A DNA stretch of 64,000 nt. It comes from Nitrosococcus watsonii C-113 (GTDB lineage: Bacteria; Pseudomonadota; Gammaproteobacteria; Nitrosococcales; Nitrosococcaceae). The notes below the pieces were generated by a model that made no database searches, was not told the DNA's origin, and was given only the letters and a program-made list of their open reading frames with translations. The translations under genes and the position numbers were made by a program. Location of the stretch: the NCBI RefSeq assembly GCF_000143085.1, contig NC_014315.1, forward strand, positions 3,006,001 to 3,070,000. Direction: 5' to 3'. Each line of letters opens with the position of its first letter. The stretch's first letter is position 1. Below are positions 1-64,000 of this stretch, in pieces.

Positions 1-41
1 ATCTGGAAGCCGCCGAACAAGGAGGCTAAAACCCAATACCC

Positions 42-69
42 CTTGAAAGCGGGCAAATCATCCCCATTT
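42..69 (+). promoter_or_regulatory. sigma-32 heat-shock promoter
   Basis: CTTGAAA at 42-48, a 13-base spacer and CCCCATTT at 62-69 match the known sigma-32 consensus (CTTGAAA, N11-16, CCCCATNT) almost perfectly. It lies about 75 bases upstream of the hsp20 start at 144. The leader between them contains a GGAAGC/GCTTCC hairpin (about 82-103) and the ribosome-binding AGGAG near 127-131. Confidence 0.8.
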
Positions 70-143
70 CTTCTCTTAAGTGGAAGCCGGTAACCGCGCT
101 TCCGAGCGGATTAGAAAACTTTATCGCAGGAGAAAAATAGAAA

Positions 144-590
144 ATGGCCATTAGACATTATGAGTCCTTTGACCTACTCAACCAATTGCAAAGAGAAGTC
201 AATCGTCTCTTTGAGGGAAACACCCCCCAACATCCTCAAACTGAAGGAGAGCTTGCCACGAGCGATTGGGCCCCCGCTGTGGATATCAAGGAAGAAGCGG
301 ACCGATTCGTTATTTATGCCGACGTGCCTGGTGTCGAGTCCAAGGATATCGAGGTGACTTTGGACAATGGCACCCTCACCCTCAAGGGCCATCGTCAATC
401 CAGCAAAAACCAGGAGCAACGGGGCTATAAGCGGGTGGAGCGGGTCAGCGGCAGCTTTTTACGGCGCTTTGCCCTGCCCAATACGGTGGATGCCGCCAAA
501 GTCAGCGCCCGTTCTCAAAACGGCGTCCTTGAGCTGGTGATCCCCAAAAGCCAACAGGCCCAGAGCCGCAAGATTACCGTGGAAGGATAA
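144..590 (+). CDS. Hsp20 small heat-shock protein
   Basis: A 148-residue small heat-shock protein, an ATP-independent holdase that binds unfolding proteins in the cytoplasm. The alpha-crystallin domain covers roughly residues 42-146, with the typical segments VDIKEE, LTLKGHR and NGVLELVIPK. The C-terminus RKITVEG carries an I-x-V motif of the kind that mediates oligomer contacts. Length is normal for the IbpA/HspA family. The start follows AGGAG and fits the family N-terminus (FDLLNQLQREVNRLF). A sigma-32 promoter lies upstream, so induction by heat is expected. A second, divergent Hsp20 gene follows after 75 bases, probably in the same operon. Family assignment is secure; the precise orthologue is not claimed. 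Confidence 0.95.
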   Translation: MAIRHYESFDLLNQLQREVNRLFEGNTPQHPQTEGELATSDWAPAVDIKEEADRFVIYADVPGVESKDIEVTLDNGTLTLKGHRQSSKNQEQRGYKRVERVSGSFLRRFALPNTVDAAKVSARSQNGVLELVIPKSQQAQSRKITVEG

Positions 591-664
591 AACCAGGAAA
601 CCAATACCAAGGGACCGTTACTATGACGGCAATGATAGTCTCTAAACATTAAGGAGTGATGACG

Positions 665-1165
665 ATGTCCCCCCTAGAACAGCTCCATAAGGGTGCCTCC
701 CGCGCTTGGGATTACCTTACCGAGGGTTGGCATCACCTGCGGGAAAGAGCGAACCAGGCTCTTACCCGGTTTACACCGGCAACCCAAGGAGGGCGCCTGG
801 AAACAGTGGAAGACCAGGTCATGGAAAACGCTTCCCGCTGGGGGCTCTTGGCGGCCGAAATCAAGGAGGATGATAAGGCCGTGACCGTTCGCTTAGAAGC
901 CCCTGGCATGGAAGTTGGCGATTTTGATATCGAGGTAATGGATAATGCCCTGGTGGTCCGGGGAGAAAAACGGGTAGAACGGGAGCAAAGCGATGGCCGC
1001 TACTATGTGATGGAGCGGGCCTATGGACGTTTTGAGCGAGTCCTGCCACTGCCCGCTGAAGTCACGGAAAGCGAAGCACACGCCAAGTACCGTCGGGGCG
1101 TGCTTTGGATTTCCCTGCCAAAAACACGGCAAATAAAACACCGTGTCGAAGTAAAAACTGGCTAA
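665..1165 (+). CDS. second Hsp20-family protein
   Basis: A 166-residue Hsp20 paralogue with a longer N-terminal arm (residues 1-55) before the alpha-crystallin domain (VTVRLEAPGM, ALVVRGEKR, YRRGVLWISLPK). The C-terminal HRVEV could serve as a V-x-V anchoring motif. AAGGAG at 651-656 fits initiation at ATG 665 (spacing 8). ATG 659 and the GTG at 656 are in frame but too close to, or inside, the Shine-Dalgarno. It lies 75 bases after the first hsp20, with no terminator between them and a terminator hairpin after it. The two genes are likely co-transcribed from the sigma-32 promoter, giving a pair of holdases that may hetero-oligomerise (inference). Confidence 0.92.
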   Translation: MSPLEQLHKGASRAWDYLTEGWHHLRERANQALTRFTPATQGGRLETVEDQVMENASRWGLLAAEIKEDDKAVTVRLEAPGMEVGDFDIEVMDNALVVRGEKRVEREQSDGRYYVMERAYGRFERVLPLPAEVTESEAHAKYRRGVLWISLPKTRQIKHRVEVKTG

Positions 1166-1204
1166 ATCATGGCACGCGCTTAGCCTTAGTCCGGCAATAA
1201 TATA

Positions 1205-1235
1205 AACGGCGCCTCTAGCAGAAGGGGGCGCCGTT
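1205..1235 (+). terminator. hairpin terminator after the hsp20 pair
   Basis: AACGGCGCC (1205-1213) and GGCGCCGTT (1227-1235) form a perfect 9-bp stem with a 13-base loop, 40 bases after the second hsp20 stop. The U-tract is weak, so the terminator call is moderate. Confidence 0.6.
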
Positions 1236-1248
1236 CAAATACCTGCAC

Positions 1249-1425
1249 TCACCTTCCATCGTTCGTCTCCTCAATGCTTGAAGGTAATTGAATAACCTGG
1301 CCTACCAGTATTTGGTCGGGATTCTGAATAGCTGGGTTTGCCTGCAATACCGCAACGAATAACTTCCAGTTCACGGTGCCATATTCCACAAACGCAATGA
1401 TACGCAAACTTTGATCTACAAAGCT
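1249..1425 (-). pseudogene. truncated LysM-domain 3' end (copy of the 16970-18472 gene tail)
   Basis: The minus strand reads an open C-terminal LysM fragment, for example YGTVNWKLFVAVLQANP and LVGQVIQLP, ending at a stop at 1249-1251. It closely matches the C-terminus of the ATPase gene at 16970-18472 (YGAVNWKLFAAVLQANP, VVGQVIQLP). Only about 55 codons remain. The upstream part is replaced by IS630-like sequence on the other strand near 1415. It is a fragment with no start and is taken as non-functional. Confidence 0.8.
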
Positions 1426-1563
1426 GGGCGCACACTCAAATATTTACCCGCTTATTCACCCGTTCTTAACCCAATCGAACAAAAATGGGCACACGCCAAA
1501 ACTATAAGACAACGAATACAAGTTACGATCGATAACCTGTTTAAATTGAAGCAATTTATATGA
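1415..1563 (+). pseudogene. IS630-family transposase C-terminal remnant
   Basis: The plus-strand frame ending at TGA 1561-1563 encodes LKYLPAYSPVLNPIEQKW, the region around the last catalytic Glu of IS630/Tc1 DDE transposases (NPIEQ). No N-terminal part is present. It differs in sequence from the two other IS630 copies here, so it represents a separate, older element. It abuts the LysM remnant. Confidence 0.75.
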
Positions 1564-2403
1564 CGGAGGCTATATTTACCGAATAGCTGCCACCGCTTCT
1601 GTTCTGGAAGCTAGGGCGTACACTGGTCGAAGCCGATACCGCCATGGAATTACCCGTCCAATCGTTTCGTGATTATCGTTGCTAGTCAACTGCATCTTAA
1701 GCGCGATCAGGCGGTTGAAAAATCCGTGGATACACCATGCTTAAGATAGATTATTAAGCGCTATTTCTCGCGTATCCGGATTGATAAACTGTTTTTGAAG
1801 TCGATAACTGGTGTGGTTTTTTTAACGCTTCATGGCCTCTCAGTTGTGAGCCTAGCGATGAGAAGCGTTTCTTATGAGTCGTTCGACAACACGTTTAACA
1901 ATGTGAATGCTGACGCAAATATGGATAGTCATGTGTGCCTACTTGCTGCTGGACTAGATCAAAGAGACCGCAGCCTTCAGCAAATAACCCGCCTGTTAAA
2001 GCTTAATTCGTTTAAGCGTCGCAATCCCCCCTCACCGCTGAAAAGCAATCTATTGCAATCATCGGGATAGATCCCCTCAAGCGCAACCCCTGTTTCTATC
2101 AAAATTTATGGGACAGCAGTATTTTTTGGCATTAAAGAATACCCGTTAAAGTAGAAATTTAAAAAATTGCTATTCTTTCAAAATAACCTATTCCCTAGAA
2201 GGCATATAGCTTTTCGCGAACGGCCTATTAATAAAGACTTTGATTAAGGGTGGATCGCCTTGATATTTGATGAGATGAATTGGGTTCCCGCACCATCAAA
2301 CTATCGTCAAAAAACAGTGAATAAATAATTCGAAAACTTTAAGAAATGAGGGCTATAACCGATAAGCTAATTTCAAAAGCTAAATACTTAATAAGGTTTA
2401 ATT
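1564..2403. other. non-coding/degenerate stretch, no supported gene
   Basis: 840 bases with no ORF showing family features. An open frame at 1795-2070 has no Shine-Dalgarno or recognisable motif. Composition shifts to AT-rich from about 2080 onward, marking the start of the AT-rich island. Confidence 0.5.
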
Positions 2404-3339
2404 ATGAGTTTGGTTAAAATCCCATTTATAAGTATATATTATGTATCGATTTATGTGTTACTAAATCTTTCGCTTTCTGCCGGAGCGGCAACTCTAGATG
2501 AACAGATTTGCTCTAATGAGAAAATTCAGAAATTGGATCTTACTTCAGCTGAGCCGCAGCTCCTATTACGGGAGCCGCTATACGGTGTAACAGTGGATTC
2601 AGTCGATCATCTAAATTACATTGTCCGTTCATTACGATCTCTGCCGCGTATGCCTACTACCCGTATAGTATTTGATGAATTTGTTCCAGCAAAAAATTAT
2701 AAAAAGGCTGTTAACGAAATTAGTCGGGCTAGCTACGTTATGGGAGAGATTTTAGATTCTTCTGCGATGAGCCAATATAGTTGGCAAGAATATAGAGATC
2801 GGGTTATTGAGTATTTAGAAGTCCTTGGCCCAAAGGTCCATATTTGGGAGATTGGCAATGAGGTTAATGGAGAGTGGCTTGGTGATCCAAGTCACGTAGT
2901 GAAAAAAGTACAGACTGCTTATGATCTTGTTAAGAGTTATAAGGGTAAGACTGCGTTGACATTGTATTATAACGAGAATTGCTGGATGTATCCTTGGGAA
3001 GAAATGTTCCAGTGGGCGGAAAGCAAGATACCTAGTTACATGAAGCAAGGATTAGATTATGTGCTAGTTAGCTATTATGAGAGTGATTGCAATAATCTGA
3101 AGCCAGACTGGAAAAATGTCTTTGATCGCCTTGGCCAGGTATTTCCAAACTCTAAGCTTGGTTTTGGCGAAGTGGGTACCGCAATAAAATCCCAGAAAGC
3201 AGATTATCTTAGACGTTATTACACGCTTCCTATCAATCATCCTCGCTATATTGGCGGACATTTTTGGTGGTATTTCAAGCAGGATATGGTGCCGAAAAAG
3301 AAACCATTATGGAGCGTACTAAAAGAGGTAATGGAATAA
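2404..3339 (+). CDS. secreted glycoside-hydrolase-like protein (clan GH-A fold)
   Basis: A 311-residue protein with an N-terminal signal peptide (hydrophobic to about residue 28, cleavage near SAGAA). Two signatures of a GH-A TIM-barrel hydrolase are visible: IWEIGNEVNG with a candidate acid/base at E153, and FGEVGT with a candidate nucleophile at E256. Both motifs are where such enzymes carry catalytic Glu residues. A final strand contains GGHFWWYF. The substrate cannot be read from sequence. It neighbours an NGR-like polysaccharide locus and converges on a DUF2334 gene across a shared terminator, so a role in trimming or degrading that polymer in the periplasm is inferred. The start is supported by AAGG seven bases upstream of the ATG. 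The gene is strongly AT-rich like the rest of the island. Confidence 0.7.
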   Translation: MSLVKIPFISIYYVSIYVLLNLSLSAGAATLDEQICSNEKIQKLDLTSAEPQLLLREPLYGVTVDSVDHLNYIVRSLRSLPRMPTTRIVFDEFVPAKNYKKAVNEISRASYVMGEILDSSAMSQYSWQEYRDRVIEYLEVLGPKVHIWEIGNEVNGEWLGDPSHVVKKVQTAYDLVKSYKGKTALTLYYNENCWMYPWEEMFQWAESKIPSYMKQGLDYVLVSYYESDCNNLKPDWKNVFDRLGQVFPNSKLGFGEVGTAIKSQKADYLRRYYTLPINHPRYIGGHFWWYFKQDMVPKKKPLWSVLKEVME

Positions 3340-3349
3340 TATGTTTAAA

Positions 3350-3387
3350 AAATAGGGCTGAGAGTCGCCTACTTCTCAGCCCTATTT
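3350..3387. terminator. bidirectional terminator between convergent genes
   Basis: AAATAGGGCTGAGA (3350-3363) and its exact complement TCTCAGCCCTATTT (3374-3387) form a 14-bp stem. It is followed by CTTTTT on the plus strand and flanked by A/T runs on the other side. It serves the 2404-3339 gene and probably the minus-strand 3459-5447 gene. Confidence 0.9.
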
Positions 3388-3458
3388 CTTTTTGCTTAAA
3401 TGTGAATTCTTTCTAGATGAAAATTTAAGTGATTATAACTCGCACTGTATAGTCGCAC

Positions 3459-5447
3459 CTAAAGCTCACTTGCATCTACCCACTGGTAGCCTAATGCAGT
3501 AATCCCTTCCACGACAGTTTTAAAGTCGGATAATCCGGGAACATGTAAGTTTTTTTCTAGCCAGAAGGGGTGAAAAAAGAAAGATGCAAATCCATCACGC
3601 ACAGTTAAAGCATAGCTAGCATTTAATAAGATATCCTCTGCAGTGTAAACGGATTCTGGAGGCCCAAATCCAGGATATTCAATATTCCCCAGATTCTCTG
3701 GAAGAACTCTTTGTCCATAGTAATCTTCATGTATGATGTAGGGAAAGAACTGCCCAACAGCATAATCCCGGTTGGGATCACTAGGATTAAGATTTGGATT
3801 ATCAGACGTGTAATAAACTGCTCTCTGGTAAGTCGTATCAAACCTTTGTGGAAAAGCTCGATATGCAGTGGGTGATGCATGGTAATGGGGGGTTTCCCAG
3901 GCAAAGGGAGTATAACCAAGGCTTTGAAGCTCAGCCAATCCAGCATCTAGTCTTGCTAACACCCAAGCTGTGGAATCCTCAGCTACTGGCTCCTGATTGA
4001 CGATGTCCCAAAACTCAAAATCATCCCCGCTAACTCCAGAATCAGCATTAAGTCGATCATCGTATTGGTGGGTATATCCATGCATCAGTATTTTCCCCCC
4101 TCGGGTGAGAGCATGGTCCAAGGATTGAAGCAAATCAGTGGCATCTGCCAAATGAATTTCTTCAGGAACACCACCCGTGTAAAATCCTAGTGGATCACGA
4201 TAAAATGGGATAACCGCAATAGAAAAAGGTACTTCCTTTGAGGATAAATAATTGGATAATTTTTTCATGCTCTGTTGTGTTACTTTTGCAGCAACATCCT
4301 CAAGACGGATCAAAGCCTTATGTATCTCAGGTACGTTTGTGCCCAAGATGTCGTGTAATAAATCAGCGAATACTAGGTAGCGATCACGCGGATTAATATA
4401 GGAGAATGGAATATCCGCGATGTACCAAAAATTTCCCGAACGTACGACATAGGGGATTTCGGCTTCCGAAACACTATTTTTTATCGTGATCAGTCGCTGC
4501 GCCTTTGCTGGATCCGTAATTTGGGTAACGCCTACGTCTGGATCAGCAAAGACATTATTCATTGCTGCATCATAGAAGTAGTATTTGATGAACGATTGAT
4601 TTTTATAAAGCACAGTATCATAGAAGCCTGGATCAGGGTTGGCGGGTGTGGGAGGAACATTCAGCCCGGCCAGACTATTGAATGCAAAGCCATAGGTGGC
4701 TTCAAAATTAGCAGCGGGATCCCATGCCAGCTGCCATAGGTTGTATTTAAACCAAACGACTGTTTTATTAGTATTCAATACATCCTGCAAGAAGTCAGTG
4801 GGCAATTGGTTATCATAATATGAGCCCAAATAAAAGATATAATCATAGTTTTCTAGATTCCCAGTCTGATAGTGATCAATAGGTAATAGATCTACTGTAG
4901 ATGAAAAATGACCCAATAGATTGCGTAACATGATTCCATAAGCTGGGCCAAGCCTTCCATATTCAGCCGAAGGTTGATCATAGGTAACTAAAACTCGATT
5001 TGACGTTGTATCTGAAGTAATCCGTGCTAAAGTTCCTGTGTTTTCCAAAGCATTGGTTGTTGCTGAAAGCACTCTGGATTTGACTGCCACTGAAAATAAT
5101 TTCTTCTTTCCCTTTGTTTTAACATTCTTAATTTTGTCTATCAGCTTCTCCTTCTTCTTCTGTATTCGTTCTTTCGCTCTTTTACTGAGTTTTAGGTTTT
5201 TTTTACCTCCTAGCGTGGTTATGGAGGCAGGATCTCCTGGTTCTATGATTGTATTAACACTGGTTTTCCTAGGTGATTTAATCGGTGCTTTTCCTAGGTT
5301 ACTAGCAGCACTGGCAGTTGTTATCCAGATCAGTGAAAATATGAAAAAAAATATTAATAGGTTAATGCAAATTAAATGAAACCGTTTCACTTTAGGCTCC
5401 TTAATAGCAGGTGTAAATAGTTGGTATACTCGTTTTATTTTTATCAA
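3459..5447 (-). CDS. DUF2334 polysaccharide-deacetylase-like protein
   Basis: A 662-residue secreted or membrane-anchored protein. Hydrophobic signal/anchor at about residues 24-47, then a Lys-rich linker (75-115). Next comes a domain with VLVTYD and YIFYLGSYY (about 145-330), resembling the class I amidotransferase-like half often found before DUF2334. A C-terminal deacetylase-like barrel starts near residue 380 (RLEDVAAKV, FSIAVIPFY, MHGYTHQYD). The ED and HGYTH pieces match the metal-binding motifs of carbohydrate esterase/DUF2334 proteins. It follows the DUF4434 gene by 44 bases on the same strand, so the two are probably an operon. Inferred role: periplasmic N-deacetylation of an amino-sugar polymer made by the NfrB-like enzyme nearby; the exact substrate is unknown. 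Confidence 0.8.
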   Translation of the reverse strand: MIKIKRVYQLFTPAIKEPKVKRFHLICINLLIFFFIFSLIWITTASAASNLGKAPIKSPRKTSVNTIIEPGDPASITTLGGKKNLKLSKRAKERIQKKKEKLIDKIKNVKTKGKKKLFSVAVKSRVLSATTNALENTGTLARITSDTTSNRVLVTYDQPSAEYGRLGPAYGIMLRNLLGHFSSTVDLLPIDHYQTGNLENYDYIFYLGSYYDNQLPTDFLQDVLNTNKTVVWFKYNLWQLAWDPAANFEATYGFAFNSLAGLNVPPTPANPDPGFYDTVLYKNQSFIKYYFYDAAMNNVFADPDVGVTQITDPAKAQRLITIKNSVSEAEIPYVVRSGNFWYIADIPFSYINPRDRYLVFADLLHDILGTNVPEIHKALIRLEDVAAKVTQQSMKKLSNYLSSKEVPFSIAVIPFYRDPLGFYTGGVPEEIHLADATDLLQSLDHALTRGGKILMHGYTHQYDDRLNADSGVSGDDFEFWDIVNQEPVAEDSTAWVLARLDAGLAELQSLGYTPFAWETPHYHASPTAYRAFPQRFDTTYQRAVYYTSDNPNLNPSDPNRDYAVGQFFPYIIHEDYYGQRVLPENLGNIEYPGFGPPESVYTAEDILLNASYALTVRDGFASFFFHPFWLEKNLHVPGLSDFKTVVEGITALGYQWVDASEL

Positions 5448-5491
5448 AACTTATTGACAAGCTAGTCGAGTATTTACTAGCATATTTGCTT

Positions 5492-6529
5492 CTATTTCTT
5501 TGTATTATTTACATAGTTGATGTATTTTTCAAATAACCTCCTTGCTTTGGTGCCAGTCTCTGGAATCATATAATCAGGTATGCTGAAAGCAATAATATTT
5601 TGGCTGTACCTAGAAGCAATCTCTAGCTGTCCTTCGATACGGTTAAAATCAGCGGGAACTGCCTGAAATGGAGAAAAATTATTATCTGGATCTGATATTG
5701 TCTGGAATATTTCGGTAATTATATATAGTTCACGAGAACTGATTTCAGTGGCTTCTTGTATAGCTTCAAGATAAAGTGGTAGGCTAGAAAAATCTAATTT
5801 TTTAGCCCCAATACCGTCTTGGAAGAGAACCATATCAATGGATGTTGGTTGTAATAGAGATTCCCAAAATTCTTTAAAAGTATCAGGATCAATAGCAGCA
5901 TTAGTAAAACATGATATTGCTACTTTTTTATTAGGTGTAATCGTATGCAGGTATGTGCTTAATCTATCTAAATAATTAATGATTAACTGTCGTGCCATTT
6001 GGCCACGCCAGTTAATATCATCGATTTCTTCTGTAATATACCACCCTCCAAAGGATGTATGCTTAACTAGAAGTGGTGTAAGTTCTTCCGCCACAGACGA
6101 AGATCTTGACAGGAGCTTCCTAAGATAAACTTCAACCCATGCTGGATCATGGTCAATATTATCCCAATATCCTGAATCATGGGCAAGGCCCACGAGCACC
6201 TTAATGCCGGCAGCATCGGCTAATTCCATAATAGTATTTAATGGAGAGTTTTTAATTTCTTGGTAATTGTCTATTGCATAAAATGGAACATCATCATACA
6301 AAGACCATTGTATAATAAGTTTAGAGATTTCTAATTTCTTAAGGTTAGAAATTAACTCAGCCCACTCTTGGATCTGCCAATCTTCCTGGTTAATTCTAAG
6401 TTGCAAGAAAGTGCCGGTAAATTTAATCGGTAGATTTTTTTCTGCAATAACAAAAGGGGATGTACCTAGTAGCAGAGCAAAAAACAAAGCCACAAGTGTG
6501 GAATTCTTCATGAATTTTAGCCTATTCAA
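5492..6529 (-). CDS. DUF4434 glycosidase-like secreted protein (YbcH-like)
   Basis: A 345-residue protein with a signal peptide (residues 1-29, cleaved near FVIA). The core begins ITGTF-like (FTGTFLQLRINQ) and includes LIIQWSLYDD, VLVGLAHDSGYWD and WYITEEIDD, which fit the DUF4434 TIM-barrel family. From memory, the E. coli nfrA-nfrB locus has a DUF4434 neighbour (ybcH), so finding one here supports reading the region as an NGR-type locus. The candidate catalytic pair would be among E in YITEEIDD and E in YIITEIFQ. Transcribed with the DUF2334 gene. It may act on the exported glycan in the periplasm (inference). Confidence 0.75.
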   Translation of the reverse strand: MNRLKFMKNSTLVALFFALLLGTSPFVIAEKNLPIKFTGTFLQLRINQEDWQIQEWAELISNLKKLEISKLIIQWSLYDDVPFYAIDNYQEIKNSPLNTIMELADAAGIKVLVGLAHDSGYWDNIDHDPAWVEVYLRKLLSRSSSVAEELTPLLVKHTSFGGWYITEEIDDINWRGQMARQLIINYLDRLSTYLHTITPNKKVAISCFTNAAIDPDTFKEFWESLLQPTSIDMVLFQDGIGAKKLDFSSLPLYLEAIQEATEISSRELYIITEIFQTISDPDNNFSPFQAVPADFNRIEGQLEIASRYSQNIIAFSIPDYMIPETGTKARRLFEKYINYVNNTKK

Positions 6530-6554
6530 TATAAAAAATTACCTGAAATCATTG

Positions 6555-6694
6555 CCATTTTATATTACATCGCACGATATATCCGCACTCTTTTTTAAAA
6601 AATCTCCATCGCTTCAACCTTGCTTCCGCTATCTCTTTCGTACAAAGAGACCACCGCTTCTCTCATGTCTAAAGAATAAGTACACAAACATATA
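6555..6694 (-). mobile_element. internally deleted IS630 remnant
   Basis: On the minus strand, TYSLDMREAVVSLYERDSG-SKVEA matches the N-terminus of the IS630 orfA at 8188-8499. It jumps directly to MEIF-stop-KRVRI, matching that ORF's C-terminus (AMGIVKKRARV). About 200 bases of helix-turn-helix sequence are missing between them. Only about 140 bases survive; not functional. Confidence 0.7.
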
Positions 6695-7649
6695 TGCCTA
6701 TTTTTGTCACCTTCACTGACGACAAGACCCTCATGTCGCCATTAAGCGTAGCCTAAGCTTATCACAGCCTTAAAACCAGCAATCACTACCTCTGTAATGA
6801 CCCAGTAATCTCCTGCCCAGATGATACATCGAGGAGAAGATACCGATGATCAACATAATAGACCATCACATCTGGCGGTTGCTAGGCTGAGCATATCCCG
6901 CGCAGTGCCAAGTCCCAGAATGCAGAGACCACCTCTGGAGCAAGCGCTGATTAGTCAGCTCGGATGCTGGGGGCAAGTGCGAGAGTTACTCCTGCTTCGC
7001 TCGGACAATAAGTTAGTATTCATCAGTTACCGCCTTGGTGTGCAGCTACGTCCTGAGAAATGGCCGAGCGGCTGATACGTGCCCTTAAGGAGCAATCCGC
7101 CCGCCTGCCGATGTTGCTTTAGAAACTCAGTACGCGTGATGGGTGGCTTCTATACTGATAGAGGCCGCGCAATCGGGTTCAGGTAAAAGCAAAGATGGAA
7201 AACTAACGCGTGATCCTGAAACGGGTTGGCACGTTAAGAACGATAGTCGAGACAACAAGAAGTCCACCTATGGTTTTTCTTTATTATACGAATATCGAGG
7301 AAGATGGTTTTATTCACGATCAAAGCGCGACACCGGACCATATTCATGGTTCTCAGGGGCGAGACACCGCGCTACTCGGAGATGAAACGGCACTCTACCG
7401 CTTACAGTTCAAAGAAAACCAGAGATAAATTGGCGCAGCTGGGCATTAACGATCAAGTCCAACACAAAGGCTACCGAACTAGCCTCCTATCGGAGGCAGA
7501 TCGCATTCGTAACCAGGAATCGCGGTAAAGCGAGCTAGTGGTGAACGACTTTTTGCTACCTGCAAATGGCATTATAGTCTCGTCCGAACTCGGTTCATGT
7601 TATGGGTCTTGCCAAAAATGCGATGGTTTACGCACTATAGACATTTGCG

Positions 7650-8187
7650 TTAAGAATAAGACAATATGAGTTGATCGATGGTTGTTTCTGGTAGCATGGA
7701 TGGTCGTTTTCGTTTCATGCTTCCAAATGTTTGCTCAATAGGATTGAAGTCAGGTGAGTATGGCGGCAATGGGATCAGATAATGATAATCTGGCGCAACG
7801 ATCTCTTGAATACGCATATGATTGTGGAATGAAGCATTATCCATGACGATGAGGGTGGGCTCATGCAATGCCTTCATCCAATGATCTTTGATCCATGTTT
7901 GGACCAATGCCGCTGTGCATGAACCTTCAAAGAGCATCGGTGCCAGCCCCATTCTTTCTTGCGCCCTGATGCATGGTGCCGCTGCGCCATCATTAAATGG
8001 GTTCTACGCCGTCTCTTGCCGGAGACAAGGCTGAGTATCTTTTGGCCTTTGGCAACCCCCGGCATCACGGTTGTAATGCGCATCAAAGCCAGTTTCATCC
8101 ATATAAATTAGGTTCTTAAACCCAAACATACGGTGTTCAGCATGGAGCTTTTCCAAATACGCCTGCCTTTTCCTATGGCATCGCTCG
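7650..8187 (-). pseudogene. IS630 transposase orfB (DDE half), frameshifted
   Basis: The catalytic domain can be read in pieces: YLEKLHAEHRMFG and YMDETGFDA (first Asp), then QKILSLVSGKRRRRTHLMMAQ in a second frame. Then MGLAPMLFEGSCTAAL, VMDNASFHNH (second Asp) and YSPDFNPIEQTFG (Glu) in a third, ending LILSYS. All three catalytic acids are present, but at least two frame changes beyond the orfA/orfB junction indicate decay. Confidence 0.8.
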
Positions 8188-8499
8188 CTATACCCGCGCT
8201 CTTTTTTTTACGATGCCCATCGCCTTTAAAGCGCGGCTAATGGAACTTGTATGTACACCAAACACTTCTGCACGTTCATGAAGAAACATATCAGGGTTAT
8301 CCTCAACATGTTTCTTAAGCGCAGCCTTATCAAGCTTACGATTGCGAAAACCATGTCTCTTAGGCTGCCAATCATCAGCATTCAGCCAACGATAAAGGGT
8401 ATTGCGGGAAAAACCAAAAAGGCGGGATGCCTCAACCTTGCTGCCACCATTATTTATGGACGAGATTGCGGCTTCTCTCAGATCAAGCGAATAAGTCAT
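8188..8499 (-). CDS. IS630 transposase orfA (helix-turn-helix half)
   Basis: 103 residues: YSLDLREAAISSINNGGSKV, FSRNTLYRWL and VHTSSISRALKAMG are the two helix-turn-helix units that bind the inverted repeats. The frame ends after a run of eight A (KKRARV-stop). The DDE half lies in another frame beyond the run, which fits the slippage-type expression known in IS630 elements. Nearly the same protein is encoded by the truncated copy at 15.9 kb. Confidence 0.85.
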   Translation of the reverse strand: MTYSLDLREAAISSINNGGSKVEASRLFGFSRNTLYRWLNADDWQPKRHGFRNRKLDKAALKKHVEDNPDMFLHERAEVFGVHTSSISRALKAMGIVKKRARV

Positions 8500-8794
8500 G
8501 AAAAATGATAGCAGGTAACCTTATTACCACAAATCGCTATAGCGGTCATGGCTGCCAATATTCGCAAAGGGACTAAGTTTTTGATGCATTATGGCTTGCC
8601 AGATTCAGGACTTAGACTTACAGAGGATAAATGTGGCTACACTTCCTAAACATCGCCTAAATCGTGTATAAACCCAATAAATCAGTACTGAATCGTTAGC
8701 TATGCCTTTCGATTTTCGCAAAAATACTGAAATTCAATAGTATCAGCCAAAATCAATGGTTATGCTGAGGTCTCATAAAATCCTTAACTTGCTT

Positions 8795-10441
8795 TTAAGT
8801 TTGTTTTTGAAGGAATTTATTTAGTTGAATGTGATCAATTAAGCCTTTATCCATAAATATCTCGCCTAACAAGCGGTATTGACTTCGTTGTGAATTAAGA
8901 GCTTCCTCAAGTTGTTTCACTGTAATTATTCGGTGTTCTAGAAGAAGATCACCTAGTTTTCTTCTAAATGCTTTTAATTCATCCTCTGAGGGAAAGTTGT
9001 GCGCGGTTTTATCCCAAGGAATAAGGATACCTGTACGAAGATAATTTATATAAAGTCGGATAGCCCTTGACGTTGCAAAAAAATTAATTATATTTCCCAA
9101 AATCATGCGGGGAAAAGATAAAAATGCTTGTTTTAAATTATAAAATTTATAGACGCAATAGGCTCTATGAAATATCCGCAATACAAAAAAAATGCCGTTG
9201 ATTATAACGAGATACCATAACCAAGTCCCCTGTTCTAATAGAGGAGGATAGTGATAGGCATTTGGATTTAACCAGATTACAAACCAAACCGTAGCCACTA
9301 ATAGTACAACTAAATAACCCATAAAATTAGCCAAGTTTGTTATTAGTGCACGTCGATCTCGGTATAGCATATATTGAGTTGCAAAATCCCATTTCCAACC
9401 AAGGTTTTCCCATCCTTGTAAGGCTATACCGACCACCCAACGGGATTTCTGACGTACTGCAGTCGAGAATGTTGAAGGGAAATATTCCCGTATACAGATC
9501 AGCTCCTTTTTCTTATATTCTTTTAATTTACGCCTAAAAATCGTGTGTTTAAAGGTTGTTCTAGTAATTGTAAATCCAACAAAAACCTGCTTAAGCCCGT
9601 GTTTTTTTAACCGAAAACCAAAATCGTAATCCTCTGTCAGGGAGTTAGTGCTAAACAATATATTTCGGTTACTAGCGCAAACAATTTCGAATGCTCGTCT
9701 ACTAAATGCAGCTCCTACCCCAGCAGCTGGTATGCTACGACTAAGAACTTCTCTCACAATGAGATCCTTGTAATGCAATTGAGAAAATTCATCAATGTAA
9801 TGGCCTGCAGTAAATTGATGCCATTTTGTTTCTAGAGATAGGACGGGGAGTTGAACCATATCCATTCTAGGCATCAAATAATTAAATAACTTATAGCAGA
9901 GAGGGTGTATTACATCTTCACAGTCTTGCATTACAAAAATCTGAAACTGAATATTATTTTCTTGCTCAAAAATTTTTATTCCTTGATAAATCCAGTTTAG
10001 ACAGTCCGCTTTATTACTTGGTCCATCATGTGGACAAATAGTACGTTGAACTCGCGGGTGATTCTCCCTTGCTAACTCTACTCCCTTTTGCGTATCGGGA
10101 TCATTAGGATATGTGCCTACAAAGATATAAAAATTTTCATAATTCAGCGCCTGCGCGGTATTTTCTAGCATTTTTTGAATTACGGATGATTCGTCCCACG
10201 CGGGAATCATGACTGCGATAGGTTTCTCAGGAGTATTGAGTAATTTATCTTCGGTTAATGGTTGTATTTTGGGTATTATAAAAACCCTGCGATAAAAGGC
10301 CCGAGTCCAATAGCATAGATCGATAAATAGATCATCAATCCCGCTTATAAAGAAAATTATGCAAATGACTGTAAGTAATACCTGCATAGCAACGAAGACG
10401 TAAGCAAATAAATCGATGGAGCTTAATATAGATGTATCCAT
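8795..10441 (-). CDS. NfrB-like membrane glycosyltransferase with C-terminal MshEN domain
   Basis: A 548-residue inner-membrane family-2 glycosyltransferase. An N-terminal membrane helix is followed by the GT-A domain: VMIPAWDESS near residue 80, a metal-binding QDCEDV near 172, TEDYDFGFRL near 270 and RQKSRWVVGIALQGW near 335 (RxxRW processivity motif). Further membrane helices follow at about 365-455. The last 60 residues contain two MshEN repeats, RKLGDLLLEHRI..LEEALNSQ and RLLGEIFMDKGL..LNKFLQKQ, with the conserved R, LG, L and Q of the c-di-GMP-binding motif. This architecture is that of E. coli NfrB, which polymerises the N4-receptor glycan. It lies 60 bases after wecB on the same strand, with nfrA-like divergent upstream. 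It is shorter than E. coli NfrB (about 745 residues), lacking extra N-terminal sequence. Confidence 0.88.
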   Translation of the reverse strand: MDTSILSSIDLFAYVFVAMQVLLTVICIIFFISGIDDLFIDLCYWTRAFYRRVFIIPKIQPLTEDKLLNTPEKPIAVMIPAWDESSVIQKMLENTAQALNYENFYIFVGTYPNDPDTQKGVELARENHPRVQRTICPHDGPSNKADCLNWIYQGIKIFEQENNIQFQIFVMQDCEDVIHPLCYKLFNYLMPRMDMVQLPVLSLETKWHQFTAGHYIDEFSQLHYKDLIVREVLSRSIPAAGVGAAFSRRAFEIVCASNRNILFSTNSLTEDYDFGFRLKKHGLKQVFVGFTITRTTFKHTIFRRKLKEYKKKELICIREYFPSTFSTAVRQKSRWVVGIALQGWENLGWKWDFATQYMLYRDRRALITNLANFMGYLVVLLVATVWFVIWLNPNAYHYPPLLEQGTWLWYLVIINGIFFVLRIFHRAYCVYKFYNLKQAFLSFPRMILGNIINFFATSRAIRLYINYLRTGILIPWDKTAHNFPSEDELKAFRRKLGDLLLEHRIITVKQLEEALNSQRSQYRLLGEIFMDKGLIDHIQLNKFLQKQT

Positions 10442-10500
10442 TATTTTTAGATGTTTTATCTGTTTATGATTTTTATAATCTTATTCTCTATAGTGTATTT

Positions 10501-11724
10501 TTACGTAGTACTTTCTGGCCAATGGTTTATTGATTCATAATTAATTCCTGGCCTAGTTGTTGAGAATTCTTGTGCTGATTCTAGCAGTGGATGGGCACCG
10601 CGCCACCATCGACAGATAGCTTCAGCTATTCTAGTTGAGGCTAGGCCATCGCCATAAGGGTTGTCTCCTTGTGACATTTTTTTATAAGCTTCGAAATTAG
10701 AGAGTAATTCTGTTGCTGAGGTAACGATGTCTACTGTTGATGTACCAATAACCTTGGCTAATCCTCTATCAAATGCTTCTGGCCTTTCAGTTAATTTACG
10801 TAGCACAAAAAGTGGTTTATTAAGTGAAGGCGCCTCCTCCTGAATACCGCCAGAATCGGTTAGAATAATATAAGATCGCTGCATGAGGTTGATAAAGGTA
10901 AGGTAATCAATTGGTTCAATAAGGTGGACCCGTTCCACGCCTTCCAAACTGCTCATCACTACTTTTCTGACATTTGGATTCATGTGTACAGGATAGACTA
11001 CGAGAAGGTCATGGAAACGATCCGTTAAATCTCTTAACGCAAGGCAGATGTTTTTTAATTCTTCTCCCCAAGATTCACGACGATGTGAGGTTACTAACAT
11101 AACCCGATAGTTATCAAAAGGTATTTTCGCTAGGGGAGATGAATCAATATTAAATGGAGTATTAAGAAATATTTTAAGAGAATCAACTACCGTATTCCCT
11201 GTAATTACAATTTTACTGCGGGGAACGGCCTCTTTTATAAGATTTTTAGCCGCGAGGGAGGTCGGGGCAAAGTGGATATCTGCTAAAACTGATGTTAGCT
11301 TCCTATTTGCCTCTTCTGGGAAGGGGTTATAAATATCATAACTTCGAAGGCCGGCTTCTATATGAGCTATTGGAACCTTACGATAGAATGCCGCGAGTGA
11401 TGAGGCAAAAGCTGTAGTAGTATCACCTTGGACTAGAAGGAGATCAGGGTGCAGTTTTTGCAAAGTAACTTCTATTACTTCTATAACCTGTGCAGTTAAG
11501 TTGCTAAGTGTCTGATCAGGCTGCATCACGTTTAAATCGATATCGGGGGTGATCTGAAAGAGAGACAGAACTTGATCAAGCATCTGTCGATGTTGAGCTG
11601 TCGATATTACGATTGTATTTATTTCATCACTCCGCTCACGAAGTGCGGATATAACCGGAGCTATCTTAATTCCCTCAGGCCTCGTGCCCATTATAGCTAC
11701 TGCATTGCACTTTCTCATGCTCAT
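10501..11724 (-). CDS. wecB: UDP-N-acetylglucosamine 2-epimerase (non-hydrolysing)
   Basis: A 407-residue WecB-type epimerase interconverting UDP-GlcNAc and UDP-ManNAc in the cytoplasm. Seen: MGTRPEGIKIAPVI at the N-terminus, IAHIEAGLRSYD, FPEEANRKLTSVLADIHFAPT, TSHRRESWGE and LTDSGGIQEEAP with PEAFDRG near the C-terminus, all family signatures including the active-site His and Glu residues. AGGA lies 8 bases before ATG 11724. It is followed after 60 bases by the NfrB-like gene. In E. coli the same activity (NfrC/WecB) is needed for the NGR glycan, so this copy probably supplies UDP-ManNAc to NfrB. Confidence 0.93.
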   Translation of the reverse strand: MSMRKCNAVAIMGTRPEGIKIAPVISALRERSDEINTIVISTAQHRQMLDQVLSLFQITPDIDLNVMQPDQTLSNLTAQVIEVIEVTLQKLHPDLLLVQGDTTTAFASSLAAFYRKVPIAHIEAGLRSYDIYNPFPEEANRKLTSVLADIHFAPTSLAAKNLIKEAVPRSKIVITGNTVVDSLKIFLNTPFNIDSSPLAKIPFDNYRVMLVTSHRRESWGEELKNICLALRDLTDRFHDLLVVYPVHMNPNVRKVVMSSLEGVERVHLIEPIDYLTFINLMQRSYIILTDSGGIQEEAPSLNKPLFVLRKLTERPEAFDRGLAKVIGTSTVDIVTSATELLSNFEAYKKMSQGDNPYGDGLASTRIAEAICRWWRGAHPLLESAQEFSTTRPGINYESINHWPESTT

Positions 11725-12181
11725 GTCGGTATTCCTGTTTGTTATACTCTTATATAATTATAATTGTGAATCAAAAATTTATATCAATTTGATCCTGAAA
11801 AAAATATCAATAATATTAGATTTACTACAGCCTATCTTCTATTGTAATATAGTATATATTTTTTTGACATAGAGGCTGTTCCTACCCATCGAATTCCAGC
11901 TGAGGGTATTCTTCTTGCCTAACTAATGCCTGGCACCGAACGCAGTAAATCAGGCGTGAAATAATATAAAAACTACCCTCTTAAATATTTTGAAGCAGTT
12001 TTAATGGCTTTTGAGTGATAAAGTTGCGTGCGCACTTTGTCGCTGTGAAAACAATTTTATCACTCAAAAAAACTTGCTACTTAAGCTCTCATTAGCGTAT
12101 TTACTTTTGGTCATTTTCTCTACTCTTTAGATGCAAAGGACTAAGCATTTTTTAGAGAGGTTTTAGTAAAAGATAACACAA
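11725..12181. promoter_or_regulatory. divergent intergenic region between wecB and nfrA-like genes
   Basis: A 457-base AT-rich spacer that must hold the promoters of both divergent units. Its only clear structure is the inverted repeat TTTTGAGTGATAAA (12009-12022) and TTTATCACTCAAAA (12056-12069), a perfect 14-bp match around a 33-base spacer, ending 112 bases before the nfrA-like start. It could be a paired operator or an attenuator stem; its right arm continues into A-rich rather than T-rich sequence on the plus strand. Confidence 0.5.
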
Positions 12182-15100
12182 ATGAATAAGTTAAAGAATT
12201 TCAATAAAACAGTACTAACCTTGCTGCTTCTCATTACTTTTTCCAGATATGTAAGCGGAGATATCACTAATACTCATATAGATAATCAGATAAGAGTTGT
12301 TCAATCAGAAATAAATGAAAGTTGGATAGAAGAACTAGTGCGAAAGTTTCGTTCCTATCCACGCTTGGACCGTGCCTATCGGCTTGTAGAATCTGGACGC
12401 TTCCAAGAAGCTAAAGCCCTACTGGAAGATCTATTGCAAATAAACCCACAGGATATCGAAACTAGGATTGCCTATATAGAATTACTTTATCACCTCCACG
12501 ATTTCCACAATTGTATTCAACAGGCAAACATATTATTACAAAAAAGATCGGGGCTAGTTGTTGGATATCTTTATCGGGGTATGGCAAATCAAAAGATAGA
12601 TCGCATAGAAGACGCGATTGCAGATTTCTATAAGGTCGCAGATAATCCTTCAGCTACAGAAGATCAACGCTATTACGCACTATTTAGTTTGGTTGATACG
12701 TTTATGCAGAAAAGGGAATATAGTAAGGCTATAGAAATACTTGACCGTTTTTCCTCTTCATCTAAAGATTTCCGTTATCATTTTACTAGAGCTATGGCGT
12801 TGGAAGCTTTAGGAAAGATTCCATCCGCGGCTAATACGTATATAGATGCATTAGGCTCCGCGCAGAATAATACTGAAAAACGTAACGCATTGCTAGGTAT
12901 TGGAGAAATTGAAAAGGAGAGAAAAAACTGGAAAGAAGCTCAAAGCAGATTTAAATCTGTTCTTGAATTAGAACCTAACCACTTACGGAGCATTAAGGTG
13001 CTAGCAGAGATTGCTTATGCTCAAAAAAAATATTCAAAAGCAGAACAATGGATACGTAAGGTTATTATTGTTGATCCAAGTATTTCAAACCGCGAGTTTC
13101 TTGCAAACCTACTTATCCTACAAAGAGACTATTTTAGTGCTATTAAGGAACTTAAAAAAATTATTTCTGATATTGATTCCCCTGATGAACTATATGCAAT
13201 CCATGTAACTATTGGCTTCGCTTATTTTAATATGGGTTTGTTTAAGAATGCCATCCAGGAATTCGAAAAAGCCATAGGGATAAAGAAAGATTTTGATACG
13301 TGGATGGTTCTATCGCAGGCTCAAGAAAAGGAAAAAAGCTACGATGCAGCCATACAGACACTGAAAGAGGCATTAAAAATATGGCCTAAGCCAGAAATAT
13401 ACCTTAGATTAGCTTTCTTGTACTTGAAACAGGGGAATCAAACTAAGGCTTTAAATAACTTTAAACAAGCGGAAGAAAAGGCTCCTATAGACATTCAAGA
13501 ACGTGCTATTAGGCAACAGGTACATATTTATATTAAGCGTGGCCTCTATAATGAGGCAAAAAGGGGATTAACAAAATTAAACCATATTAATAGAATCGAT
13601 CTTAATGATGCTGAATTATTTGCAATTATTGCAGATGCAAATATGAACACTAATAATATAAAGGAAGCAATTCGGTTATATGAGAAAAGCTTATCTCTCA
13701 GATACCATCCTGAAATAGCTCGTCGCCTTGCTCTATCTCATATACAAGTTAAGAATTTAAGGGCAGCCGAAAAAATTTATCTAAGCTTATTAGATAAATC
13801 CAGTGTATCTGAAGAAAAGAAGCGTGATATTTTAAATAGTTTAGCATATTTATATGAACAATCAGGGAGGAATAAAGAGGCCATAGCTGCCTTTTATAAA
13901 GCTATTGAAAAAGGAGAGAATAGCGCTGCTATTCACCAGAGTTTAGCATTTGCTTTAGAAAAAGAAGAAAAGAAGCAGGAATCTCTGCAGCAATTTTTGC
14001 TGGCATCTAAACTAGAACAAACACCAAGATCTTTAATTTATATTAGCCAAGCTTACCAAAAACTAGGAAAACCTGGGCTGGCTATTTATTACTTGCGCCA
14101 AGCCCTGGATAATGAGCAAGCCCTTACTAGTGAAGAAAAAATAGATATACTTAATGAGCTTGGCTACTTGTATGCTGAGGCTAAAGAGTATCAAAAAGTT
14201 GAGGAAGTTTGGCAACGTTCGTTGAAGTTAAATTACAATTCAGAGATAGCAGTTCGTCTTGGAAGAATTCAGCGCTTATTAGGAAAAAGTGACAAAGCTA
14301 TAACAATGCTTAAACACATTGATGAGTCTGCTTTGACAGAAAAGTTAAAGGTACTTCGCCTAGAGGAGTTGGCAAAAACTGAAGCAAGTAGACAGAATTG
14401 GCTTGCTGCTATTCACTTCCTGGAACAAGCTAATAAGATCCAAGAATCAGCTGAGGGATTTTATCAATTGGGATTCTATCATCGCCAATTGGGGCATCTG
14501 CAAGAAGAAATCACCTATCTTGAGAAGGCGCTAAACTTAGCGCCATCTAACAACCAGTATGCTCTTGAATTGGCCTACGTATATAAAGCGTCAGGAAAAA
14601 AACAAGAAGCTATTGCTCTGTTGAACAAGGTTGCAGAAGAACAGCTTGATAATTCGACTATTGCTAAAGATCTCGCCTATACACAAATGCAGTTAGGAAA
14701 TAATGAAAGAGCCACTCACTGGTTTAAGAGAGCAATTGATATTCAATCACTTTATCCAGCCGATTCTATTCAAGAGCAGAATAAGATAGACTTGGAGATC
14801 TACCATATGCGCAAAGACATTCAACGCATAAACAATCATCTAGATTTTGATTTCTATCAGATGTATCGATCTAACACGGGAAATCTAGATAATTTCCAAG
14901 GAACAGTAGTTGGGGGTGTTGTTCCCTCGCAAGGTGGTGTTCAAGTTTCATTTCAACCTCCAAAGATAGGTTTTCTTGATGAACGTATTTTCCAAGTCTT
15001 TACTCGCTTCCTATGGAGCAATAAGCCTGATTCACTAGAAATAGAAGGAAGCTCGCTTCAGGGAGGAGTTGGCTTTCGCTATAAGCCGTTTAAAAAACAA

Positions 15101-15553
15101 AATTTATTCGTTGGTGCAGAAAGACTTTTTAAGATTGGAGATAATGCCCAAAATAATTGGCTTCTTCGTGCAACCTATGGCTGGACTTCAGGCACTGATT
15201 GGGCGCCAAATAAGGACTTTTGGAATTATTCGCTGGTATATGGAGACCTAGGTTATTTTACAGAACGATCTGGGACTTTAGCTTATTATGGGGAAGCAAG
15301 GCAGGGCATTTCATTTAAGATTGCAGATAACTTTGTTTTGACTCCTCATATAATAGTAGACGGGCGCTACCAAAGTACAGATTCCAGCAATAGCTCTTAT
15401 TTGGAAGGGGGCGGAGGCATTTCACTTAGATATTTATTTAATGACAAGCGCTATGAGTCATATCGTTCTCGTGCTGAACTCTTCGTACAGTATAGAGCTG
15501 ATATAGTTAATGCTGCGAATGGGTTAGTTATTACGGGTATTATACAGTTCTAA
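12182..15553 (+). CDS. NfrA-like TPR outer-membrane polysaccharide secretion protein
   Basis: A 1123-residue protein with a signal peptide (residues 1-27, LLLLITFSRYVSGD). About 850 residues of tetratricopeptide repeats follow (for example YRLVESGRFQEAKALLEDLL and NSLAYLYEQSGRNKEAIAAF). The C-terminal region (about 890-1123) has beta-strand-rich sequence: GGVQVSFQPPKIG, FTRFLWSN and NLFVGAERLF. That region matches the NfrA C-terminal domain, thought to be the outer-membrane part. In E. coli NfrA is the outer-membrane partner of NfrB and the phage N4 receptor. Here it diverges from wecB-nfrB, giving a complete core set. Low G+C, like the surrounding island. The role in exporting a ManNAc-type polymer is inferred by homology. 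Confidence 0.88.
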   Translation: MNKLKNFNKTVLTLLLLITFSRYVSGDITNTHIDNQIRVVQSEINESWIEELVRKFRSYPRLDRAYRLVESGRFQEAKALLEDLLQINPQDIETRIAYIELLYHLHDFHNCIQQANILLQKRSGLVVGYLYRGMANQKIDRIEDAIADFYKVADNPSATEDQRYYALFSLVDTFMQKREYSKAIEILDRFSSSSKDFRYHFTRAMALEALGKIPSAANTYIDALGSAQNNTEKRNALLGIGEIEKERKNWKEAQSRFKSVLELEPNHLRSIKVLAEIAYAQKKYSKAEQWIRKVIIVDPSISNREFLANLLILQRDYFSAIKELKKIISDIDSPDELYAIHVTIGFAYFNMGLFKNAIQEFEKAIGIKKDFDTWMVLSQAQEKEKSYDAAIQTLKEALKIWPKPEIYLRLAFLYLKQGNQTKALNNFKQAEEKAPIDIQERAIRQQVHIYIKRGLYNEAKRGLTKLNHINRIDLNDAELFAIIADANMNTNNIKEAIRLYEKSLSLRYHPEIARRLALSHIQVKNLRAAEKIYLSLLDKSSVSEEKKRDILNSLAYLYEQSGRNKEAIAAFYKAIEKGENSAAIHQSLAFALEKEEKKQESLQQFLLASKLEQTPRSLIYISQAYQKLGKPGLAIYYLRQALDNEQALTSEEKIDILNELGYLYAEAKEYQKVEEVWQRSLKLNYNSEIAVRLGRIQRLLGKSDKAITMLKHIDESALTEKLKVLRLEELAKTEASRQNWLAAIHFLEQANKIQESAEGFYQLGFYHRQLGHLQEEITYLEKALNLAPSNNQYALELAYVYKASGKKQEAIALLNKVAEEQLDNSTIAKDLAYTQMQLGNNERATHWFKRAIDIQSLYPADSIQEQNKIDLEIYHMRKDIQRINNHLDFDFYQMYRSNTGNLDNFQGTVVGGVVPSQGGVQVSFQPPKIGFLDERIFQVFTRFLWSNKPDSLEIEGSSLQGGVGFRYKPFKKQNLFVGAERLFKIGDNAQNNWLLRATYGWTSGTDWAPNKDFWNYSLVYGDLGYFTERSGTLAYYGEARQGISFKIADNFVLTPHIIVDGRYQSTDSSNSSYLEGGGGISLRYLFNDKRYESYRSRAELFVQYRADIVNAANGLVITGIIQF

Positions 15554-15888
15554 TCTCGAAAGCCCTGCTAGAATCCTTAAAAAATGCGATTTATTCTTGC
15601 ATTCCTAAAACCGTTTCTGCCTGGAGATTTGATAAATGGGGGCAAAGATGCGGTCCAAAGAATCAGATACTCCCAATATAAAACCATAGACGGCTTATTA
15701 AAAAAGTTATTTAGCCTAGTGGTGAGGATAAGCTAGGGCATTTTCCACGAGACATCATAAATTGCAGGATAAGTATACTAAACAACCACCAGCTAAAGCT
15801 GGGATACGGGTCGAGAGGCCCGTTCATTGTTCGGTTCTAAAATTATTATCACCTTTGGGTTCAAAATGATATTCCAGATACGCTTTGA
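15554..15888. other. intergenic stretch with small hairpin
   Basis: About 335 bases with no supported gene. The one visible structure is CCAGCT-AA-AGCTGG at 15789-15802, followed by a GC-rich GGGTCGAGAGGCCC segment. Such hairpins occur at ends of IS200/IS605 elements, but no transposase is nearby, so no call is made. Confidence 0.4.
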
Positions 15889-16668
15889 TCATTTTAGTTT
15901 TTCTCGTAACACTCTTTATCGTTGGCTAAATGCTGATGCTCTGGCTCCCAAGCAGGCTGGTTTTCGTCATCGTAAGATTGATAAGGCTGCTCTGAAGAAG
16001 CACACTGAGGAGCATCCCGATATGTTTTTGCATGAACGCGCGGAAGTTTTTGGCGTTCACACGAGTTCTATAAGCCGTGCGCTCAAAATGTTAAAGATCG
16101 TAAAAAAAAAGAGCGGTGCAATATGAGAAGGCAAGAATTTCTTGAGAAACTCGCTGCCGAGCATAGGATGTTCGGCCTCAAGAAGCTGATTTACATGGAT
16201 GAAACGGGCTTTGATGCCCCTTGTGACCGTGATGCAGGATGGGTGCAAAAAGGACACAAAATCCTTGGCCTTATCACAGGCAAACGCAAGCGCCGGACTA
16301 ATCTTATCATGGCACAGCCTCACCACCGCCAAGGGGCAGAAAAAAGAAGGGTTGGCGCCCATGCTCTTTGAAGGCTCATGCACGGCGGCGCTTGTTGAAA
16401 CATGGATTGAGCGATTGAGCAGTGCTTGATGAAAGAGCTGCATGAGCCCACCCTCATCGTCATGGACAATGCTTCCTTTCACAATCATAAGCGTATCCAG
16501 AAGATTGTGGCTTCAGATTACCACATGGTCATACCGCTACCGCCATATTCACCGGACTTCAATCCCATAGAAAATTCATTTGGCGGCATGAAAAAGAGGC
16601 GACAATCATTGCCACAAAACACGTCAATCGATCAACTTATATTGTCTTATTCTTAACACAAATAACTA
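15889..16668 (+). mobile_element. truncated IS630 copy 2
   Basis: The same element family as at 7.6-8.5 kb, in the opposite orientation. orfA lacks its first helix-turn-helix and begins at FSRNTLYRWLNAD (about 15893), running to KKKSGAI-stop at 16126 after a run of nine A. orfB begins near MRRQEFLEKL (16123) and carries YMDETGFDA, MAQ, LAPMLFEGSCTAALVETWIE, VMDNASFHNH and NPIENSFGGMK in three frames, so it is broken. The right end ...CACAAATAACTA is followed by TA at 16669; the left inverted repeat is gone. Confidence 0.85.
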
Positions 16669-16969
16669 TAAACGCTCCGAACGCGTGGCCATACCCGTGC
16701 GATTAGGCATTATTTCCGTCACATGAGATTCACAAAAAAGCGCGCCCTCTTGCTCAGCTGCGCATTTTTTCAAAAACCATGGGAAAGAGAACCTTGCGTA
16801 CTTTGAAAATAGATTTGAGAAACATTCTCATCGGTCGTATAGTTGGGTGCAGGGCGGTATAAAGCCGAAGGTCAGCAGGGTTGGAGACAGGGGGGATGTG
16901 CGGGAATGGTTATCAAAGGAGTCAGTAATTTCAGGAAATGCTATAGACAGCGGTGACCGCGCAATCTCG
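16669..16969. other. intergenic stretch, nothing recognised
   Basis: 300 bases between the truncated IS630 and the 3' end of the LysM-ATPase gene. No ORF, repeat or terminator with a U-tract is visible. Confidence 0.4.
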
Positions 16970-18472
16970 CTAAGGGGTTTTTACACCTTTATTTGTTTCT
17001 TCAACGTTTAGCGGTAATTGAATAACCTGACCTACCACTATTTCATCTGGATTCCGGATATCTGGGTTTGCCTGCAATACTGCGGCAAATAACTTCCAGT
17101 TCACAGCGCCATATTCCCGCTGAATAATTTTCTCCAGCGTATCGGCTTTCTCTACAATTACCCATTTGCTATCCTCTGCTTCTTTAGGATTACTACCCGA
17201 GGCGTGTTCAGAGGAAGCAGTTTCCTTTTGCTCCTGGACACTCTCCAACAACGGTAGCGTAACCTGGGAATTGACCACGGCTCTCGGCGGGGAATAAAGT
17301 TTGGCATCTTTTTCAACTAAGCTTTGTTCAAAAACTTCTGCCGAAGGTTTCGGCAACTGCTCATCCGCTATTTCCGGCAAATTGCTCTGCGACTTCAAAA
17401 GGGTCCTCTTTTGTAATTCTTTACTATCATTAGCTTGCCTCTTCGCGGGAACAGTTAAAACGGTAGTATTAGTAGCTTCCTGCTGGCTGGCCTGTTTTAC
17501 TACCTCCCTCCCCCCTACCTGCTGAAAGGACAACCACGCAGCAATGCTGGCGGCAGCAAAACCCATGGTTACGGCAGTAAGCCAGTAAAATCTCTTACCT
17601 AAGAATGTTTCTGGGGCTAGATTTTCGTCCTTGCCTAATTCTGCCTTATTGCCCAACTGGATACTCTCCTGGCAATCATTCGCCGCTTCTGCAACTATTT
17701 TTTTATCAATTATTTTCCTCTGCAGAGCATATCCGATCAGTAACGCGTTATCGCACACGGTATTGATTCTTCGTGGAACACCTTGTGAATATCGCCAAAT
17801 CAACGTTAGCGCCCCAGGGCTAAATACTTTCTTGGCTGAGCAGTCGGCTAATTTGCAGCGATGGTCTATATAAGCGTAGGTTTCTTCCTCCGTCAACGCT
17901 TTGAGATATCTTCTAACGCTTATCCGCTGCGCTAACTGCTTTAGCGCGGGCTGCACTAATTTCGTATCAAGCTCCTGCTGCCCCGATAAGATAACCTGGA
18001 TCAGCTTCCGCTTTTGAGTCTCCAAATTCTGTAATAGCCGGAGATTTTCCAACGACTTCCGGCTAAGTCGTTGGGCTTCGTCAACCAATAACACGACATT
18101 ACCGCCGGCTTTTAGCTGGTGGACAGCATAAGCTTGGAGCATATTAATAGCTTTCCAGCGCGGTACTAAAATTTCAGGCTCGGCCAACTCTAAGTCAACC
18201 AGCGCCATCATCAATAGCTCGTCGAACGGTAAATCCGGGTAAAAAAGAAAAGCTCTTTTGGTATTTTCATCCAAACGGTTTAACAGCGCCTTGAGCAACG
18301 TCGTCTTACCCGTTCCTGCTTCCCCTATCAGGCTGATAATGCCTTTACGGTGGTGGACACCATAAAGTAGCGCCGCGAATGCCTCTCGGTAACAAGGATT
18401 CAGGTAAAGAAACTCAGGATCAGCAGTATTACCGAACGGCGCTTCGGAAAAGCCATAAAAATTATAATACAC
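16970..18472 (-). CDS. ExeA-like AAA ATPase with C-terminal LysM domain (EPS cluster)
   Basis: A 500-residue protein of the general-secretion ExeA/XrtA-associated ATPase type. It opens with MYYNFYGFSEAPFGNTADP, typical of this family. Walker A is GEAGTGKTT (about residue 49), Walker B is VVLLVDEAQ (about 127) and an arginine-rich sensor region LAQRISVRRYL follows near 190. A single membrane helix (about 293-313) precedes a low-complexity linker and a periplasmic LysM domain (about 435-490: VEKADTLEKII, NWKLFAAVLQANP), expected to bind peptidoglycan. It ends the minus-strand polysaccharide cluster, 29 bases after the chain-length gene. Likely an envelope-anchored ATPase that helps position or assemble the export machinery. 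A remnant of its 3' end is duplicated at 1249-1425. Confidence 0.85.
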   Translation of the reverse strand: MYYNFYGFSEAPFGNTADPEFLYLNPCYREAFAALLYGVHHRKGIISLIGEAGTGKTTLLKALLNRLDENTKRAFLFYPDLPFDELLMMALVDLELAEPEILVPRWKAINMLQAYAVHQLKAGGNVVLLVDEAQRLSRKSLENLRLLQNLETQKRKLIQVILSGQQELDTKLVQPALKQLAQRISVRRYLKALTEEETYAYIDHRCKLADCSAKKVFSPGALTLIWRYSQGVPRRINTVCDNALLIGYALQRKIIDKKIVAEAANDCQESIQLGNKAELGKDENLAPETFLGKRFYWLTAVTMGFAAASIAAWLSFQQVGGREVVKQASQQEATNTTVLTVPAKRQANDSKELQKRTLLKSQSNLPEIADEQLPKPSAEVFEQSLVEKDAKLYSPPRAVVNSQVTLPLLESVQEQKETASSEHASGSNPKEAEDSKWVIVEKADTLEKIIQREYGAVNWKLFAAVLQANPDIRNPDEIVVGQVIQLPLNVEETNKGVKTP

Positions 18473-18501
18473 CTGCTGCAGCTATTTTACGTTCAACCCG
18501 A

Positions 18502-19980
18502 TCAATTTCGTTCAGGAACCGATGCTAGCACCGGTAACCCAATAAATTCCTCCACATCACTTTCTCTCTCCAGCTTGTCGTCCACGTACTGCCACAGGAA
18601 AGCCAGGGCCAGTCCTCCAATGCTTCCTACTAGTATAGACAAAACAATATTAAGCAATAACTTCGGGCTGACAGGGTTAAGCGGTGGTTTTGCTGGATCA
18701 AGCAGGCTCACGTTGCTAATTTTCTCTGCATTCATTGCACTAGAGATTCGAGATTCTTCTAAACGCGTAAGATAAAGCTGGTAGTTTTGCCTATCCGTCA
18801 TCAACTTACGCTGGAGATTGCTAAATTCTATCCTTACCCAATTGAGATCGCTAAGCCTTTTTTTATATTCCTTCAAGTGCGCCAGTTGACTTATCCGGCT
18901 GGCCTTAAGCCCCCTCAGGCTAACTTCAGCCTGCGATAGCTCTTCTAGAAGACTCTGGTAAACTGGGTTGACGCCACTTCGATTCCTGCTATGTTGTCGG
19001 TGCCCCTGCTCGGCGAGTTTTCCCATCACGATTCGGATTTGTTCCCTAATATTCTGAATCACGCGGCTTTCCTCATTGTACTTGGCGAGCAACTCCTTTT
19101 CCTTTATTTCCAGTTCTATTAATTTTGCCTCAAGCCTATTGGTAAGAGGCGGGCTATTGTCAAACTCCTCATAAAGGCTAATTGTCCTGGGTGCTCGAGC
19201 AAGTTGACGTCGCAATTCAGTAATACGTTTTTCCGTATCCGCCTCCCCGGTCAGCGTTTGATGCAGCTCTGACTCTAGTTTCACAATCTGCTGGAGCAAC
19301 AAATTCTGTTCCGTCTCCGGCGCACTGACTTTATATTGATTCATCAGGGACTGGAGCCTGGCTTCTGCCTGCTTCAACCTCTCACCTAAAATTTCCGATT
19401 GCGTTTGATAAAATTCAGAGGTCTCTGAATTTAGGTGCATGTCTAAATGCCGCTCAAAATACAAATCAACTAACGTGTTAACCAGCTTTGCAGCCAATAT
19501 CGGATTTTCATTCCTGAAGCTCACGTTGATGACATTGGATTGCGGGACTTTTTCCACCTTAAGGTCCTTATTCTTGACTCTTTTGACTACCTCTCTGGCG
19601 ATAGCTTCTTCCTGTCCGTGAGCGTTCTCTGTCTTTTTCAATTCTGGATAGATCTGTGCTGGCCCCAACGCGTCCACCACCTTTTCAATTAAGTACTGAC
19701 TCTTCAGTATTTCAATTTCGGAATTAATTTGTTCTTCCCTGTTCGGCACAAAGACAGTGCTGCGCTGTTCATTGATTGGTACTGCTGGAGTATAAAAATT
19801 CTCTCGACCAATATTGACTAGCAGTTTAGCTTCTGCCTCGTACTGGGGCTTTGCTATAATGGATAGAAGGATTCCTAGACCTACACTCGCAATAAAGGAA
19901 ATTAAAATTTGGAATTTCCGTTTAAAAACGACCTGAATAAAATCCCGTAGCGATATATTAGACGCTATTGCGCTATTCAT
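18502..19980 (-). CDS. Wzz/GumC-family polysaccharide chain-length determinant
   Basis: A 492-residue inner-membrane co-polymerase. First membrane helix at about 31-53, followed by the Wzz signature (PQYEAEAKLLVNIGRE). A long periplasmic coiled-coil domain spans about 170-430 (heptad-rich ILGERLKQAEARLQSLMNQY). Then a Pro-rich PAKPPLNPVSPKLLLNI motif precedes the second helix (about 448-470). It lacks a C-terminal kinase domain; the kinase-like protein is encoded separately at 32604-33347. It sets polymer length with the Wzy-like protein. A 360-base gap separates it from the polymerase gene upstream, so it may have its own promoter. Confidence 0.9.
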   Translation of the reverse strand: MNSAIASNISLRDFIQVVFKRKFQILISFIASVGLGILLSIIAKPQYEAEAKLLVNIGRENFYTPAVPINEQRSTVFVPNREEQINSEIEILKSQYLIEKVVDALGPAQIYPELKKTENAHGQEEAIAREVVKRVKNKDLKVEKVPQSNVINVSFRNENPILAAKLVNTLVDLYFERHLDMHLNSETSEFYQTQSEILGERLKQAEARLQSLMNQYKVSAPETEQNLLLQQIVKLESELHQTLTGEADTEKRITELRRQLARAPRTISLYEEFDNSPPLTNRLEAKLIELEIKEKELLAKYNEESRVIQNIREQIRIVMGKLAEQGHRQHSRNRSGVNPVYQSLLEELSQAEVSLRGLKASRISQLAHLKEYKKRLSDLNWVRIEFSNLQRKLMTDRQNYQLYLTRLEESRISSAMNAEKISNVSLLDPAKPPLNPVSPKLLLNIVLSILVGSIGGLALAFLWQYVDDKLERESDVEEFIGLPVLASVPERN

Positions 19981-20339
19981 AATGCCATAACCATTTAGCT
20001 ACTACCTACGCCACTACGCCAAGGCATATAGCCCTGCAATAATACAAACTTTGCTCTTCTAACCATATCAGTTTTTAGCACAGATCCTGGAATTCTCTTA
20101 TTTTTAATCCACTTCACTTTTAAAAAAAACTTACCCATTTTCCATCAGCGCGGTCTATCTCCAGAGTAGAAATATGAATTATCAGCTTCTCCCCCAGGTA
20201 ACCGATATCCCTCTCCTCAAGGGGGGCAATGTTTCCATATTGAGCGTTTCAAAGCATAAAATCAGGCTGATGAATAATGGCTGTTTCGCCCTGAGCTATT
20301 ACCAACTCCATGAAAATCACTTACTCCATCTAGGCGGGA
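19981..20339. other. intergenic stretch upstream of the chain-length gene
   Basis: About 360 bases with no gene I can support. A 60-codon plus-strand frame (20174-20356) has no recognisable family or good Shine-Dalgarno. It probably holds the promoter for the 19980-16970 genes. Confidence 0.4.
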
Positions 20340-21569
20340 CTAAGCTTGCGCCCTAGCCCGGGAACGCTTGATTAGCTTCTCCTCCGCAGCAATAATTGCA
20401 AAGATTACCCACACATGCCGATCATGCATCACTTCATGGGTAACAGAGTCAATAAGAATATATAAAACCACCGCGCCCACTCCAATCCCCCAAAAAAACT
20501 CTCTCTCGGTTTGTGCCTGCTTTAGACAATACAACGCCATACTAATAATTGTTCCCAGGAAAATCAGATGAGCGAGTAGCCCCAAAATACCTCTCTCCAC
20601 CAGAGCCCCCATATAGTCACTGTGCAATTCCGACCGCCCGCCTTCTGCATTGTAGGGACCATGGCCTATATATTTAAATGCTCCCGCACCAATACCCATT
20701 GGGTGCGCAAGGAAGGATTCGTATCCTGCCTGCCATATTTTTAATCTACCTTCCGAACTTTTGGGGGCCCGTTCAAAGAGATTTTCCGTCTGCATTATCA
20801 TGGGCATGCTAACCGTTATTACTGCCGCAAGCATAAATACCCCCACTCCAAGCTTCAATCGCTGTTGCCCGCTTCCCCGCCACCAATACCCCACCATTAT
20901 CAGCATCATACCCAGTAGAAATCCCAGCATGGCACTCATGGATTTGGTAGCAAACATTCCTCCAAAAATCAAAAAACCCGAAAGCATTCGGCTAAGCAAG
21001 CTGCTATCAAAATAGCGTTGGAAATTAAGGAAAAAAGCGACTCCTAAATAGGAAGCCAACATATTGCTGTTTGCGAACGTGCCGTTGGCGCGGGTCGGAT
21101 CCGCCGTAGGCACTATCCAAAAACTCCCGTACATATTGGCCAGGGCAAGGCCGCCTTCTAAGCTCGCCACAAGCAGCCAAATACGAAGCAATAAGCGCAT
21201 ATCCCTCTCGCTATCTAATAAATTGTATAAGAGCAAGAAGAAACCGAATAAATAAATATCCTGTACTAGCGTTAATATATTGATCTTCAAGACGGGACTA
21301 TTGAACATTGCAATTAGGCTAGCAAGAACCAAAAGCGTAAATGGAAATAATAAGCGTATTTGCGGCTTTCTTCGGCCAAGCACGCCATACAGCAAAAAAA
21401 GGCCGCCAAAAGCAACGTTGATATAATCCACAATAGCGGTATTGAAAGGCAGGGACGGATAGACCATCGGGCAAAATACCGCCAAGGCTAGGAGATACAG
21501 GCGCTTTAAAATAGAGGAGCGATCATCCGGGCGCGCCACCGCCCCTTTTCCTATAGTAGTAGTTACCAT
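20340..21569 (-). CDS. O-antigen ligase/polymerase-like (Wzy) membrane protein
   Basis: A 409-residue protein with about ten membrane helices. The C-terminal half carries the Wzy_C-type segment: NSNMLASYLGVAFFL, GRLKIWQAGYESFLAHPMG-IGAG and a periplasmic loop with GGRSELHSDYMGALVERGILG. The R-x-x-W and H-(S/N)-x-(Y/F)-L-like residues are the usual active-site region. It polymerises lipid-linked repeat units or ligates them at the periplasmic face. The gene begins 13 bases after the preceding kinase-like gene, so the two are probably co-transcribed. Polymerase and ligase cannot be told apart by sequence, but the Wzx and Wzz neighbours favour polymerase. Confidence 0.85.
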   Translation of the reverse strand: MVTTTIGKGAVARPDDRSSILKRLYLLALAVFCPMVYPSLPFNTAIVDYINVAFGGLFLLYGVLGRRKPQIRLLFPFTLLVLASLIAMFNSPVLKINILTLVQDIYLFGFFLLLYNLLDSERDMRLLLRIWLLVASLEGGLALANMYGSFWIVPTADPTRANGTFANSNMLASYLGVAFFLNFQRYFDSSLLSRMLSGFLIFGGMFATKSMSAMLGFLLGMMLIMVGYWWRGSGQQRLKLGVGVFMLAAVITVSMPMIMQTENLFERAPKSSEGRLKIWQAGYESFLAHPMGIGAGAFKYIGHGPYNAEGGRSELHSDYMGALVERGILGLLAHLIFLGTIISMALYCLKQAQTEREFFWGIGVGAVVLYILIDSVTHEVMHDRHVWVIFAIIAAEEKLIKRSRARAQA

Positions 21570-21582
21570 AAGACCCTTGCAT

Positions 21583-22335
21583 TCATTGAATAGCTTTCTT
21601 TGGCGCTGGACCTGCTTCGAGCTTGTGGTAGATCATTTCCGCAACCGCCTGGGCATTTGTTTCTAATTCTTCATTCTCATTATTGTCTATGCTCACCACT
21701 TCAAGCGTTGTATATCGGCCTTTAATAAGCTCTACGGTCTCTACCGTCTCCCGAAAAAGCAGCGTCGATCTGGCCATGATCCCTGGATCTTTTTCGAGCA
21801 GCCGCTCCAATCGGCTATCCTGGGATTGGCGAGCAGCGAGGCGCCGCGCTACCGTTGGCGCCTCGACATGCATAATGACAATAACGTTTGGCACTGGCAT
21901 GTGATCCAGCAGCTTGGCCACCATAAGGGTCAATGAATTAGGACCGCCGCTAAAGGCGATAGACCATAAGGCTTGAAATACGCCCTGGTCCAGCATATGG
22001 ACTCCATTAAACCGCATTATTGGCCGCGCAAGCGAGGTGACAAAAAGCCAGTTAAATAGCCCCTTAATGAATTCCATCGTAGAGTTTTGGCTAGTCGCCG
22101 CAATTGCTCTTGCTGATCGAAGCGCGTATCTAGGCTCAAGGAATAGCTCGCTCAATACATATAAAAGTTTTGTCGTCACCCGCCGGCGCCGGCTTACGCA
22201 ATGGGCCAAGACATAAGCCTCCTTCCGCACCCCTATCCCCTTGCCTTCAATAATTTCAGCAACACGGCTCGCCAGCGTGGATTTTCCCGATCCTGGCATC
22301 CCAAGAAACTCCACGACTATAGCCGGAGAGCGCAC
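21583..22335 (-). CDS. P-loop nucleotide kinase-like protein of the EPS cluster
   Basis: About 250 residues with an N-terminal Walker A, VVEFLGMPGSGKSTLASRVAEI, and the thymidylate/adenylate-kinase-like segment MLDQGVFQALWS. Later NVIVIMHVEAPTVARRLAARQ resembles the lid region of nucleoside kinases. The frame is open to 22401, but GTG at 22335 is preferred. It sits just after the stop of the upstream gene (22337-22339) and follows GGGAAGAAG at suitable spacing, whereas ATG 22401 would overlap that gene by 65 bases. Function in the cluster is unknown. Such kinases often travel with the larger thymidylate-kinase-like protein encoded next to it, possibly phosphorylating a sugar or polyol. Confidence 0.7.
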   Translation of the reverse strand: MRSPAIVVEFLGMPGSGKSTLASRVAEIIEGKGIGVRKEAYVLAHCVSRRRRVTTKLLYVLSELFLEPRYALRSARAIAATSQNSTMEFIKGLFNWLFVTSLARPIMRFNGVHMLDQGVFQALWSIAFSGGPNSLTLMVAKLLDHMPVPNVIVIMHVEAPTVARRLAARQSQDSRLERLLEKDPGIMARSTLLFRETVETVELIKGRYTTLEVVSIDNNENEELETNAQAVAEMIYHKLEAGPAPKKAIQ

Positions 22336-22336
22336 T

Positions 22337-23887
22337 TCAAACTTCTTCCCAAATATAACGTTTAACCTGCAGCAGAACATCATCAAATATTTGGTTGGCA
22401 TCGACGTCAGCCACCTTGGTAAAAGGTGGATACTGAAGCCTTTTCACCGCTTCGACTCGTCTTTTACATTCCTCGATGTCCATCTCTCCTTTACGTTGCA
22501 GAGCAGTCTCCGGCGTTACCTGCAGCTTAATAATAAGATCTGGTGGGTAAAGCTCGGCCTTTTGGTATGGGATAGCCTCCCACGCAGCAAGAATCCGTTT
22601 TATCTTCCAAGGGTGGTTGCGCCAATGATTAAGCAAAGGCCCATCTCCAAAACCCATTACTTGGCTTTGGGGATAGCGGTCGCAAACCACTATCATGCCT
22701 TTATTCCGGGCCTTTGTTATCCGGCGAAGTTTGCCGCGCTTTTCAAGCGCAAGCGCTAGCGCCCAAGGAACCTTTAAAGCGGGCCTTACCAGAGCCAAAA
22801 GACTTCTTCCCCTGCTCAGGCGATTATCATCGCCCCTTGTCCCAGCGGGTTGTTTTTTTTGTAATAGCCCTAGTTTTTGCAGCGCCGCCAAGGTAACTTT
22901 CATAGGCCAGCGCAATAAAGAACTGGGGCCATCACCACTACCAAGATAAACCGGCATAGCATCGATTTTCCATGACAGCCATTTGGCGGTGTCCTCCGCC
23001 AAACTAGACTTTCCCGAACCATCGCACCCAAGAAATGCCACTAGCACGCCCCCTCCACTGGGCACTCTCCGAAACAGCCCATGCCCAAGGAGATAGTGCC
23101 GGGATACCGCGCCAAACAGCCAGTGCAGTTCTCTCCATAAACCACGCAGCTTACCCTCCACCACACCATAAGTCCGGTATTCTCTAAGCAAAGGCATGCT
23201 CAATTTGCGAAAGTTCAGCAACTCTGCAAAAGTCGGGGAACCCTCGATAAGCCGCTGGCAAGAAACCGCTGCTTCTTGGCCCAACAATTCCGCCGCCAGT
23301 TGTGCTACTCTCCCTGGGTCTGCCCGTTCCCGCAACCAGTTAAATTCCCGTTCAAAATCTCCTCGGAAATAATCTCTGCCGAGCATATGTAAGAGGCGAT
23401 CTCGCAGCCGCAACTTCAAAGTGGCGCGCACCAAAAGGAGAAGGAATTCAATATTGGGTTCAGCCACGTAGATATCGTGTTCGGAATCCCAATAGCGAGT
23501 CTCTAGCATTAATTTCTCCCACGGGAGACGGTATCCCTTTAAATGCGCCTCGCCAGCGACCAATTGATGATGAAGATGGATGTGGACCAACCGCCCTGTA
23601 TCCCTGTCCATCGCCAAGTAGTCTTCCACCCCTGGATAAGCATTGTGGGGCACCGTTGCGAAGCGCTTGAATTCCGCGCCTGCCAAAACCCGGTTAAGAG
23701 CATCCGACGGGTACTTGTCAACGAGTATGTCAAGGTCGGTAACTCCAACCATACCTTCATGAACATGCTCATTGCTCTTCCAGTGACAGTAACGAATGCT
23801 TGCTTTCTCTAACTCCTTTAGCATTCCCATCACCACCTTAAGGCCGGTTGTTTGCTGGCTAAACTCCCCCCTATCTACCGCTGCCAT
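22337..23887 (-). CDS. fusion protein: nucleotidyltransferase-like domain plus thymidylate-kinase-like domain
   Basis: About 516 residues. The N-terminal part (residues 1-250) has HWKSNEH and GVTDLDILVD, the D-x-D of nucleotidyltransferase-fold proteins. The C-terminal part has a Walker A GGGVLVAFLGCDGSGKSSLA, MIVVCDRYPQ (DRY motif of thymidylate kinases) and PDLIIKLQVTPETALQRK (arginine lid), so it is kinase-like. The start at 23887 is chosen because GAGGGG lies 8 bases upstream; the open frame upstream (to 23935) would overlap the flippase gene. The chemical role is not established. The pairing of a transferase-like and a kinase-like domain suggests modification of a glycan or lipid carrier. 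Confidence 0.75.
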   Translation of the reverse strand: MAAVDRGEFSQQTTGLKVVMGMLKELEKASIRYCHWKSNEHVHEGMVGVTDLDILVDKYPSDALNRVLAGAEFKRFATVPHNAYPGVEDYLAMDRDTGRLVHIHLHHQLVAGEAHLKGYRLPWEKLMLETRYWDSEHDIYVAEPNIEFLLLLVRATLKLRLRDRLLHMLGRDYFRGDFEREFNWLRERADPGRVAQLAAELLGQEAAVSCQRLIEGSPTFAELLNFRKLSMPLLREYRTYGVVEGKLRGLWRELHWLFGAVSRHYLLGHGLFRRVPSGGGVLVAFLGCDGSGKSSLAEDTAKWLSWKIDAMPVYLGSGDGPSSLLRWPMKVTLAALQKLGLLQKKQPAGTRGDDNRLSRGRSLLALVRPALKVPWALALALEKRGKLRRITKARNKGMIVVCDRYPQSQVMGFGDGPLLNHWRNHPWKIKRILAAWEAIPYQKAELYPPDLIIKLQVTPETALQRKGEMDIEECKRRVEAVKRLQYPPFTKVADVDANQIFDDVLLQVKRYIWEEV

Positions 23888-23906
23888 AATGCATTCCCCT
23901 CGCCGT

Positions 23907-25449
23907 TCATTGACTTGAGATATCATGCGTTCCAAAGGCTAGCTTGCTTTTTACGCCCACATAATCCGCAAGCGTCCGCCACATCCATACGCCATCATCG
24001 CCTAGTACCAACTGCTGCGGCAGATAACGAAACAATATCAGCCCCGCTAAGCTAGCGCCCGCGCCAGTGGCGAAAAGTATTATCCCAGGCGAGCTTGCCC
24101 AAGTTCTCAATAGCTCAGCAACCGCCCAGATTACGGCGCCCAACACTAGTGCTAATCTCAGCGCTGGCGCGTGCACGGCCCAAAAGCTACCCCAGGTCAG
24201 ATCCGTTAACTGTAAACTGAGTTGCGCCATTAGCAGGAAATTAACCACAATGGCCAATACCACCCCTAGGGCAACACCGGCAAGCCCCCACTTTTGCCCA
24301 AAATAAGCGCCCACAGCGACAAGTATTGCAAAGAGAACCTGCCGCCATGCTCTTCGGTAAACCGCGCCCGTTGCGCGCGCTAGGGAATCGCTCATTTTAT
24401 AGCTGGCCCGAAAAAGCATACCGGCAACGAGAATCTGAAATGGCAAGATGGCCTCAACCCACTGGGACCCCAACAACACCTGAATAAGTTCTGGTGCCAC
24501 TAGCAGCAAAGCTACGCTAAGCGGCAACATGATCAACGCGGTCGCCGCAACGCCGCGCTTGAAGGCAAGGCCCAATCGCTTGCTATCATGCTGTACTTTG
24601 GCCATTGCTGGGAAAAGCACTCTATCCAGTACTTGCCCAAATAACGATGCCGGAACCGACATGAGATAATAGGCACGACTGTACAGGCCCAGCGCCTCAG
24701 CGCCGAGGAAGCGCCCCACTACTAAGTTATCCGCTTGGCCGGAAAGGTAGTTACCCACCCGGGCTATGGTGAAACCGCCTCCAAAAACCAGCAGATCTCT
24801 CGCCGCACCTTTATTCAACAATAATTTTTTAGGGTAGACTTGAACACCCAAAAGCAACGCTGCTTTTAACAGAGCCTGAACTAAATGCGCGGCCACCAAA
24901 GCCCACACCCCTAGTTCAAGTAACGCTAAGGTAATACCTACCAGACTAAACCCACCAAGAGCAAGCATCTCAATAATTGCTAGACTGCGAAAACGCAACT
25001 CCCGCTGTAACAACGACTCGCCCACGGTAGCCATCGCCTGAAAAAGGAACACAAACGACATTACCTGAACTACGGAGGTCAGAGTCTCCATCTGGAAAAA
25101 CAGCGCTATGGCTGGCGCTAACATCCAGATAAGCGCAGTAAATACGGTTCCAAACAGCAGCGAAAGCGTAAATCCCGTACGTATATGCTGTTCTTCAAGA
25201 ATAGGCCGCTGAACAAGCGCAGGCCCAACGCCAACCTGAGAAAAAATTAAGCTAAAGCCCACCACTATCAAGGCAGCCGCCACCACCCCAAAATCAGCAG
25301 GAGTTAGGAGGCGCGCTAAAATCAGTAGCACGAGGAGCTGCAGTAAAGCTTGCACCCCCGTGCTGATAGACATCCAAAACATTCCCGTTAATGTGCTGCT
25401 CGTCAACCCCGGCATGCCGGAACCCCATCTTGACGGTGAAAAATTCATG
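23907..25449 (-). CDS. Wzx-type lipid-linked oligosaccharide flippase
   Basis: About 514 residues with 12-14 membrane helices of the MOP/polysaccharide-biosynthesis (PST) family. Typical segments include LARLLTPADFGVVAAALIVVGF at the second helix (seen without its flanks), LVQRPILEEQHIRTGF and YLSGQADNLVVGRFLGAEALG-YSRAYYLM. It flips undecaprenyl-linked repeat units across the inner membrane for the Wzy-like polymerase. The start at 25449 is chosen because AAGGGGGG stands a short distance upstream; an extension to 25475 is open but unsupported. It ends 19 bases before the next gene's start. Confidence 0.92.
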
Positions 25450-25475
25450 CGGCTTCCCCCCTTCCCTCCTGCCAT

Positions 25476-25915
25476 TTAAAGGATTCTTTTAGGGCGCGCG
25501 CGCGCCAGATCTATCCCCGCCAGCTTCAACAGGCTAGGTGTATGGGAGCGCAACCAGCGAAAGGCCGCAAAGAGAAAGTAAAGCACGGGCAGAAGATTCT
25601 TCGATAGAGGGGGCACCAACGTAAGGTAGCGCGGATGAATACCAAAGCCGCTGAAGAGTGTACTAATCTCCGAGAAATTAACTCCTTTCACATCCAGATT
25701 TGACCGGTTATTGTAATTACCGAAGCATATTTCCATTTCCACACCCTGTATCGAAAATAAATACACAAGTTTGCCAGCTGCGTGTAATTAAAGCGCGCCA
25801 AGATTTGTAAGGTCTCTCGATGGCGTCCCTGCCCATCATATAGACGAGATAAAAAATTGTAGCAAAAGAACCTACTGCTTAATTCCTTGCGGCGAGTCCA
25901 TCTTCCCTAGCTTCA
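25476..25915 (-). pseudogene. SAM-dependent methyltransferase pseudogene
   Basis: Reading the minus strand across frames gives RRKELSSRFFCYNFLSRLYD, then GRHRETLQILARF, then IFDTGCGNGNMLR followed by a stop. DTGCGNGN is motif I of class I methyltransferases. The C-terminal part (FSGFGIHPRYLTLVPPLSKN, LARARPKRIL) is open at 25476-25766. At least two frame changes separate these blocks, so the gene looks inactivated. It sits between the GT4 gene and the flippase in the same direction, so the glycan probably once carried a methyl group. Confidence 0.65.
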
Positions 25916-25976
25916 AGATGCGGTTTTCCCCTACTCCATCGCCTTATTTAACTCTTTTATTAAAGAATAAATACTC

Positions 25977-27143
25977 TCATCGAATGACTTTCTCTCTGAT
26001 TGGACTAGCAAGTACTTTGGCATAAATCTCCGCGTAGGCATCTGCCACCCCCGAAAGTCCAAAATGATCTCGGATATATTGCTTGCTTCGCGCGCCCATC
26101 TGTCGCCGCTCCTCTTCTTCTGATAACAACTGGCTTATTGCGGCTGCTAATGCGGAACTATCCCGTGGCGGCACCAATAAGCCATTCCAGTCTTGCCGCA
26201 CAGTTTCGCGGCACCCTGGCATGTCGGTCGTAATTAAAGGCAGCGCCATTGCCCCGGCTTCCAGCAAAACCCTGGGCACACCCTCCCGATAATAGCTAGG
26301 CAGAACGAATATATCGCTAAGCGCCAGGAGCGCCGGCACATCGTTACGCTGCCCCAAATAGTGGACAGGGTTGGTATTACCTCTAAGCTCATCGGCCAAA
26401 ATTGTCTGCACTTCCTCCGTTTCTATAGGGCCAACCAACAAAAACGCCACATCGCGGACAGACTGACGGATCTTATTAGCCGCTTCCACATATTCCCTTA
26501 CGCCCTTCTCCTTCACTAGCCGGGCAACCATAATAACAACGCGTTGCCCTTCAACATCCAATGCTTGCCGCAGCTTCGCCCGCTCAGCATGATCGAGCGC
26601 CCTCGCCGCGAACGCTTCAACGTCAATCCCCGAGCTACGGACCAATACCTGTCGCTCCCGTTGTACTATTCCCTGGGAGAGAAAATAGTCCTGATCTACT
26701 TCATTCTGAAACACCATCACCTGGGCCGCATTGGACGCCCAACGCTGTACCCATTTATAGACGGGTTTTATGGCTGAAAATAAGAGAGAATCGGTTGAAA
26801 ACAATTGGCCCAAGCCAGTAACCGTGCATACCCGACCCCGAATCCCCGCCTTCCTCGCCGCTAGAGGCGCCATGAGCACAGGCTTGGTGTCAAACGCATG
26901 GACAATATCCGGCTTATACTTACTTAATAGGTTAAATAACTTTACTAAAGCTCTTAAATCCGCGCCCGGAGTGATCCAGCGCTCTAAAGGATAGCGCCCA
27001 TAAAAAATACCGTGCTCCTGAAACTTTTCTCCGCTTTCCGAGCCCAGGGCCAAGACGCCAAATCCCCGCTTTTGCAATTCCAGTAGTAAGGGAATTCGCA
27101 TGTGAACATCTTCACCACCTACATAACATACTGTCGGCTGCAT
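25977..27143 (-). CDS. family 4 glycosyltransferase
   Basis: About 388 residues of GT-B fold. The N-domain starts MQPTVCYVGGEDVHMRIPLL and has IVHAFDTKPVLMAPLAARK-AG. The C-domain has VIMVARLVKEKGVREYVEAA and the donor-binding FVLPSYYREGVPRVLLEAGAM (EX7E-type motif). These are hallmarks of GT4 retaining transferases such as PglA/WbnK types that extend lipid-linked sugars at the cytoplasmic face. The open frame extends upstream to a TTG at 27179, but the ATG at 27143 gives the family N-terminus. It lies 44 bases after the phosphoglycosyl transferase, so it is a good candidate for adding the second sugar. Confidence 0.88.
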   Translation of the reverse strand: MQPTVCYVGGEDVHMRIPLLLELQKRGFGVLALGSESGEKFQEHGIFYGRYPLERWITPGADLRALVKLFNLLSKYKPDIVHAFDTKPVLMAPLAARKAGIRGRVCTVTGLGQLFSTDSLLFSAIKPVYKWVQRWASNAAQVMVFQNEVDQDYFLSQGIVQRERQVLVRSSGIDVEAFAARALDHAERAKLRQALDVEGQRVVIMVARLVKEKGVREYVEAANKIRQSVRDVAFLLVGPIETEEVQTILADELRGNTNPVHYLGQRNDVPALLALSDIFVLPSYYREGVPRVLLEAGAMALPLITTDMPGCRETVRQDWNGLLVPPRDSSALAAAISQLLSEEEERRQMGARSKQYIRDHFGLSGVADAYAEIYAKVLASPIREKVIR

Positions 27144-27186
27144 TTCTCTTGCTTCTTCCCCAGCTATGTTTCTTTCCAATTGATTA

Positions 27187-28584
27187 TTACCCCCTTATCC
27201 CATATATCTTCTTTTCTCCCGCTCCTCGCGCCTCCCCATTGTCGCCGGTCATGGGAGAAAATGGCTCCAGATCAGCGACTATTACCAGCTTGATACCATA
27301 CCGCCGGCATAACGCTTGCAGCCGCTCTCGATCAAGCGTTTTCGGATTAAAAGCTACCCAAAGCTCATCAATGGTATATTTTTCGTGGATGACCGGGATA
27401 TCGCGTTTAAATCCAAAAACGCGATATCCCAGAATTTGCTTTCCACTAAATTTAAAATCATCGTCTATGAACCCGATGAGCTTCCGTCCCGCCCGTTCTT
27501 GGTTCATCCAGGTTGCCAATGCTATGCCAGCCACGCCCACGCCATAAATTACAGCCCGAGGGTGCTTCCCTTCGTCAAGAGCTATGGCTTTCTCATGCCA
27601 CAGCCGGAACCCTAGCCTGGGCATTAGCAGCAGAGGCAGCAAAACAAACCAAGCGGTAAACACCAAGTACCATGAAGCACTGTGCCAACTATAGGCAAAA
27701 AGCGACAGCGACCCAAACAGCCATCCCACCGATACAGCCCGAGTTAGCCGCACCATATCTACTAATGCAAAATACGGTCTCAGAAATTGATAACAATTAC
27801 CCCATACCATGCCGAGAATAATAGCGAGAGGAAAAATCCAGAGTCCGGCAACCAATACTTGATAATCCGCGCCGTTCGGAAAACCAGAGAAGTGAAGAAT
27901 GTTGGTCAATATCCAGCCCATCTCGATCACAAATAAGTCAATAGCTAAAACAGAGCCATAGTTTCCTATGAGATGGCGCCAATTCAATCCACGCAGAAGG
28001 CTAGCTCCAATTCCCTGGGCTATCCAGTTTAAATCCCTAAGGCAATTCTCTTTGCGCAGATATTCAAGATCTGCCTCCGCCTTGCGTGGGAACAAATACC
28101 GGCGGTAAAAATTTTCAGGATCTTCATCCGGCGGATAGAACCGGGACTCATCCGCAAAAGCCACCTGGTTGGGGCCAAAAATACCTGGAAGGTGCTTAAG
28201 AATCGGTTGATAACGGCCCGTGAACAAATCAGCAAACTTAGTACTTTCTGGCCGCGGACCCACAAATGACATATCCCCCTTGAGCACATTCCACAGTTGG
28301 GGCAACTCGTCGAGCTTAGTCCGCTCAAGGAATGCGCCTACCCGAGTCATGCGGATATCCCGCGCCACCGTGACTCCTGGCCCTTCATCCCGCCAATGAG
28401 CAGGAAATTTGCGGAACTTATACAAATCAAAGAGCTTTCCATGCAACCCGAGCCGCTTTTGCGCAAAGATGACATTGCCAGGCGAATCCAACCAGACGCA
28501 AGCGGCAATAATGATCATGACTGGGGCCGCAATCACCAATCCCAGCAACGACAGCAAAAGGTCAATGGTACGCTTACAAGTCAT
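27187..28584 (-). CDS. phosphoglycosyl transferase fused to membrane-Rossmann module (unusual order)
   Basis: 465 residues. Residues 1-200 are a monotopic bacterial sugar transferase: a re-entrant N-terminal helix (RTIDLLLSLLGLVIAAPV), KRLGLHG, FRKFPAHW, RVGAFLERTKLDELPQLW and MSFVGPRPE. These include the catalytic Asp-Glu pair (DE of LDELPQ), moving phospho-sugar from UDP-sugar to undecaprenyl phosphate. Residues about 205-310 contain four membrane helices, followed by a Rossmann-like domain (VIYGVGVAGIALATW, KLIGFIDDD, LWVAFNP). In WbaP-type enzymes the helices and Rossmann part come before the transferase; here the order is reversed. It overlaps the aminotransferase gene by 11 bases. It probably starts repeat-unit assembly with the amino-dideoxy sugar made by its neighbours (inference). 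Confidence 0.85.
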   Translation of the reverse strand: MTCKRTIDLLLSLLGLVIAAPVMIIIAACVWLDSPGNVIFAQKRLGLHGKLFDLYKFRKFPAHWRDEGPGVTVARDIRMTRVGAFLERTKLDELPQLWNVLKGDMSFVGPRPESTKFADLFTGRYQPILKHLPGIFGPNQVAFADESRFYPPDEDPENFYRRYLFPRKAEADLEYLRKENCLRDLNWIAQGIGASLLRGLNWRHLIGNYGSVLAIDLFVIEMGWILTNILHFSGFPNGADYQVLVAGLWIFPLAIILGMVWGNCYQFLRPYFALVDMVRLTRAVSVGWLFGSLSLFAYSWHSASWYLVFTAWFVLLPLLLMPRLGFRLWHEKAIALDEGKHPRAVIYGVGVAGIALATWMNQERAGRKLIGFIDDDFKFSGKQILGYRVFGFKRDIPVIHEKYTIDELWVAFNPKTLDRERLQALCRRYGIKLVIVADLEPFSPMTGDNGEARGAGEKKIYGIRG

Positions 28585-29713
28585 GTTTTTCCTCTCTTAA
28601 AGCCTTCTGGAGGGCCTTTACGACTCGCTCCACCTCTTCCTCCGTCATGCGAGGATGCAACGGCAAGGTCAACTCGCGGGAAAAAAAGGCATCACTATTA
28701 GGGAGCACCGTACTTGGAAAGCGCTTCCGGTAATAAGCAAAATGGTGTATCGGCGGATAGTGAATGCTGCTTTGTATGCCTTGGGCGCGTAGCGCCGCCA
28801 TGATATTTTGTCTGTCCGCATCATCTGGCAATAGGACCGGTAAAATATGGGCAGCCGTATGCTCCTCGGCGGCAAAGGGGAAATGGACTTCGGGTAGCAG
28901 CTCGGAAAAAAAACGCCGGTAGCTATCGGTGAGGCGTCGCCGCCGCGTAGTCCATGCTGGCAAACGGGCCAACTGCACCAATCCGATCGCCGCCCGCAAC
29001 TCATCTAAACGATAGTTGTAGCCTAACGCGGTCACATCATAGGAATAGGCGTGCCCCCGGTGCCGCTCGATGGTAGTTGCCGTCATGCCATGGCTTCGGA
29101 GCTGCCGAACGCGCGCCAAAACCTCTGGCGAGGGAGACAGCACCATTCCTCCCTCCGCCGTCGTCATATTCTTGTTGCTAAAGAAACTAAACGCCGACCC
29201 ATCGCCCCAATGCCCTACTTCTTCGATGGCTGGCGAATGGGCGGCATCCTCAATCAGGATTAGCCCCCGCTCATCCGCAAATTCCCGCCATGCCGGCAGA
29301 TCCACCGGATAACCCCCATAGTGCATCACAATGACCGCCCGGGTCTTATCAGTACATTTTTCAGCCGCATCCTGGAGGGAGAGGTGGGGCCGCTCAGGCC
29401 CCTCCACATCCACAAACACGGGAGTAGCGCCCACATATATCACCGCATTGGCAGTCGCCACAAAAGTGATGGCCGGCACCAAAACCTCGTCACCCGGCCC
29501 AATATCAAAAGCGCACAGGCATAGGTGCAACGCGGCGGTACAGGAATTGACCGCGACTGCGCTAGCAACTCCATGGAGATCGGCGAAAGCCTGCTCGAAA
29601 GCGCCAACCCGATCCCCCATGGTCAGCCATCCGCTATCTATCACGGCGCAAAGCGCCGTTTTTTCCTCCTCTCCCAGAACAGGATCCCCCAAAGCAAGCA
29701 TTGGCTGGTTCAT
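28574..29713 (-). CDS. DegT/DnrJ/EryC1/StrS family sugar aminotransferase
   Basis: A 379-residue PLP-dependent aminotransferase. Seen: ALGDPVLGEEEKTALCAVID, VAVNSCTAALHLCL (phosphate binding), VLVPAITFVATANAV, LIEDAAHSPAIE and the PLP lysine in FFSNKNMTTAEGGM (near residue 183). The C-terminal part has GYNYRLDELRAAIGL. It transfers an amino group to a 4-keto-6-deoxy nucleotide sugar, and the dehydratase-like SDR encoded at 30800 could supply that substrate. It is 18 bases after the nucleotidyltransferase and overlaps the PGT gene, so it is translationally coupled. Confidence 0.92.
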   Translation of the reverse strand: MNQPMLALGDPVLGEEEKTALCAVIDSGWLTMGDRVGAFEQAFADLHGVASAVAVNSCTAALHLCLCAFDIGPGDEVLVPAITFVATANAVIYVGATPVFVDVEGPERPHLSLQDAAEKCTDKTRAVIVMHYGGYPVDLPAWREFADERGLILIEDAAHSPAIEEVGHWGDGSAFSFFSNKNMTTAEGGMVLSPSPEVLARVRQLRSHGMTATTIERHRGHAYSYDVTALGYNYRLDELRAAIGLVQLARLPAWTTRRRRLTDSYRRFFSELLPEVHFPFAAEEHTAAHILPVLLPDDADRQNIMAALRAQGIQSSIHYPPIHHFAYYRKRFPSTVLPNSDAFFSRELTLPLHPRMTEEEVERVVKALQKALREEKHDL

Positions 29714-29731
29714 AACTTATCCCATGAAAAA

Positions 29732-30448
29732 TTAAGCACCTAAAATGAGGGACTTGTAATCCCGGAGAAAACCATTCTGGGCACGGCAGAAATCATCTTC
29801 CCGCCCAATATCCATCCATAGCCCTTCATGCTCGTAGAGATAAATGGGCAAATCCCTCGCTAGCATCTCATGGGCCAAATCATCAAAGCCAAAGGGAACG
29901 CCCCGCGGGATAAGTTCTAGCACGGAGGGTTCCATGCAATAAATTCCCATGCTCACCCGATAAGCCTCCTTGGGCTTCTCTCGAAAGCCGGTGAGTCGAT
30001 CATTAACAGCATCTAATACGCCTAGATCAATGGCAATCTCCTTACGAGTTGTACCGATGGTGACCGGACCACCCCGGCGCCGATGAAAAGTAATAAATTC
30101 TCCTAAATCCAAATCGGTAATGAGATCACCATTCAATACCAGAAAGGGCTCATCTATCTCGCCACCTAACAAGCGTAGCGGGCCAATAGTACCCAGCGGC
30201 TCTGGCTCCGCGCTGTAGCTGATTTCCATATCCCACTGGCTACCATCTCCGCATAGCGCGCGAATAAGATGCTCCATGTAGCCAGTCGTGATAAATACCC
30301 TATGAATTCCCCATCGGCGCAGCCATTTCAAGAGCACTTCGATAACCGGCTGATCGCCTACTGGCATCATGGGCTTGGGCATAATTAAAGTGTAGGGACG
30401 TAATCTAGTTCCTTTACCACCTGCTTGAATTACTGCAATCATTTTCAT
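29732..30448 (-). CDS. sugar-1-phosphate nucleotidyltransferase
   Basis: A 238-residue enzyme of the RmlA/GlmU-N type: QAGGKGTRLRPYT at residues 8-20 is the NTP-binding G-x-G-(T/x)-R-x-x-P loop. FLVLNGDLITDLDLGEF carries the metal-binding Asp, with SMGIYCMEP and DDLAHEML beyond. It forms an NDP-sugar; the nucleotide cannot be told from sequence. First gene downstream of the 30567-30680 riboswitch, and leader of a minus-strand run (nucleotidyltransferase, aminotransferase, PGT, GT4, flippase and onward) with very small gaps. Confidence 0.88.
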   Translation of the reverse strand: MKMIAVIQAGGKGTRLRPYTLIMPKPMMPVGDQPVIEVLLKWLRRWGIHRVFITTGYMEHLIRALCGDGSQWDMEISYSAEPEPLGTIGPLRLLGGEIDEPFLVLNGDLITDLDLGEFITFHRRRGGPVTIGTTRKEIAIDLGVLDAVNDRLTGFREKPKEAYRVSMGIYCMEPSVLELIPRGVPFGFDDLAHEMLARDLPIYLYEHEGLWMDIGREDDFCRAQNGFLRDYKSLILGA

Positions 30449-30566
30449 TCTCCGTTAATCTGCGGTCCAAATCAGGCTGAACTTTATCGTTACAGCCTAA
30501 TAAGCGTAAGGGGGTAATAGACCAAACAAACGCTCTATAATTAAGGCTCTTTTCTTTTTAGTTTTT

Positions 30567-30680
30567 ATAAAGCCAACCTACTTCCCTGTGACCTTGACGA
30601 TGTCACCTCGGTAGCTCGGCTCTCCGTTAACGGACCCGTAACTTTCCGCCCCAGCCTCTCAGCTGGTTTAGCTTTATGAA
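30567..30680 (-). promoter_or_regulatory. GEMM-I (c-di-GMP-I type) riboswitch with overlapping terminator
   Basis: The minus strand reads AAAGCTAAACC, a 12-base hairpin, GGGGCGGAAAG, TTACGGGTC, a CCGTTAACGG hairpin, then AGCCGAGCTACCGA. This is the conserved order of the GEMM-I aptamer (RF01051 type). The 3' part AGCC.AGCTAC can alternatively pair with GTAGGTTGGCT further on, around an inner GTGAC/GTCAC stem, forming a terminator-like hairpin. Ligand binding would block that hairpin, so it is probably an ON switch. The base before CTAAACC is G, as in the c-di-GMP class rather than the A of cGAMP-binding GEMM-Ib (inference from recalled structures). It lies 120 bases upstream of the nucleotidyltransferase gene. 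Confidence 0.82.
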
Positions 30681-30799
30681 TATGAATAAATTTTTGTTAA
30701 ACCTCCTTCCCGCTGGGTTGTTTTAAGCGCTTAGTCTCAACCATAAAGAACTCTCTTCCTTGAGAAATCACAATCATATTCCTGCTTGAACTCAACGAG

Positions 30800-31792
30800 C
30801 TATACGTTATAAATTCTCGGTTTATAGCGGGATAAATTTTCCCTCATCCAGCGTACGGTTTCTTCGAGCCCTTGTCGTAATGAGTACTGGGGTTCCCATT
30901 GCAAGATTTCCTTAGCCCGCTCGCTGTCACAAATTAATTTAAAGACTTCACTCTTTTCCGGGCGGATACGCCGCTCATCGCATACAATACGGGCTGATGA
31001 GTCGCAAATACCAAGGATGGCTGAGACCAGATCACCCACGCTTATCCCTTTTCCAGGGCCGATGTTAATGACTTTTCCTATGGCTGCATCACAGGCGGCT
31101 ATAGCCCTATAAGCAAATACCGTATCCTTAACATAGTTAAAATCACGCACCGGATTTAAAGATCCAAGGGAGATAACCTCCGCGCCGGAAAGCGCTTGTG
31201 CAATCAAAGTCGGAATTACCGCCCGCCCCGATTGCCTCGGCCCGAAAGTATTGAAGGGACGTATCGTGGCAACGGGAAGATCAAAGGATAAAAAATAGGA
31301 CTCCACTAACTTATCCGCTGCAATCTTGGAAGCGGAATAGGGTGATTGACCTACTAAGGGATGCCCCTCGTCAATAGGCGTATATTGAGCGGTCCCATAG
31401 ACCTCAGAAGTTGAGGTATGCACCATTCGACGCACCCCTTCTTCCTTACACGCTTGGAGCACATTCAGTGTGCCTTTAACATTCACCTCGACATAACTGG
31501 CGGGAGCGATGTAGGAATAGGGGATAGCAATCAAGGCGGCCAGATGATAAACCATATCGCATCCAACGACTGCCTTGCGCACGGCAAAAGGATCACAAAT
31601 ATCCGCTGGATATACCTCCACATTTTTCATAACTTCCTCGGGAAGCGTTTCCAACCAACCCCAATTGTTTTGAAAATTATAGTGAACAAGAGCGCGGACT
31701 TGATAGCCTGTCCTTACTAACTCTTCCGTTAAATGGCTACCGATAAATCCTCCTGCACCGGTGACCAGTACCTGAATGTCCATATGCTGCAA
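30800..31792 (-). CDS. NAD-dependent nucleotide-sugar 4,6-dehydratase-like SDR
   Basis: A 330-residue extended short-chain dehydrogenase. Rossmann motif TGAGGFIGSHL at about residue 11, TSTSEVYG, catalytic YSASKIAADK (YxxxK, about 154) and RPFNTFGPRQSGRAVIPTLI. The HYNFQNNWGWLE stretch after the Rossmann fold resembles LegB-type UDP-GlcNAc 4,6-dehydratases. It would produce a 4-keto-6-deoxy sugar nucleotide for the DegT aminotransferase. It follows the export lipoprotein gene by 18 bases and lies upstream of riboswitch 1, so it belongs to the 33347-30800 transcription unit. Substrate not proven. Confidence 0.88.
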   Translation of the reverse strand: MQHMDIQVLVTGAGGFIGSHLTEELVRTGYQVRALVHYNFQNNWGWLETLPEEVMKNVEVYPADICDPFAVRKAVVGCDMVYHLAALIAIPYSYIAPASYVEVNVKGTLNVLQACKEEGVRRMVHTSTSEVYGTAQYTPIDEGHPLVGQSPYSASKIAADKLVESYFLSFDLPVATIRPFNTFGPRQSGRAVIPTLIAQALSGAEVISLGSLNPVRDFNYVKDTVFAYRAIAACDAAIGKVINIGPGKGISVGDLVSAILGICDSSARIVCDERRIRPEKSEVFKLICDSERAKEILQWEPQYSLRQGLEETVRWMRENLSRYKPRIYNV

Positions 31793-31810
31793 TTACCTCA
31801 ATACCCCATT

Positions 31811-32566
31811 TCAATTACCATTAATAGAAGTAAAGTAATTAAGCCCTCTAAAACTGAAGCCCCAACCCCTGAATAGGAGCAGATCGGAAATATATTGTTT
31901 GACAAATTTATTCATCTCGGCAATAGTTGACTTTGACACGAAGACAACATCATCCGGACGCAACCATATATCTGCCTCGTAGGGTGCCCTATAAGCCCGT
32001 TCTAAATCCACGCGATAAGGGCGTATTTCATTTTGCTTAGTCCTTCTAATCACGATCACTTCCTCAGGCTCCGCGGTTTCTTTAAAGCCACCGGCCTTAA
32101 TCACCGCCTGTAAGGCGGTCATGCCTGCCGTATACTCTACCGGCCCCTCTCTTTCCACTTCACCGCCCATGTAAATTTGTTGGCCGGTAAAATTTCTCAC
32201 GATGACGGTAATTTCGGGCTGCCGCAGCTCCTGAGAATAATTTTGTTTCAGGACTTTACTAAACTCACCCGGCGTAAGTCCCGCTGGAGTAAGCTCTCCT
32301 ACTAATTGAAGAGAGATCTTTCCATCCGGCCGCACCAACACGGTTTCATTCAACTCTGGATTATAGAAAAACTTAATATCTAATTCGTCTCCTGGTCGAA
32401 TTTGGTACTCCGGAAGATCGATGGGATTTTCTGACGTCATAGGCATGGGAATGGCTTGCCCCACCATAGCGGGCTGAGAACTACAGCCCGCTAGCACCTT
32501 CCCAAAGAGAACCACCATAGCTACTAAGACCACAGGTGGCCAATTCCTCTTTTTCCGCGACCCCAT
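31811..32566 (-). CDS. outer-membrane polysaccharide export lipoprotein (Wza/OPX family)
   Basis: About 251 residues from the chosen ATG at 32566, which has GGAGGAG nine bases upstream; the frame is open to 32668 but would overlap the kinase-like gene. A lipoprotein signal ends at VLAGC (Cys28). The Poly_export domain follows: YQIRPGDELDIKFFYNPEL and VRPDGKISLQLVGEL. SLBB-type segments follow (IYMGGEVEREGPVEY, TALQAVIKAGGF) and a C-terminal DVVFVSKSTIAEMNKFVKQYI helix. It forms the periplasm-spanning/outer-membrane export channel. Encoded between the kinase-like and dehydratase genes. Confidence 0.92.
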   Translation of the reverse strand: MGSRKKRNWPPVVLVAMVVLFGKVLAGCSSQPAMVGQAIPMPMTSENPIDLPEYQIRPGDELDIKFFYNPELNETVLVRPDGKISLQLVGELTPAGLTPGEFSKVLKQNYSQELRQPEITVIVRNFTGQQIYMGGEVEREGPVEYTAGMTALQAVIKAGGFKETAEPEEVIVIRRTKQNEIRPYRVDLERAYRAPYEADIWLRPDDVVFVSKSTIAEMNKFVKQYISDLLLFRGWGFSFRGLNYFTSINGN

Positions 32567-32603
32567 CAGGTATATCTCCTCCCAAACCAGCCTGTAACGC
32601 TTG

Positions 32604-33347
32604 CTAAAATAGCCGCTTATAGATGAAATCAGGGATATAACGCTTTTTTCTATTGAGCACGACGCCAAGGATTCTTCCTCCCGCTTCTTCCACTTTCTTT
32701 TTTAGGGCAATAGCAACTTGGTGTCGGGTTTTGCCTGCTTCAAGCACAAACACAACGCCATCGACCTGAGAGCAAAAACTAAAGGTTTCGGAGAAATCTT
32801 TGGCGGGCGGCGCATCAAAAAGCACGTAGTCGAATTGCTCCCGAATTATGTCAAGAAACCGGTTGAATGGTTGAAGCGAGAACATAGCCCTATCCTCCCT
32901 TCTCTGCTTACCGTATGAAGTCAGATAAAGATTTCCAGGCCAATAAACTTTGGTAACGGGCGGCATACCCTCTACCACGGTCGGCAAATCGCGAGCATGG
33001 GTCACATTAAACCTGTTGCACAAATCAAAGTTCTTCGTATTGGCATCAACCAAAAGAACCTTGGTATTGGCATCTTGCGCTAAAACAGCGCCAAAATTAG
33101 CAACCGTTGTGGTCACGCCTGCCCCAGGAGCAGGGGCCATAAACATGACTACCCGAAGTTTTTCTTCTGGGTACCGATGGAAGAGGCTTGCTTTCAGATT
33201 CGCGTAGGGCTCGTCCCCTGCTCGGGCGTTGCCTCCCAAAGTAGCCTCAACTTCTCTAGCAATAAAAGCATCGGGAGAAGCATCGTCTAGCACCCCTACG
33301 TTGTACTCTTTCTCTGCCTGCTCAAGCGCCTCGTATATTTTCGCCAT
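32604..33347 (-). CDS. BY-kinase-like (CpsD/Wzc cytoplasmic) protein lacking Walker A lysine
   Basis: A 247-residue homologue of bacterial tyrosine-kinase domains. It begins MAKIYEALEQAEKEY, typical of the XrtA/PEP-CTERM-linked kinases, and has VLLVDANTKNFDLCN (Walker A' region) and YVLFDAPPAKDFSE (Walker B). Walker A reads APAPGAGVTTT: the invariant Lys (GxGK-S/T) is replaced by Val at residue 78. The C-terminus (YIPDFIYKRLF) has only two Tyr and no Tyr cluster. It may therefore be a pseudokinase or structural partner of the Wzz-like protein. It heads the unit with the export lipoprotein and dehydratase. BY-kinase ancestry is firm; activity is doubtful. Confidence 0.85.
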   Translation of the reverse strand: MAKIYEALEQAEKEYNVGVLDDASPDAFIAREVEATLGGNARAGDEPYANLKASLFHRYPEEKLRVVMFMAPAPGAGVTTTVANFGAVLAQDANTKVLLVDANTKNFDLCNRFNVTHARDLPTVVEGMPPVTKVYWPGNLYLTSYGKQRREDRAMFSLQPFNRFLDIIREQFDYVLFDAPPAKDFSETFSFCSQVDGVVFVLEAGKTRHQVAIALKKKVEEAGGRILGVVLNRKKRYIPDFIYKRLF

Positions 33348-33507
33348 TGCTCTTCATTATTAACTTTAAACGAGGTATCCAAGATATAAGGTTTTTTGAA
33401 ACGGACGCCTATTTTCCCTGAAATAAATTATCGGCATCCCCACCACCCATCTGCTTCCAACGCCGTCATTCCTTTTTGAACATCAGGCGTGGCGCTTACT
33501 ATTGGCC

Positions 33508-34200
33508 TTAGCGCGACCGTCCCACCAACTCTGATTGTTCACGCTTTTTAAATTTAGCCAACGTGGCATAAGATAAAATGCCGGCATCCATAGAAGCTTC
33601 GGGAGTAAAATTCTCGCCGTTGATCGAAACGCTACCCGATGCCTGAGCAGATTGAAAGGTCTGCTTAAACCGGCCGGCCGCTTCTATGAGACGCCCTGGC
33701 TTATCGAAATACCTCGATCTTTTCACTGTCACCGGATTTCCGGTTTTTGCCCACGTTAAGTTCACCTCCGCATCAACAGGTTTACCAGAACCTGGGGTAA
33801 CGATTTTTAGAGGGAACGCTAGCGTCGCTGTCCCTTGCGCCGAAGCAATTCGCAACCGTCCTCCCGATCCCAAGCCCTTTTTTCCCTTGGCGTACAAAAT
33901 CACTTTTCCTTGGCACTCATCAATGCGCGAGATACTAATGAAAAGCGCCTCTCCTCCTGGGCTTTTATTTATATTTCCCCTTAGATTTTTAGCGGGACTT
34001 TCATCCGGGCTTTGAGTAAGTCTTTTAACCGAGAGGCCACCCGTATGGACGGTAACGGAAACCTCCGTGGTAATACATCCTGAATCATCAATACTCGTAA
34101 AAAAAGCATTGAGGGAATTAGAGGCCGCCGCGGATAAGGAAAATGGCGTGGCCATGCTTGCCATCACGAAACCGGCCAATACTAAAAAGCGCTTATTCAT
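33508..34200 (-). CDS. secreted protein of unknown function
   Basis: About 230 residues from ATG 34200, which has AGGAGGAG seven bases upstream; the open frame to 34239 is ignored. A clear signal peptide (MNKRFLVLAGFVMASMATPFSLSAAAS). The mature part is rich in beta strands, with two Cys (DSGCITTEVSV, IDECQGKVIL) that could form a disulphide. No family recognised. It lies between the beta-helix gene and the kinase-like gene on the same strand, so a surface or matrix role with the polysaccharide is likely but unproven. Confidence 0.75.
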   Translation of the reverse strand: MNKRFLVLAGFVMASMATPFSLSAAASNSLNAFFTSIDDSGCITTEVSVTVHTGGLSVKRLTQSPDESPAKNLRGNINKSPGGEALFISISRIDECQGKVILYAKGKKGLGSGGRLRIASAQGTATLAFPLKIVTPGSGKPVDAEVNLTWAKTGNPVTVKRSRYFDKPGRLIEAAGRFKQTFQSAQASGSVSINGENFTPEASMDAGILSYATLAKFKKREQSELVGRSR

Positions 34201-34268
34201 AGTGCTCCTCCTGAAGTGGCTTGGACCATCCCCACACACCGTTTATTAACGATGTTCCATTTGGAATA

Positions 34269-36554
34269 TCAATTCGATAGCTCGATCACCAATTGCGGGG
34301 TAAATTCTGGTGTTTCTTTTGCAAAATAACCCGCACTGTTAGCAGAGGTAGTCCTGGCCCGTAGACTATAGGTGCCATCCCCCGCAATCAGCGGCGCGAG
34401 ATCCACAATAACCCATGTGTTGCTGCTCACTGACTCCAAAGACGCAATTGGATTAGCTTCAGCCGATGGCGCGGTATTCCAGGTTACGGTCTGCTCGGAC
34501 CAGTTGTTATCGGTAACCTCATAGAAGTCCCCTCCCTTGTCTGAGCTATTCACGTTATAAAGCCATAGCTTGGCACTCTCCACCTGTCGGCTGCCCACTC
34601 CGGAAACCGAAAATTTCAGGAGAAACTCATACACCGACGGGCTGTTATCCACCCAGAGCTTGCCATTGTCTCCATAGTTACTGCCAGGCGAGCCGGCTCT
34701 AATATAGGCATCATCACTTGGGCTAAACGTTAACGTTGTGGGTAAGCTTGCGTTATCCACGGTCACATTGACCGGGTCAGAAACGGTTGTATTATTAGCG
34801 GTATCACGGGCTACGGCCGTGAGTTCATAAGGACCGTTGGCTACTGCGGCGGTATCCCAGGAAACTTCGTAGGGCGCCGCCGTATCCTCTCCGCCGAGGT
34901 TAGCGCCATCCAGCTTGAACTGTACGCCAGCGATCGCATTATCATCGCTGGCAGTGGCCGCCACATTGACCGTGCCGGAAACCGTGACTCCGACGTCAGG
35001 ATCGGTAATAGCAACCACTGGCGGGACCTCGTCCGCATTGAGTTCATATGCGCCCCGGTCATCATACGCCCGGAGTCCCACGCCCGTATTCGGAGTCTGC
35101 GGTTCATCAATTCGAGGCCCAAAGTCGCCATCCCTATCCAAAGCACCGCTCGCTCCCGAGTTGGCCGAGTCAACGGCTGGGGAACTAGGCAACAAATGAA
35201 AATCCCCTGAACCGGGATTTTGCCATTGAGGATCAGCCTCCAGGCCATGGGTTCCCATTCCAGTAGCGGCGGTAAAATCCCCCAGGGAAGCATACAAATC
35301 ATCCCCCCACTGGAACATTACGTTCCCCGGCTGACTTTGGAAGACCAAATTATAGTCAACGGTTGTTTGCGAGATTGAATTGCTATCCACCCGAATGTTA
35401 CCTTTCGTGCGTGGGCTGCTGTTAAGGCCATTATCAACGCTGATATTATTGGCCAGCAGGGCGCCGCTTGAACTACCCTCAACGTTAATCCCCGCCGTTA
35501 CATTGTCATACACGGTGTTCCCAATAATCCGCTGGCCTGGCGCATCCAAATTGTCTATCCCATGATCCCCATTGCCGTAGGTAAGGTTATTCACCACCAG
35601 ATTATTGCTGGCTCCAGGATACAATTGAATGCCCGTATCCTCGTTTTCATGGCTAATGTTGGCTTCAATGGTATTGCCCGAACTGCCACGCACTTCGATG
35701 CCTGGCGCCGCGCGCGCGTAACCACGGGCGTTATGGGTTGTAAGATTGCTTACCACCTGCACATTGGTGCAACCATTGGTCAGATAAATGCCTGAGTCGG
35801 TATTGTAATCCACCACATTGTTCGCTATTTGCGAATCAACGGCATTATTAAAATAAATCCCCTTGCGGATAGCCCCTGAAACTGGCTGTCCCGCCCCGGT
35901 CACATGGTTGCCGGAAACGGTGATCTCGGATGAGAAATAAACATAAATGCCGTAGCTAGAGGTATCTTCAACCTTGTTATCAGAAACAGTAACGCCCGAG
36001 GATTGTTTAACATAAATTCCCCTATCTCCAGTATTCCTGACCTGATTATTAGAGAAGGTGACATTAGAAGAGGAAGCCACATAGACTCCCGAAGAAGAGG
36101 TATCAGAGACGATGAAATCCTTAACCGTTATCCATTCCCGACCTGAAACTTTAAAACCGTACGTGCCACCAGTGATGGTTACCGTGGCGCTTGGCGCCGC
36201 GATAAACGTAATGGGCGCCCCCGTCGTTCCTGAGTTTGCTGCCGTCACTTGCTCGGCATAGGTGCCCGCAGCCACCACCACGGTGTCCCCCGCGACCGCC
36301 AATGCCGCGCCCGCGCCAATGGCGCAAAACGGCTCCTGCTCCGTTCCCGGCCCAGAGTTATTACATTGGGAATTATTCTGATCCACATACCACGTTCCCG
36401 CCGAAGCTAAAGGGGCAAGAAAATGGGACATTGCTAGCGCCAGCACTGGGACAATCCACCAAGCGCCACAGACCCCTTGGCTGCCCCTAATCCGCCCATC
36501 TTGCGTTCTTTCCAAATTGCCAACCATCAACGTTGTATTACCACCGCTAGTCAT
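34269..36554 (-). CDS. secreted parallel beta-helix, Ig-like and DNRLRE-domain protein
   Basis: About 761 residues. A signal-anchor segment (about 30-53) leads into GTWYVDQNNSQCNNSGPGTE and a right-handed parallel beta-helix (about 60-480) with NosD-like repeats such as SGVTVSDNKVEDTSSYGIYV. Next is a bacterial Ig-like domain (about 505-600, VQFKLDGANLGGEDTAAPY) and a C-terminal DNRLRE/CBM96-like domain (about 605-760, SDKGGDFYEVTDNNWSEQTV). Beta-helices of this kind are often polysaccharide lyases, epimerases or adhesins; no catalytic set is identified. ATG 36554 is preferred over GTG 36575 because GGGGAGGAG lies six bases before it. It sits directly below riboswitch 2, so expression is probably c-di-GMP-dependent. 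The Ig and DNRLRE domains closely resemble those of the 38175-42146 protein. Confidence 0.85.
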   Translation of the reverse strand: MTSGGNTTLMVGNLERTQDGRIRGSQGVCGAWWIVPVLALAMSHFLAPLASAGTWYVDQNNSQCNNSGPGTEQEPFCAIGAGAALAVAGDTVVVAAGTYAEQVTAANSGTTGAPITFIAAPSATVTITGGTYGFKVSGREWITVKDFIVSDTSSSGVYVASSSNVTFSNNQVRNTGDRGIYVKQSSGVTVSDNKVEDTSSYGIYVYFSSEITVSGNHVTGAGQPVSGAIRKGIYFNNAVDSQIANNVVDYNTDSGIYLTNGCTNVQVVSNLTTHNARGYARAAPGIEVRGSSGNTIEANISHENEDTGIQLYPGASNNLVVNNLTYGNGDHGIDNLDAPGQRIIGNTVYDNVTAGINVEGSSSGALLANNISVDNGLNSSPRTKGNIRVDSNSISQTTVDYNLVFQSQPGNVMFQWGDDLYASLGDFTAATGMGTHGLEADPQWQNPGSGDFHLLPSSPAVDSANSGASGALDRDGDFGPRIDEPQTPNTGVGLRAYDDRGAYELNADEVPPVVAITDPDVGVTVSGTVNVAATASDDNAIAGVQFKLDGANLGGEDTAAPYEVSWDTAAVANGPYELTAVARDTANNTTVSDPVNVTVDNASLPTTLTFSPSDDAYIRAGSPGSNYGDNGKLWVDNSPSVYEFLLKFSVSGVGSRQVESAKLWLYNVNSSDKGGDFYEVTDNNWSEQTVTWNTAPSAEANPIASLESVSSNTWVIVDLAPLIAGDGTYSLRARTTSANSAGYFAKETPEFTPQLVIELSN

Positions 36555-36640
36555 TATATTCTCCTCCCCAAGCACAACTTCTCCCGGCCGCCATATAGAG
36601 TTAACCCTCCTACCCGCCTTTCAGTTTGCCAACGCCACAA

Positions 36641-36770
36641 AACAAAATAGCCGGACTGCCAATGCGACTTTTACGATGTCGCTCCGACAGTCCGGCTATC
36701 CGCTTCTCATGGAAATAAGGACCCGTGACTTTCTGCCCCAACCTTGCGGTCGGTTTAGCTTTTAAATAAA
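36641..36770 (-). promoter_or_regulatory. second GEMM-I (c-di-GMP-I type) riboswitch with strong terminator
   Basis: The minus strand reads AAAGCTAAACC, a GACC-GCAA-GGTT hairpin with GNRA loop, GGGGCAGAAAG, TCACGGGTCC, then a variable arm and ATAGCCGGACTGTCGGA. ATAGCCGGACTG, the 3' side of the aptamer, is exactly complementary to CAGTCCGGCTAT further downstream. With an inner GCGAC/GTCGC pairing this forms a long terminator hairpin followed by TTTTGTTTT. Aptamer and terminator are therefore mutually exclusive, predicting ligand-dependent read-through. It lies about 90 bases upstream of the beta-helix gene. Confidence 0.88.
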
Positions 36771-37604
36771 CGTTAACGTTACTTCAATAAGGTCTTGGTC
36801 TCGCTTCTTATACCCGAGTGTTTAATTTATCTGCTTTCTCAAAAAATACACTAACAATCACATAAACATACTTATGATCATAGGAGGAAATTAATCGCAT
36901 GTCTAGTGAAATATTTACCTTTATGTTGCCAATTAGCTACAGCAAAAGGTGGGTGCTTAATTCAGCAAAAGGAGGTAGTTTATAAAGGGCGTTAGCCGAC
37001 TGTTTAATAACGAGTTTGTGCCCTACAAAATAAATACAAAATTAACATAAAACACACCCGCTGATTTATAGATATAGACCCCCTGTCCGCATAACGCAAC
37101 ACCCTTCCCCAGCCTATAACCTGCATGAAATGCAGCCTTCCCGACTAAGTAGTAGATTAAAAAGAAAGTCCACTTTTTGGCATGGTAACTGCTTAAGGCC
37201 CTACTGTTGTAAATAGCGTTCTCAACTTTATAAAGGAAACCCTTTAAAGGGAGCGGCGCTGAGCAGCAGATAAAAAATAAAAGCTACGTATATAGGTAGG
37301 GATATATGAAAAGCAAATTAATGAGATTGAAATATCTCTTCTTCTTAAGTTAGGAAAAACACTTAACTCCTCTTCGCGACGTAAAACTACGCCTCTCCAA
37401 CCTGGGGGATAAATGGAATAGCGAAAAAAAGAACAAACGGCGCCTTTAACCACTAGCCCTGTTTTTTTAAGGTGAATCAGAACCCATCCACGTTCTGAGC
37501 TTTTTCTTTTTCTAAAGAAAATCTGGCCTATGGCCGATAGTCCGTTTCATAACGCGCCGCGCTGAGCGGCTCAGTCAATAACTTTATTATAGAGATAGCT
37601 AAAA
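36771..37604. other. long intergenic region, no supported gene
   Basis: 834 AT-rich bases between the divergent riboswitch-controlled gene and the secreted-protein operon. It must hold the promoter for riboswitch 2 (close to 36780-36850) and one for the 37605 gene. A 69-codon minus-strand frame (37244-37453) shows no family features. No further aptamer copy was found. Confidence 0.45.
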
Positions 37605-38132
37605 ATGTTGCAATTACATTTTTCCGAATGGATTCCTGGCCGCTTCTTAAGGCCATGCGCAATCATCCCTGTTGGAGTTCTCCTAGTTATAGGATGCTTA
37701 TTCATTGGCCCGTTAGCCAAGGGGGAACAACTCCACTTCTCTGAACAAGGCGAGCCTGGAAGAGAAACCGCGCCTGGCGCCAAATCTCTTGCCGAAATTC
37801 TCCAGGATAATGCTCAAATACTCGCCATTGAACACAGCGAACTCATGGCGGATGAAACCTGGACTCGCATTGAATTCGCCCAATGGATGGTTGATCCCAT
37901 TGTGGTTGCCAAACCACTAAATGAACACGTAAGTGACCCCTTCGTCATTGGGATTCGCAACGTCGATACCAGTGGCTTTGAAGTGCGGGTACGGCATTGT
38001 CACAAGACGGACAGGAATCAGCCAGAATTTTTCAGCTATTACGTCCTAGAGAGAGATCAATATTGGTCGGCCGATAAAACTTTTACGATGGACGCAAAGC
38101 AGCGCTTCCTCTGGGGTAAATGCGAAATTTAG
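37605..38132 (+). CDS. secreted protein with H-type-lectin-like domain
   Basis: A 175-residue protein with an N-terminal signal/anchor (about residues 19-40, IIPVGVLLVIGCLFIGPLAK). The mature domain WTRIEFAQWMVDPIVVAKPL...FVIGIRNVDTSGFEVRVRH fits the pattern of H-lectin-like beta-sandwich modules found in bacterial secreted proteins (PVVVA, IRNV.TGFE.R). Such modules may bind sugars. It ends 6 bases before the frame of the large phosphatase protein, so the two are probably co-expressed. Confidence 0.65.
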   Translation: MLQLHFSEWIPGRFLRPCAIIPVGVLLVIGCLFIGPLAKGEQLHFSEQGEPGRETAPGAKSLAEILQDNAQILAIEHSELMADETWTRIEFAQWMVDPIVVAKPLNEHVSDPFVIGIRNVDTSGFEVRVRHCHKTDRNQPEFFSYYVLERDQYWSADKTFTMDAKQRFLWGKCEI

Positions 38133-38174
38133 GCAGTCATGATGTATAAGGAACGCAAGGTAAAAAGTTATTTT

Positions 38175-41100
38175 ATGAATCGCTACCTATTAGTATTCAC
38201 ACTATTAATCACTTTCTTAGGCGCTAAGATAGCCTTTGGAGCGGACGAGATCCACTGGACGATTATGGGCCAGAATTCCGTGACCTTTAGCTGGCGTGGG
38301 GAGGAAAAAAACATCCGTTACGGGACCAAAGCGGGGGTGTATGGGCAAGAAGTAGTGGCCAAAACGCCAACCCCATTACCCTTTTCCTCAAGCGGACCGT
38401 TCTGGGAGGCAAAACTCACAGGGTTAGAGGAAAATAGAGTCTATCATTACGCCATTGGCGAAGGGCCGGACCGGACATTTCGAACCCCACCGCCGCGGGG
38501 GAAAGGCGGGTTTACGGTCTATGTACAAGGAGATATTGGCGATACCGACTCCTATTTCAATGTGGGAACGGTACAGGATTTGATTGCCGACGGTTCCCCC
38601 CATTTGGTCTTGGCGGTGGGAGATTTAACCTATGGGAATGCCCATGGGCAAGAGGCGGTGGATCAGCACTTCAACGATGTAATGGTCTGGTCCCAAGAGG
38701 CCGCCTATATGCCTACGTGGGGGAACCACGAGTGGGATAAATCAAGCGACAATTTGAGAAACTACAAGGGCCGTTTTGACTTACCCAATGAACAGAGTTC
38801 GCCAGGTTCCCCTTCGGTAAGCTGCTGCGGAGAAGACTGGTACTGGTTTGATTATGGAAACACCCGCTTTATTGCCTATCCCGAGCCTTGGTCGGGAGCC
38901 TGGTCCGACTGGGAAACAAAGGCAGGAACGCTGATGGCGGAAGCTCAGAGTGATCCGGCCATCAAGTTTATCGTTACTTTTGGTCACCGGCCAGCTTATT
39001 CCTCCGGGCATCATTCAGGCAGCTCGAAACTGAAGAAAATCTTGGATGGGTTGGGAGCTAGTTACAGCAAGTATGTGCTAAATTTCAACGGCCACAGCCA
39101 CAACTATGAGCGGACCCATCCCCAGGAGGGAGTGATACATATCACCGCGGGCGGGGGAGGATCAAGTCTAGAGCAAGACGGTTCTTGCCTATGGGAAAGC
39201 TGTAGCAAACCCGCCTGGTCGGCTTTCCGAGCTATGCGGCAAGGGCCAGTCAGATTAAAGTTTACAGATAAAGGTATTCAAGGCGCTTTTATCTGCGGGC
39301 CACCTGGGGGCGGCACTAATGATGTAAGTTGTACCCTCGGCACCGTAGCCGACAGTTTTACTATCGGCGCAAAAGCTAATGATGCTACTCCTCCTAGCGC
39401 TACCCCGCCTAATACTAGCTCACCTAGCGTTTCTAAAGACCCAGGCACTTCGGAGGGAGGGTCTTCTTCAGGCACCCTGACTTTTACCCCTAGCGCCGAT
39501 AGCTATATTCAACCCGGCTCAAGCAATAAAGGAGACTATTACAAACTCTGGCTCGACAGCGGCAGCAAGCCCCATGAAATTCTGCTGAAATTTACCGTCT
39601 CAGGGGTGGGAACCGGAACCGTCGCCAACGCCAAGCTGCGCCTCTATGCAGCCAGCGGCTCAGATAAAGGCGGAGATTTCTACAGCGCCAGCAATAACAA
39701 CTGGAGCGAGCACAAAGTAACCTGGAACAATGCCCCCTCCGCTAAAGGAAGCCCCTTCGCCTCGCTTGGGCGAGTCAGCAAGGGTAAATGGGTGGAGATC
39801 GATGCAACCTCGCTGATTAAAGGAGATGGCACTTATAGTGTACGCATCAAGTCCTCTTCTTCTGACAGTATCGCCTATTACGCCAAAGAACAAGCAGGCT
39901 TTGCGCCAAAACTGATCGTAACCGTGAAGGATGAAAATACCAGCGGAAATGCCATCGACACCACTCCCCCTAGCGCTACCCCGCCTAATACTAGCTCACC
40001 TAGCGTTTCTAAAGACCCAGGCACTTCGGAGGGAGGGTCTTCTTCAAGCACCCTGACTTTTACCCCTAGCGCCGATAGCTATATTCAACCCGGCTCAAGC
40101 AATAAAGGAGACTATTACAAACTCTGGCTCGACAGCGGCAGCAAGCCCTATGAAATCCTGCTGAAATTTACTGTATCAGGAGTAGGAAACGGAACCGTTA
40201 CCAATGCCAAGCTGCGCCTCTATGCAGCCAGCGGCTCAGATAAAGGCGGAGATTTCTACAGCGCCAGCAATAACAACTGGAGCGAGCACAAAGTAACCTG
40301 GAACAATGCCCCCTCCGCTAAAGGAAGCCCCTTCGCCTCGCTTGGGCGAGTCAGCAAGGGTAAATGGGTGGAGATCGATGCAACCTCGCTGATTAAAGGA
40401 GATGGCACTTATAGTGTACGCATCAAGTCCTCTTCTTCTGACAGTATCGCCTATTACGCCAAAGAACAAGCAGGCTTTGCGCCAAAACTGATCGTAACCA
40501 TGGGGACTGGAAATACCAGCAGAGGCACCCTTGACAATGCAGCAAATTCCAGCGGAGATAGCAACGATACCTTAGCACCCACTGTCGCCCTGACCAAGCC
40601 GGTGGGAAACTCCCCCGTAGCCAGTACGATTACGATGGAAGCAACGGCTTCTGATAATCTTGCCGTAGTGGGCGTCCAGTTCAAGCTAAACAATGTTAAC
40701 CTTGGCCATGAGGACACTACCAATACCTACAGTTATTCGTGGGATACGACTACGGTTGCCAATGGCACGCATACACTCACAGCGGTGGCAAGAGACGCCG
40801 CTGGAAATACCGCAACCTCCGATCCGGTAGTAGTGACTGTTAATAACCCCGTGTCTCATAATTCAAGTCCCGGCGCGACTAACTTGCTAACCGATGCAAA
40901 TGCAGTGCTTTCAGTATCTAGGATACCCGAGCCAGCTTACCTGGAACCGGTGAAGGATCCCCAATTTAACACTAAAATTACTCGCATCAGCGATAACAGT
41001 GGTACAGCGATCCTTAACATAAACGGCAGATGGGGTAGCGATGCCCGGCACCATTATTCCAAGGACCAGCCCTGGAATTCCGATGGAACGTTGCTTGCCT

Positions 41101-42146
41101 TGCAAAATAGCGGTTCGCCATCGCAAATTTTCCTGGATGGTAAAACCTATGAACCCAAGTACGCCCGGTGCCGTAACTATGCTTCCTATGAAGATCGCTG
41201 GCATCCAAGTCGGCGGCACCCCCATGAGCGAATCAACCTTAAAGACTCTACCCTGAACTGGTTTGATGTGGTGAATTGTGCCGAGACCCGCCGGTGGCAA
41301 CTTCCTTTTTCGGGGAGTATCTCGGAAGGCAATACGTCTATTGATGGGCGCTATTTATTGGTCTTCGATACCACCCGAATGGTGATCGTCGATATGGACC
41401 CCCAAGCGCCCTTGGCTTCTTATGTCAATGGAAATAAACGCATTGGTCCGGTCTATAATTTTTCCAAGTGCGGCCTTTCTAATTGCCGCCCAGACTGGGT
41501 TTCCATCTCGCCTTCCGGCAAGTACGCCGTGGCCCAATATAAAGGAGATTATACCCGGGTCTTTGACGTCAACCCCAACACACTGGCGCTAACACCCCGG
41601 CCAATGCCACCTGCTTCGTCCCAGTGCGGCTCGGGTCAAACGGCTAGAACCGGCTATATTTATAATGTAGGCCATGCGGACATGACGCTTAACCCCTTTG
41701 ATAATAACGAGGATGTCATTGTCGGCCAGCACCGCTCCTGGTGCCCTTCAACGGTAAATGGAAAGGCGATGGGCAGAGTGGTGATGGTGCGCCTAAAGGA
41801 TAATACTGTCACGAGCCTAACAGATCCCGAGGATGAGGGCTATTCTCGTCATATTTCTACTCGCAACTATGATCGTCCAGGCTGGGCCTATGTAAGCTAT
41901 TACCCCCAAAGCGGCAAGCGGTTTAACGATGAAATCGTCGCGGTAAAATTAGACGGAAGCCAGACCGTGGAACGGCTTGCCCATCAGCACAGTAACGCTA
42001 GTGGCTGCTACCGCTGTGAACCCCATGCCGTTCCTTCTAGGGATGGCCGCCGTGTTCTCTGGGCAAGCAACTGGGCACTGAACTGTGGCTCGGGATGCGG
42101 CTCCCGTTCAGAAATCAAAGCCTATGTAGCGGATACACGGCGCTGA
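38175..42146 (+). CDS. giant secreted purple-acid-phosphatase-like multidomain protein
   Basis: About 1323 residues from ATG 38175 (signal peptide MNRYLLVFTLLITFLGAKIAFGA); the open frame starts at 38139. A fibronectin-like start is followed by a metallophosphatase of the purple-acid-phosphatase type. Metal ligands are visible in VQGDIGDTD, LAVGDLTYGN, TWGNHEWD, VTFGHRPAYS and NFNGHSHNYERTHP. Then come two almost identical DNRLRE domains (about 434-585 and 626-777), an Ig-like domain (about 802-890) and a C-terminal propeller-like region (about 915-1323) with RWGSDARHHYSKDQPWNSDG. The module set overlaps that of the beta-helix protein across the divergent intergenic region. Likely extracellular; substrate unknown. 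Domain order beyond the phosphatase is inference from motif similarity. Confidence 0.82.
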   Translation: MNRYLLVFTLLITFLGAKIAFGADEIHWTIMGQNSVTFSWRGEEKNIRYGTKAGVYGQEVVAKTPTPLPFSSSGPFWEAKLTGLEENRVYHYAIGEGPDRTFRTPPPRGKGGFTVYVQGDIGDTDSYFNVGTVQDLIADGSPHLVLAVGDLTYGNAHGQEAVDQHFNDVMVWSQEAAYMPTWGNHEWDKSSDNLRNYKGRFDLPNEQSSPGSPSVSCCGEDWYWFDYGNTRFIAYPEPWSGAWSDWETKAGTLMAEAQSDPAIKFIVTFGHRPAYSSGHHSGSSKLKKILDGLGASYSKYVLNFNGHSHNYERTHPQEGVIHITAGGGGSSLEQDGSCLWESCSKPAWSAFRAMRQGPVRLKFTDKGIQGAFICGPPGGGTNDVSCTLGTVADSFTIGAKANDATPPSATPPNTSSPSVSKDPGTSEGGSSSGTLTFTPSADSYIQPGSSNKGDYYKLWLDSGSKPHEILLKFTVSGVGTGTVANAKLRLYAASGSDKGGDFYSASNNNWSEHKVTWNNAPSAKGSPFASLGRVSKGKWVEIDATSLIKGDGTYSVRIKSSSSDSIAYYAKEQAGFAPKLIVTVKDENTSGNAIDTTPPSATPPNTSSPSVSKDPGTSEGGSSSSTLTFTPSADSYIQPGSSNKGDYYKLWLDSGSKPYEILLKFTVSGVGNGTVTNAKLRLYAASGSDKGGDFYSASNNNWSEHKVTWNNAPSAKGSPFASLGRVSKGKWVEIDATSLIKGDGTYSVRIKSSSSDSIAYYAKEQAGFAPKLIVTMGTGNTSRGTLDNAANSSGDSNDTLAPTVALTKPVGNSPVASTITMEATASDNLAVVGVQFKLNNVNLGHEDTTNTYSYSWDTTTVANGTHTLTAVARDAAGNTATSDPVVVTVNNPVSHNSSPGATNLLTDANAVLSVSRIPEPAYLEPVKDPQFNTKITRISDNSGTAILNINGRWGSDARHHYSKDQPWNSDGTLLALQNSGSPSQIFLDGKTYEPKYARCRNYASYEDRWHPSRRHPHERINLKDSTLNWFDVVNCAETRRWQLPFSGSISEGNTSIDGRYLLVFDTTRMVIVDMDPQAPLASYVNGNKRIGPVYNFSKCGLSNCRPDWVSISPSGKYAVAQYKGDYTRVFDVNPNTLALTPRPMPPASSQCGSGQTARTGYIYNVGHADMTLNPFDNNEDVIVGQHRSWCPSTVNGKAMGRVVMVRLKDNTVTSLTDPEDEGYSRHISTRNYDRPGWAYVSYYPQSGKRFNDEIVAVKLDGSQTVERLAHQHSNASGCYRCEPHAVPSRDGRRVLWASNWALNCGSGCGSRSEIKAYVADTRR
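39395..40545 (+). repeat. 576-bp in-frame tandem duplication inside the phosphatase gene
   Basis: The segment starting CTAGCGCTACCCCGCC near 39392 recurs 576 bases later near 39968. Long stretches are identical through the DNRLRE domain, including a 234-base block at 39660-39893 matching 40236-40469 at the codon level. Unit length is 192 codons, so the frame is kept. High nucleotide identity indicates recent duplication or ongoing gene conversion. Confidence 0.9.
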
Positions 42147-42210
42147 TGAAATAATAGCAAGTAGGGGCAACACCATGAAATGAGTGCGCTCTTTGAAATA
42201 GGAATCATCC

Positions 42211-42292
42211 TGGTGTGAGCCGGTGTTATAAAAAACGGATGCACAAAAACACCGGCGGCCTTTACGGATCGAAATACCATCGGCTCACACCA
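42211..42292. repeat. nested inverted repeat (bidirectional terminator or small element)
   Basis: TGGTGTGAGCCG (42211-42222) pairs perfectly with CGGCTCACACCA (42281-42292). Inside, CCGGTGTT (42220-42227) pairs with AACACCGG (42248-42255). The alternatives share bases, so the structure could switch. No U-tract. It lies between the phosphatase and YgjP-like genes. Confidence 0.6.
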
Positions 42293-42375
42293 ACCTATTC
42301 AAGCACTGAGGAGGATTATCTCCTAAACAGAGTGATCTATACTATCAAGGTACTCTCAATCCCTATTTTAAAGAA

Positions 42376-43098
42376 ATGACGTCCTCAGATTTGCCTGCCT
42401 ACAGGGTCCGGGTATCATCCCGGGCACGGCATGTCCGTATTCAAGTCAGCGCTGCGGAAGGAGTGATCGTCGTTTTACCGCGAGCAGTAAATCCAGCCTC
42501 AGTTCCCGCTTTACTCTGGAAAAAAAAGGCCTGGCTAGACCGCACCCTCTCTCAGTTCGAAGGGCTCCAGCACCAACGCCCATTGGCTACTCAGAATGCT
42601 TCACCTACGTTTATTTACCTGCGCGCCATAAACCAGCAGTTTCAGGTGACTTACCATAAGGCCGCCAACCTCGACCTCCATCTCGACACCCTGGGCAACC
42701 AGCTATTATTGCAGGGTCATGTCACTCATGACTCCCTGGTAAGACAAACTTTGCAGCGCTGGTTGACAGAGCAGGCCCATCTGCACCTCCCGCCCTGGTT
42801 AGAGACCGTAAGCAAGGAAATCGGCCTCAAGCACCTCAAGACAATTATTCGAGGCCAACGCACCCGCTGGGCTAGCTGTTCCCAACGCCAAACCATCAGC
42901 TTGAACCATAAGCTGCTTTTTTTACCCCCTCATCTGGTGCGCTATGTTTTTCTCCATGAGCTCGTTCACTTGGTGCACTTTAATCACTCCCCCTGTTTCT
43001 GGACTTTGCTGACTCATTTTGAGTCTAATTGCCGTAGCCTAGATCAGGAATTGCGCCGCGCCGGACACTATGTACCCGCCTGGGCTGAACGACGCTAG
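42376..43098 (+). CDS. YgjP-like (DUF45) metallopeptidase-fold protein
   Basis: 240 residues. The C-terminal half holds the zinc-binding signature FLHELVHLVHFNHSPCFW (HExxH...NHS.xFW), preceded by RGQRTRWASCS, both diagnostic of the YgjP/DUF45 family of predicted metal-dependent hydrolases. The N-terminal part (YRVRVSSRARHVRIQVSA, VVLPR) is the usual beta-rich start. Cytoplasmic, no signal peptide. Physiological substrate is unknown in this family. Stands alone on the plus strand, with its own leader after the inverted repeat. Confidence 0.9.
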   Translation: MTSSDLPAYRVRVSSRARHVRIQVSAAEGVIVVLPRAVNPASVPALLWKKKAWLDRTLSQFEGLQHQRPLATQNASPTFIYLRAINQQFQVTYHKAANLDLHLDTLGNQLLLQGHVTHDSLVRQTLQRWLTEQAHLHLPPWLETVSKEIGLKHLKTIIRGQRTRWASCSQRQTISLNHKLLFLPPHLVRYVFLHELVHLVHFNHSPCFWTLLTHFESNCRSLDQELRRAGHYVPAWAERR

Positions 43099-43201
43099 CG
43101 ATTAACGTACCGTCGTTGCTCCATCCAGCCCGTATTGCGCCAGTGGGAGGGTGTGCTTGCTATAATGAAATTTACATGACGATTCCCTAAAGTAAAAGCT
43201 T

Positions 43202-44638
43202 ATGATGCCAAAATTAATGCTCGCGGTAGCCTTTACGCTTTGGATTCTGGTTCCACCCTCTACCGTCTGGAGTCAGGAAGAAATACATACCACCCATACC
43301 GATCAAAAAAAGGTAGCGATCACTATCTATAATAATGACTTGGCCTTGATAAAAGACCAACGCCAGGTGGCATTAAAGAAAGGACATAACACCCTGGCTT
43401 TTATGGATGTGAGTACCAGTATTCAATCCGAGACCGCTCTGCTTCGTAATCTTACCCATCCCCAGGGTTTTTCTATTACTGAGCAAAACTACGAATTTGA
43501 TTTACTCACCGCCGAGGCTTTGCTTCAAAAGCATGTGGGACAGCAGGTAGGCGTCATTTACCGCCATCCTACTACCGGCGAGGAAACCATTGAACAGGCA
43601 ATCCTATTAGCCGCCAATCCAGAGGTAGTCCTGCGCTTTGAGAACCGCATCGAAACAGGTATTTCCCCGGATCGGTTGGTTTATCAAGCCATCCCCCGAA
43701 ATCTGCGGGAGCGCCCTGCTTTAATTTTGCAACTCCAGACGGAAGTGGCGGGCAAGCAGGCGTTAGAGCTAAGCTATCTGACCAGCGGTCTGAGTTGGAA
43801 AGCTGATTACGTGGCGCAGCTTAATCAAACCGAAGATCGCTTCGATCTGAATGGCTGGGTGACTCTCACGAACCAGTCCGGAATGTCTTACCAGAACGCT
43901 CACCTGCAATTGGTGGCGGGCAGTATCCACCGGGTCGCGCCACAGATCCACTATGCCAAACGCCCAGCGCAAGAGGCCAGAATGCTTGCGGATGCTCCCC
44001 CCATGGAGGAAGAAGGGTTACTCGACTATCACTTGTACACTTTGGATCGCGCCACGACCCTCAAAAATAAACAGACCAAACAGGTCTCCCTGCTTAGCGC
44101 CCATAACGTTGCCGTCCAAAAACAGTATGAACTCCGGAGCCATACACCGCGGCTCTACTACAATCATTCCCAATCTTTTTCCGCCTTAAAACCTCCGGTC
44201 ATGGTTTACCTACATTTTGAGAACACGGAACAGGCCGGCCTAGATCTACCCTTGCCAGCGGGTATCATCCGGGTCTATAAGCAAGACTCAAAAGATAACA
44301 TCCAATTTGTGGGCGAAGATCGGATCAATCATATCTCCAAAAACGCTTCTGCTAAACTTAGACTAGGGCAGGCTTTTGACATCACCGCAAAAAAACGGCG
44401 GACCGAGTACCGCAAACTGGATTCCGATTCTTTCGAGGCCACCTTCAAAATTGAGCTTCGCAATGCCAAAAAAGAACCCGTTCTGGTCAAGGTCGCCGAA
44501 CTTATCCCTGGCGATTGGCATATTATTACCGAGAGCCACCCTCACCAACGGGAAACCGGCAATACCGCGCTTTGGCAGCTATCCATCCCGGCAAAGGGCC
44601 AGGCTACCCTGACTGTGAGTTTCCAAACCCGAACCTAA
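43202..44638 (+). CDS. DUF4139 domain secreted protein
   Basis: 478 residues with a signal peptide (residues 1-24, ending TVWSQ). The N-terminal part VAITIYNNDLALIKDQRQVALKKG and the C-terminal DUF4139 region fit the DUF4139/mucoidy-inhibitor-like family of envelope proteins. The C-terminal region includes ELSYLTSGLSWKADYVAQLN, FDLNGWVTLTNQSGMSY, FENTEQAGLDLPLPAGIIRVY and LIPGDWHIITES. The biochemical role is unknown. It precedes the GH57 gene by 45 bases on the same strand, so a shared transcript is likely. Confidence 0.88.
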   Translation: MMPKLMLAVAFTLWILVPPSTVWSQEEIHTTHTDQKKVAITIYNNDLALIKDQRQVALKKGHNTLAFMDVSTSIQSETALLRNLTHPQGFSITEQNYEFDLLTAEALLQKHVGQQVGVIYRHPTTGEETIEQAILLAANPEVVLRFENRIETGISPDRLVYQAIPRNLRERPALILQLQTEVAGKQALELSYLTSGLSWKADYVAQLNQTEDRFDLNGWVTLTNQSGMSYQNAHLQLVAGSIHRVAPQIHYAKRPAQEARMLADAPPMEEEGLLDYHLYTLDRATTLKNKQTKQVSLLSAHNVAVQKQYELRSHTPRLYYNHSQSFSALKPPVMVYLHFENTEQAGLDLPLPAGIIRVYKQDSKDNIQFVGEDRINHISKNASAKLRLGQAFDITAKKRRTEYRKLDSDSFEATFKIELRNAKKEPVLVKVAELIPGDWHIITESHPHQRETGNTALWQLSIPAKGQATLTVSFQTRT

Positions 44639-44683
44639 TTCTCATCCCAATATGATCCCAGGCACCTGAATTTTCATACCACC

Positions 44684-45868
44684 ATGAGTATCATCCACCA
44701 CGCTCTTGTCTTAAACTTACACCAGCCAGCAGGCAATCTGGAGCATTTACTGGAACATGCCCCCTGGGAGGCTCAAGAAATTCTCTATGCCCTGGACCGG
44801 ATACCCCGCTCCCTTTGGGGATACGAGGATATCGCCCGGGTTCATCTAGCCTTCTCGGGTACGCTCCTTGAAACCCTCTCCAATCCCGGCTTTCAGCAAC
44901 GGGTCTATGGGATTATCAAATGCGGCGACTTGCTGTGGCATCTCCAGAATACCGCCTTATTTAACCTTCTGGGGGGCGCTTACTATCACCCTGCCCTCCC
45001 CCTGATTCCCGGCCCGGATCGGGAGGAACACATCAAACGCTGGCTAGGTATCGGGCGGCATCTTTTCAGTCAGGCTCGCTTCAGCGGGTTTTGGCCGCCA
45101 GAGATGGCTTTTACCATGGAATTGATTCCCCTGCTGAAGCAACATGGGTTCCGTTATGTCCTGGTAGATAGCCTCCATGTGGAGCCTTTAGAGGAGATGA
45201 GTTGGCAGGAACTCCGCTACCGCCCCCATATTGCCGAGCATGGGGGTGAAGAAATCATTGTGGTGGTCCGGGACCGGGAACTCTCGGATGCCCAGGAAGC
45301 GGGCATGGAGTATGACTGGTTTCTAAATGAACTCTATCACCGCACCCGGCCGTGTGACTTTCCACCCCTGGTCACCACCTGTAGCGATGGGGACAATGGC
45401 GGCTGGTTCCGTAATACTTCTGAGGAAAGTAATTTTTGGGGAACCTTTTACCGGGAATTTTTAACAGGGGCGCGCCGGGATAATGCTATGCTCCGCCCCA
45501 CCTTCATCCAGGATTACCTAGACCAATACGGTGCTAAGGGCCGAGTTAAGGTAAAAACGGCAGCCTGGAATACTGGCAATCACTCAGGGATTGATTTTAT
45601 CCAGTGGACCGGCTCCCAGCGCCAAAAAGAGGCCCTTAAACGGGTAGAAGAAACCAGCACGGCCTTCCATCAACTAAAGCAAAAACATCTTGGCACTCAA
45701 ACTCTGAACCCGGACATCACCCGTCTTCTCAATGAGGCGGAGTGGCACCTGCTACGCTCGGAAACCAGTTGCCACTTTTACTGGGGAGAAGCCTGGGTTC
45801 ATCGCGTCCATGAAGATTTAGATACTGCCTGGACGCAAATGAACGCCGCGGCCCAAAAACTCAAATGA
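44684..45868 (+). CDS. glycoside hydrolase family 57 protein
   Basis: 394 residues of the GH57 alpha-amylase/4-alpha-glucanotransferase superfamily. LVLNLHQPAGN carries the conserved His of region 1. Then HLAFSGTLLE, GRHLFSQARFSGFWPPEMAFT (region with catalytic Glu candidate in PPEMA), RYVLVDSLH, and TTCSDGDNGGWF (candidate Asp). Shorter than most GH57 enzymes (400-900 residues), so the C-terminal helical domain is reduced. Cytoplasmic. Probably acts on glycogen or another alpha-glucan; the specificity cannot be read. Confidence 0.85.
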   Translation: MSIIHHALVLNLHQPAGNLEHLLEHAPWEAQEILYALDRIPRSLWGYEDIARVHLAFSGTLLETLSNPGFQQRVYGIIKCGDLLWHLQNTALFNLLGGAYYHPALPLIPGPDREEHIKRWLGIGRHLFSQARFSGFWPPEMAFTMELIPLLKQHGFRYVLVDSLHVEPLEEMSWQELRYRPHIAEHGGEEIIVVVRDRELSDAQEAGMEYDWFLNELYHRTRPCDFPPLVTTCSDGDNGGWFRNTSEESNFWGTFYREFLTGARRDNAMLRPTFIQDYLDQYGAKGRVKVKTAAWNTGNHSGIDFIQWTGSQRQKEALKRVEETSTAFHQLKQKHLGTQTLNPDITRLLNEAEWHLLRSETSCHFYWGEAWVHRVHEDLDTAWTQMNAAAQKLK

Positions 45869-46244
45869 TCATGGAATATTTGCTATCCATAAATTTACGC
45901 GAAGGGGCCTGCCAACTTTAGGTGGTAGGGGAATTCGCGGCCTCCCTTATAAAGAAATGGTTGCTGATCCAAGCAACAGATTTTGCTTGACCCCGTTTAC
46001 TGTCCAGTTTGTAATAAAAGCAATGCTCTCGAAATAAAAATTTAAGCGTATCATTTCTAACCTCCCCTGAATTGAAGCTCCTTGGCACGATTTGCCCCGG
46101 TGGCATAAACGCATGATATCCCTTGGGTGAGGTGTCCACTGTTATCAGGACACCTCACCTTGACCATCCCCAAAATTGCAATACTTGCCCTTCAGAGCAG
46201 ATTTAGTCTCTGGAGAGCGCGGCAAAAGCCTTGTCCTTAGGCAA
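45869..46244. other. intergenic region with perfect 12-bp hairpin
   Basis: About 375 bases between convergent genes. GGTGAGGTGTCC (46126-46137) and GGACACCTCACC (46148-46159) form a perfect stem with a 10-base loop, placed where a terminator for the minus-strand 46245-47192 gene would be. No U-tract follows. Nothing else recognised. Confidence 0.6.
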
Positions 46245-47192
46245 CTACTTTGCCGGATGGTCCACACAGATTCCGCCGCAGTCAGCGCCACCTTGGGTAG
46301 GGTCGCAATCATCCGAAGGATCATCCACACATCTCTTGCCTTTTGGGCAAGGAAGGCCCGCGATGCCCCCACACATCTCCTTGGGACGGCTCACACAGAT
46401 CCCGCTACAATCAGCACCGCCCCGGGCAGGATCGCAATCATCCGAGGGATCATCCACACACTTCTTGCCCTCCGGGCAAGGAAGGCCCGCGATGCCTCCA
46501 CACATTTGCTTTGGGCACTTTTCATCGCCGTAAGCCGGGCTGCCCTTGGGAGGATAGGTGATATGTTCCTTGATCTTGGCCTGCGCCGCCGGCGCCATCA
46601 GCTTAATTATTTCACGGATTTTCTGTGGCTGAACGGTTTCAACATCCATGGTTTCCACCTCTCCTTCCGTGGACCGGGCGGTATAGACGCTGACGACATC
46701 CAAGGGCACGGGACTTTTAATCACCACAAACCCTTCCAGAAAAGCAAAATCTACGCACACGCCGTCAATGGGGCAAAAAAAGCCTGCAATATTAAAACAG
46801 CTCAATTCAGTAGCCCCATCCGGCTGAAGCTTGGCCTTTTTAAAGGGCGTGACATCGAAGGGGCCTGGTTCAGAGCCAAATGCTGTGGCCAACGCCACTT
46901 TGGCAGCAACAGTAACGGGTTTATTCGTAGGATTATGGATATTAACAATGGTACGGTAGGTACCTCTGACCAAAGTGCCATCTTGATGCGGGAGTAATAG
47001 GGAGCAGGCGACTTTGGCAGCGTATTGAAATTCCGTTTTTATCGTTTCTGGGTACTTTGCCGTTTCTGCCTGAGCCGCCTGAGAAATTCCGCCAGAAGCA
47101 AACCAACCCCATAAACCTATTAAAACAGAAAAGACCCCCATCATTCGTAGCGGTTTCATGGTCGTTACCTCATATCGGTTAAATATAGCCAT
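46245..47192 (-). CDS. secreted Cys-rich repeat protein
   Basis: 315 residues with a signal peptide (to about residue 40, SQAAQA). The middle (40-190) is a beta-rich domain with four Cys, including FNIAGFFCPIDGVCVDF. The C-terminal third has two near-identical Cys-rich repeats, MCGGIAGLPCPEGKKCVDDP followed by SDDCDPARGGADCSGICV, and the start of the same pattern is echoed at FFCPIDGVC. Eight Cys per unit suggest a Kazal/WAP-like disulphide knot. The repeat family occurs in secreted bacterial proteins of unknown function. AT-leader upstream; no operon partners. Confidence 0.8.
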   Translation of the reverse strand: MAIFNRYEVTTMKPLRMMGVFSVLIGLWGWFASGGISQAAQAETAKYPETIKTEFQYAAKVACSLLLPHQDGTLVRGTYRTIVNIHNPTNKPVTVAAKVALATAFGSEPGPFDVTPFKKAKLQPDGATELSCFNIAGFFCPIDGVCVDFAFLEGFVVIKSPVPLDVVSVYTARSTEGEVETMDVETVQPQKIREIIKLMAPAAQAKIKEHITYPPKGSPAYGDEKCPKQMCGGIAGLPCPEGKKCVDDPSDDCDPARGGADCSGICVSRPKEMCGGIAGLPCPKGKRCVDDPSDDCDPTQGGADCGGICVDHPAK

Positions 47193-47588
47193 CGTTCTAA
47201 ACTGTTATAAATCGTCCATTCAAGCATCCTCCAAAAATTTTTAGAATGCCGATTTTAAGTATAGTACTCAGTGCAGCTTATCGTGTGCGGAAAATAACCG
47301 TGTTTTAGTGAAAAATTACCTTCGTGAGGATGCCTTTCTCTTCAGAGTAAGATGGCGGCAGAGAAGCCATGCAGATAATTGTATGTTCCGACGATTCTAG
47401 ACGGTGCCGTTCTGGTGAATATTTTCTGCGGAGCCATAGGAAAATGGCTGGATCATGGCCGACTCGCCTGTAAGGAGTCGCTAAATCTTTACCATAGGAG
47501 GTAAATTTGGTTTTTCCTCTGGTACTGCTGCCTCGTGCCTGATTCTACCTGCTTGCTCATCTGGCGTCAGAGGAATACTTATCCTTCA
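47193..47588. other. intergenic, nothing recognised
   Basis: About 395 bases upstream of the Cys-rich gene; it should hold its promoter. No repeat or ORF with support. Confidence 0.4.
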
Positions 47589-48158
47589 TCAGGAGGAGTT
47601 ATTAAGTTCTCCCTTCATAGGAGGAGCAGCCTCCATATTCAGAATTTTTTTGATCTCATGTTCAAGGTAGAAGGCTTGCTCGCTTGAATCGAGTCTCTCA
47701 ACGAGTTTAATATTTTTTCCATTACGGGTAATTACATGAATTTCATAAGAGATTGATTGCCCTTCCGCGGAATGGAAAATATTTTCTTTCGCGTATAGCC
47801 GTTTGATAAAAGAGGTTGGTATTTCTTTATTACCGCGCCAGGGGATTGGCTTATGTCGTACCTTTATTTTTTCAGCGTCTACATATATATGGGTTTTATT
47901 CAACCACACAGCCACAACGTAATACGCTAAACTGATTCCAGCGGCAACATGCAAAAACGGAAAAAGTATCACAATGAAAGGACTGTCTTCGTTAAGTATA
48001 GAATACCAGTACACCAGGAGCCCATTCCAAAACACAGTGAATATCGCCAAGAGCGGAGTAGTCCAACTTCGCCATACTCGGACTATTTCAATATACGATT
48101 CAAAATAATGAACCTGTAAGCTTTCAGGAATCGCTAGTTTAGTTTTTTCTTTTTTCAT
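47589..48158 (-). CDS. hypothetical two-helix membrane protein
   Basis: 189 residues. Two membrane helices (about 35-57 and 63-87: PLLAIFTVFWNGLLVYWYSI and FLHVAAGISLAYYVVAVWL), then a soluble domain with HIYVDAEKIKVRHKPIPWRG and YEIHVITRNGKNIKLVERLD, a pattern seen in PH-like membrane-associated domains of bacteria. Function unknown. First gene of the minus-strand small-gene array. Confidence 0.7.
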   Translation of the reverse strand: MKKEKTKLAIPESLQVHYFESYIEIVRVWRSWTTPLLAIFTVFWNGLLVYWYSILNEDSPFIVILFPFLHVAAGISLAYYVVAVWLNKTHIYVDAEKIKVRHKPIPWRGNKEIPTSFIKRLYAKENIFHSAEGQSISYEIHVITRNGKNIKLVERLDSSEQAFYLEHEIKKILNMEAAPPMKGELNNSS

Positions 48159-48559
48159 AACGACCGCAGGAAGTTTTTAATTCACCTTACCAATTCTAAA
48201 CCGGGTAATGTTATTACCAAAACCAAGAGTTCTCAACCGGGAATGAGTTGCCAAGATAGTTCGCTTGCGTTGGCACTCAAGAGAAAAACCTAATGGAGGT
48301 AATGGAGAAGTTTACCGCCCTGCATAGATTGATTATTATTTTTTGACCTAGTTCATGAGTAAGATATGGCGGGATGCGCTACGCTTTCCCGCCCTACGCG
48401 TTAAATTAATTCTAAACCGGAAACAAACTTGAATAACCGCTTAGAGTGTATGCGCGGCCTTGCCGAAATTGCCGTAAAGCGAACAGATGACAGACGAACT
48501 GTTCGCCAGAAACCATAGCAACTTGTGTTATAACGGCCGGCTACATGGCATTGTTATGT
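48159..48559. other. intergenic with REP-like hairpin
   Basis: About 400 bases without a gene. At 48368-48393, GGCGGGATGCGCTACGC-TTTCCCGCC forms a GC-rich hairpin followed by CTACGCG. This pattern resembles dispersed REP-type palindromes of proteobacteria. The rest shows no structure I can support. Confidence 0.5.
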
Positions 48560-48862
48560 TTACCCCGCAAGGACGCTCAGAACCAGTTTAGGTTCTTTGG
48601 CAACAACTTTCAGCAGCACGCGGGCAGGGCCATGCGGCTGGCGATCGCCTTGCTCCCAATGCCGCAACGTACCCAGGCTAATGCCGAATGATGCCGCAAA
48701 CTCTCGCTGAGACATGCCCACTTTTCTTCGGACGGCTTTAACGTCTACCGGCGAAAACTCGTGAACAATTGCGCCAGAGTTCTTACCCTTCGCGTGGGCT
48801 ATGGCCTCTTTTAGACCGGTTTGAATACTTTCAAATGCTTCACTCATAACTATATCCTCCAT
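48560..48862 (-). CDS. HigA/NadS-like HTH antitoxin
   Basis: 100 residues with a helix-turn-helix of the XRE type: VKAVRRKVGMSQREFAASFGISLGTLRHWEQGDRQPHGPA. The N-terminal FESIQTGLKEAIAHAKGK is typical of NadS/HigA-like antitoxins encoded after their toxin. Expected to neutralise the RelE-type toxin and repress its own promoter. It overlaps the toxin frame by 13 bases, but that toxin is frameshifted here, so the antitoxin may be orphaned. Confidence 0.88.
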   Translation of the reverse strand: MEDIVMSEAFESIQTGLKEAIAHAKGKNSGAIVHEFSPVDVKAVRRKVGMSQREFAASFGISLGTLRHWEQGDRQPHGPARVLLKVVAKEPKLVLSVLAG

Positions 48863-49200
48863 ACCTTGACGAGTAGTTGGACCAGCTTGGCTAGCTCGTT
48901 GCGTTTAGCCTTGGAGAGATTATCCTTTTCGCCTTTGCCGAAGGCAGTGAGCAAGTAAAGCGGGATGCGCTCATCGTGATAATAATAGACGACCCGAACA
49001 CCACCACTTTTGCCGGAGCCCTGCCGCGTCCAACGCAATTTGCGAATGCTGCCTGTACCCTGCATGACCGCGCACCGGATTTAGGAAACTCTGCCAAGTG
49101 AGCCACGAAAGCCTGGCGTTCTAACTCGGTAAGCAATTTCTCCGATTTACTGATATAGCCGAGTAATTCGGCGACTGTTTGTATATCGTAAACAATACGC
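48850..49200 (-). pseudogene. HigB/RelE-type toxin, frameshifted
   Basis: Two frames together give the expected toxin. KLLTELERQAFVAHLAEFPKSGA is read in one frame (to about 49075). VMQGTGSIRKLRWTRQGSGK and GVRVVYYYHDERIPLYLLTAFG are read in the next, ending KVWRI at 48850. The shift falls at GGTGCGCGGTCATGCAG near 49065. The family N-terminus upstream (VYDIQTVAELLGYISKSE) lacks a normal start codon. Most likely a dead toxin beside an intact antitoxin. Confidence 0.75.
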
Positions 49201-49422
49201 CAATGGCATACTATTATCTAGCCTTGGCAGGAAATTTGAAGGGAAACATAACAAGTCCAAATACATTGGCCGGCCATTCAACGCCACCTGTTTCTCTAAC
49301 CGGATCGTAGAGGCTGGATTAGACGTATGGTACTGCCACGCTAACGCATGCTGAAAATCTGCTTCAGAGTGAAAGACTGGCCTCCTGACTGCAAGTGGCC
49401 GAAGTAGGTCGGCTGTTTCCAT
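49147..49422 (-). pseudogene. truncated nuclease-like hypothetical protein
   Basis: About 91 residues from ATG 49422: METADLLRPLAVRRPVFHSE then ADFQHALAWQYH and RLEKQVALNGRPMYLDLLCF. This is the N-terminal part of a hypothetical family (FHSEADFQHALAW ... Y-x-D) whose full-length members continue into a PD-(D/E)xK-like core. Here the match ends after LDLLCF and is replaced by toxin-gene sequence. Seven bases of GTTAGGC spacing separate it from an attC-like site, as expected for a cassette gene. Confidence 0.5.
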
Positions 49423-49436
49423 GCTTTCATCGTGTT

Positions 49437-49520
49437 GCCTAACGCCTGCAGCATGCGCGCCCATGCAATGGAGCCGAAGGCGCAATGTAATGGGTGTCGC
49501 CGTGCCTGCACTGGTTAGGA
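49437..49520 (-). repeat. attC-like imperfect palindrome A
   Basis: GCCTAAC at 49437-49443 and GGTTAGGA at 49513-49520 are inverted. TGCAG boxes sit at matching offsets, and an imperfect GCGCCCAT/ATGGGTGTCGC middle stem follows. Read on the minus strand it ends GCGTTAGGC, matching the GTTRRRY core of integron attC sites. The left core is TCCTAAC, one mismatch from RYYYAAC. It lies between two minus-strand genes, directly before the next start. Confidence 0.5.
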
Positions 49521-49528
49521 TTGGCTGG

Positions 49529-50623
49529 TTAACGACCTGTATTCATTCTCTTAAATGACGGGCCGCGACGCTCGTCAATTTGCGACCGGCGTATGCAGCC
49601 TATACCTGTCCCATTTACCATGCCAAAACCTTTTTTTCTCCATCGCAGTAGTAAGGGCCAATTTTGCGGACACGAGTGAAGCGTTTGTGAATGAACTAAT
49701 GCTTCTTGATGATCTTCATCGTCGGGGCTGTCTATAACCCGGTATCGCTTATAGTCACCGTTAGTCTGATCTAGAACCGAATAATGGAGCACATGACTTT
49801 TTTCTAGACGATTATTTACACATGCCTGAAAGGATTGGCGTAACGCATCATGATCATACATCTGGCCCGGGAAGATATTCGCTCTACAGTTCAAGAACTG
49901 AAGTTGATTGAGTGACTGTACATCACTCTCTCTTTTGGTTCTTACGATGCCAGCATTTTTGAGTATGGAGTAGACATCTGAGTCGTATGCTATGAACATT
50001 AGATTCCTACATAAGGGCAAGATAGCTAATGCCCCAGCTGAAGCCAGTCCAAATGTCGATCCACGATGTTGGTTATCGGTCTGGAACCATCGATTCGCTA
50101 GGATCGCAGGATCGTCAGAGGCAATGAATGGAGTTTCAGTATTATTTTTTATTAAGCAGACCTTCAAGTCATCGATTACTTCCATTTCATTTGCAAAGAC
50201 ACGCATAGCCATTAAAACTGCAGCACGAATCTCTAGGTTGAAAGATGAGTCTGCACCGATCAATTCTCCTAGTTGATTATTCATCTCGACAGCCCGCCTA
50301 GATGCAGCTTCTGTGCGAAGGTATTGCAGAAGCCAAAACCGCTTAAGGATTAATTCGTCATCAGTTCCTAACCCATTGTAGCTAGGCTCGCGAACTCTAC
50401 GCAGAGTGTCCGCATATTTCTGTTCAATGGACTGAATGGCAGCCTCTAACTTCTTATCCTCACCATAAAAGTAGGACCCAGAGCATTGATGCTTAACCGC
50501 CGCACCTTCTATTATTTGTTCACGATCAATATTGAATACCCTGATCGCTTTGCCCGACTCCTCATGCGAGAACGGCCGTAAGTAACATCTTGGCACGAAA
50601 TGCTGGTTTTTATTTGTTGGCAA
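49529..50623 (-). CDS. DUF4238 domain protein
   Basis: 364 residues. The N-terminus NKNQHFVPRCYLRPFS is the signature of DUF4238 proteins, followed by RVFNIDREQII and a helical region. TPFIASDDPAILANRW and LAILPLCRNLMFIAYDSD are further conserved segments. No transmembrane helix. DUF4238 genes are common in mobile and defence-rich regions but have no proven activity. It stands alone between two attC-like palindromes, as a single-gene cassette would. Confidence 0.85.
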   Translation of the reverse strand: MPTNKNQHFVPRCYLRPFSHEESGKAIRVFNIDREQIIEGAAVKHQCSGSYFYGEDKKLEAAIQSIEQKYADTLRRVREPSYNGLGTDDELILKRFWLLQYLRTEAASRRAVEMNNQLGELIGADSSFNLEIRAAVLMAMRVFANEMEVIDDLKVCLIKNNTETPFIASDDPAILANRWFQTDNQHRGSTFGLASAGALAILPLCRNLMFIAYDSDVYSILKNAGIVRTKRESDVQSLNQLQFLNCRANIFPGQMYDHDALRQSFQACVNNRLEKSHVLHYSVLDQTNGDYKRYRVIDSPDDEDHQEALVHSQTLHSCPQNWPLLLRWRKKGFGMVNGTGIGCIRRSQIDERRGPSFKRMNTGR

Positions 50624-50646
50624 ACAATCACTCCCGTCCTGCTTCG

Positions 50647-50719
50647 AAAATGCCTAACAATTTATTCTTAGGCACATATGCCCTGATAAGTGGGTATTAG
50701 CTAGTAAATTAGGCATTTT
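50647..50719 (-). repeat. attC-like palindrome B
   Basis: AAAATGCCTAA (50647-50657) and TTAGGCATTTT (50709-50719) are perfect complements. On the minus strand the element runs GCCTAAT ... TTGTTAGGC, so its inner end fits the GTTRRRY core, and the DUF4238 start follows about 30 bases on. This spacing is as in cassette arrays, though the left core differs by one base (AAT for AAC). Confidence 0.45.
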
Positions 50720-51394
50720 CGTCATAATAATATTTTTTTGGGTAAGTTTTCCTTGGTAAGTTGATATTAACTTAAAAATAGGGCAAATTTGCCTGCATAT
50801 TCGTTAATAAATTATCCGCAGGCATATCAAAAACAGTAAACCGACTTTCAGTAAGTTCGTCTCCCTGCCAGCAAACTTTAACTGTCCTGAGTAGGAAACC
50901 TATCGCAGCGGGTTGTTAGTCGTCGCGTCCTACGGCAGCCAATTGAAAATAACAATACGGAAACTATCTGGATTTTTTTCCAGGGCAGAAGAAAACTTAA
51001 GAAAGAAGAACTGGCGTGCGTTAAGGGAAACCGAGGAATTGAATCAAATTCCTCAGCATTAACTCAGGCGGGTAGGAATTAAGATAATATTTTGACTGAC
51101 GTAGGGATTCGGGTGATGAAGACCCTTCCCTATTTTTTGAGGCTTTCTCATTTTTGTTTCTTAAAGCGATTCGCTTCAACCCCCTTTGAGCGACGTTAAC
51201 GCCTAAGCTTAGCTGCGCATGGGAGCGCGTCCGAGTTAATTTGCCTTGTTAAGGTGGTTTCTCTTTCGACCCGACCTTATGATACCGATGATGATGTCTT
51301 TTGAGGAAATATCCAAATTTACACCTTTAATGCCCATGAGTAATTTTCTAGAAATGACAGGCTTAATGTAGAACGATTCGCTGTTTCTTTTTTT
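50720..51394. other. intergenic, small hairpins only
   Basis: About 675 bases without a supported gene. GAGGAATT-GAATC-AAATTCCTC near 51031-51052 is a clear hairpin. No ORF shows family features. Confidence 0.4.
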
Positions 51395-51518
51395 TTATGC
51401 GCACGAACTCTTTAAGAGTATCGGGAAGCCTGAGCCACTAAAGCATGTACTCTCTGAGTATTGGTCTCGGCAAATCAATGAAGATTCTCTTTTCATTGCC
51501 TCAACTTCGCTACCATTA
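51395..51518 (+). pseudogene. YoeB toxin gene fragment
   Basis: GCGCACGAACTCTTTAAGAG then GGGAAGCCTGAGCCACTAAA and GCTACCATTATTGACC match the 3' half of the yoeB gene at 55150-55300 nearly base for base. About 24 bases (encoding EHRIVYKI) are missing before AAGATTCTCT, and the 5' half is absent. It is a remnant of a duplicated cassette. Confidence 0.8.
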
Positions 51519-51537
51519 TTGACCGGGCGCATAGGGA

Positions 51538-51588
51538 GCCCAAAGCGCGTCAGCGCCTTGGGTGGTCAACTGCAGCGCCTTGTTGGGT
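51538..51588 (-). repeat. attC-like palindrome C
   Basis: On the minus strand it begins ACCCAAC (exact RYYYAAC), continues AAGGCGCTGCAG, then AAGGCGCTGACGCGC and ends CTTTGGGC, one base off GTTRRRY. The paired GGCGC/GCGCC boxes and length (51 bases) fit short attC sites. It lies immediately after the stop of the HicB-like gene on that strand. Confidence 0.5.
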
Positions 51589-51589
51589 G

Positions 51590-51919
51590 TTATTGGGACA
51601 GTTTGTGCGAAATGAGCCGATTAAGACTAACTCCGGACTCGGCAGCCAGCTTTGCTAATTGCCGATGAAGCTGCGGCGGTACGCGAACCATAAAACGACC
51701 GCTAAATGACTTAACCGATAGTGGCTCCGGTATTGCCTCTCCAGATTCCTTCATATCTTCGACGCATTGAGCTACGATTTTTCGTACTCCGGCTAAGGCT
51801 TTTTCCGGAGTGGTGTCGAGCCAGCTTAAGCTTGGGAATTCAACGCAGGAGGCGACATATTCCTCATCTTCTTGTGACCATGAAATTCGATACGTGTATT
51901 GATCAATTCTCATCATCAT
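51590..51919 (-). CDS. orphan HicB-family antitoxin
   Basis: 109 residues. YTYRISWSQEDEEYVASCVE plus FPSLSWLDTTPEKALAGVRK is the HicB RNase-H-like fold. The C-terminal GRFMVRVPPQLHRQLAKLAAESGVSLNRL is the Arc/CopG ribbon-helix-helix DNA-binding part. No HicA-like toxin is encoded beside it. The 43 bases upstream carry only GGAG before the start. It is either a decayed pair or an antitoxin acting on the HicA at 53.2 kb (inference). Confidence 0.85.
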   Translation of the reverse strand: MMMRIDQYTYRISWSQEDEEYVASCVEFPSLSWLDTTPEKALAGVRKIVAQCVEDMKESGEAIPEPLSVKSFSGRFMVRVPPQLHRQLAKLAAESGVSLNRLISHKLSQ

Positions 51920-51962
51920 AAGTCTCCAGTCGTTCTATTGCTGCTAAAACTTGACCGCCTTG

Positions 51963-52613
51963 TTATACGCTTCCATCTCGTTCCTTCGCTTCTGGTAGCG
52001 ATATGACTTCTATGCGGAGCTTGCTATGGACAGCTGCTAACTGCTTAAGATGCTTCGAGATTTCGGCTAGTTCTTTCGCGGCTTTTACCGCAGGCTTCTC
52101 GGCGACGACGGTGTGAGCATAGGACTCGATATCGAGCGGACAGCGTATGGCGGGCATTTCCTTTTTGCCTTTTCTGAACCGCAAGGTTGCGACAAGATTC
52201 TTTCCTGCGAGGGCTACTTTCAGCCCCCCATATTGGCCCCAATCGATCCTTCGTGTTTCACCCGGCCCCAATGCGGGAATGCCTTCGATAAGAGGGCCGT
52301 GCTTCATTTCAACGGCTTCTTTCGCATCACTTTCTGCGACGCCCCAGGCGCGATCTGGTACAGGATGGTTGAACTCAAACCGAATTTCCGTGGCTAAGCC
52401 GGTGCCGATATTCTTGGCTACGAGCTGAAGGATTGATACACGCTCTTCGTCATGCACCACCGTGAGGACAACGCACGGATCGGATGGCGTAGCCAAAATC
52501 GACCGAGTGAGCCGGACGTAGATGAACGTTAGTATCGCCAGAACCAAGGTGGCAATAGCCGTAATCCAATCGCTCCAATCCAGAGCGGAGGCAATGTCAA
52601 GCAGTTTGCGCAC
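51963..52613 (-). CDS. hypothetical single-helix membrane protein
   Basis: 216 residues. One N-terminal membrane helix (about 16-35, ITAIATLVLAILTFIYVRL), then a soluble beta-rich domain: DPCVVLTVVHDEERVSILQL, NIGTGLATEIRFEF and ALGPGETRRIDWGQYG. The pattern (membrane helix, then a domain opening with P-x-V and having NIG-x-G-x-A) occurs in many hypothetical proteins from accessory regions. No function assigned. A single-gene unit in the cassette-like array. Confidence 0.7.
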   Translation of the reverse strand: MRKLLDIASALDWSDWITAIATLVLAILTFIYVRLTRSILATPSDPCVVLTVVHDEERVSILQLVAKNIGTGLATEIRFEFNHPVPDRAWGVAESDAKEAVEMKHGPLIEGIPALGPGETRRIDWGQYGGLKVALAGKNLVATLRFRKGKKEMPAIRCPLDIESYAHTVVAEKPAVKAAKELAEISKHLKQLAAVHSKLRIEVISLPEAKERDGSV

Positions 52614-52740
52614 TAATGGATGATCTATTCTCCGGCCTTTTTACGTATAATCGAGAAATTGACTGGCGGATTCTCCTGGATAATGGATGTGCGGCATCTG
52701 ATTATGCAGGAGGTTCTGCCGGTCAAACGGTTGTTCGCTG

Positions 52741-52758
52741 CGGCGCCTGGTTAGGCGC
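52741..52758 (-). repeat. partial attC-like core D
   Basis: GGCGCC-TGGTTA-GGCGCC at 52742-52759 contains GTTAGGC on one strand and GCCTAAC on the other, next to the hicB stop. The expected partner core was not found within 150 bases, so this may be half of a decayed site. Confidence 0.3.
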
Positions 52759-52760
52759 CA

Positions 52761-53114
52761 CTACTTTGTGCCCTCCCGGCGGCCCAAGCTCTCGGCGAGA
52801 AAAGCCGATACCAAGGCATTCATGCTCACTCCTTCTTGCTTGGCGCGTGCGGTCAATCGAGCGTGCAAACTGCGTGGAACTCGGGCAATGAACTTTCCGC
52901 TGGGTAGCTCGCTGGGATTCGGAATCTCGCGCCCAGATTCCTCCGCAGCTTTGAGCCAAGCCGCCAGCGCATCCTTGCCATTAACCATGGCTTCTTCGGG
53001 CGTTTCACCATCCGACATGCAGCCCGGTAAATCTGGGTAGCTCACTAGCCATCCACCGCCTTCTTCATCGGTGAGAGGGCGGAACTCAAAAGGATACTCA
53101 ATATGCTTCTTCAT
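52761..53114 (-). CDS. hicB: HicB antitoxin
   Basis: 117 residues. The N-terminal FEFRPLTDEEGGGWLVSYPD plus LPGCMSDGETPEEAMVNGKDAL is the HicB fold, and the C-terminal GKFIARVPRSLHARLTARAK-QEGVSMNAL is a ribbon-helix-helix. It starts 4 bases inside the end of hicA (ATGA overlap), so the pair is translationally coupled with toxin first, the usual hicAB order. It binds HicA and probably represses the operon. Confidence 0.92.
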   Translation of the reverse strand: MKKHIEYPFEFRPLTDEEGGGWLVSYPDLPGCMSDGETPEEAMVNGKDALAAWLKAAEESGREIPNPSELPSGKFIARVPRSLHARLTARAKQEGVSMNALVSAFLAESLGRREGTK

Positions 53115-53353
53115 TCTTCCGCTCCAATATCATCCAACAAAGCAAGGAACTGGGTGACGTACACCGGCTTGATGGGGCGCTTGAACGGAATCGTTACGGC
53201 CAGTTCGGAATCGGGATGCAGAAAGACAAAGTGGCTACCGCCAGTTTTCCGAACATCGATACCGAAGCATTTCGCCACCGTTTCCAGCTCGTCGATGCGC
53301 CAATCGCGCGGATTGGTTCGCATCTTCGCGAGTAACTTTTCGGCCTTGCTCAT
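53111..53353 (-). CDS. hicA: HicA mRNA interferase toxin
   Basis: 80 residues of dsRBD-like fold: SKAEKLLAKMRTNPRDWRID, FGIDVRKTGGSHFVF with the catalytic His in GGSHFVF, and VTIPFKRPIKPVYVTQFLAL. It cleaves mRNA when free of HicB. All key features are present, so the pair looks functional. Upstream ACTAACAAATCACTGCAG has an attC-like flavour but does not match cores on both sides. Confidence 0.92.
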   Translation of the reverse strand: MSKAEKLLAKMRTNPRDWRIDELETVAKCFGIDVRKTGGSHFVFLHPDSELAVTIPFKRPIKPVYVTQFLALLDDIGAEE

Positions 53354-53871
53354 GAAGCATGTATGATACTTCAGATGATATCATAGGGCAATGCCGCTCA
53401 GCGACGGATCGTCAGGGCCATCCGCTGCAGTGATTTGTTAGTCGTTGCCTTCACGGTCTTGGTACTCCATGAAGGAGCGACGAAATATCATCGGACGCTA
53501 GATACCCGGAATGGGGGCCTGCGGATTGCCAGCACCGGAAATCATAATGGTGTCATAGCTGAATGACCAAGGATACCTTGACCGACCTGGAAGCTCTTAA
53601 TCTTTGTTAAGACTGAGCTCAATGGTTCTCCGGCTAATAAAGCCAAACTCCGCAACCATGCGTTTGTTCGTAAAAGCAAGTTCGGTGGTGACATAGCATA
53701 TAAGCGCAGCTAGCCAAAAAAGGGAAGCAATTGCTTTTCCACGGAGAAAAAACTTCAATCGTAGAAATACCAAGCTAATCGAATAGTCGCCCTAAGAGAG
53801 CGCCTATTTGTTTTACAGGTTGGCCGGAAATGTTAATCATGAGGGCATTTTCCGCATTAGAAAAACGAAGT
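53354..53871. other. intergenic, no supported gene
   Basis: About 520 bases. It should hold the hicAB promoter near 53360-53420. No other structure or ORF with support. Confidence 0.4.
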
Positions 53872-54102
53872 TTATCGAGATCCTGAAGGATGCCTGGAAT
53901 TTCTTGTTCCCCACAGGGACTCATCCAACGCTTCATTTCGACTACCGTGAATCAGCCGGAGTCGGTATTTTTGTTGCCCAGATAGTTTTTCTGACGCTGG
54001 GGGCCGAAGTTCCAAAGTAAGCGCCTCTATGGACTTGAAGATTCTCGCAATCTCTTTCTTGGGGACACGCCGGAGATCTTTAAGCAACGGGCTGCTTGAC
54101 AC
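53872..54102 (-). pseudogene. RelE/ParE-type toxin remnant
   Basis: LLKDLRRVPKKEIARIFKSI then EALTLELRPPASEKLSGQQK-YRLR matches the first two-thirds of RelE-type toxins (DLRR.PK...I...I..L...PP...KL.G...YR.R). After YRLR the expected GDYRI..EI core is lost and the frame wanders (LIHGSRNEALDES). No antitoxin gene adjoins. Considered inactive. Confidence 0.7.
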
Positions 54103-54143
54103 TGAGTCTTAAAGCTTGGCCTTGTTAGGGTTTTCAAGCTATA

Positions 54144-54167
54144 CTCGTACGGTACTTCCGTACATTA
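54144..54167 (+). promoter_or_regulatory. YefM-type operator for TA pair 1
   Basis: GTACGG-TACTT-CCGTAC (54147-54163) is a palindrome 16 bases before the antitoxin start, embedded in likely promoter sequence. The GTAC cores resemble the TGTACA boxes bound by YefM in E. coli. Supports autorepression of the pair. Confidence 0.6.
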
Positions 54168-54178
54168 TTAGCGATTTT

Positions 54179-54451
54179 ATGGATACCATTAGCGTAAATA
54201 AATTCAGAGAAAACTTGAAAACCCTCGTAGAACAAGTGATTAGCAGGCATGAACCCCTCAAAGTTACGCGGCGGGCCGGCGAGGCGTTTGTGGTCTTGAG
54301 TGCCCATGACTGGGAAAGAGAGCAGGAAACGTTGCATGTACTCCAAAGTCAGAACCTGATGCAGCAAATTGCCGCCTCTCTTGAAACCCATACCCGTGGC
54401 CAAGGCTACAAACCGACCGGCGAGCAAATGGATGAGATCACTGGTATTTGA
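54179..54451 (+). CDS. yefM: YefM/Phd-family antitoxin (pair 1)
   Basis: 90 residues starting MDTISVNKFRENLKTLVEQV, with ISRHEPLKVTRRAGEAFVVL and SAHDWEREQETLHVLQSQNL, the YefM fold, and a flexible C-terminus that wraps the toxin. The ATG at 54179 fits the family; an upstream in-frame ATG (54116) would add an unlike extension. Overlaps the toxin gene by 20 bases. Confidence 0.92.
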   Translation: MDTISVNKFRENLKTLVEQVISRHEPLKVTRRAGEAFVVLSAHDWEREQETLHVLQSQNLMQQIAASLETHTRGQGYKPTGEQMDEITGI

Positions 54452-54704
54452 GGGTAACACTTGGGAAGCATATGAAAACATGCGTGAAAAGGATAAAAAG
54501 CTACATACAGCCCTGTGCAAGCTACTTAAGGAAATGCTCCATTCCGATGATCCGTCTTCCGGTTTGGGCAAACCGGAACTACTTAAGCATGGCCTTTCCG
54601 GATTATGGTCGAAGCGCATTTCGCAAAAAGATCGGCTAATATATCGTTTCGACGAAAACTTCATTTATATATTCGCCATTGGTGGACACTATGACCGACC
54701 CTAA
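54432..54704 (+). CDS. yoeB: YoeB mRNA interferase toxin (pair 1)
   Basis: 90 residues: LVFEGNTWEAYENMREKDKK, GLGKPELLKHGLSGLWSKRI, SQKDRLIYRFDENFIYIFAI then GGHYDRP. The conserved E (near 46), R (RISQKDR, RLIYR) and C-terminal HY of YoeB are present, so the RNase is probably active when released from YefM. The start ATG at 54432 lies inside the antitoxin gene. Confidence 0.92.
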   Translation: MRSLVFEGNTWEAYENMREKDKKLHTALCKLLKEMLHSDDPSSGLGKPELLKHGLSGLWSKRISQKDRLIYRFDENFIYIFAIGGHYDRP

Positions 54705-54762
54705 CGCCTAAAGAACCGGTGGCAAGACGTCCGGTTACTTTACTTGTTATATATGCTAAGAT

Positions 54763-54789
54763 ACGTACATTATTAAGTACATGTACAGG
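54763..54789 (+). promoter_or_regulatory. YefM-type operator for TA pair 2
   Basis: GTAC-ATTATTAA-GTAC-AT-GTACA (54765-54787) contains three GTAC boxes, the last inside TGTACA, just upstream of the second antitoxin start at 54799. It matches the box type of operator 1 (GTACATTATTA appears in both). Confidence 0.65.
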
Positions 54790-54798
54790 ATAGTTGAA

Positions 54799-55050
54799 AT
54801 GGAAAGCATAAGCTATACTGCCGCCCGCAGCAACCTTGCTAAGACGATGGAGCAAGTATGTAACGATCATGCCCCCATTGCGATAACCCGCAAGGGCGAA
54901 AGTGCCGTAGTTATGATATCTATGGAGGACTACCAGGCATTGGAGGAAACGGCCTACTTGCTCAGAAGCCCCAAAAATACTAGGAGGCTGATTGAATCGA
55001 TTGCTGAGTTAGAAATGGGCAAGGGACGCGAAAAAGAACTGCTGGAGTGA
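54799..55050 (+). CDS. YefM/Phd-family antitoxin (pair 2)
   Basis: 83 residues: MESISYTAARSNLAKTMEQV, CNDHAPIAITRKGESAVVMI then SMEDYQALEETAYLLRSPKN, a typical YefM. ATG 54799 is preferred over 54781. The stop overlaps the toxin start (GTGA). Only moderately similar to pair 1, so it is a separate acquisition rather than a recent duplicate. Confidence 0.92.
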   Translation: MESISYTAARSNLAKTMEQVCNDHAPIAITRKGESAVVMISMEDYQALEETAYLLRSPKNTRRLIESIAELEMGKGREKELLE

Positions 55051-55301
55051 AACTGGTCTTTGCCGAGAACGCATGGGATGACTACCTATACTGGCAGAAG
55101 ACTGACAAAAGAATTCTTAAAAGAATCAATACGCTCATAAAGCACATTGCGCACGAACCCTTTGAGGGTATCGGGAAGCCTGAGCCACTAAAGCATGCAC
55201 TCTCTGGGTATTGGTCTCGGCGAATTAATGAAGAACACCGCATTGTGTACAAAATCCAAGAAGATTCTCTCTTCATTGCCCAGCTTCGCTACCATTACTG
55301 A
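55047..55301 (+). CDS. YoeB mRNA interferase toxin (pair 2)
   Basis: 84 residues from a GTG start: MKLVFAENAWDDYLYWQKTD, EGIGKPEPLKHALSGYWSRR then INEEHRIVYKIQEDSLFIAQ-LRYHY. It ends with the YoeB HY and keeps the catalytic E, R and H positions. A fragment nearly identical in DNA lies at 51395-51518. Confidence 0.92.
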   Translation: MKLVFAENAWDDYLYWQKTDKRILKRINTLIKHIAHEPFEGIGKPEPLKHALSGYWSRRINEEHRIVYKIQEDSLFIAQLRYHY

Positions 55302-55605
55302 CCAGGCGCATAATACCAAAGCTCAGTTACCACCAGAGCAGCCGAGGACTGCGCGGAGAGCAACCTAAGGCGCTAGCGATTTATTATGTGATTACAATAA
55401 CTGACTGAGACAGTTAACGCTGACGCCACCCTTTCCTAGAATTGCCGCCAGCACCCTCCCTTATGCTGTCGGAACTATCAATTCGCCAACCACTTCCAAA
55501 AGTGTCTCCCGTTCCATATAGATTGCCTGCAATACTCAGCGAGGAAGCTAGAAATAAAATGATAAAGTGCTCAATTGCAATAATTTTTCTTTCAGTTTAT
55601 AGCTC

Positions 55606-56289
55606 TCACGCGATCATAGAAACGACAAATTGCCACGCCTTAGCAGCTTCCGGTATTAACAACCAAATAAATTCCGCACAGTTTATTACAAGAGAAACGA
55701 CAGACTGCCATGCCTTAGCACCCTCCGGGGTGAACAACCACACGAATGCTGCACAGTTCATTACAACGGTTGCCCAGAAAACAGCTCGGAATGGTTGCTT
55801 TCTCGATTTATGACGTAAACGGCTTTGCGCGATCAACGCGCCTGGCCAGCCACCAACGAGGGCCAACAGATGAAGCGTACTCTCACTTGTTCGCCATGCC
55901 CCTCTTTTAGCCGCCGATTTATCGAGAGCATATGCTCCAAATGCGGCGGTACTGACAACAAGATAGAGTAACAGGATCTGCATTGGGATTGCCGACACCG
56001 AAACTGCGCTAACAACAATTAGCAAAAAGCCGGCCGCTAACACATTAGGCAGGGCACTGGATCGCTTTGATTTTTCAGTTTTCGGAACACCTGCAATGAT
56101 GGCTTCTTTGGCGCAATGCCTACCACGCGCATCGGTGGACATGGAAAAGGTCACAGCATCACCGACCGCTGGCCGACGACCTCGGTTCACGAAAGCCTTG
56201 ATATGCGCGAATACTCGGTCACCGCCTCGCATAGGGGAGATAAAACCGTACCCCTTTTCATCATTCCAGGATGCGATTTCTCCCTTCAT
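55606..56289 (-). CDS. cold-shock domain plus DUF1294 membrane protein
   Basis: About 227 residues. N-terminal CspA-like domain (MKGEIASWNDEKGYGFISPM, GDRVFAHIKAF) with the RNP-1 type KGYGFI motif, binding single-stranded nucleic acid. It is followed by two membrane helices and a DUF1294 domain (GAYALDKSAAKRGAWRTSES, LLALVGGWPGALIAQSRLRH-KSRK). This fusion is a known architecture of unknown function. The tail carries a 25-codon tandem repeat (NCAAFVWLFTPEGAKAWQSVV then NCAEFIWLLIPEAAKAWQFVV, each shown minus ends). ATG 56289 is preferred; GTG 56295 is possible. Confidence 0.88.
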   Translation of the reverse strand: MKGEIASWNDEKGYGFISPMRGGDRVFAHIKAFVNRGRRPAVGDAVTFSMSTDARGRHCAKEAIIAGVPKTEKSKRSSALPNVLAAGFLLIVVSAVSVSAIPMQILLLYLVVSTAAFGAYALDKSAAKRGAWRTSESTLHLLALVGGWPGALIAQSRLRHKSRKQPFRAVFWATVVMNCAAFVWLFTPEGAKAWQSVVSLVINCAEFIWLLIPEAAKAWQFVVSMIA

Positions 56290-56291
56290 TC

Positions 56292-56501
56292 TCACAGGCG
56301 TGTTTCCTCACGGCCTTTATCCCAACCCTGCAACGAAGGGAGACTAAAACCCAGAATATCTATATCTTCAATGACATGGGCGATATCCAGAGCCACTAGC
56401 CGTATCTTCAATCGCCTCGCATATTGCGGTTGAGCACCAGAGGCCGAACCGAACTTATAGAACTTCTTCAGCCCCTTACGCCAGAGCGATTTGCCTGTCA
56501 T
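56292..56501 (-). pseudogene. HigB toxin, C-terminally truncated
   Basis: About 69 residues: SLWRKGLKKFYKFGSASGAQ then PQYARRLKIRLVALDIAHVI and EDIDILGFSLPSLQG are the first two-thirds of HigB-type toxins (usually about 92 residues). The C-terminal ...W.I.VNGNWRITF core is missing; instead GWDKGREETRL runs to a stop just before the cold-shock gene. No HigA partner follows. Confidence 0.7.
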
Positions 56502-56624
56502 CATATCTTACGGTAATCGGCGCCGCATACAATATGCACTTATTTATAATAGGGAAGATTGCTGAACATCCGCGCCCATGGAAACGCACTTATTTTTACC
56601 ATTGCCCTCGAGGTCATAAAAATA

Positions 56625-57482
56625 ATGAGTTATCTTCATCAGATTAAGGCTTGCAATGGCTATACTCTAAAGGACTTCCGTCCCTTTTATGTAGACGAGG
56701 TTCAGGTAGGCCATATCCGATCTTCTTTTGCGGAAAAACTCCAAAGCTGGCCGGCGGTTTTCCGGGTGACTCCGGCAGCGGTGTATCTCGCGCCTGATCT
56801 TCGCTCTTTTGCAACCCGGACAGAGAAGGTAAAAGACGTTTTAAAAGCCTTGCTGGAAAAAGGCATTCTTCCCCGCTGGCATGGGGAAGAATATCCGGTA
56901 ACTGCTTCCTCCCGGGAAGCGGCGCTATTTGCCATTGACCGGGGAGCGGCTCCTTATTTTGGCATCCGGGCTTTTGGCCAGCATCTGAATGGTTTTGTCT
57001 ATGACGGGGGCCAGTTAAAAATATGGATTGGCCGACGCTCCCCCACTAAATGGAACGCGCCGGACAAGCTCGATAACCTGGTAGCCGGCGGTGTGCCCCA
57101 TGGAGTTCCGCTAGGAGAAAACCTGGCTAAAGAGTGCTGGGAAGAAGCGGCCATCCCCAGTGATCTCGCTGCCCAGGCGATTCCCGTGGGCTATATTTCC
57201 TACCGCATGGAAACCGCCCAGGGTTTCAAGCCGGATGTGATGTATTGCTACGATTTGGAGCTTCCGTCTGATTTCATGCCCCAGTGCCAGGATGGCGAGG
57301 TGGAGGAATTTTATCTATGGCCCATGGAAAAAGTAGCGGCGCTAGTCCGCGAGACTCATTCATTCAAAAAAAACTGCAATCTGGTGGTTATTGATTTTCT
57401 GATACGCCGGGGATTTATTACGCCCGAGCATCCCGATTATCTGGAAATGGTGGCGGGTTTGAGGGTGCCGTTGGAAGCGTAA
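56625..57482 (+). CDS. DUF4743-NUDIX hydrolase
   Basis: About 285 residues from ATG 56625. The N-terminal DUF4743 region (HIRSSFAEKLQSWPAVFRVT) is followed by a NUDIX domain with GGVPHGVPLGENLAKECWEE-AAIPSDLA, resembling the thiamine-pyrophosphokinase-associated NUDIX family. The box deviates from the consensus (KE..EE, AA for AG), as in that subfamily. Probably hydrolyses an oxidised cofactor or nucleotide (inference). It converges with the cas2-3 gene on the opposite strand. Confidence 0.85.
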   Translation: MSYLHQIKACNGYTLKDFRPFYVDEVQVGHIRSSFAEKLQSWPAVFRVTPAAVYLAPDLRSFATRTEKVKDVLKALLEKGILPRWHGEEYPVTASSREAALFAIDRGAAPYFGIRAFGQHLNGFVYDGGQLKIWIGRRSPTKWNAPDKLDNLVAGGVPHGVPLGENLAKECWEEAAIPSDLAAQAIPVGYISYRMETAQGFKPDVMYCYDLELPSDFMPQCQDGEVEEFYLWPMEKVAALVRETHSFKKNCNLVVIDFLIRRGFITPEHPDYLEMVAGLRVPLEA

Positions 57483-57505
57483 CCCGGGCAGTTCTTAACG
57501 CTTCC

Positions 57506-59572
57506 TTAAGAAAAAATCCAGCCGATAATATCACTATAATATAGTTGTTTTCCTTGTTCGAAATTATCCCCGATGGATAGAGGCAGCGCGTTAATGGTAT
57601 GGGAGTCAGTCACGCCTCTCCGGGCTAATTGTTCCCGCCATTTTTCATGTAAAGAATCCCGGGAAAGTTCGTCAGGGGCGAAATAAGATTGCGCAAGGCA
57701 TGGGTAGTTGCGTTGTTCATGAACTTTATCATTTATTCTTTCAACCTTTTTTTTACCCTTACCAAGATATTTCCAGACGCCGTCGTCTTCCCAATCAAAC
57801 CAGAGCAAGTTCGGATTTTGATCTTTTCGGAAAGGACAATACTGACGCTGACTATGTCTTTGGGTCAATATCATTTGCGGACGAGCGCCTTCAATAAAAG
57901 ACATAGCCTGTTTTGACTGCTCGGTACTTTCCAAAAGTCTCTGTAACTGACCATGTTCAAGCTGGCGCATATCGGGATAAATATACTGGTTTTTGATTTT
58001 CTCAGCTTGAATCAGCGGTTCTTGGAGTGTAAAGCGGGCATTAATACTTCCTTGCAAGCTTTCCAAATCGAATATCTGCGCTAATGTCTCGGCCCTGTCA
58101 GATAGTTTAAAGTGCTTAGACTCCGGCCCGGGTTTGGTAAAGCGCATGGGTTGCTCATTTAAATCCCGCATGGTTTGGCTCATTATCCGCATGTTGGGTT
58201 GACGGGCTTCCCAATGTCGCCGGTGCCGCCAAATGCGCCCGGCCATTTGAATCAAAGACCAGTAAGAATTGGGTTCGACAATTCCCCAGTCGTAGTCGTG
58301 ATCCCGTCCCACTTCAGATATGGGAGAGGTACTCACAATAACCAATAAGTGGGTTTTTCCCTGTTGCCGACAATTTTCTAAATGGGCGCGCAAAGTTGGA
58401 TGATCATGCGCTTGCTGCCCTTCTTTACGCTTCAAAAGGGTATTTAATGTTTGTTCAATATGATGGCGGATGAGCGGTAAATGTTTGGCATGATAGCAAA
58501 TCAGTTTTACCTGAATGCCGTCTAAATTAGCAGGCATATTAAGCCAGTGCTGAGCAAATCCTCGGGTATGGGCAACATTGCTCCAGCGAACGCAGCCGAT
58601 GGAATAGCGAACGCCGGTTTCCGGATCGTGGTCCGCCCACTGTTGATGCAGTTCCCTGCAACTCTCCATTACATTTTGATAAACTGCTGCCGGTCCTTCA
58701 GAAGTGGGTATGAGAACGGTATCCAGCCGCCGCCGCGCGGGTTGTTGCTGTAGCGTATGCAACAGGGCCTGGATAAATCGATCATGTTGCTTGGTAAAAG
58801 CAGCATGATCAGCGACAGAAGCTAATTTGATATGGGTGGCATGGTGGCTGAACCAACCGCAGCAGATAGGACCCGATTCCATGCCTTGAAGTTGCCGCCA
58901 ACGATTAAAGCCGGTTTGGTAGGCGCGGTAGAAAGCGCGTGCGGTGGCCGGTGGCAAGGTAGCGGAAGAAAGCAGCAATTTCCGCCCGTTGAAACCCACC
59001 ACATAGGCAAGTTTTAATAATGCGGGTAAATCCTCGGCGGAAAAACTGTCGATTTCGTCAATAATCAAGTCCGATCCCGCCATGCGAAAACCCAGGACGG
59101 CCGCTGATGCCCGCTGGCTTTGCAGAAACGGCATCAAATGATCGATAGTGCAGACCAGAACAGGAACCTGTAGCAGGTGGTTAAGTTTGGGATTATTGGG
59201 CGCGATTATATCTTCTGGCCAGGGGGCGTCAGGATCGTAATCGAAATCAAATTCGCCGGTGATTCCTTCATAGAGGGAGTCGTCCAGGGCGCTGCTTTCA
59301 ACGCCGGCTTGTTCTTCCTGGGAAAACAGGTCGTTTCCTTTTTCGGCGCCTGTCTCTTCCCCGGCATTCGCCATCCCATGAAGGGCGGTCGTTAAAGCGC
59401 CACCCACCATGATCGCGCATTGATTCCCCACGGCATCAGGCATCTTGCCAAACCCCAAATCATCACGGTATTCATCGCCAGTTTGCAAGGTCAAGGTGCG
59501 CAGTCCCAAAGCAACTGTTAACCGATAATTTTGATGGCGGTTAGCGGCGGCTAGAATGCGGGCGGTTACCCC
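57506..59572 (-). pseudogene. cas3: cas2-3 (type I-F Cas3), C-terminal frame after frameshift
   Basis: The downstream part of the split cas2-3 gene, open from about 59565 to 57506 (667 residues from Met at 59509). It holds the rest of the SF2 helicase: ARILAAANRH after the shift, LRTLTLQTGDEYRDDLGFGK, LIIDEIDSF (motif II), LLLSSATLPPATARAF (motif III), LIVSTSPISEVG-like segment VIVSTSPISEVGRDHDYDWG and QMAGRIWRHRR (motif VI). The C-terminal domain follows. Without the Walker A of the other frame it cannot work as an ATPase. One base lost from the C4 run at 59569-59572 would join the frames. Confidence 0.85.
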
Positions 59573-61013
59573 GCGTTTTGCCAGAGCCGGTTTCGGCCAT
59601 TACAAGCGCGAAAAAGCCTTCCTTGGCGTTATCTTCTTGCCGTTGGATTTGGAGCACCTTGCGTTCGGCTTTTTGCTGCCAGCTAAAGGCTTCTTCTTTA
59701 ATTGGAACGGTCAGGGCGAGGGGAGAGGTTTCAATGGTGCTGGCTTTGCGATTATGCTGAAGTTGATGCAGCTGGTTGAAGGCTTTTCCCGAAAGTTTGC
59801 CGACTCGTTCCAAATGGGCGGCCAGCGTTTGTCGTAATTGTCCTTGCTGGCTGTTGGCGAAACAAACCTGCGCCTGGGCTGATTGGGGCCTGACAGGGAG
59901 TTCCCTTTTCGCCTGGCTGGAAATGCTGTGATCCGCCAAAACGAGGGCGCAGCGGGCCATATAGCGGGCGGCGCTATACCAAAGCACGCGATCCCGGATA
60001 GGAAGCGCGTGTTCCTGTAAGAGGTAACGGGCACGCCGGGCATGTTTGATAATCTCATTGACCCATCTTGGCGATTGTGACCAGGCGGGACGATAATCCG
60101 TGGCTAGCCGTAGTCCATCCTGCAATTCCTGGGATCTGTTAAGGTAGGTTTTTTCCAGCGGCGCAAAGCTATCTTCATGTCCGTCCGGTAATTTGTGATG
60201 AGATATGATCAAAAAACAGAGTACGCTGAGCAAAGGCGCTAAACCCCGATCACCCTCTGCTGAACTCCATTGTGGACGTAACGTGCTCCCTTCAATGGGC
60301 ATGAGTTCCCGCCAGTGATCATGGGACGTTTCCTTCCATATCCGATGCAGGGCTTCATAAATTTTTTTGGAGTCGGTAAGCGCCGCGAGCCATTGCTCGT
60401 CTTTAAGACTGGCCAAACCAAGGGCAGGTTTGGAGAGGTTATGATTAGCGCCGGCAACCCGGCGGCGGCGTCTTTTGGGGGTAGGCTCGACCGGTGGTGG
60501 GTTATCCTCGGCGGCGGGTAGCGCAGTTAAAATGATAAGCCGCAACAGCAGCAAAAGCGATATTCTCTCGTGGCGCACAGGATCGCTTTGGTTACTGTTT
60601 TCATCCCGTAGTTTGCGCTGAAAGCAAGCGCCATGTTTCCCCAGATCATGAAAAAGCCCGGCCAATATACAAAGATGATTAAGTAGCCGCACGGCGGGCG
60701 CGGTCTCTTCGTTGACGCTCGGCAAAGGAGTCGCACTATGGCTGAAGGCAAACTCACCATTCCGGCTAAAATGCCGGCGGCTGCCCACCACCCAGGCTAA
60801 CTCCGTTTGGTAACGCCCCTTGACGCGATGACAGGCGACCGAGGTATGGCGGCTGGCCGCTTGAGTTAATTCCCGGCGTATGTTTTGCAAACCTTCCGCG
60901 CTAATCCGTGCTAGCCAAGTGCGCCGCCCGATTTGCACCGCATAGCGAGATAGAATGCGGCGCGAGCGTTTCCAGGCAGCTTTTTCGCATTCACTGACGA
61001 ATAAAATAATCAC
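59541..61013 (-). pseudogene. cas3: cas2-3 (type I-F), Cas2, HD nuclease and Walker A part
   Basis: 490 residues. Cas2-like N-terminus (MIILFVSECEKAAWKRSRRI, with WVVGSRRHFSRNGEF). The HD nuclease has AGLFHDLGKHGACFQRKLRD near residue 119 and PVRHERISLLLLL. The first helicase segment ends ALVMAETGSGKTR (Walker A), after which the frame runs RGNRPHSSRR into a stop. Type I-F Cas2-3 is normally one chain of about 1,070-1,150 residues; the two frames together give about 1,165. The start overlaps the cas1 stop by 4 bases (ATGA). The frame break follows directly on the Walker A motif. Confidence 0.88.
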
Positions 61014-61897
61014 AGCCGGGCCACGCGCTTGATGGACTGGAAGAGAAAGGTCATAGCATGGCTTTCGTCAAGCCAGGCAATGCACGCCTGGCGCATTTCT
61101 TGATCACTGCGGCCTGCCGCCGCGTATTGAAACGCAATGGGCATCACGCATGTATCCTTAATGATGTCGGCCACATCAAATACCAAAGCCCCGCGCCGGG
61201 TAGTGCCGTGAATCACCGGCAAGGAATGGGGAATTCCCAAAACCCATAAAACCGCTGCCGCAATCCCGTAGGCCAGATAGTTCCCATGATCAAGATAACT
61301 GTTAAAGGGGTCGTTAAAATCCCGCTTGCCAGGATCGCGGGTGAAATTTTCAGCCCCAGGACAGATCTTCCACAGGCCATAAAGTTCTTTGGCGAACTTG
61401 GCCTCCTGGACCAGGATCGTTCCATTGTCCCCGGCCAGCTCAATGTCCGCCAGATAACGCTCGGCCAGCTTTTCCAGACTCGCTTTATGGGGTTTCGGCT
61501 CTGCCAGTTTGGGCCATTGCTGCATTAAAAATTCGGCCCGGTTTCTTTGAAATGTCTTAGCCACCCTAAGGCGCTGGTCATTGTCCTGCCATAAGCGCAT
61601 CCACGCTTGGCAATATTCGGTCGGCCGATATTCGTTTTGAGAAGCCAGAAATAGGGGACTTCCCCCGCCGCCCACAAACGCCACCATCACCTGCTCGCTT
61701 GCTAGCAGGCGGGCAGCCGCTTGGGTCAGGGAAGTGCCACTACCCAGCAGAATGACATTGGTATTCGCCGGCGGGATGGCAAAAAATTTGGTGAACGCAC
61801 CTTCCTGGCGGGCATACACCACCCGCTCGTCTTTGGCCATTACCCGGCAATGCTCCAAATAATAAAGCCCCTGGCGGTGGGAAGGCAGTATCGGCAT
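61010..61897 (-). CDS. cas1: Cas1 integrase, type I-F-like
   Basis: 295 residues of the spacer-acquisition integrase. Seen: MVAFVGGGGSPLFLASQNEY, VQEAKFAKELYGLW (metal-binding Glu region), LPVIHGTTRRGALVFDVADI (His and Asp ligands; E-H-D set) and YAAAGRSDQEMRQACIAWLD. These match I-F Cas1, though it is somewhat shorter than the usual 320-330 residues. It precedes and overlaps the cas2-3 gene (4 bases) and diverges from the csy1-like gene. Intact, so adaptation could in principle continue only if the Cas2 domain of the broken partner is made. Confidence 0.92.
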   Translation of the reverse strand: MPILPSHRQGLYYLEHCRVMAKDERVVYARQEGAFTKFFAIPPANTNVILLGSGTSLTQAAARLLASEQVMVAFVGGGGSPLFLASQNEYRPTEYCQAWMRLWQDNDQRLRVAKTFQRNRAEFLMQQWPKLAEPKPHKASLEKLAERYLADIELAGDNGTILVQEAKFAKELYGLWKICPGAENFTRDPGKRDFNDPFNSYLDHGNYLAYGIAAAVLWVLGIPHSLPVIHGTTRRGALVFDVADIIKDTCVMPIAFQYAAAGRSDQEMRQACIAWLDESHAMTFLFQSIKRVARL

Positions 61898-62198
61898 GAA
61901 ATAACCCTATCTGTGTCATCAAATCCACCTATACGGCGGTGAAAGACTATTCAATAAAAAAACTAAAACTTTCTAAACCGCCTCCGCTTTTTCTAATTCA
62001 CTTGCACGGCGGTGAACCTATTCATGAAGCATTATTTTTAGCCCGAAGGCGACGATAACTTTAGCACGCTCAGCCGTAAAGAGGGATTTGATCGATGGAT
62101 ACATTTTTTTATTTAAAAATAAAACCAAAACGGTATTGCTTTAAACAACAGGTAAGTCTATATTGCTCTCTGTATTTAAGGCAACGGAGTTATAAACC
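61898..62198. CRISPR. divergent cas promoter region with degenerate I-F repeats
   Basis: Two 28-base repeat-like units are present: 61917-61944, ending ATACGGCGGTGAAA, and 61990-62017, starting TTTCTAATTCAC and ending GCACGGCGGTGAAC. A half unit TTTCTAAACCGCCT begins at 61970. Type I-F repeats start TTTCTAAG and end CGGCAGTGAAC or CGGCGGTGAAC, so the second unit matches well. The interval between the full units is 45 bases. It is not a normal array; it could be a relic or a small regulatory crRNA-like locus in the promoter region of both cas operons. Confidence 0.6.
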
Positions 62199-63548
62199 GT
62201 GTTGATAGATAATTTAACCCAAGCGCTTAGCGCCAGTGAAGGCTCATCCGCCGAGCAGTTGAAACAGATAAAATCCCAATTTTTAGGCCATTGCCGGGCG
62301 CCTGTCAAGGTTGCGGATGAGGACGTTTCTCCTCTGCTTATTGCCGCGATTAATTTCGCTTACGGCAGCCCTACTTCCTCTGAGCAGTTGCTAAGCGGGG
62401 AAAGCGCCAAAGCCGCGCTGACCGCCAAGGTAATCGATAAAACTATTGCGGGCACATTTATTTGGGCCGCCTTGGCTTCCCATATGGGCACCCACCATCC
62501 CAAGTCTCGTAATGATAAGGTCAGTTCCGGACCCATTGTGGCTCGTTCCTTAACACCGCCGCCGGCAGGCTTGGTAACCTCGGCTAACCTCAGAACGCGC
62601 CAATTCTCCGGCTCCGGTAATGGCGCCAATACCGCCCATTATCAATGGTTGGCGTTCACCTATGAAGACTCGGCCGGAGTATTCAGCGTGATTGAGCGCG
62701 CCGCTAGCCAGGATGAGCGTCTGGGCGAAACGGTGCTGACTTTGGGCATTCAGGAAAGTCAGTGGCAAGCCTTCCAGGAAGCGGCGAAGGCGCATTTAGA
62801 GACCACCAATCTTGCACCCTTGGATCGGCAATTAAAACAAGTTTTTATTCCTGATCCAGGCCAGAATAACGATTTTATCGTCATCACACCCCTTGCCGCC
62901 ACGGCAGTCATCGGCGCGTTTGAGCAGCATCGGAGCAAATTGCGGGAACAAGACGCTAACCTAAATTTTCACCGGATAGGTGTTGGTGGCGCTAAGCCGC
63001 AAAATGCCGGCAGCCTGATGAACGAACTAGGCGGTAATCTGCGGCAATTAACCATGACCATACCCCGGCTTGATCTCACCCAGCGGCAGCGGCGGCTTTG
63101 GCATTTGCAACAGGGACGGTTGTTCCAGCCCCTACCGAAAAAAGAGGCGCGGCGCTTTCAACAGTGGCTGGCGCTGGAGTGGACTCAGCGCTATGGCAAT
63201 CGGCAAGACCATCTCCAGCGCCTTGAACAGCGGATCGATGAATGGCTATCGCCGGAACTTGAGGAACAGGACCAACTCTTTGCCTGGCTATCCTCCGACG
63301 CCCTGGATGCTAATAACGAGCGCCAAAAATTTGAAACAGGGAATGTGCCTAACTGGATTTTAACCTTGGCGGGGATCAGTAAAAACCCGGAAACAGGGCA
63401 CAGCGTTTACGAAGCACGGCAAGAAGCGGCCTATGATGCGCTTATTTTTCATTTGAATTCACCGGGCGATGAAATCAATAAGCTGATTAGGGACGCCTTG
63501 GAAAGCCTGTTGGCTACCCGCCATTCAGTGGGGGAGGCAGTAGCATGA
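62199..63548 (+). CDS. divergent Csy1 (Cas8f)-like Cascade subunit
   Basis: 449 residues. The central HRIGVGGAKPQNAGSLMNEL closely follows the Csy1 landmark (FGG-T-KPQN-ISQLNN), and a helical C-terminal half with QRRLWHLQQGRLFQPLPKKE fits the family. The N-terminal half (LTPPPAGLVTSANLRTRQFS and HYQWLAFTYEDSAG) is not obviously Csy1-like, so this is a diverged large subunit that should bind crRNA 5' handle and PAM. Position as first gene of the csy operon and a 4-base ATGA overlap with the csy2-like gene agree. Family assignment moderate. Confidence 0.72.
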   Translation: MLIDNLTQALSASEGSSAEQLKQIKSQFLGHCRAPVKVADEDVSPLLIAAINFAYGSPTSSEQLLSGESAKAALTAKVIDKTIAGTFIWAALASHMGTHHPKSRNDKVSSGPIVARSLTPPPAGLVTSANLRTRQFSGSGNGANTAHYQWLAFTYEDSAGVFSVIERAASQDERLGETVLTLGIQESQWQAFQEAAKAHLETTNLAPLDRQLKQVFIPDPGQNNDFIVITPLAATAVIGAFEQHRSKLREQDANLNFHRIGVGGAKPQNAGSLMNELGGNLRQLTMTIPRLDLTQRQRRLWHLQQGRLFQPLPKKEARRFQQWLALEWTQRYGNRQDHLQRLEQRIDEWLSPELEEQDQLFAWLSSDALDANNERQKFETGNVPNWILTLAGISKNPETGHSVYEARQEAAYDALIFHLNSPGDEINKLIRDALESLLATRHSVGEAVA

Positions 63549-64000
63549 GTTCTTATCATCTTCTCTTACCCACTTTAAATGTGACTGGCTGCAACTGGGA
63601 AAGCAGCCACCTCACCCGTTCATTGCCCTTAACCGCCATGGCGGGTTTTGTCGATTATTTGATGTCTTTTGAGCTTGCCGATAACGCGGCGGAGGCTGGC
63701 GCCAACTTGGAAGGGTTCGCAATCTGTCTCCATGGCGGACAAATCTATGAAGGCTTGAGCAAAAACCCCCTTGCCTTGTGCAAGGGTAATGGGCTCAGTC
63801 AAGCCCGGGATGATTTGCTGAACCCGCCTCTCACTCCGGAAGTCAAGGGTTCCGTGTCCCTTAGTTTGGTGGTGGCTTTGGAGCTGGAAGATAAATCCGC
63901 CTTGAATGAGTGGCTGAAAAACCGCGCAACAGCATTTTTACAGACTTGCCGTTTAGCAGGGGGGGATATTATTGGAATAGGTCAGCCAAAAGTTTACATC
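63545..64000 (+). CDS. Csy2 (Cas5f)-like protein, partial at window end
   Basis: At least 152 residues, with the 3' end outside the window. The N-terminus SSYHLLLPTLNVTGCNWESS, then LPLTAMAGFVDYLMSFELAD and GFAICLHGGQIYEG, follows the Csy2 pattern (opening beta strand LxLPxLxV, PLTA..GFVHAL, G.. I..H). It would cap the crRNA 5' end in the I-F effector complex with Csy1. csy3 and cas6f are expected downstream. Confidence 0.68.
   Translation, partial: MSSYHLLLPTLNVTGCNWESSHLTRSLPLTAMAGFVDYLMSFELADNAAEAGANLEGFAICLHGGQIYEGLSKNPLALCKGNGLSQARDDLLNPPLTPEVKGSVSLSLVVALELEDKSALNEWLKNRATAFLQTCRLAGGDIIGIGQPKVYI

Follow-up and report, generated by a model that had tools for sequence, protein, structure and literature searches.

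A six-gene locus of Nitrosococcus watsonii C-113 is, on balance, probably an Nfr/NGR-type synthase-dependent exopolysaccharide (EPS) system that belongs to a distinct, DUF2334-bearing lineage and whose product would be partly de-N-acetylated and trimmed during export. Our evidence for this is computational: the genes present and their family matches, a co-occurrence confined to one lineage, resemblances in fold, and conservation of key residues. The window, that is, the whole 64,000-nucleotide stretch of DNA that was analysed, comprises bases 3,006,001-3,070,000 of a 3,328,570-base contig in a genome of 3 contigs. Six named genes lie within 2404-15553 (window positions), all of them open and without internal stops on reading of the ORFs, and five of the six have a family match in Pfam/NCBIfam profile searches. 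The features are as follows:

2404-3339, forward strand: 311-aa protein, a predicted GH-A-like TIM-barrel hydrolase (model and conserved motifs)
3459-5447, reverse strand: DUF2334 protein (Pfam match and model)
5492-6529, reverse strand: DUF4434 protein, a YbcH homologue (Pfam/NCBIfam match)
7636-8541, reverse strand: IS630-like element with a transposase split over frames (DNA and Pfam match)
8795-10441, reverse strand: NfrB-like GT2 polysaccharide synthase with a C-terminal MshEN motif (family models)
10501-11724, reverse strand: WecB/NfrC, a non-hydrolysing UDP-GlcNAc 2-epimerase (family models)
11725-12181, no strand: intergenic region between the divergent wecB and nfrA, holding an 18-nt inverted repeat (12009-12026/12052-12069)
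12182-15553, forward strand: NfrA-like predicted outer-membrane exporter with a signal-like N-terminus, TPRs and NfrA_C (family models)
about 15889-16670, forward strand as judged from complementarity: second IS630-like copy (DNA comparison)

A preliminary description of this DNA had recognised NfrA-like, NfrB-like, WecB, DUF4434 and DUF2334 genes here, and all five assignments are upheld by family matches above cut-offs. Absent from that description were the IS630-like element at 7636-8541, between nfrB and the DUF4434 gene, and its second copy. The two copies are inverted to each other and 74-77% complementary, and copies resembling the element at 7636-8541 are present in another genome of the same genus. 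By its position this element cuts off the DUF4434-DUF2334 pair from wecB-nfrB, and it may disturb expression of the cluster. The nfrA gene is divergent from wecB-nfrB; an inversion between the IS630-like copies was considered as the origin of this arrangement and, at an identity of 74-77%, is not supported. A second EPS locus begins at 16970.

The synthase scores above the cut-offs of PRK15489 (634 bits, cut-off 537) and of the MshE-type c-di-GMP motif NF053729 (52.1 bits, cut-off 38), and below that of the E. coli-type equivalog PRK11234 (608.4 bits, cut-off 1170). The DxD, TED and QxxRW motifs are present, and the catalytic residues D173/E175/D176, T269-E270-D271 and Q331..R334-W335 are invariant in all 14 aligned rows, as are G497 and G526 of the c-di-GMP motif. 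Binding of c-di-GMP by the MshEN motif is a prediction from sequence. The motif is kept in the window NfrB, in four Nitrosomonas loci (L045, L046, L047 and L064) and in L049; NfrB stops before it in the DUF2334-positive relatives L048, L051, L054 and L063, so that c-di-GMP gating would not be general among DUF2334-positive systems. The NfrB proteins of L052 and L057 run up to a contig end or stop close to one.

The NfrA-like protein carries TPRs and an NfrA_C domain (PF13283, 110.4 bits, cut-off 25) and falls below the E. coli-type equivalog PRK09782 (112.5 bits, cut-off 1223). Several TPR models score higher than the NfrA model (MamA, 163 bits, cut-off 200; PrsT, 151 bits, cut-off 312) and the TPR chaperone model SctY exceeds its cut-off (85 bits against 70). 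We ascribe these scores to the TPR repeats, and assign the protein to NfrA because of its NfrA_C domain and its neighbourhood. That the TPR protein and the GT2 might instead be parts of a Pga or Bcs system, which the preliminary description had raised against its own reading, is rejected: the GT2 is above NfrB-type cut-offs, NfrA_C is present, and the TPR protein is far below the cut-offs for BcsC (46 bits, cut-off 858) and PgaA (26 bits, cut-off 366). WecB is above the cut-off of its family model (TIGR00236, 457 bits, cut-off 210).

According to two 2021 papers (PMC8669469, PMC8669472), NfrB is a c-di-GMP-activated glycosyltransferase whose effect depends on WecB and follows the supply of UDP-ManNAc; the first (PMC8669469) adds that nfrB and wecB occur together in species without another wecB, and draws an argument for ManNAc from this linkage. 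The N. watsonii genome has a second wecB-family gene elsewhere; that rule therefore fails to account for the linkage in this genome, and the WecB of the locus is not the sole possible source of UDP-ManNAc. It is conceivable, though we consider it quite improbable, that the synthase uses another activated N-acetylhexosamine, for example UDP-GlcNAc, and that WecB serves another pathway such as the neighbouring EPS locus. The presence of that locus from 16970 onwards fits such a scenario, as does the fact that the substrate specificity of a glycosyltransferase cannot be read from its sequence. However, wecB lies directly ahead of nfrB and in the same direction, both here and, as immediate upstream neighbour, in 10 of the 11 DUF2334-positive loci among the best 80 of at least 574 NfrB loci, and the second wecB-family gene could itself supply another pathway. 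UDP-ManNAc is also indicated by the argument from linkage and by the genetics of E. coli (PMC8669469, PMC8669472), and we retain it as the favoured substrate.

The gene set recurs in other genomes and is therefore no chance collection; the co-occurrence of NfrB with DUF2334, DUF4434 and WecB, for which the preliminary description had proposed a neighbourhood survey, was indeed found. A pattern scan for NfrB yielded at least 574 relatives, of which the best 80 were analysed, so that the sample leans to close relatives. Among these best 80 of at least 574 loci, a first search found DUF2334 at 11, WecB at 71, DUF4434 at 26, NfrA at 60 and a relative of the 311-aa protein at 3; with iterated profiles the counts were 11, 71, 52, 76 and 3, respectively, where the NfrA profile may catch other TPR proteins too. 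DUF2334 is present at each of the three loci that have a relative of the 311-aa protein (same best 80 of at least 574). The order DUF2334, wecB, nfrB, nfrA, DUF4434 on one strand is seen in L045-L048 and L064.

DUF2334 is part of one Nfr lineage and not of Nfr systems generally. We base this on the following: (i) in a quick NfrB tree of 82 rows, some of them on long branches (13 DUF2334-positive, 59 negative and 10 unscored for short flanks), a single clade with an SH-aLRT of 99 unites 11 of the positive rows, that of the window among them, and has positive members only; for L057 the positive score comes from a different contig of the same genome; (ii) over the 72 scored rows the DUF2334 label changes 3 times, compared with a shuffled mean of 12.2, and 0 of 500 shuffles gave a number as low; (iii) NfrB (E <= 1e-60) is present in 7 of 110 genomes in the family of N. 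communis Nm44, and a long DUF2334 protein (E <= 1e-10) in exactly those 7, the two matches lying 1.3-1.7 kb apart in 7 of 7 and long DUF2334 being found in none of the remaining 103; and (iv) in a draw of 398 genomes from the phylum, NfrB was above cut-off in 14, N. watsonii included, and DUF2334 (E <= 0.001) was found in none of the 13 others. The seven genomes under (iii) are related species, five of them already in the NfrB scan, and do not represent seven independent events. DUF2334 of any kind was above cut-off in 41 of the 398 genomes of the phylum draw. Long DUF2334 was found in 12 of the 21 closest genomes searched, and 3 of these 12 have a further long copy away from nfr, beside unrelated genes.

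The DUF2334 protein itself matches its Pfam family (164 bits, cut-off 26), and PF10096 is the sole match at E <= 0.01; the Pfam polysaccharide deacetylase (CE4) model gave no sequence match at that threshold, and the N-acetylglucosaminyl phosphatidylglycerol deacetylase model NF053788 reached 17 bits against a cut-off of 280. A sequence search for a solved relative returned only an unrelated chain (E 0.36). An AlphaFold2 model built from 13 rows (mean pLDDT 71.3, pTM 0.72) comprises an N-terminal hydrophobic helix, a disordered stretch, an alpha/beta domain (about 150-345) and a CE4-like domain (about 375-662) with the (beta/alpha) deacetylase fold of the CE4/CE18/CE21-like kind. An alpha/beta domain likewise precedes the deacetylase domain in NDST1, Agd3 and PelADA. 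Foldseek ranked human NDST1 first (E 2.6e-9, with a whole-length TM of only 0.31), followed among the matches listed by ArnD, a polysaccharide deacetylase and CE4 enzymes. Aldolases, CPS1 and Golgi mannosidase II are listed as well, and the matches at E < 0.001 include unrelated enzymes of alpha/beta or TIM fold, some of which do not act on carbohydrates. VIA-align gave a Z of 18.7 over 226 residues (rmsd 2.9) with a putative polysaccharide deacetylase and 13.5 over 347 residues (rmsd 6.0) with PelA. Agd3 was not among the 50 matches listed by either program.

The nfr-linked DUF2334 proteins look, by sequence comparison, like a subfamily of their own, since a profile that recovers its 12 own members gave no hit, even at E 10, among the 212 ORFs (>=150 aa) taken from 30 other DUF2334 loci (L127-L156); with the window protein as single query, these ORFs yielded two weak matches (E 0.00085 and 0.0027). 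All 13 rows of the nfr-linked alignment share R381, E383, D384, H456 and H460. We propose D384, H456 and H460, placed by motif, as an Asp-His-His triad of metal ligands; H521 and H626, the candidate acid residues, are kept in 10 of the 12 rows that reach those columns and lost in L061 and L054. The usual catalytic-base Asp is replaced by Glu in all 13 rows. Where NDST1 has D319 the DUF2334 protein has E383, so the base would be a glutamate, which is a real departure and could mean altered or no activity. The protein could then be a pseudoenzyme that keeps the deacetylase fold and serves to bind carbohydrate or as a scaffold, and the polymer would stay fully acetylated while being guided to NfrA. 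The loss of H521 and H626 in two rows and the occurrence of the CE4-fold pseudoenzymes 7bkf and 6hm9 among the fold matches are in keeping with this, as is the Glu at the base position; yet the proposed triad is invariant throughout, and we think a pseudoenzyme unlikely. We favour the reading that the DUF2334 protein is a deacetylase. It resembles Pel (PelA, CE21) and Bacillus PelADA (CE26) in that a CE4-like deacetylase accompanies an EPS system, and is unlike PelA and PelADA in that it belongs to a separate family by sequence and has Glu as its presumed base. Pel is a GalNAc polymer, and its synthase and exporter are of families other than Nfr.

Two further proteins may act on the polymer. 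The DUF4434 protein is clear at the level of Pfam (182 bits, cut-off 30), is under the cut-off of the YbcH equivalog PRK09936 (117.6 bits, cut-off 344) and by eye, as export signals were assessed for all proteins of the locus, has a signal-like N-terminus. E. coli YbcH is also a DUF4434 protein (235 bits), which bears out what the preliminary description said of a DUF4434 gene near nfr in that species. In an alignment of the window protein with 17 homologues selected from the loci, E. coli YbcH among the 18 rows, residues E168 and E273 never vary, and a sequence search matched the solved 4h41, a putative alpha-L-fucosidase (E 4.7e-8). The two invariant glutamates suggest that YbcH is an enzyme, perhaps a glycosidase; in a 2021 paper (PMC8669469) it is called a putative scaffold, with a partial effect on deletion.

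The 311-aa protein had been described as a secreted GH-A hydrolase, and it retains that description as GH-A-like by model and motifs only: its N-terminus is hydrophobic, no Pfam or NCBIfam family was matched at E <= 0.01, and the best sequence match to a solved structure had an E of 0.0073. Its model (4 rows, pLDDT 71.8, with residues 1-58 and 284-293 unsure) resembles clan GH-A-type enzymes, including galactanase, Gas2/Gel4, xylanases and GH1 beta-glucosidases (best Z 19.0), and also matches other TIM barrels, non-carbohydrate enzymes among them. E153 (GNE) and E256 (GFGE) do not vary across the 4 aligned rows, of which the window protein is one; going by the motifs, we take the Glu that follows Asn to be the acid/base and the other to be the nucleophile. 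With a TIM-barrel model and both glutamates, the protein is a predicted clan GH-A hydrolase.

With regard to the origin of the locus, NfrB had no match in three other genomes of the same genus, and the window DNA between positions of about 1.2 and 20 kb matched those three genomes only at the IS copies and in short pieces. Acquisition of the locus, or its loss from these relatives, is probable; the locus type is common to Nitrosomonas and N. watsonii. PF14323 had no match in the N. watsonii genome, and control genomes were without a match either. The missing NfrB and DNA matches in the three genomes of the genus, together with the two IS630-like copies within and beside the cluster, are what one might expect if the cluster had come in by horizontal transfer and were now decaying and of little use to N. 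watsonii, but the six ORFs are all open and have kept their catalytic motifs, and we give this scenario a low probability. A functional system, as proposed at the outset, is the reading we carry forward.

NfrA, NfrB, WecB and YbcH together are a known system. E. coli nfrBA-ybcH with wecB, the system behind the N4 glycan receptor (NGR), the surface glycan to which phage N4 attaches, likewise has an NfrB-type GT2 with MshEN, an NfrA-type exporter, WecB and DUF4434/YbcH; in N. watsonii, by contrast, wecB lies within the locus, a DUF2334 and a GH-A-like protein are added, nfrA is divergent and NfrB has 548 aa compared with about 745. Listeria pssA-E and B. subtilis ydaJKLMN are also c-di-GMP-dependent EPS systems. 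The B. subtilis control genome matches DUF2334, and YdaL of that species, or one of the Listeria Pss proteins, may be the DUF2334 protein. The Listeria EPS chain is beta-1,4-ManNAc with galactose, and a BcsB-like protein and a GGDEF receptor take the place of NfrA and MshEN (PMC5422440 for the chain). The nfr clusters of Simplicispira and Achromobacter also contain polymer-modification genes, with nfrA, nfrB and wecB together in Achromobacter (PMC8669469, PMC8669472); these are acetyltransferase-type genes, with BcsB in Achromobacter, where N. watsonii has a predicted N-deacetylase.

The novelty suggested in the preliminary description holds in part. The linkage of nfrB to wecB and ybcH, along with the ManNAc argument, was already published in 2021 (PMC8669469). 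No report linking DUF2334 with nfr was found in the open-access literature searched, most subscription journals lying outside it, and a single paper there mentions DUF2334 by name. The locus is thus a real, lineage-specific variant of a known system, and its DUF2334 part is new relative to that literature.

Our working model is as follows. WecB would provide UDP-ManNAc, which the NfrB-like membrane GT2, gated by c-di-GMP through MshEN, would polymerise while moving the chain across the inner membrane. In the periplasm the exported DUF2334 protein would strip N-acetyl groups with a divalent metal held on D384, H456 and H460, the DUF4434 (YbcH-type) and GH-A-like proteins would edit or trim chains, and NfrA would export the polymer. 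The product would be a ManNAc-based surface polymer, partly de-N-acetylated and positively charged. Like the preliminary description we infer a partly deacetylated ManNAc polymer, the sugar, its deacetylation, the c-di-GMP gating and the trimming all being predictions, and the composition of NGR is itself unproven. A bolder extension, which we offer tentatively and rate as less likely than the model above, is that DUF2334-type Nfr systems make and de-N-acetylate their own NGR and secrete a cationic poly-(N-acetyl)mannosamine matrix, with YbcH/DUF4434 as an active glycosidase of the pathway. To our knowledge, this type of polymer is not known from nature.

NGR was named in 2021, its structure then being described as unsolved and its role as unclear (PMC8669472). 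A dedicated predicted N-deacetylase offers a handle on NGR chemistry, since if the DUF2334 enzyme acts on the polymer then the polymer must be N-acetylated, and the product would be traceable by its charge. The linkage to nfr also ties DUF2334 to EPS modification. Phage N4 and other WecB-dependent phages bear deacetylase tailspikes, according to the same paper (PMC8669472), and this makes an effect of host deacetylation on NGR-targeting phages plausible. If the extended proposal is true, deacetylation of the polymer by its own producer would alter adhesion and deprive phages with such tailspikes of the N-acetyl groups on which they act. The locus makes both this effect and NGR chemistry testable. 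As the locus occurs in Nitrosomonas and N. watsonii, it may also bear on the biofilms of ammonia oxidisers.

An inverted repeat lies between wecB and the divergently oriented nfrA, within window positions 12009-12157. Sequence related to 12028-12157 was found at three places, at 69-70% identity, in one other genome of the same genus, and DNA comparison found no second place for it in the window's own genome. This genome also carries a second wecB-family gene outside the window (contig C1, 1954353-1955384), which scored 306 bits with a cut-off of 210. At L051, a DUF2334-positive NfrB locus in another genome, a single open frame of 940 aa (7267-10086) spans WecB and NfrB; the two genes may be fused there, or the assembly may be at fault. 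In L054, a close relative of L051, WecB and NfrB are encoded as two overlapping frames.

Long DUF2334 genes were also observed at a distance from nfr, at L157 (genome G459, contig C96), L158 (G473, C19) and L159 (G460, C9). All three genomes hold an nfr-linked DUF2334 copy as well, and the sampled neighbours of the distant copies were unrelated genes.

The immediate neighbour of the first exopolysaccharide locus in the window is a second one, at which XrtA-type models scored under their own cut-offs:

within 16970-36575: XrtA-associated ATPase-like, chain-length determinant, Wzy_C, flippase
also within 16970-36575: glycosyltransferase, LegB-like dehydratase, export protein, tyrosine-kinase-like

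CBM96/DNRLRE domains occur in large proteins encoded at 34269-36575 and 38139-42146; among these proteins, one has a metallophosphatase domain and one a beta-helix. The window also contains Type I-F CRISPR genes at 57506-63548:

within 57506-63548: Cas3, split across two ORFs, with a Cas2 domain on one
within 57506-63548: Csy1-like protein
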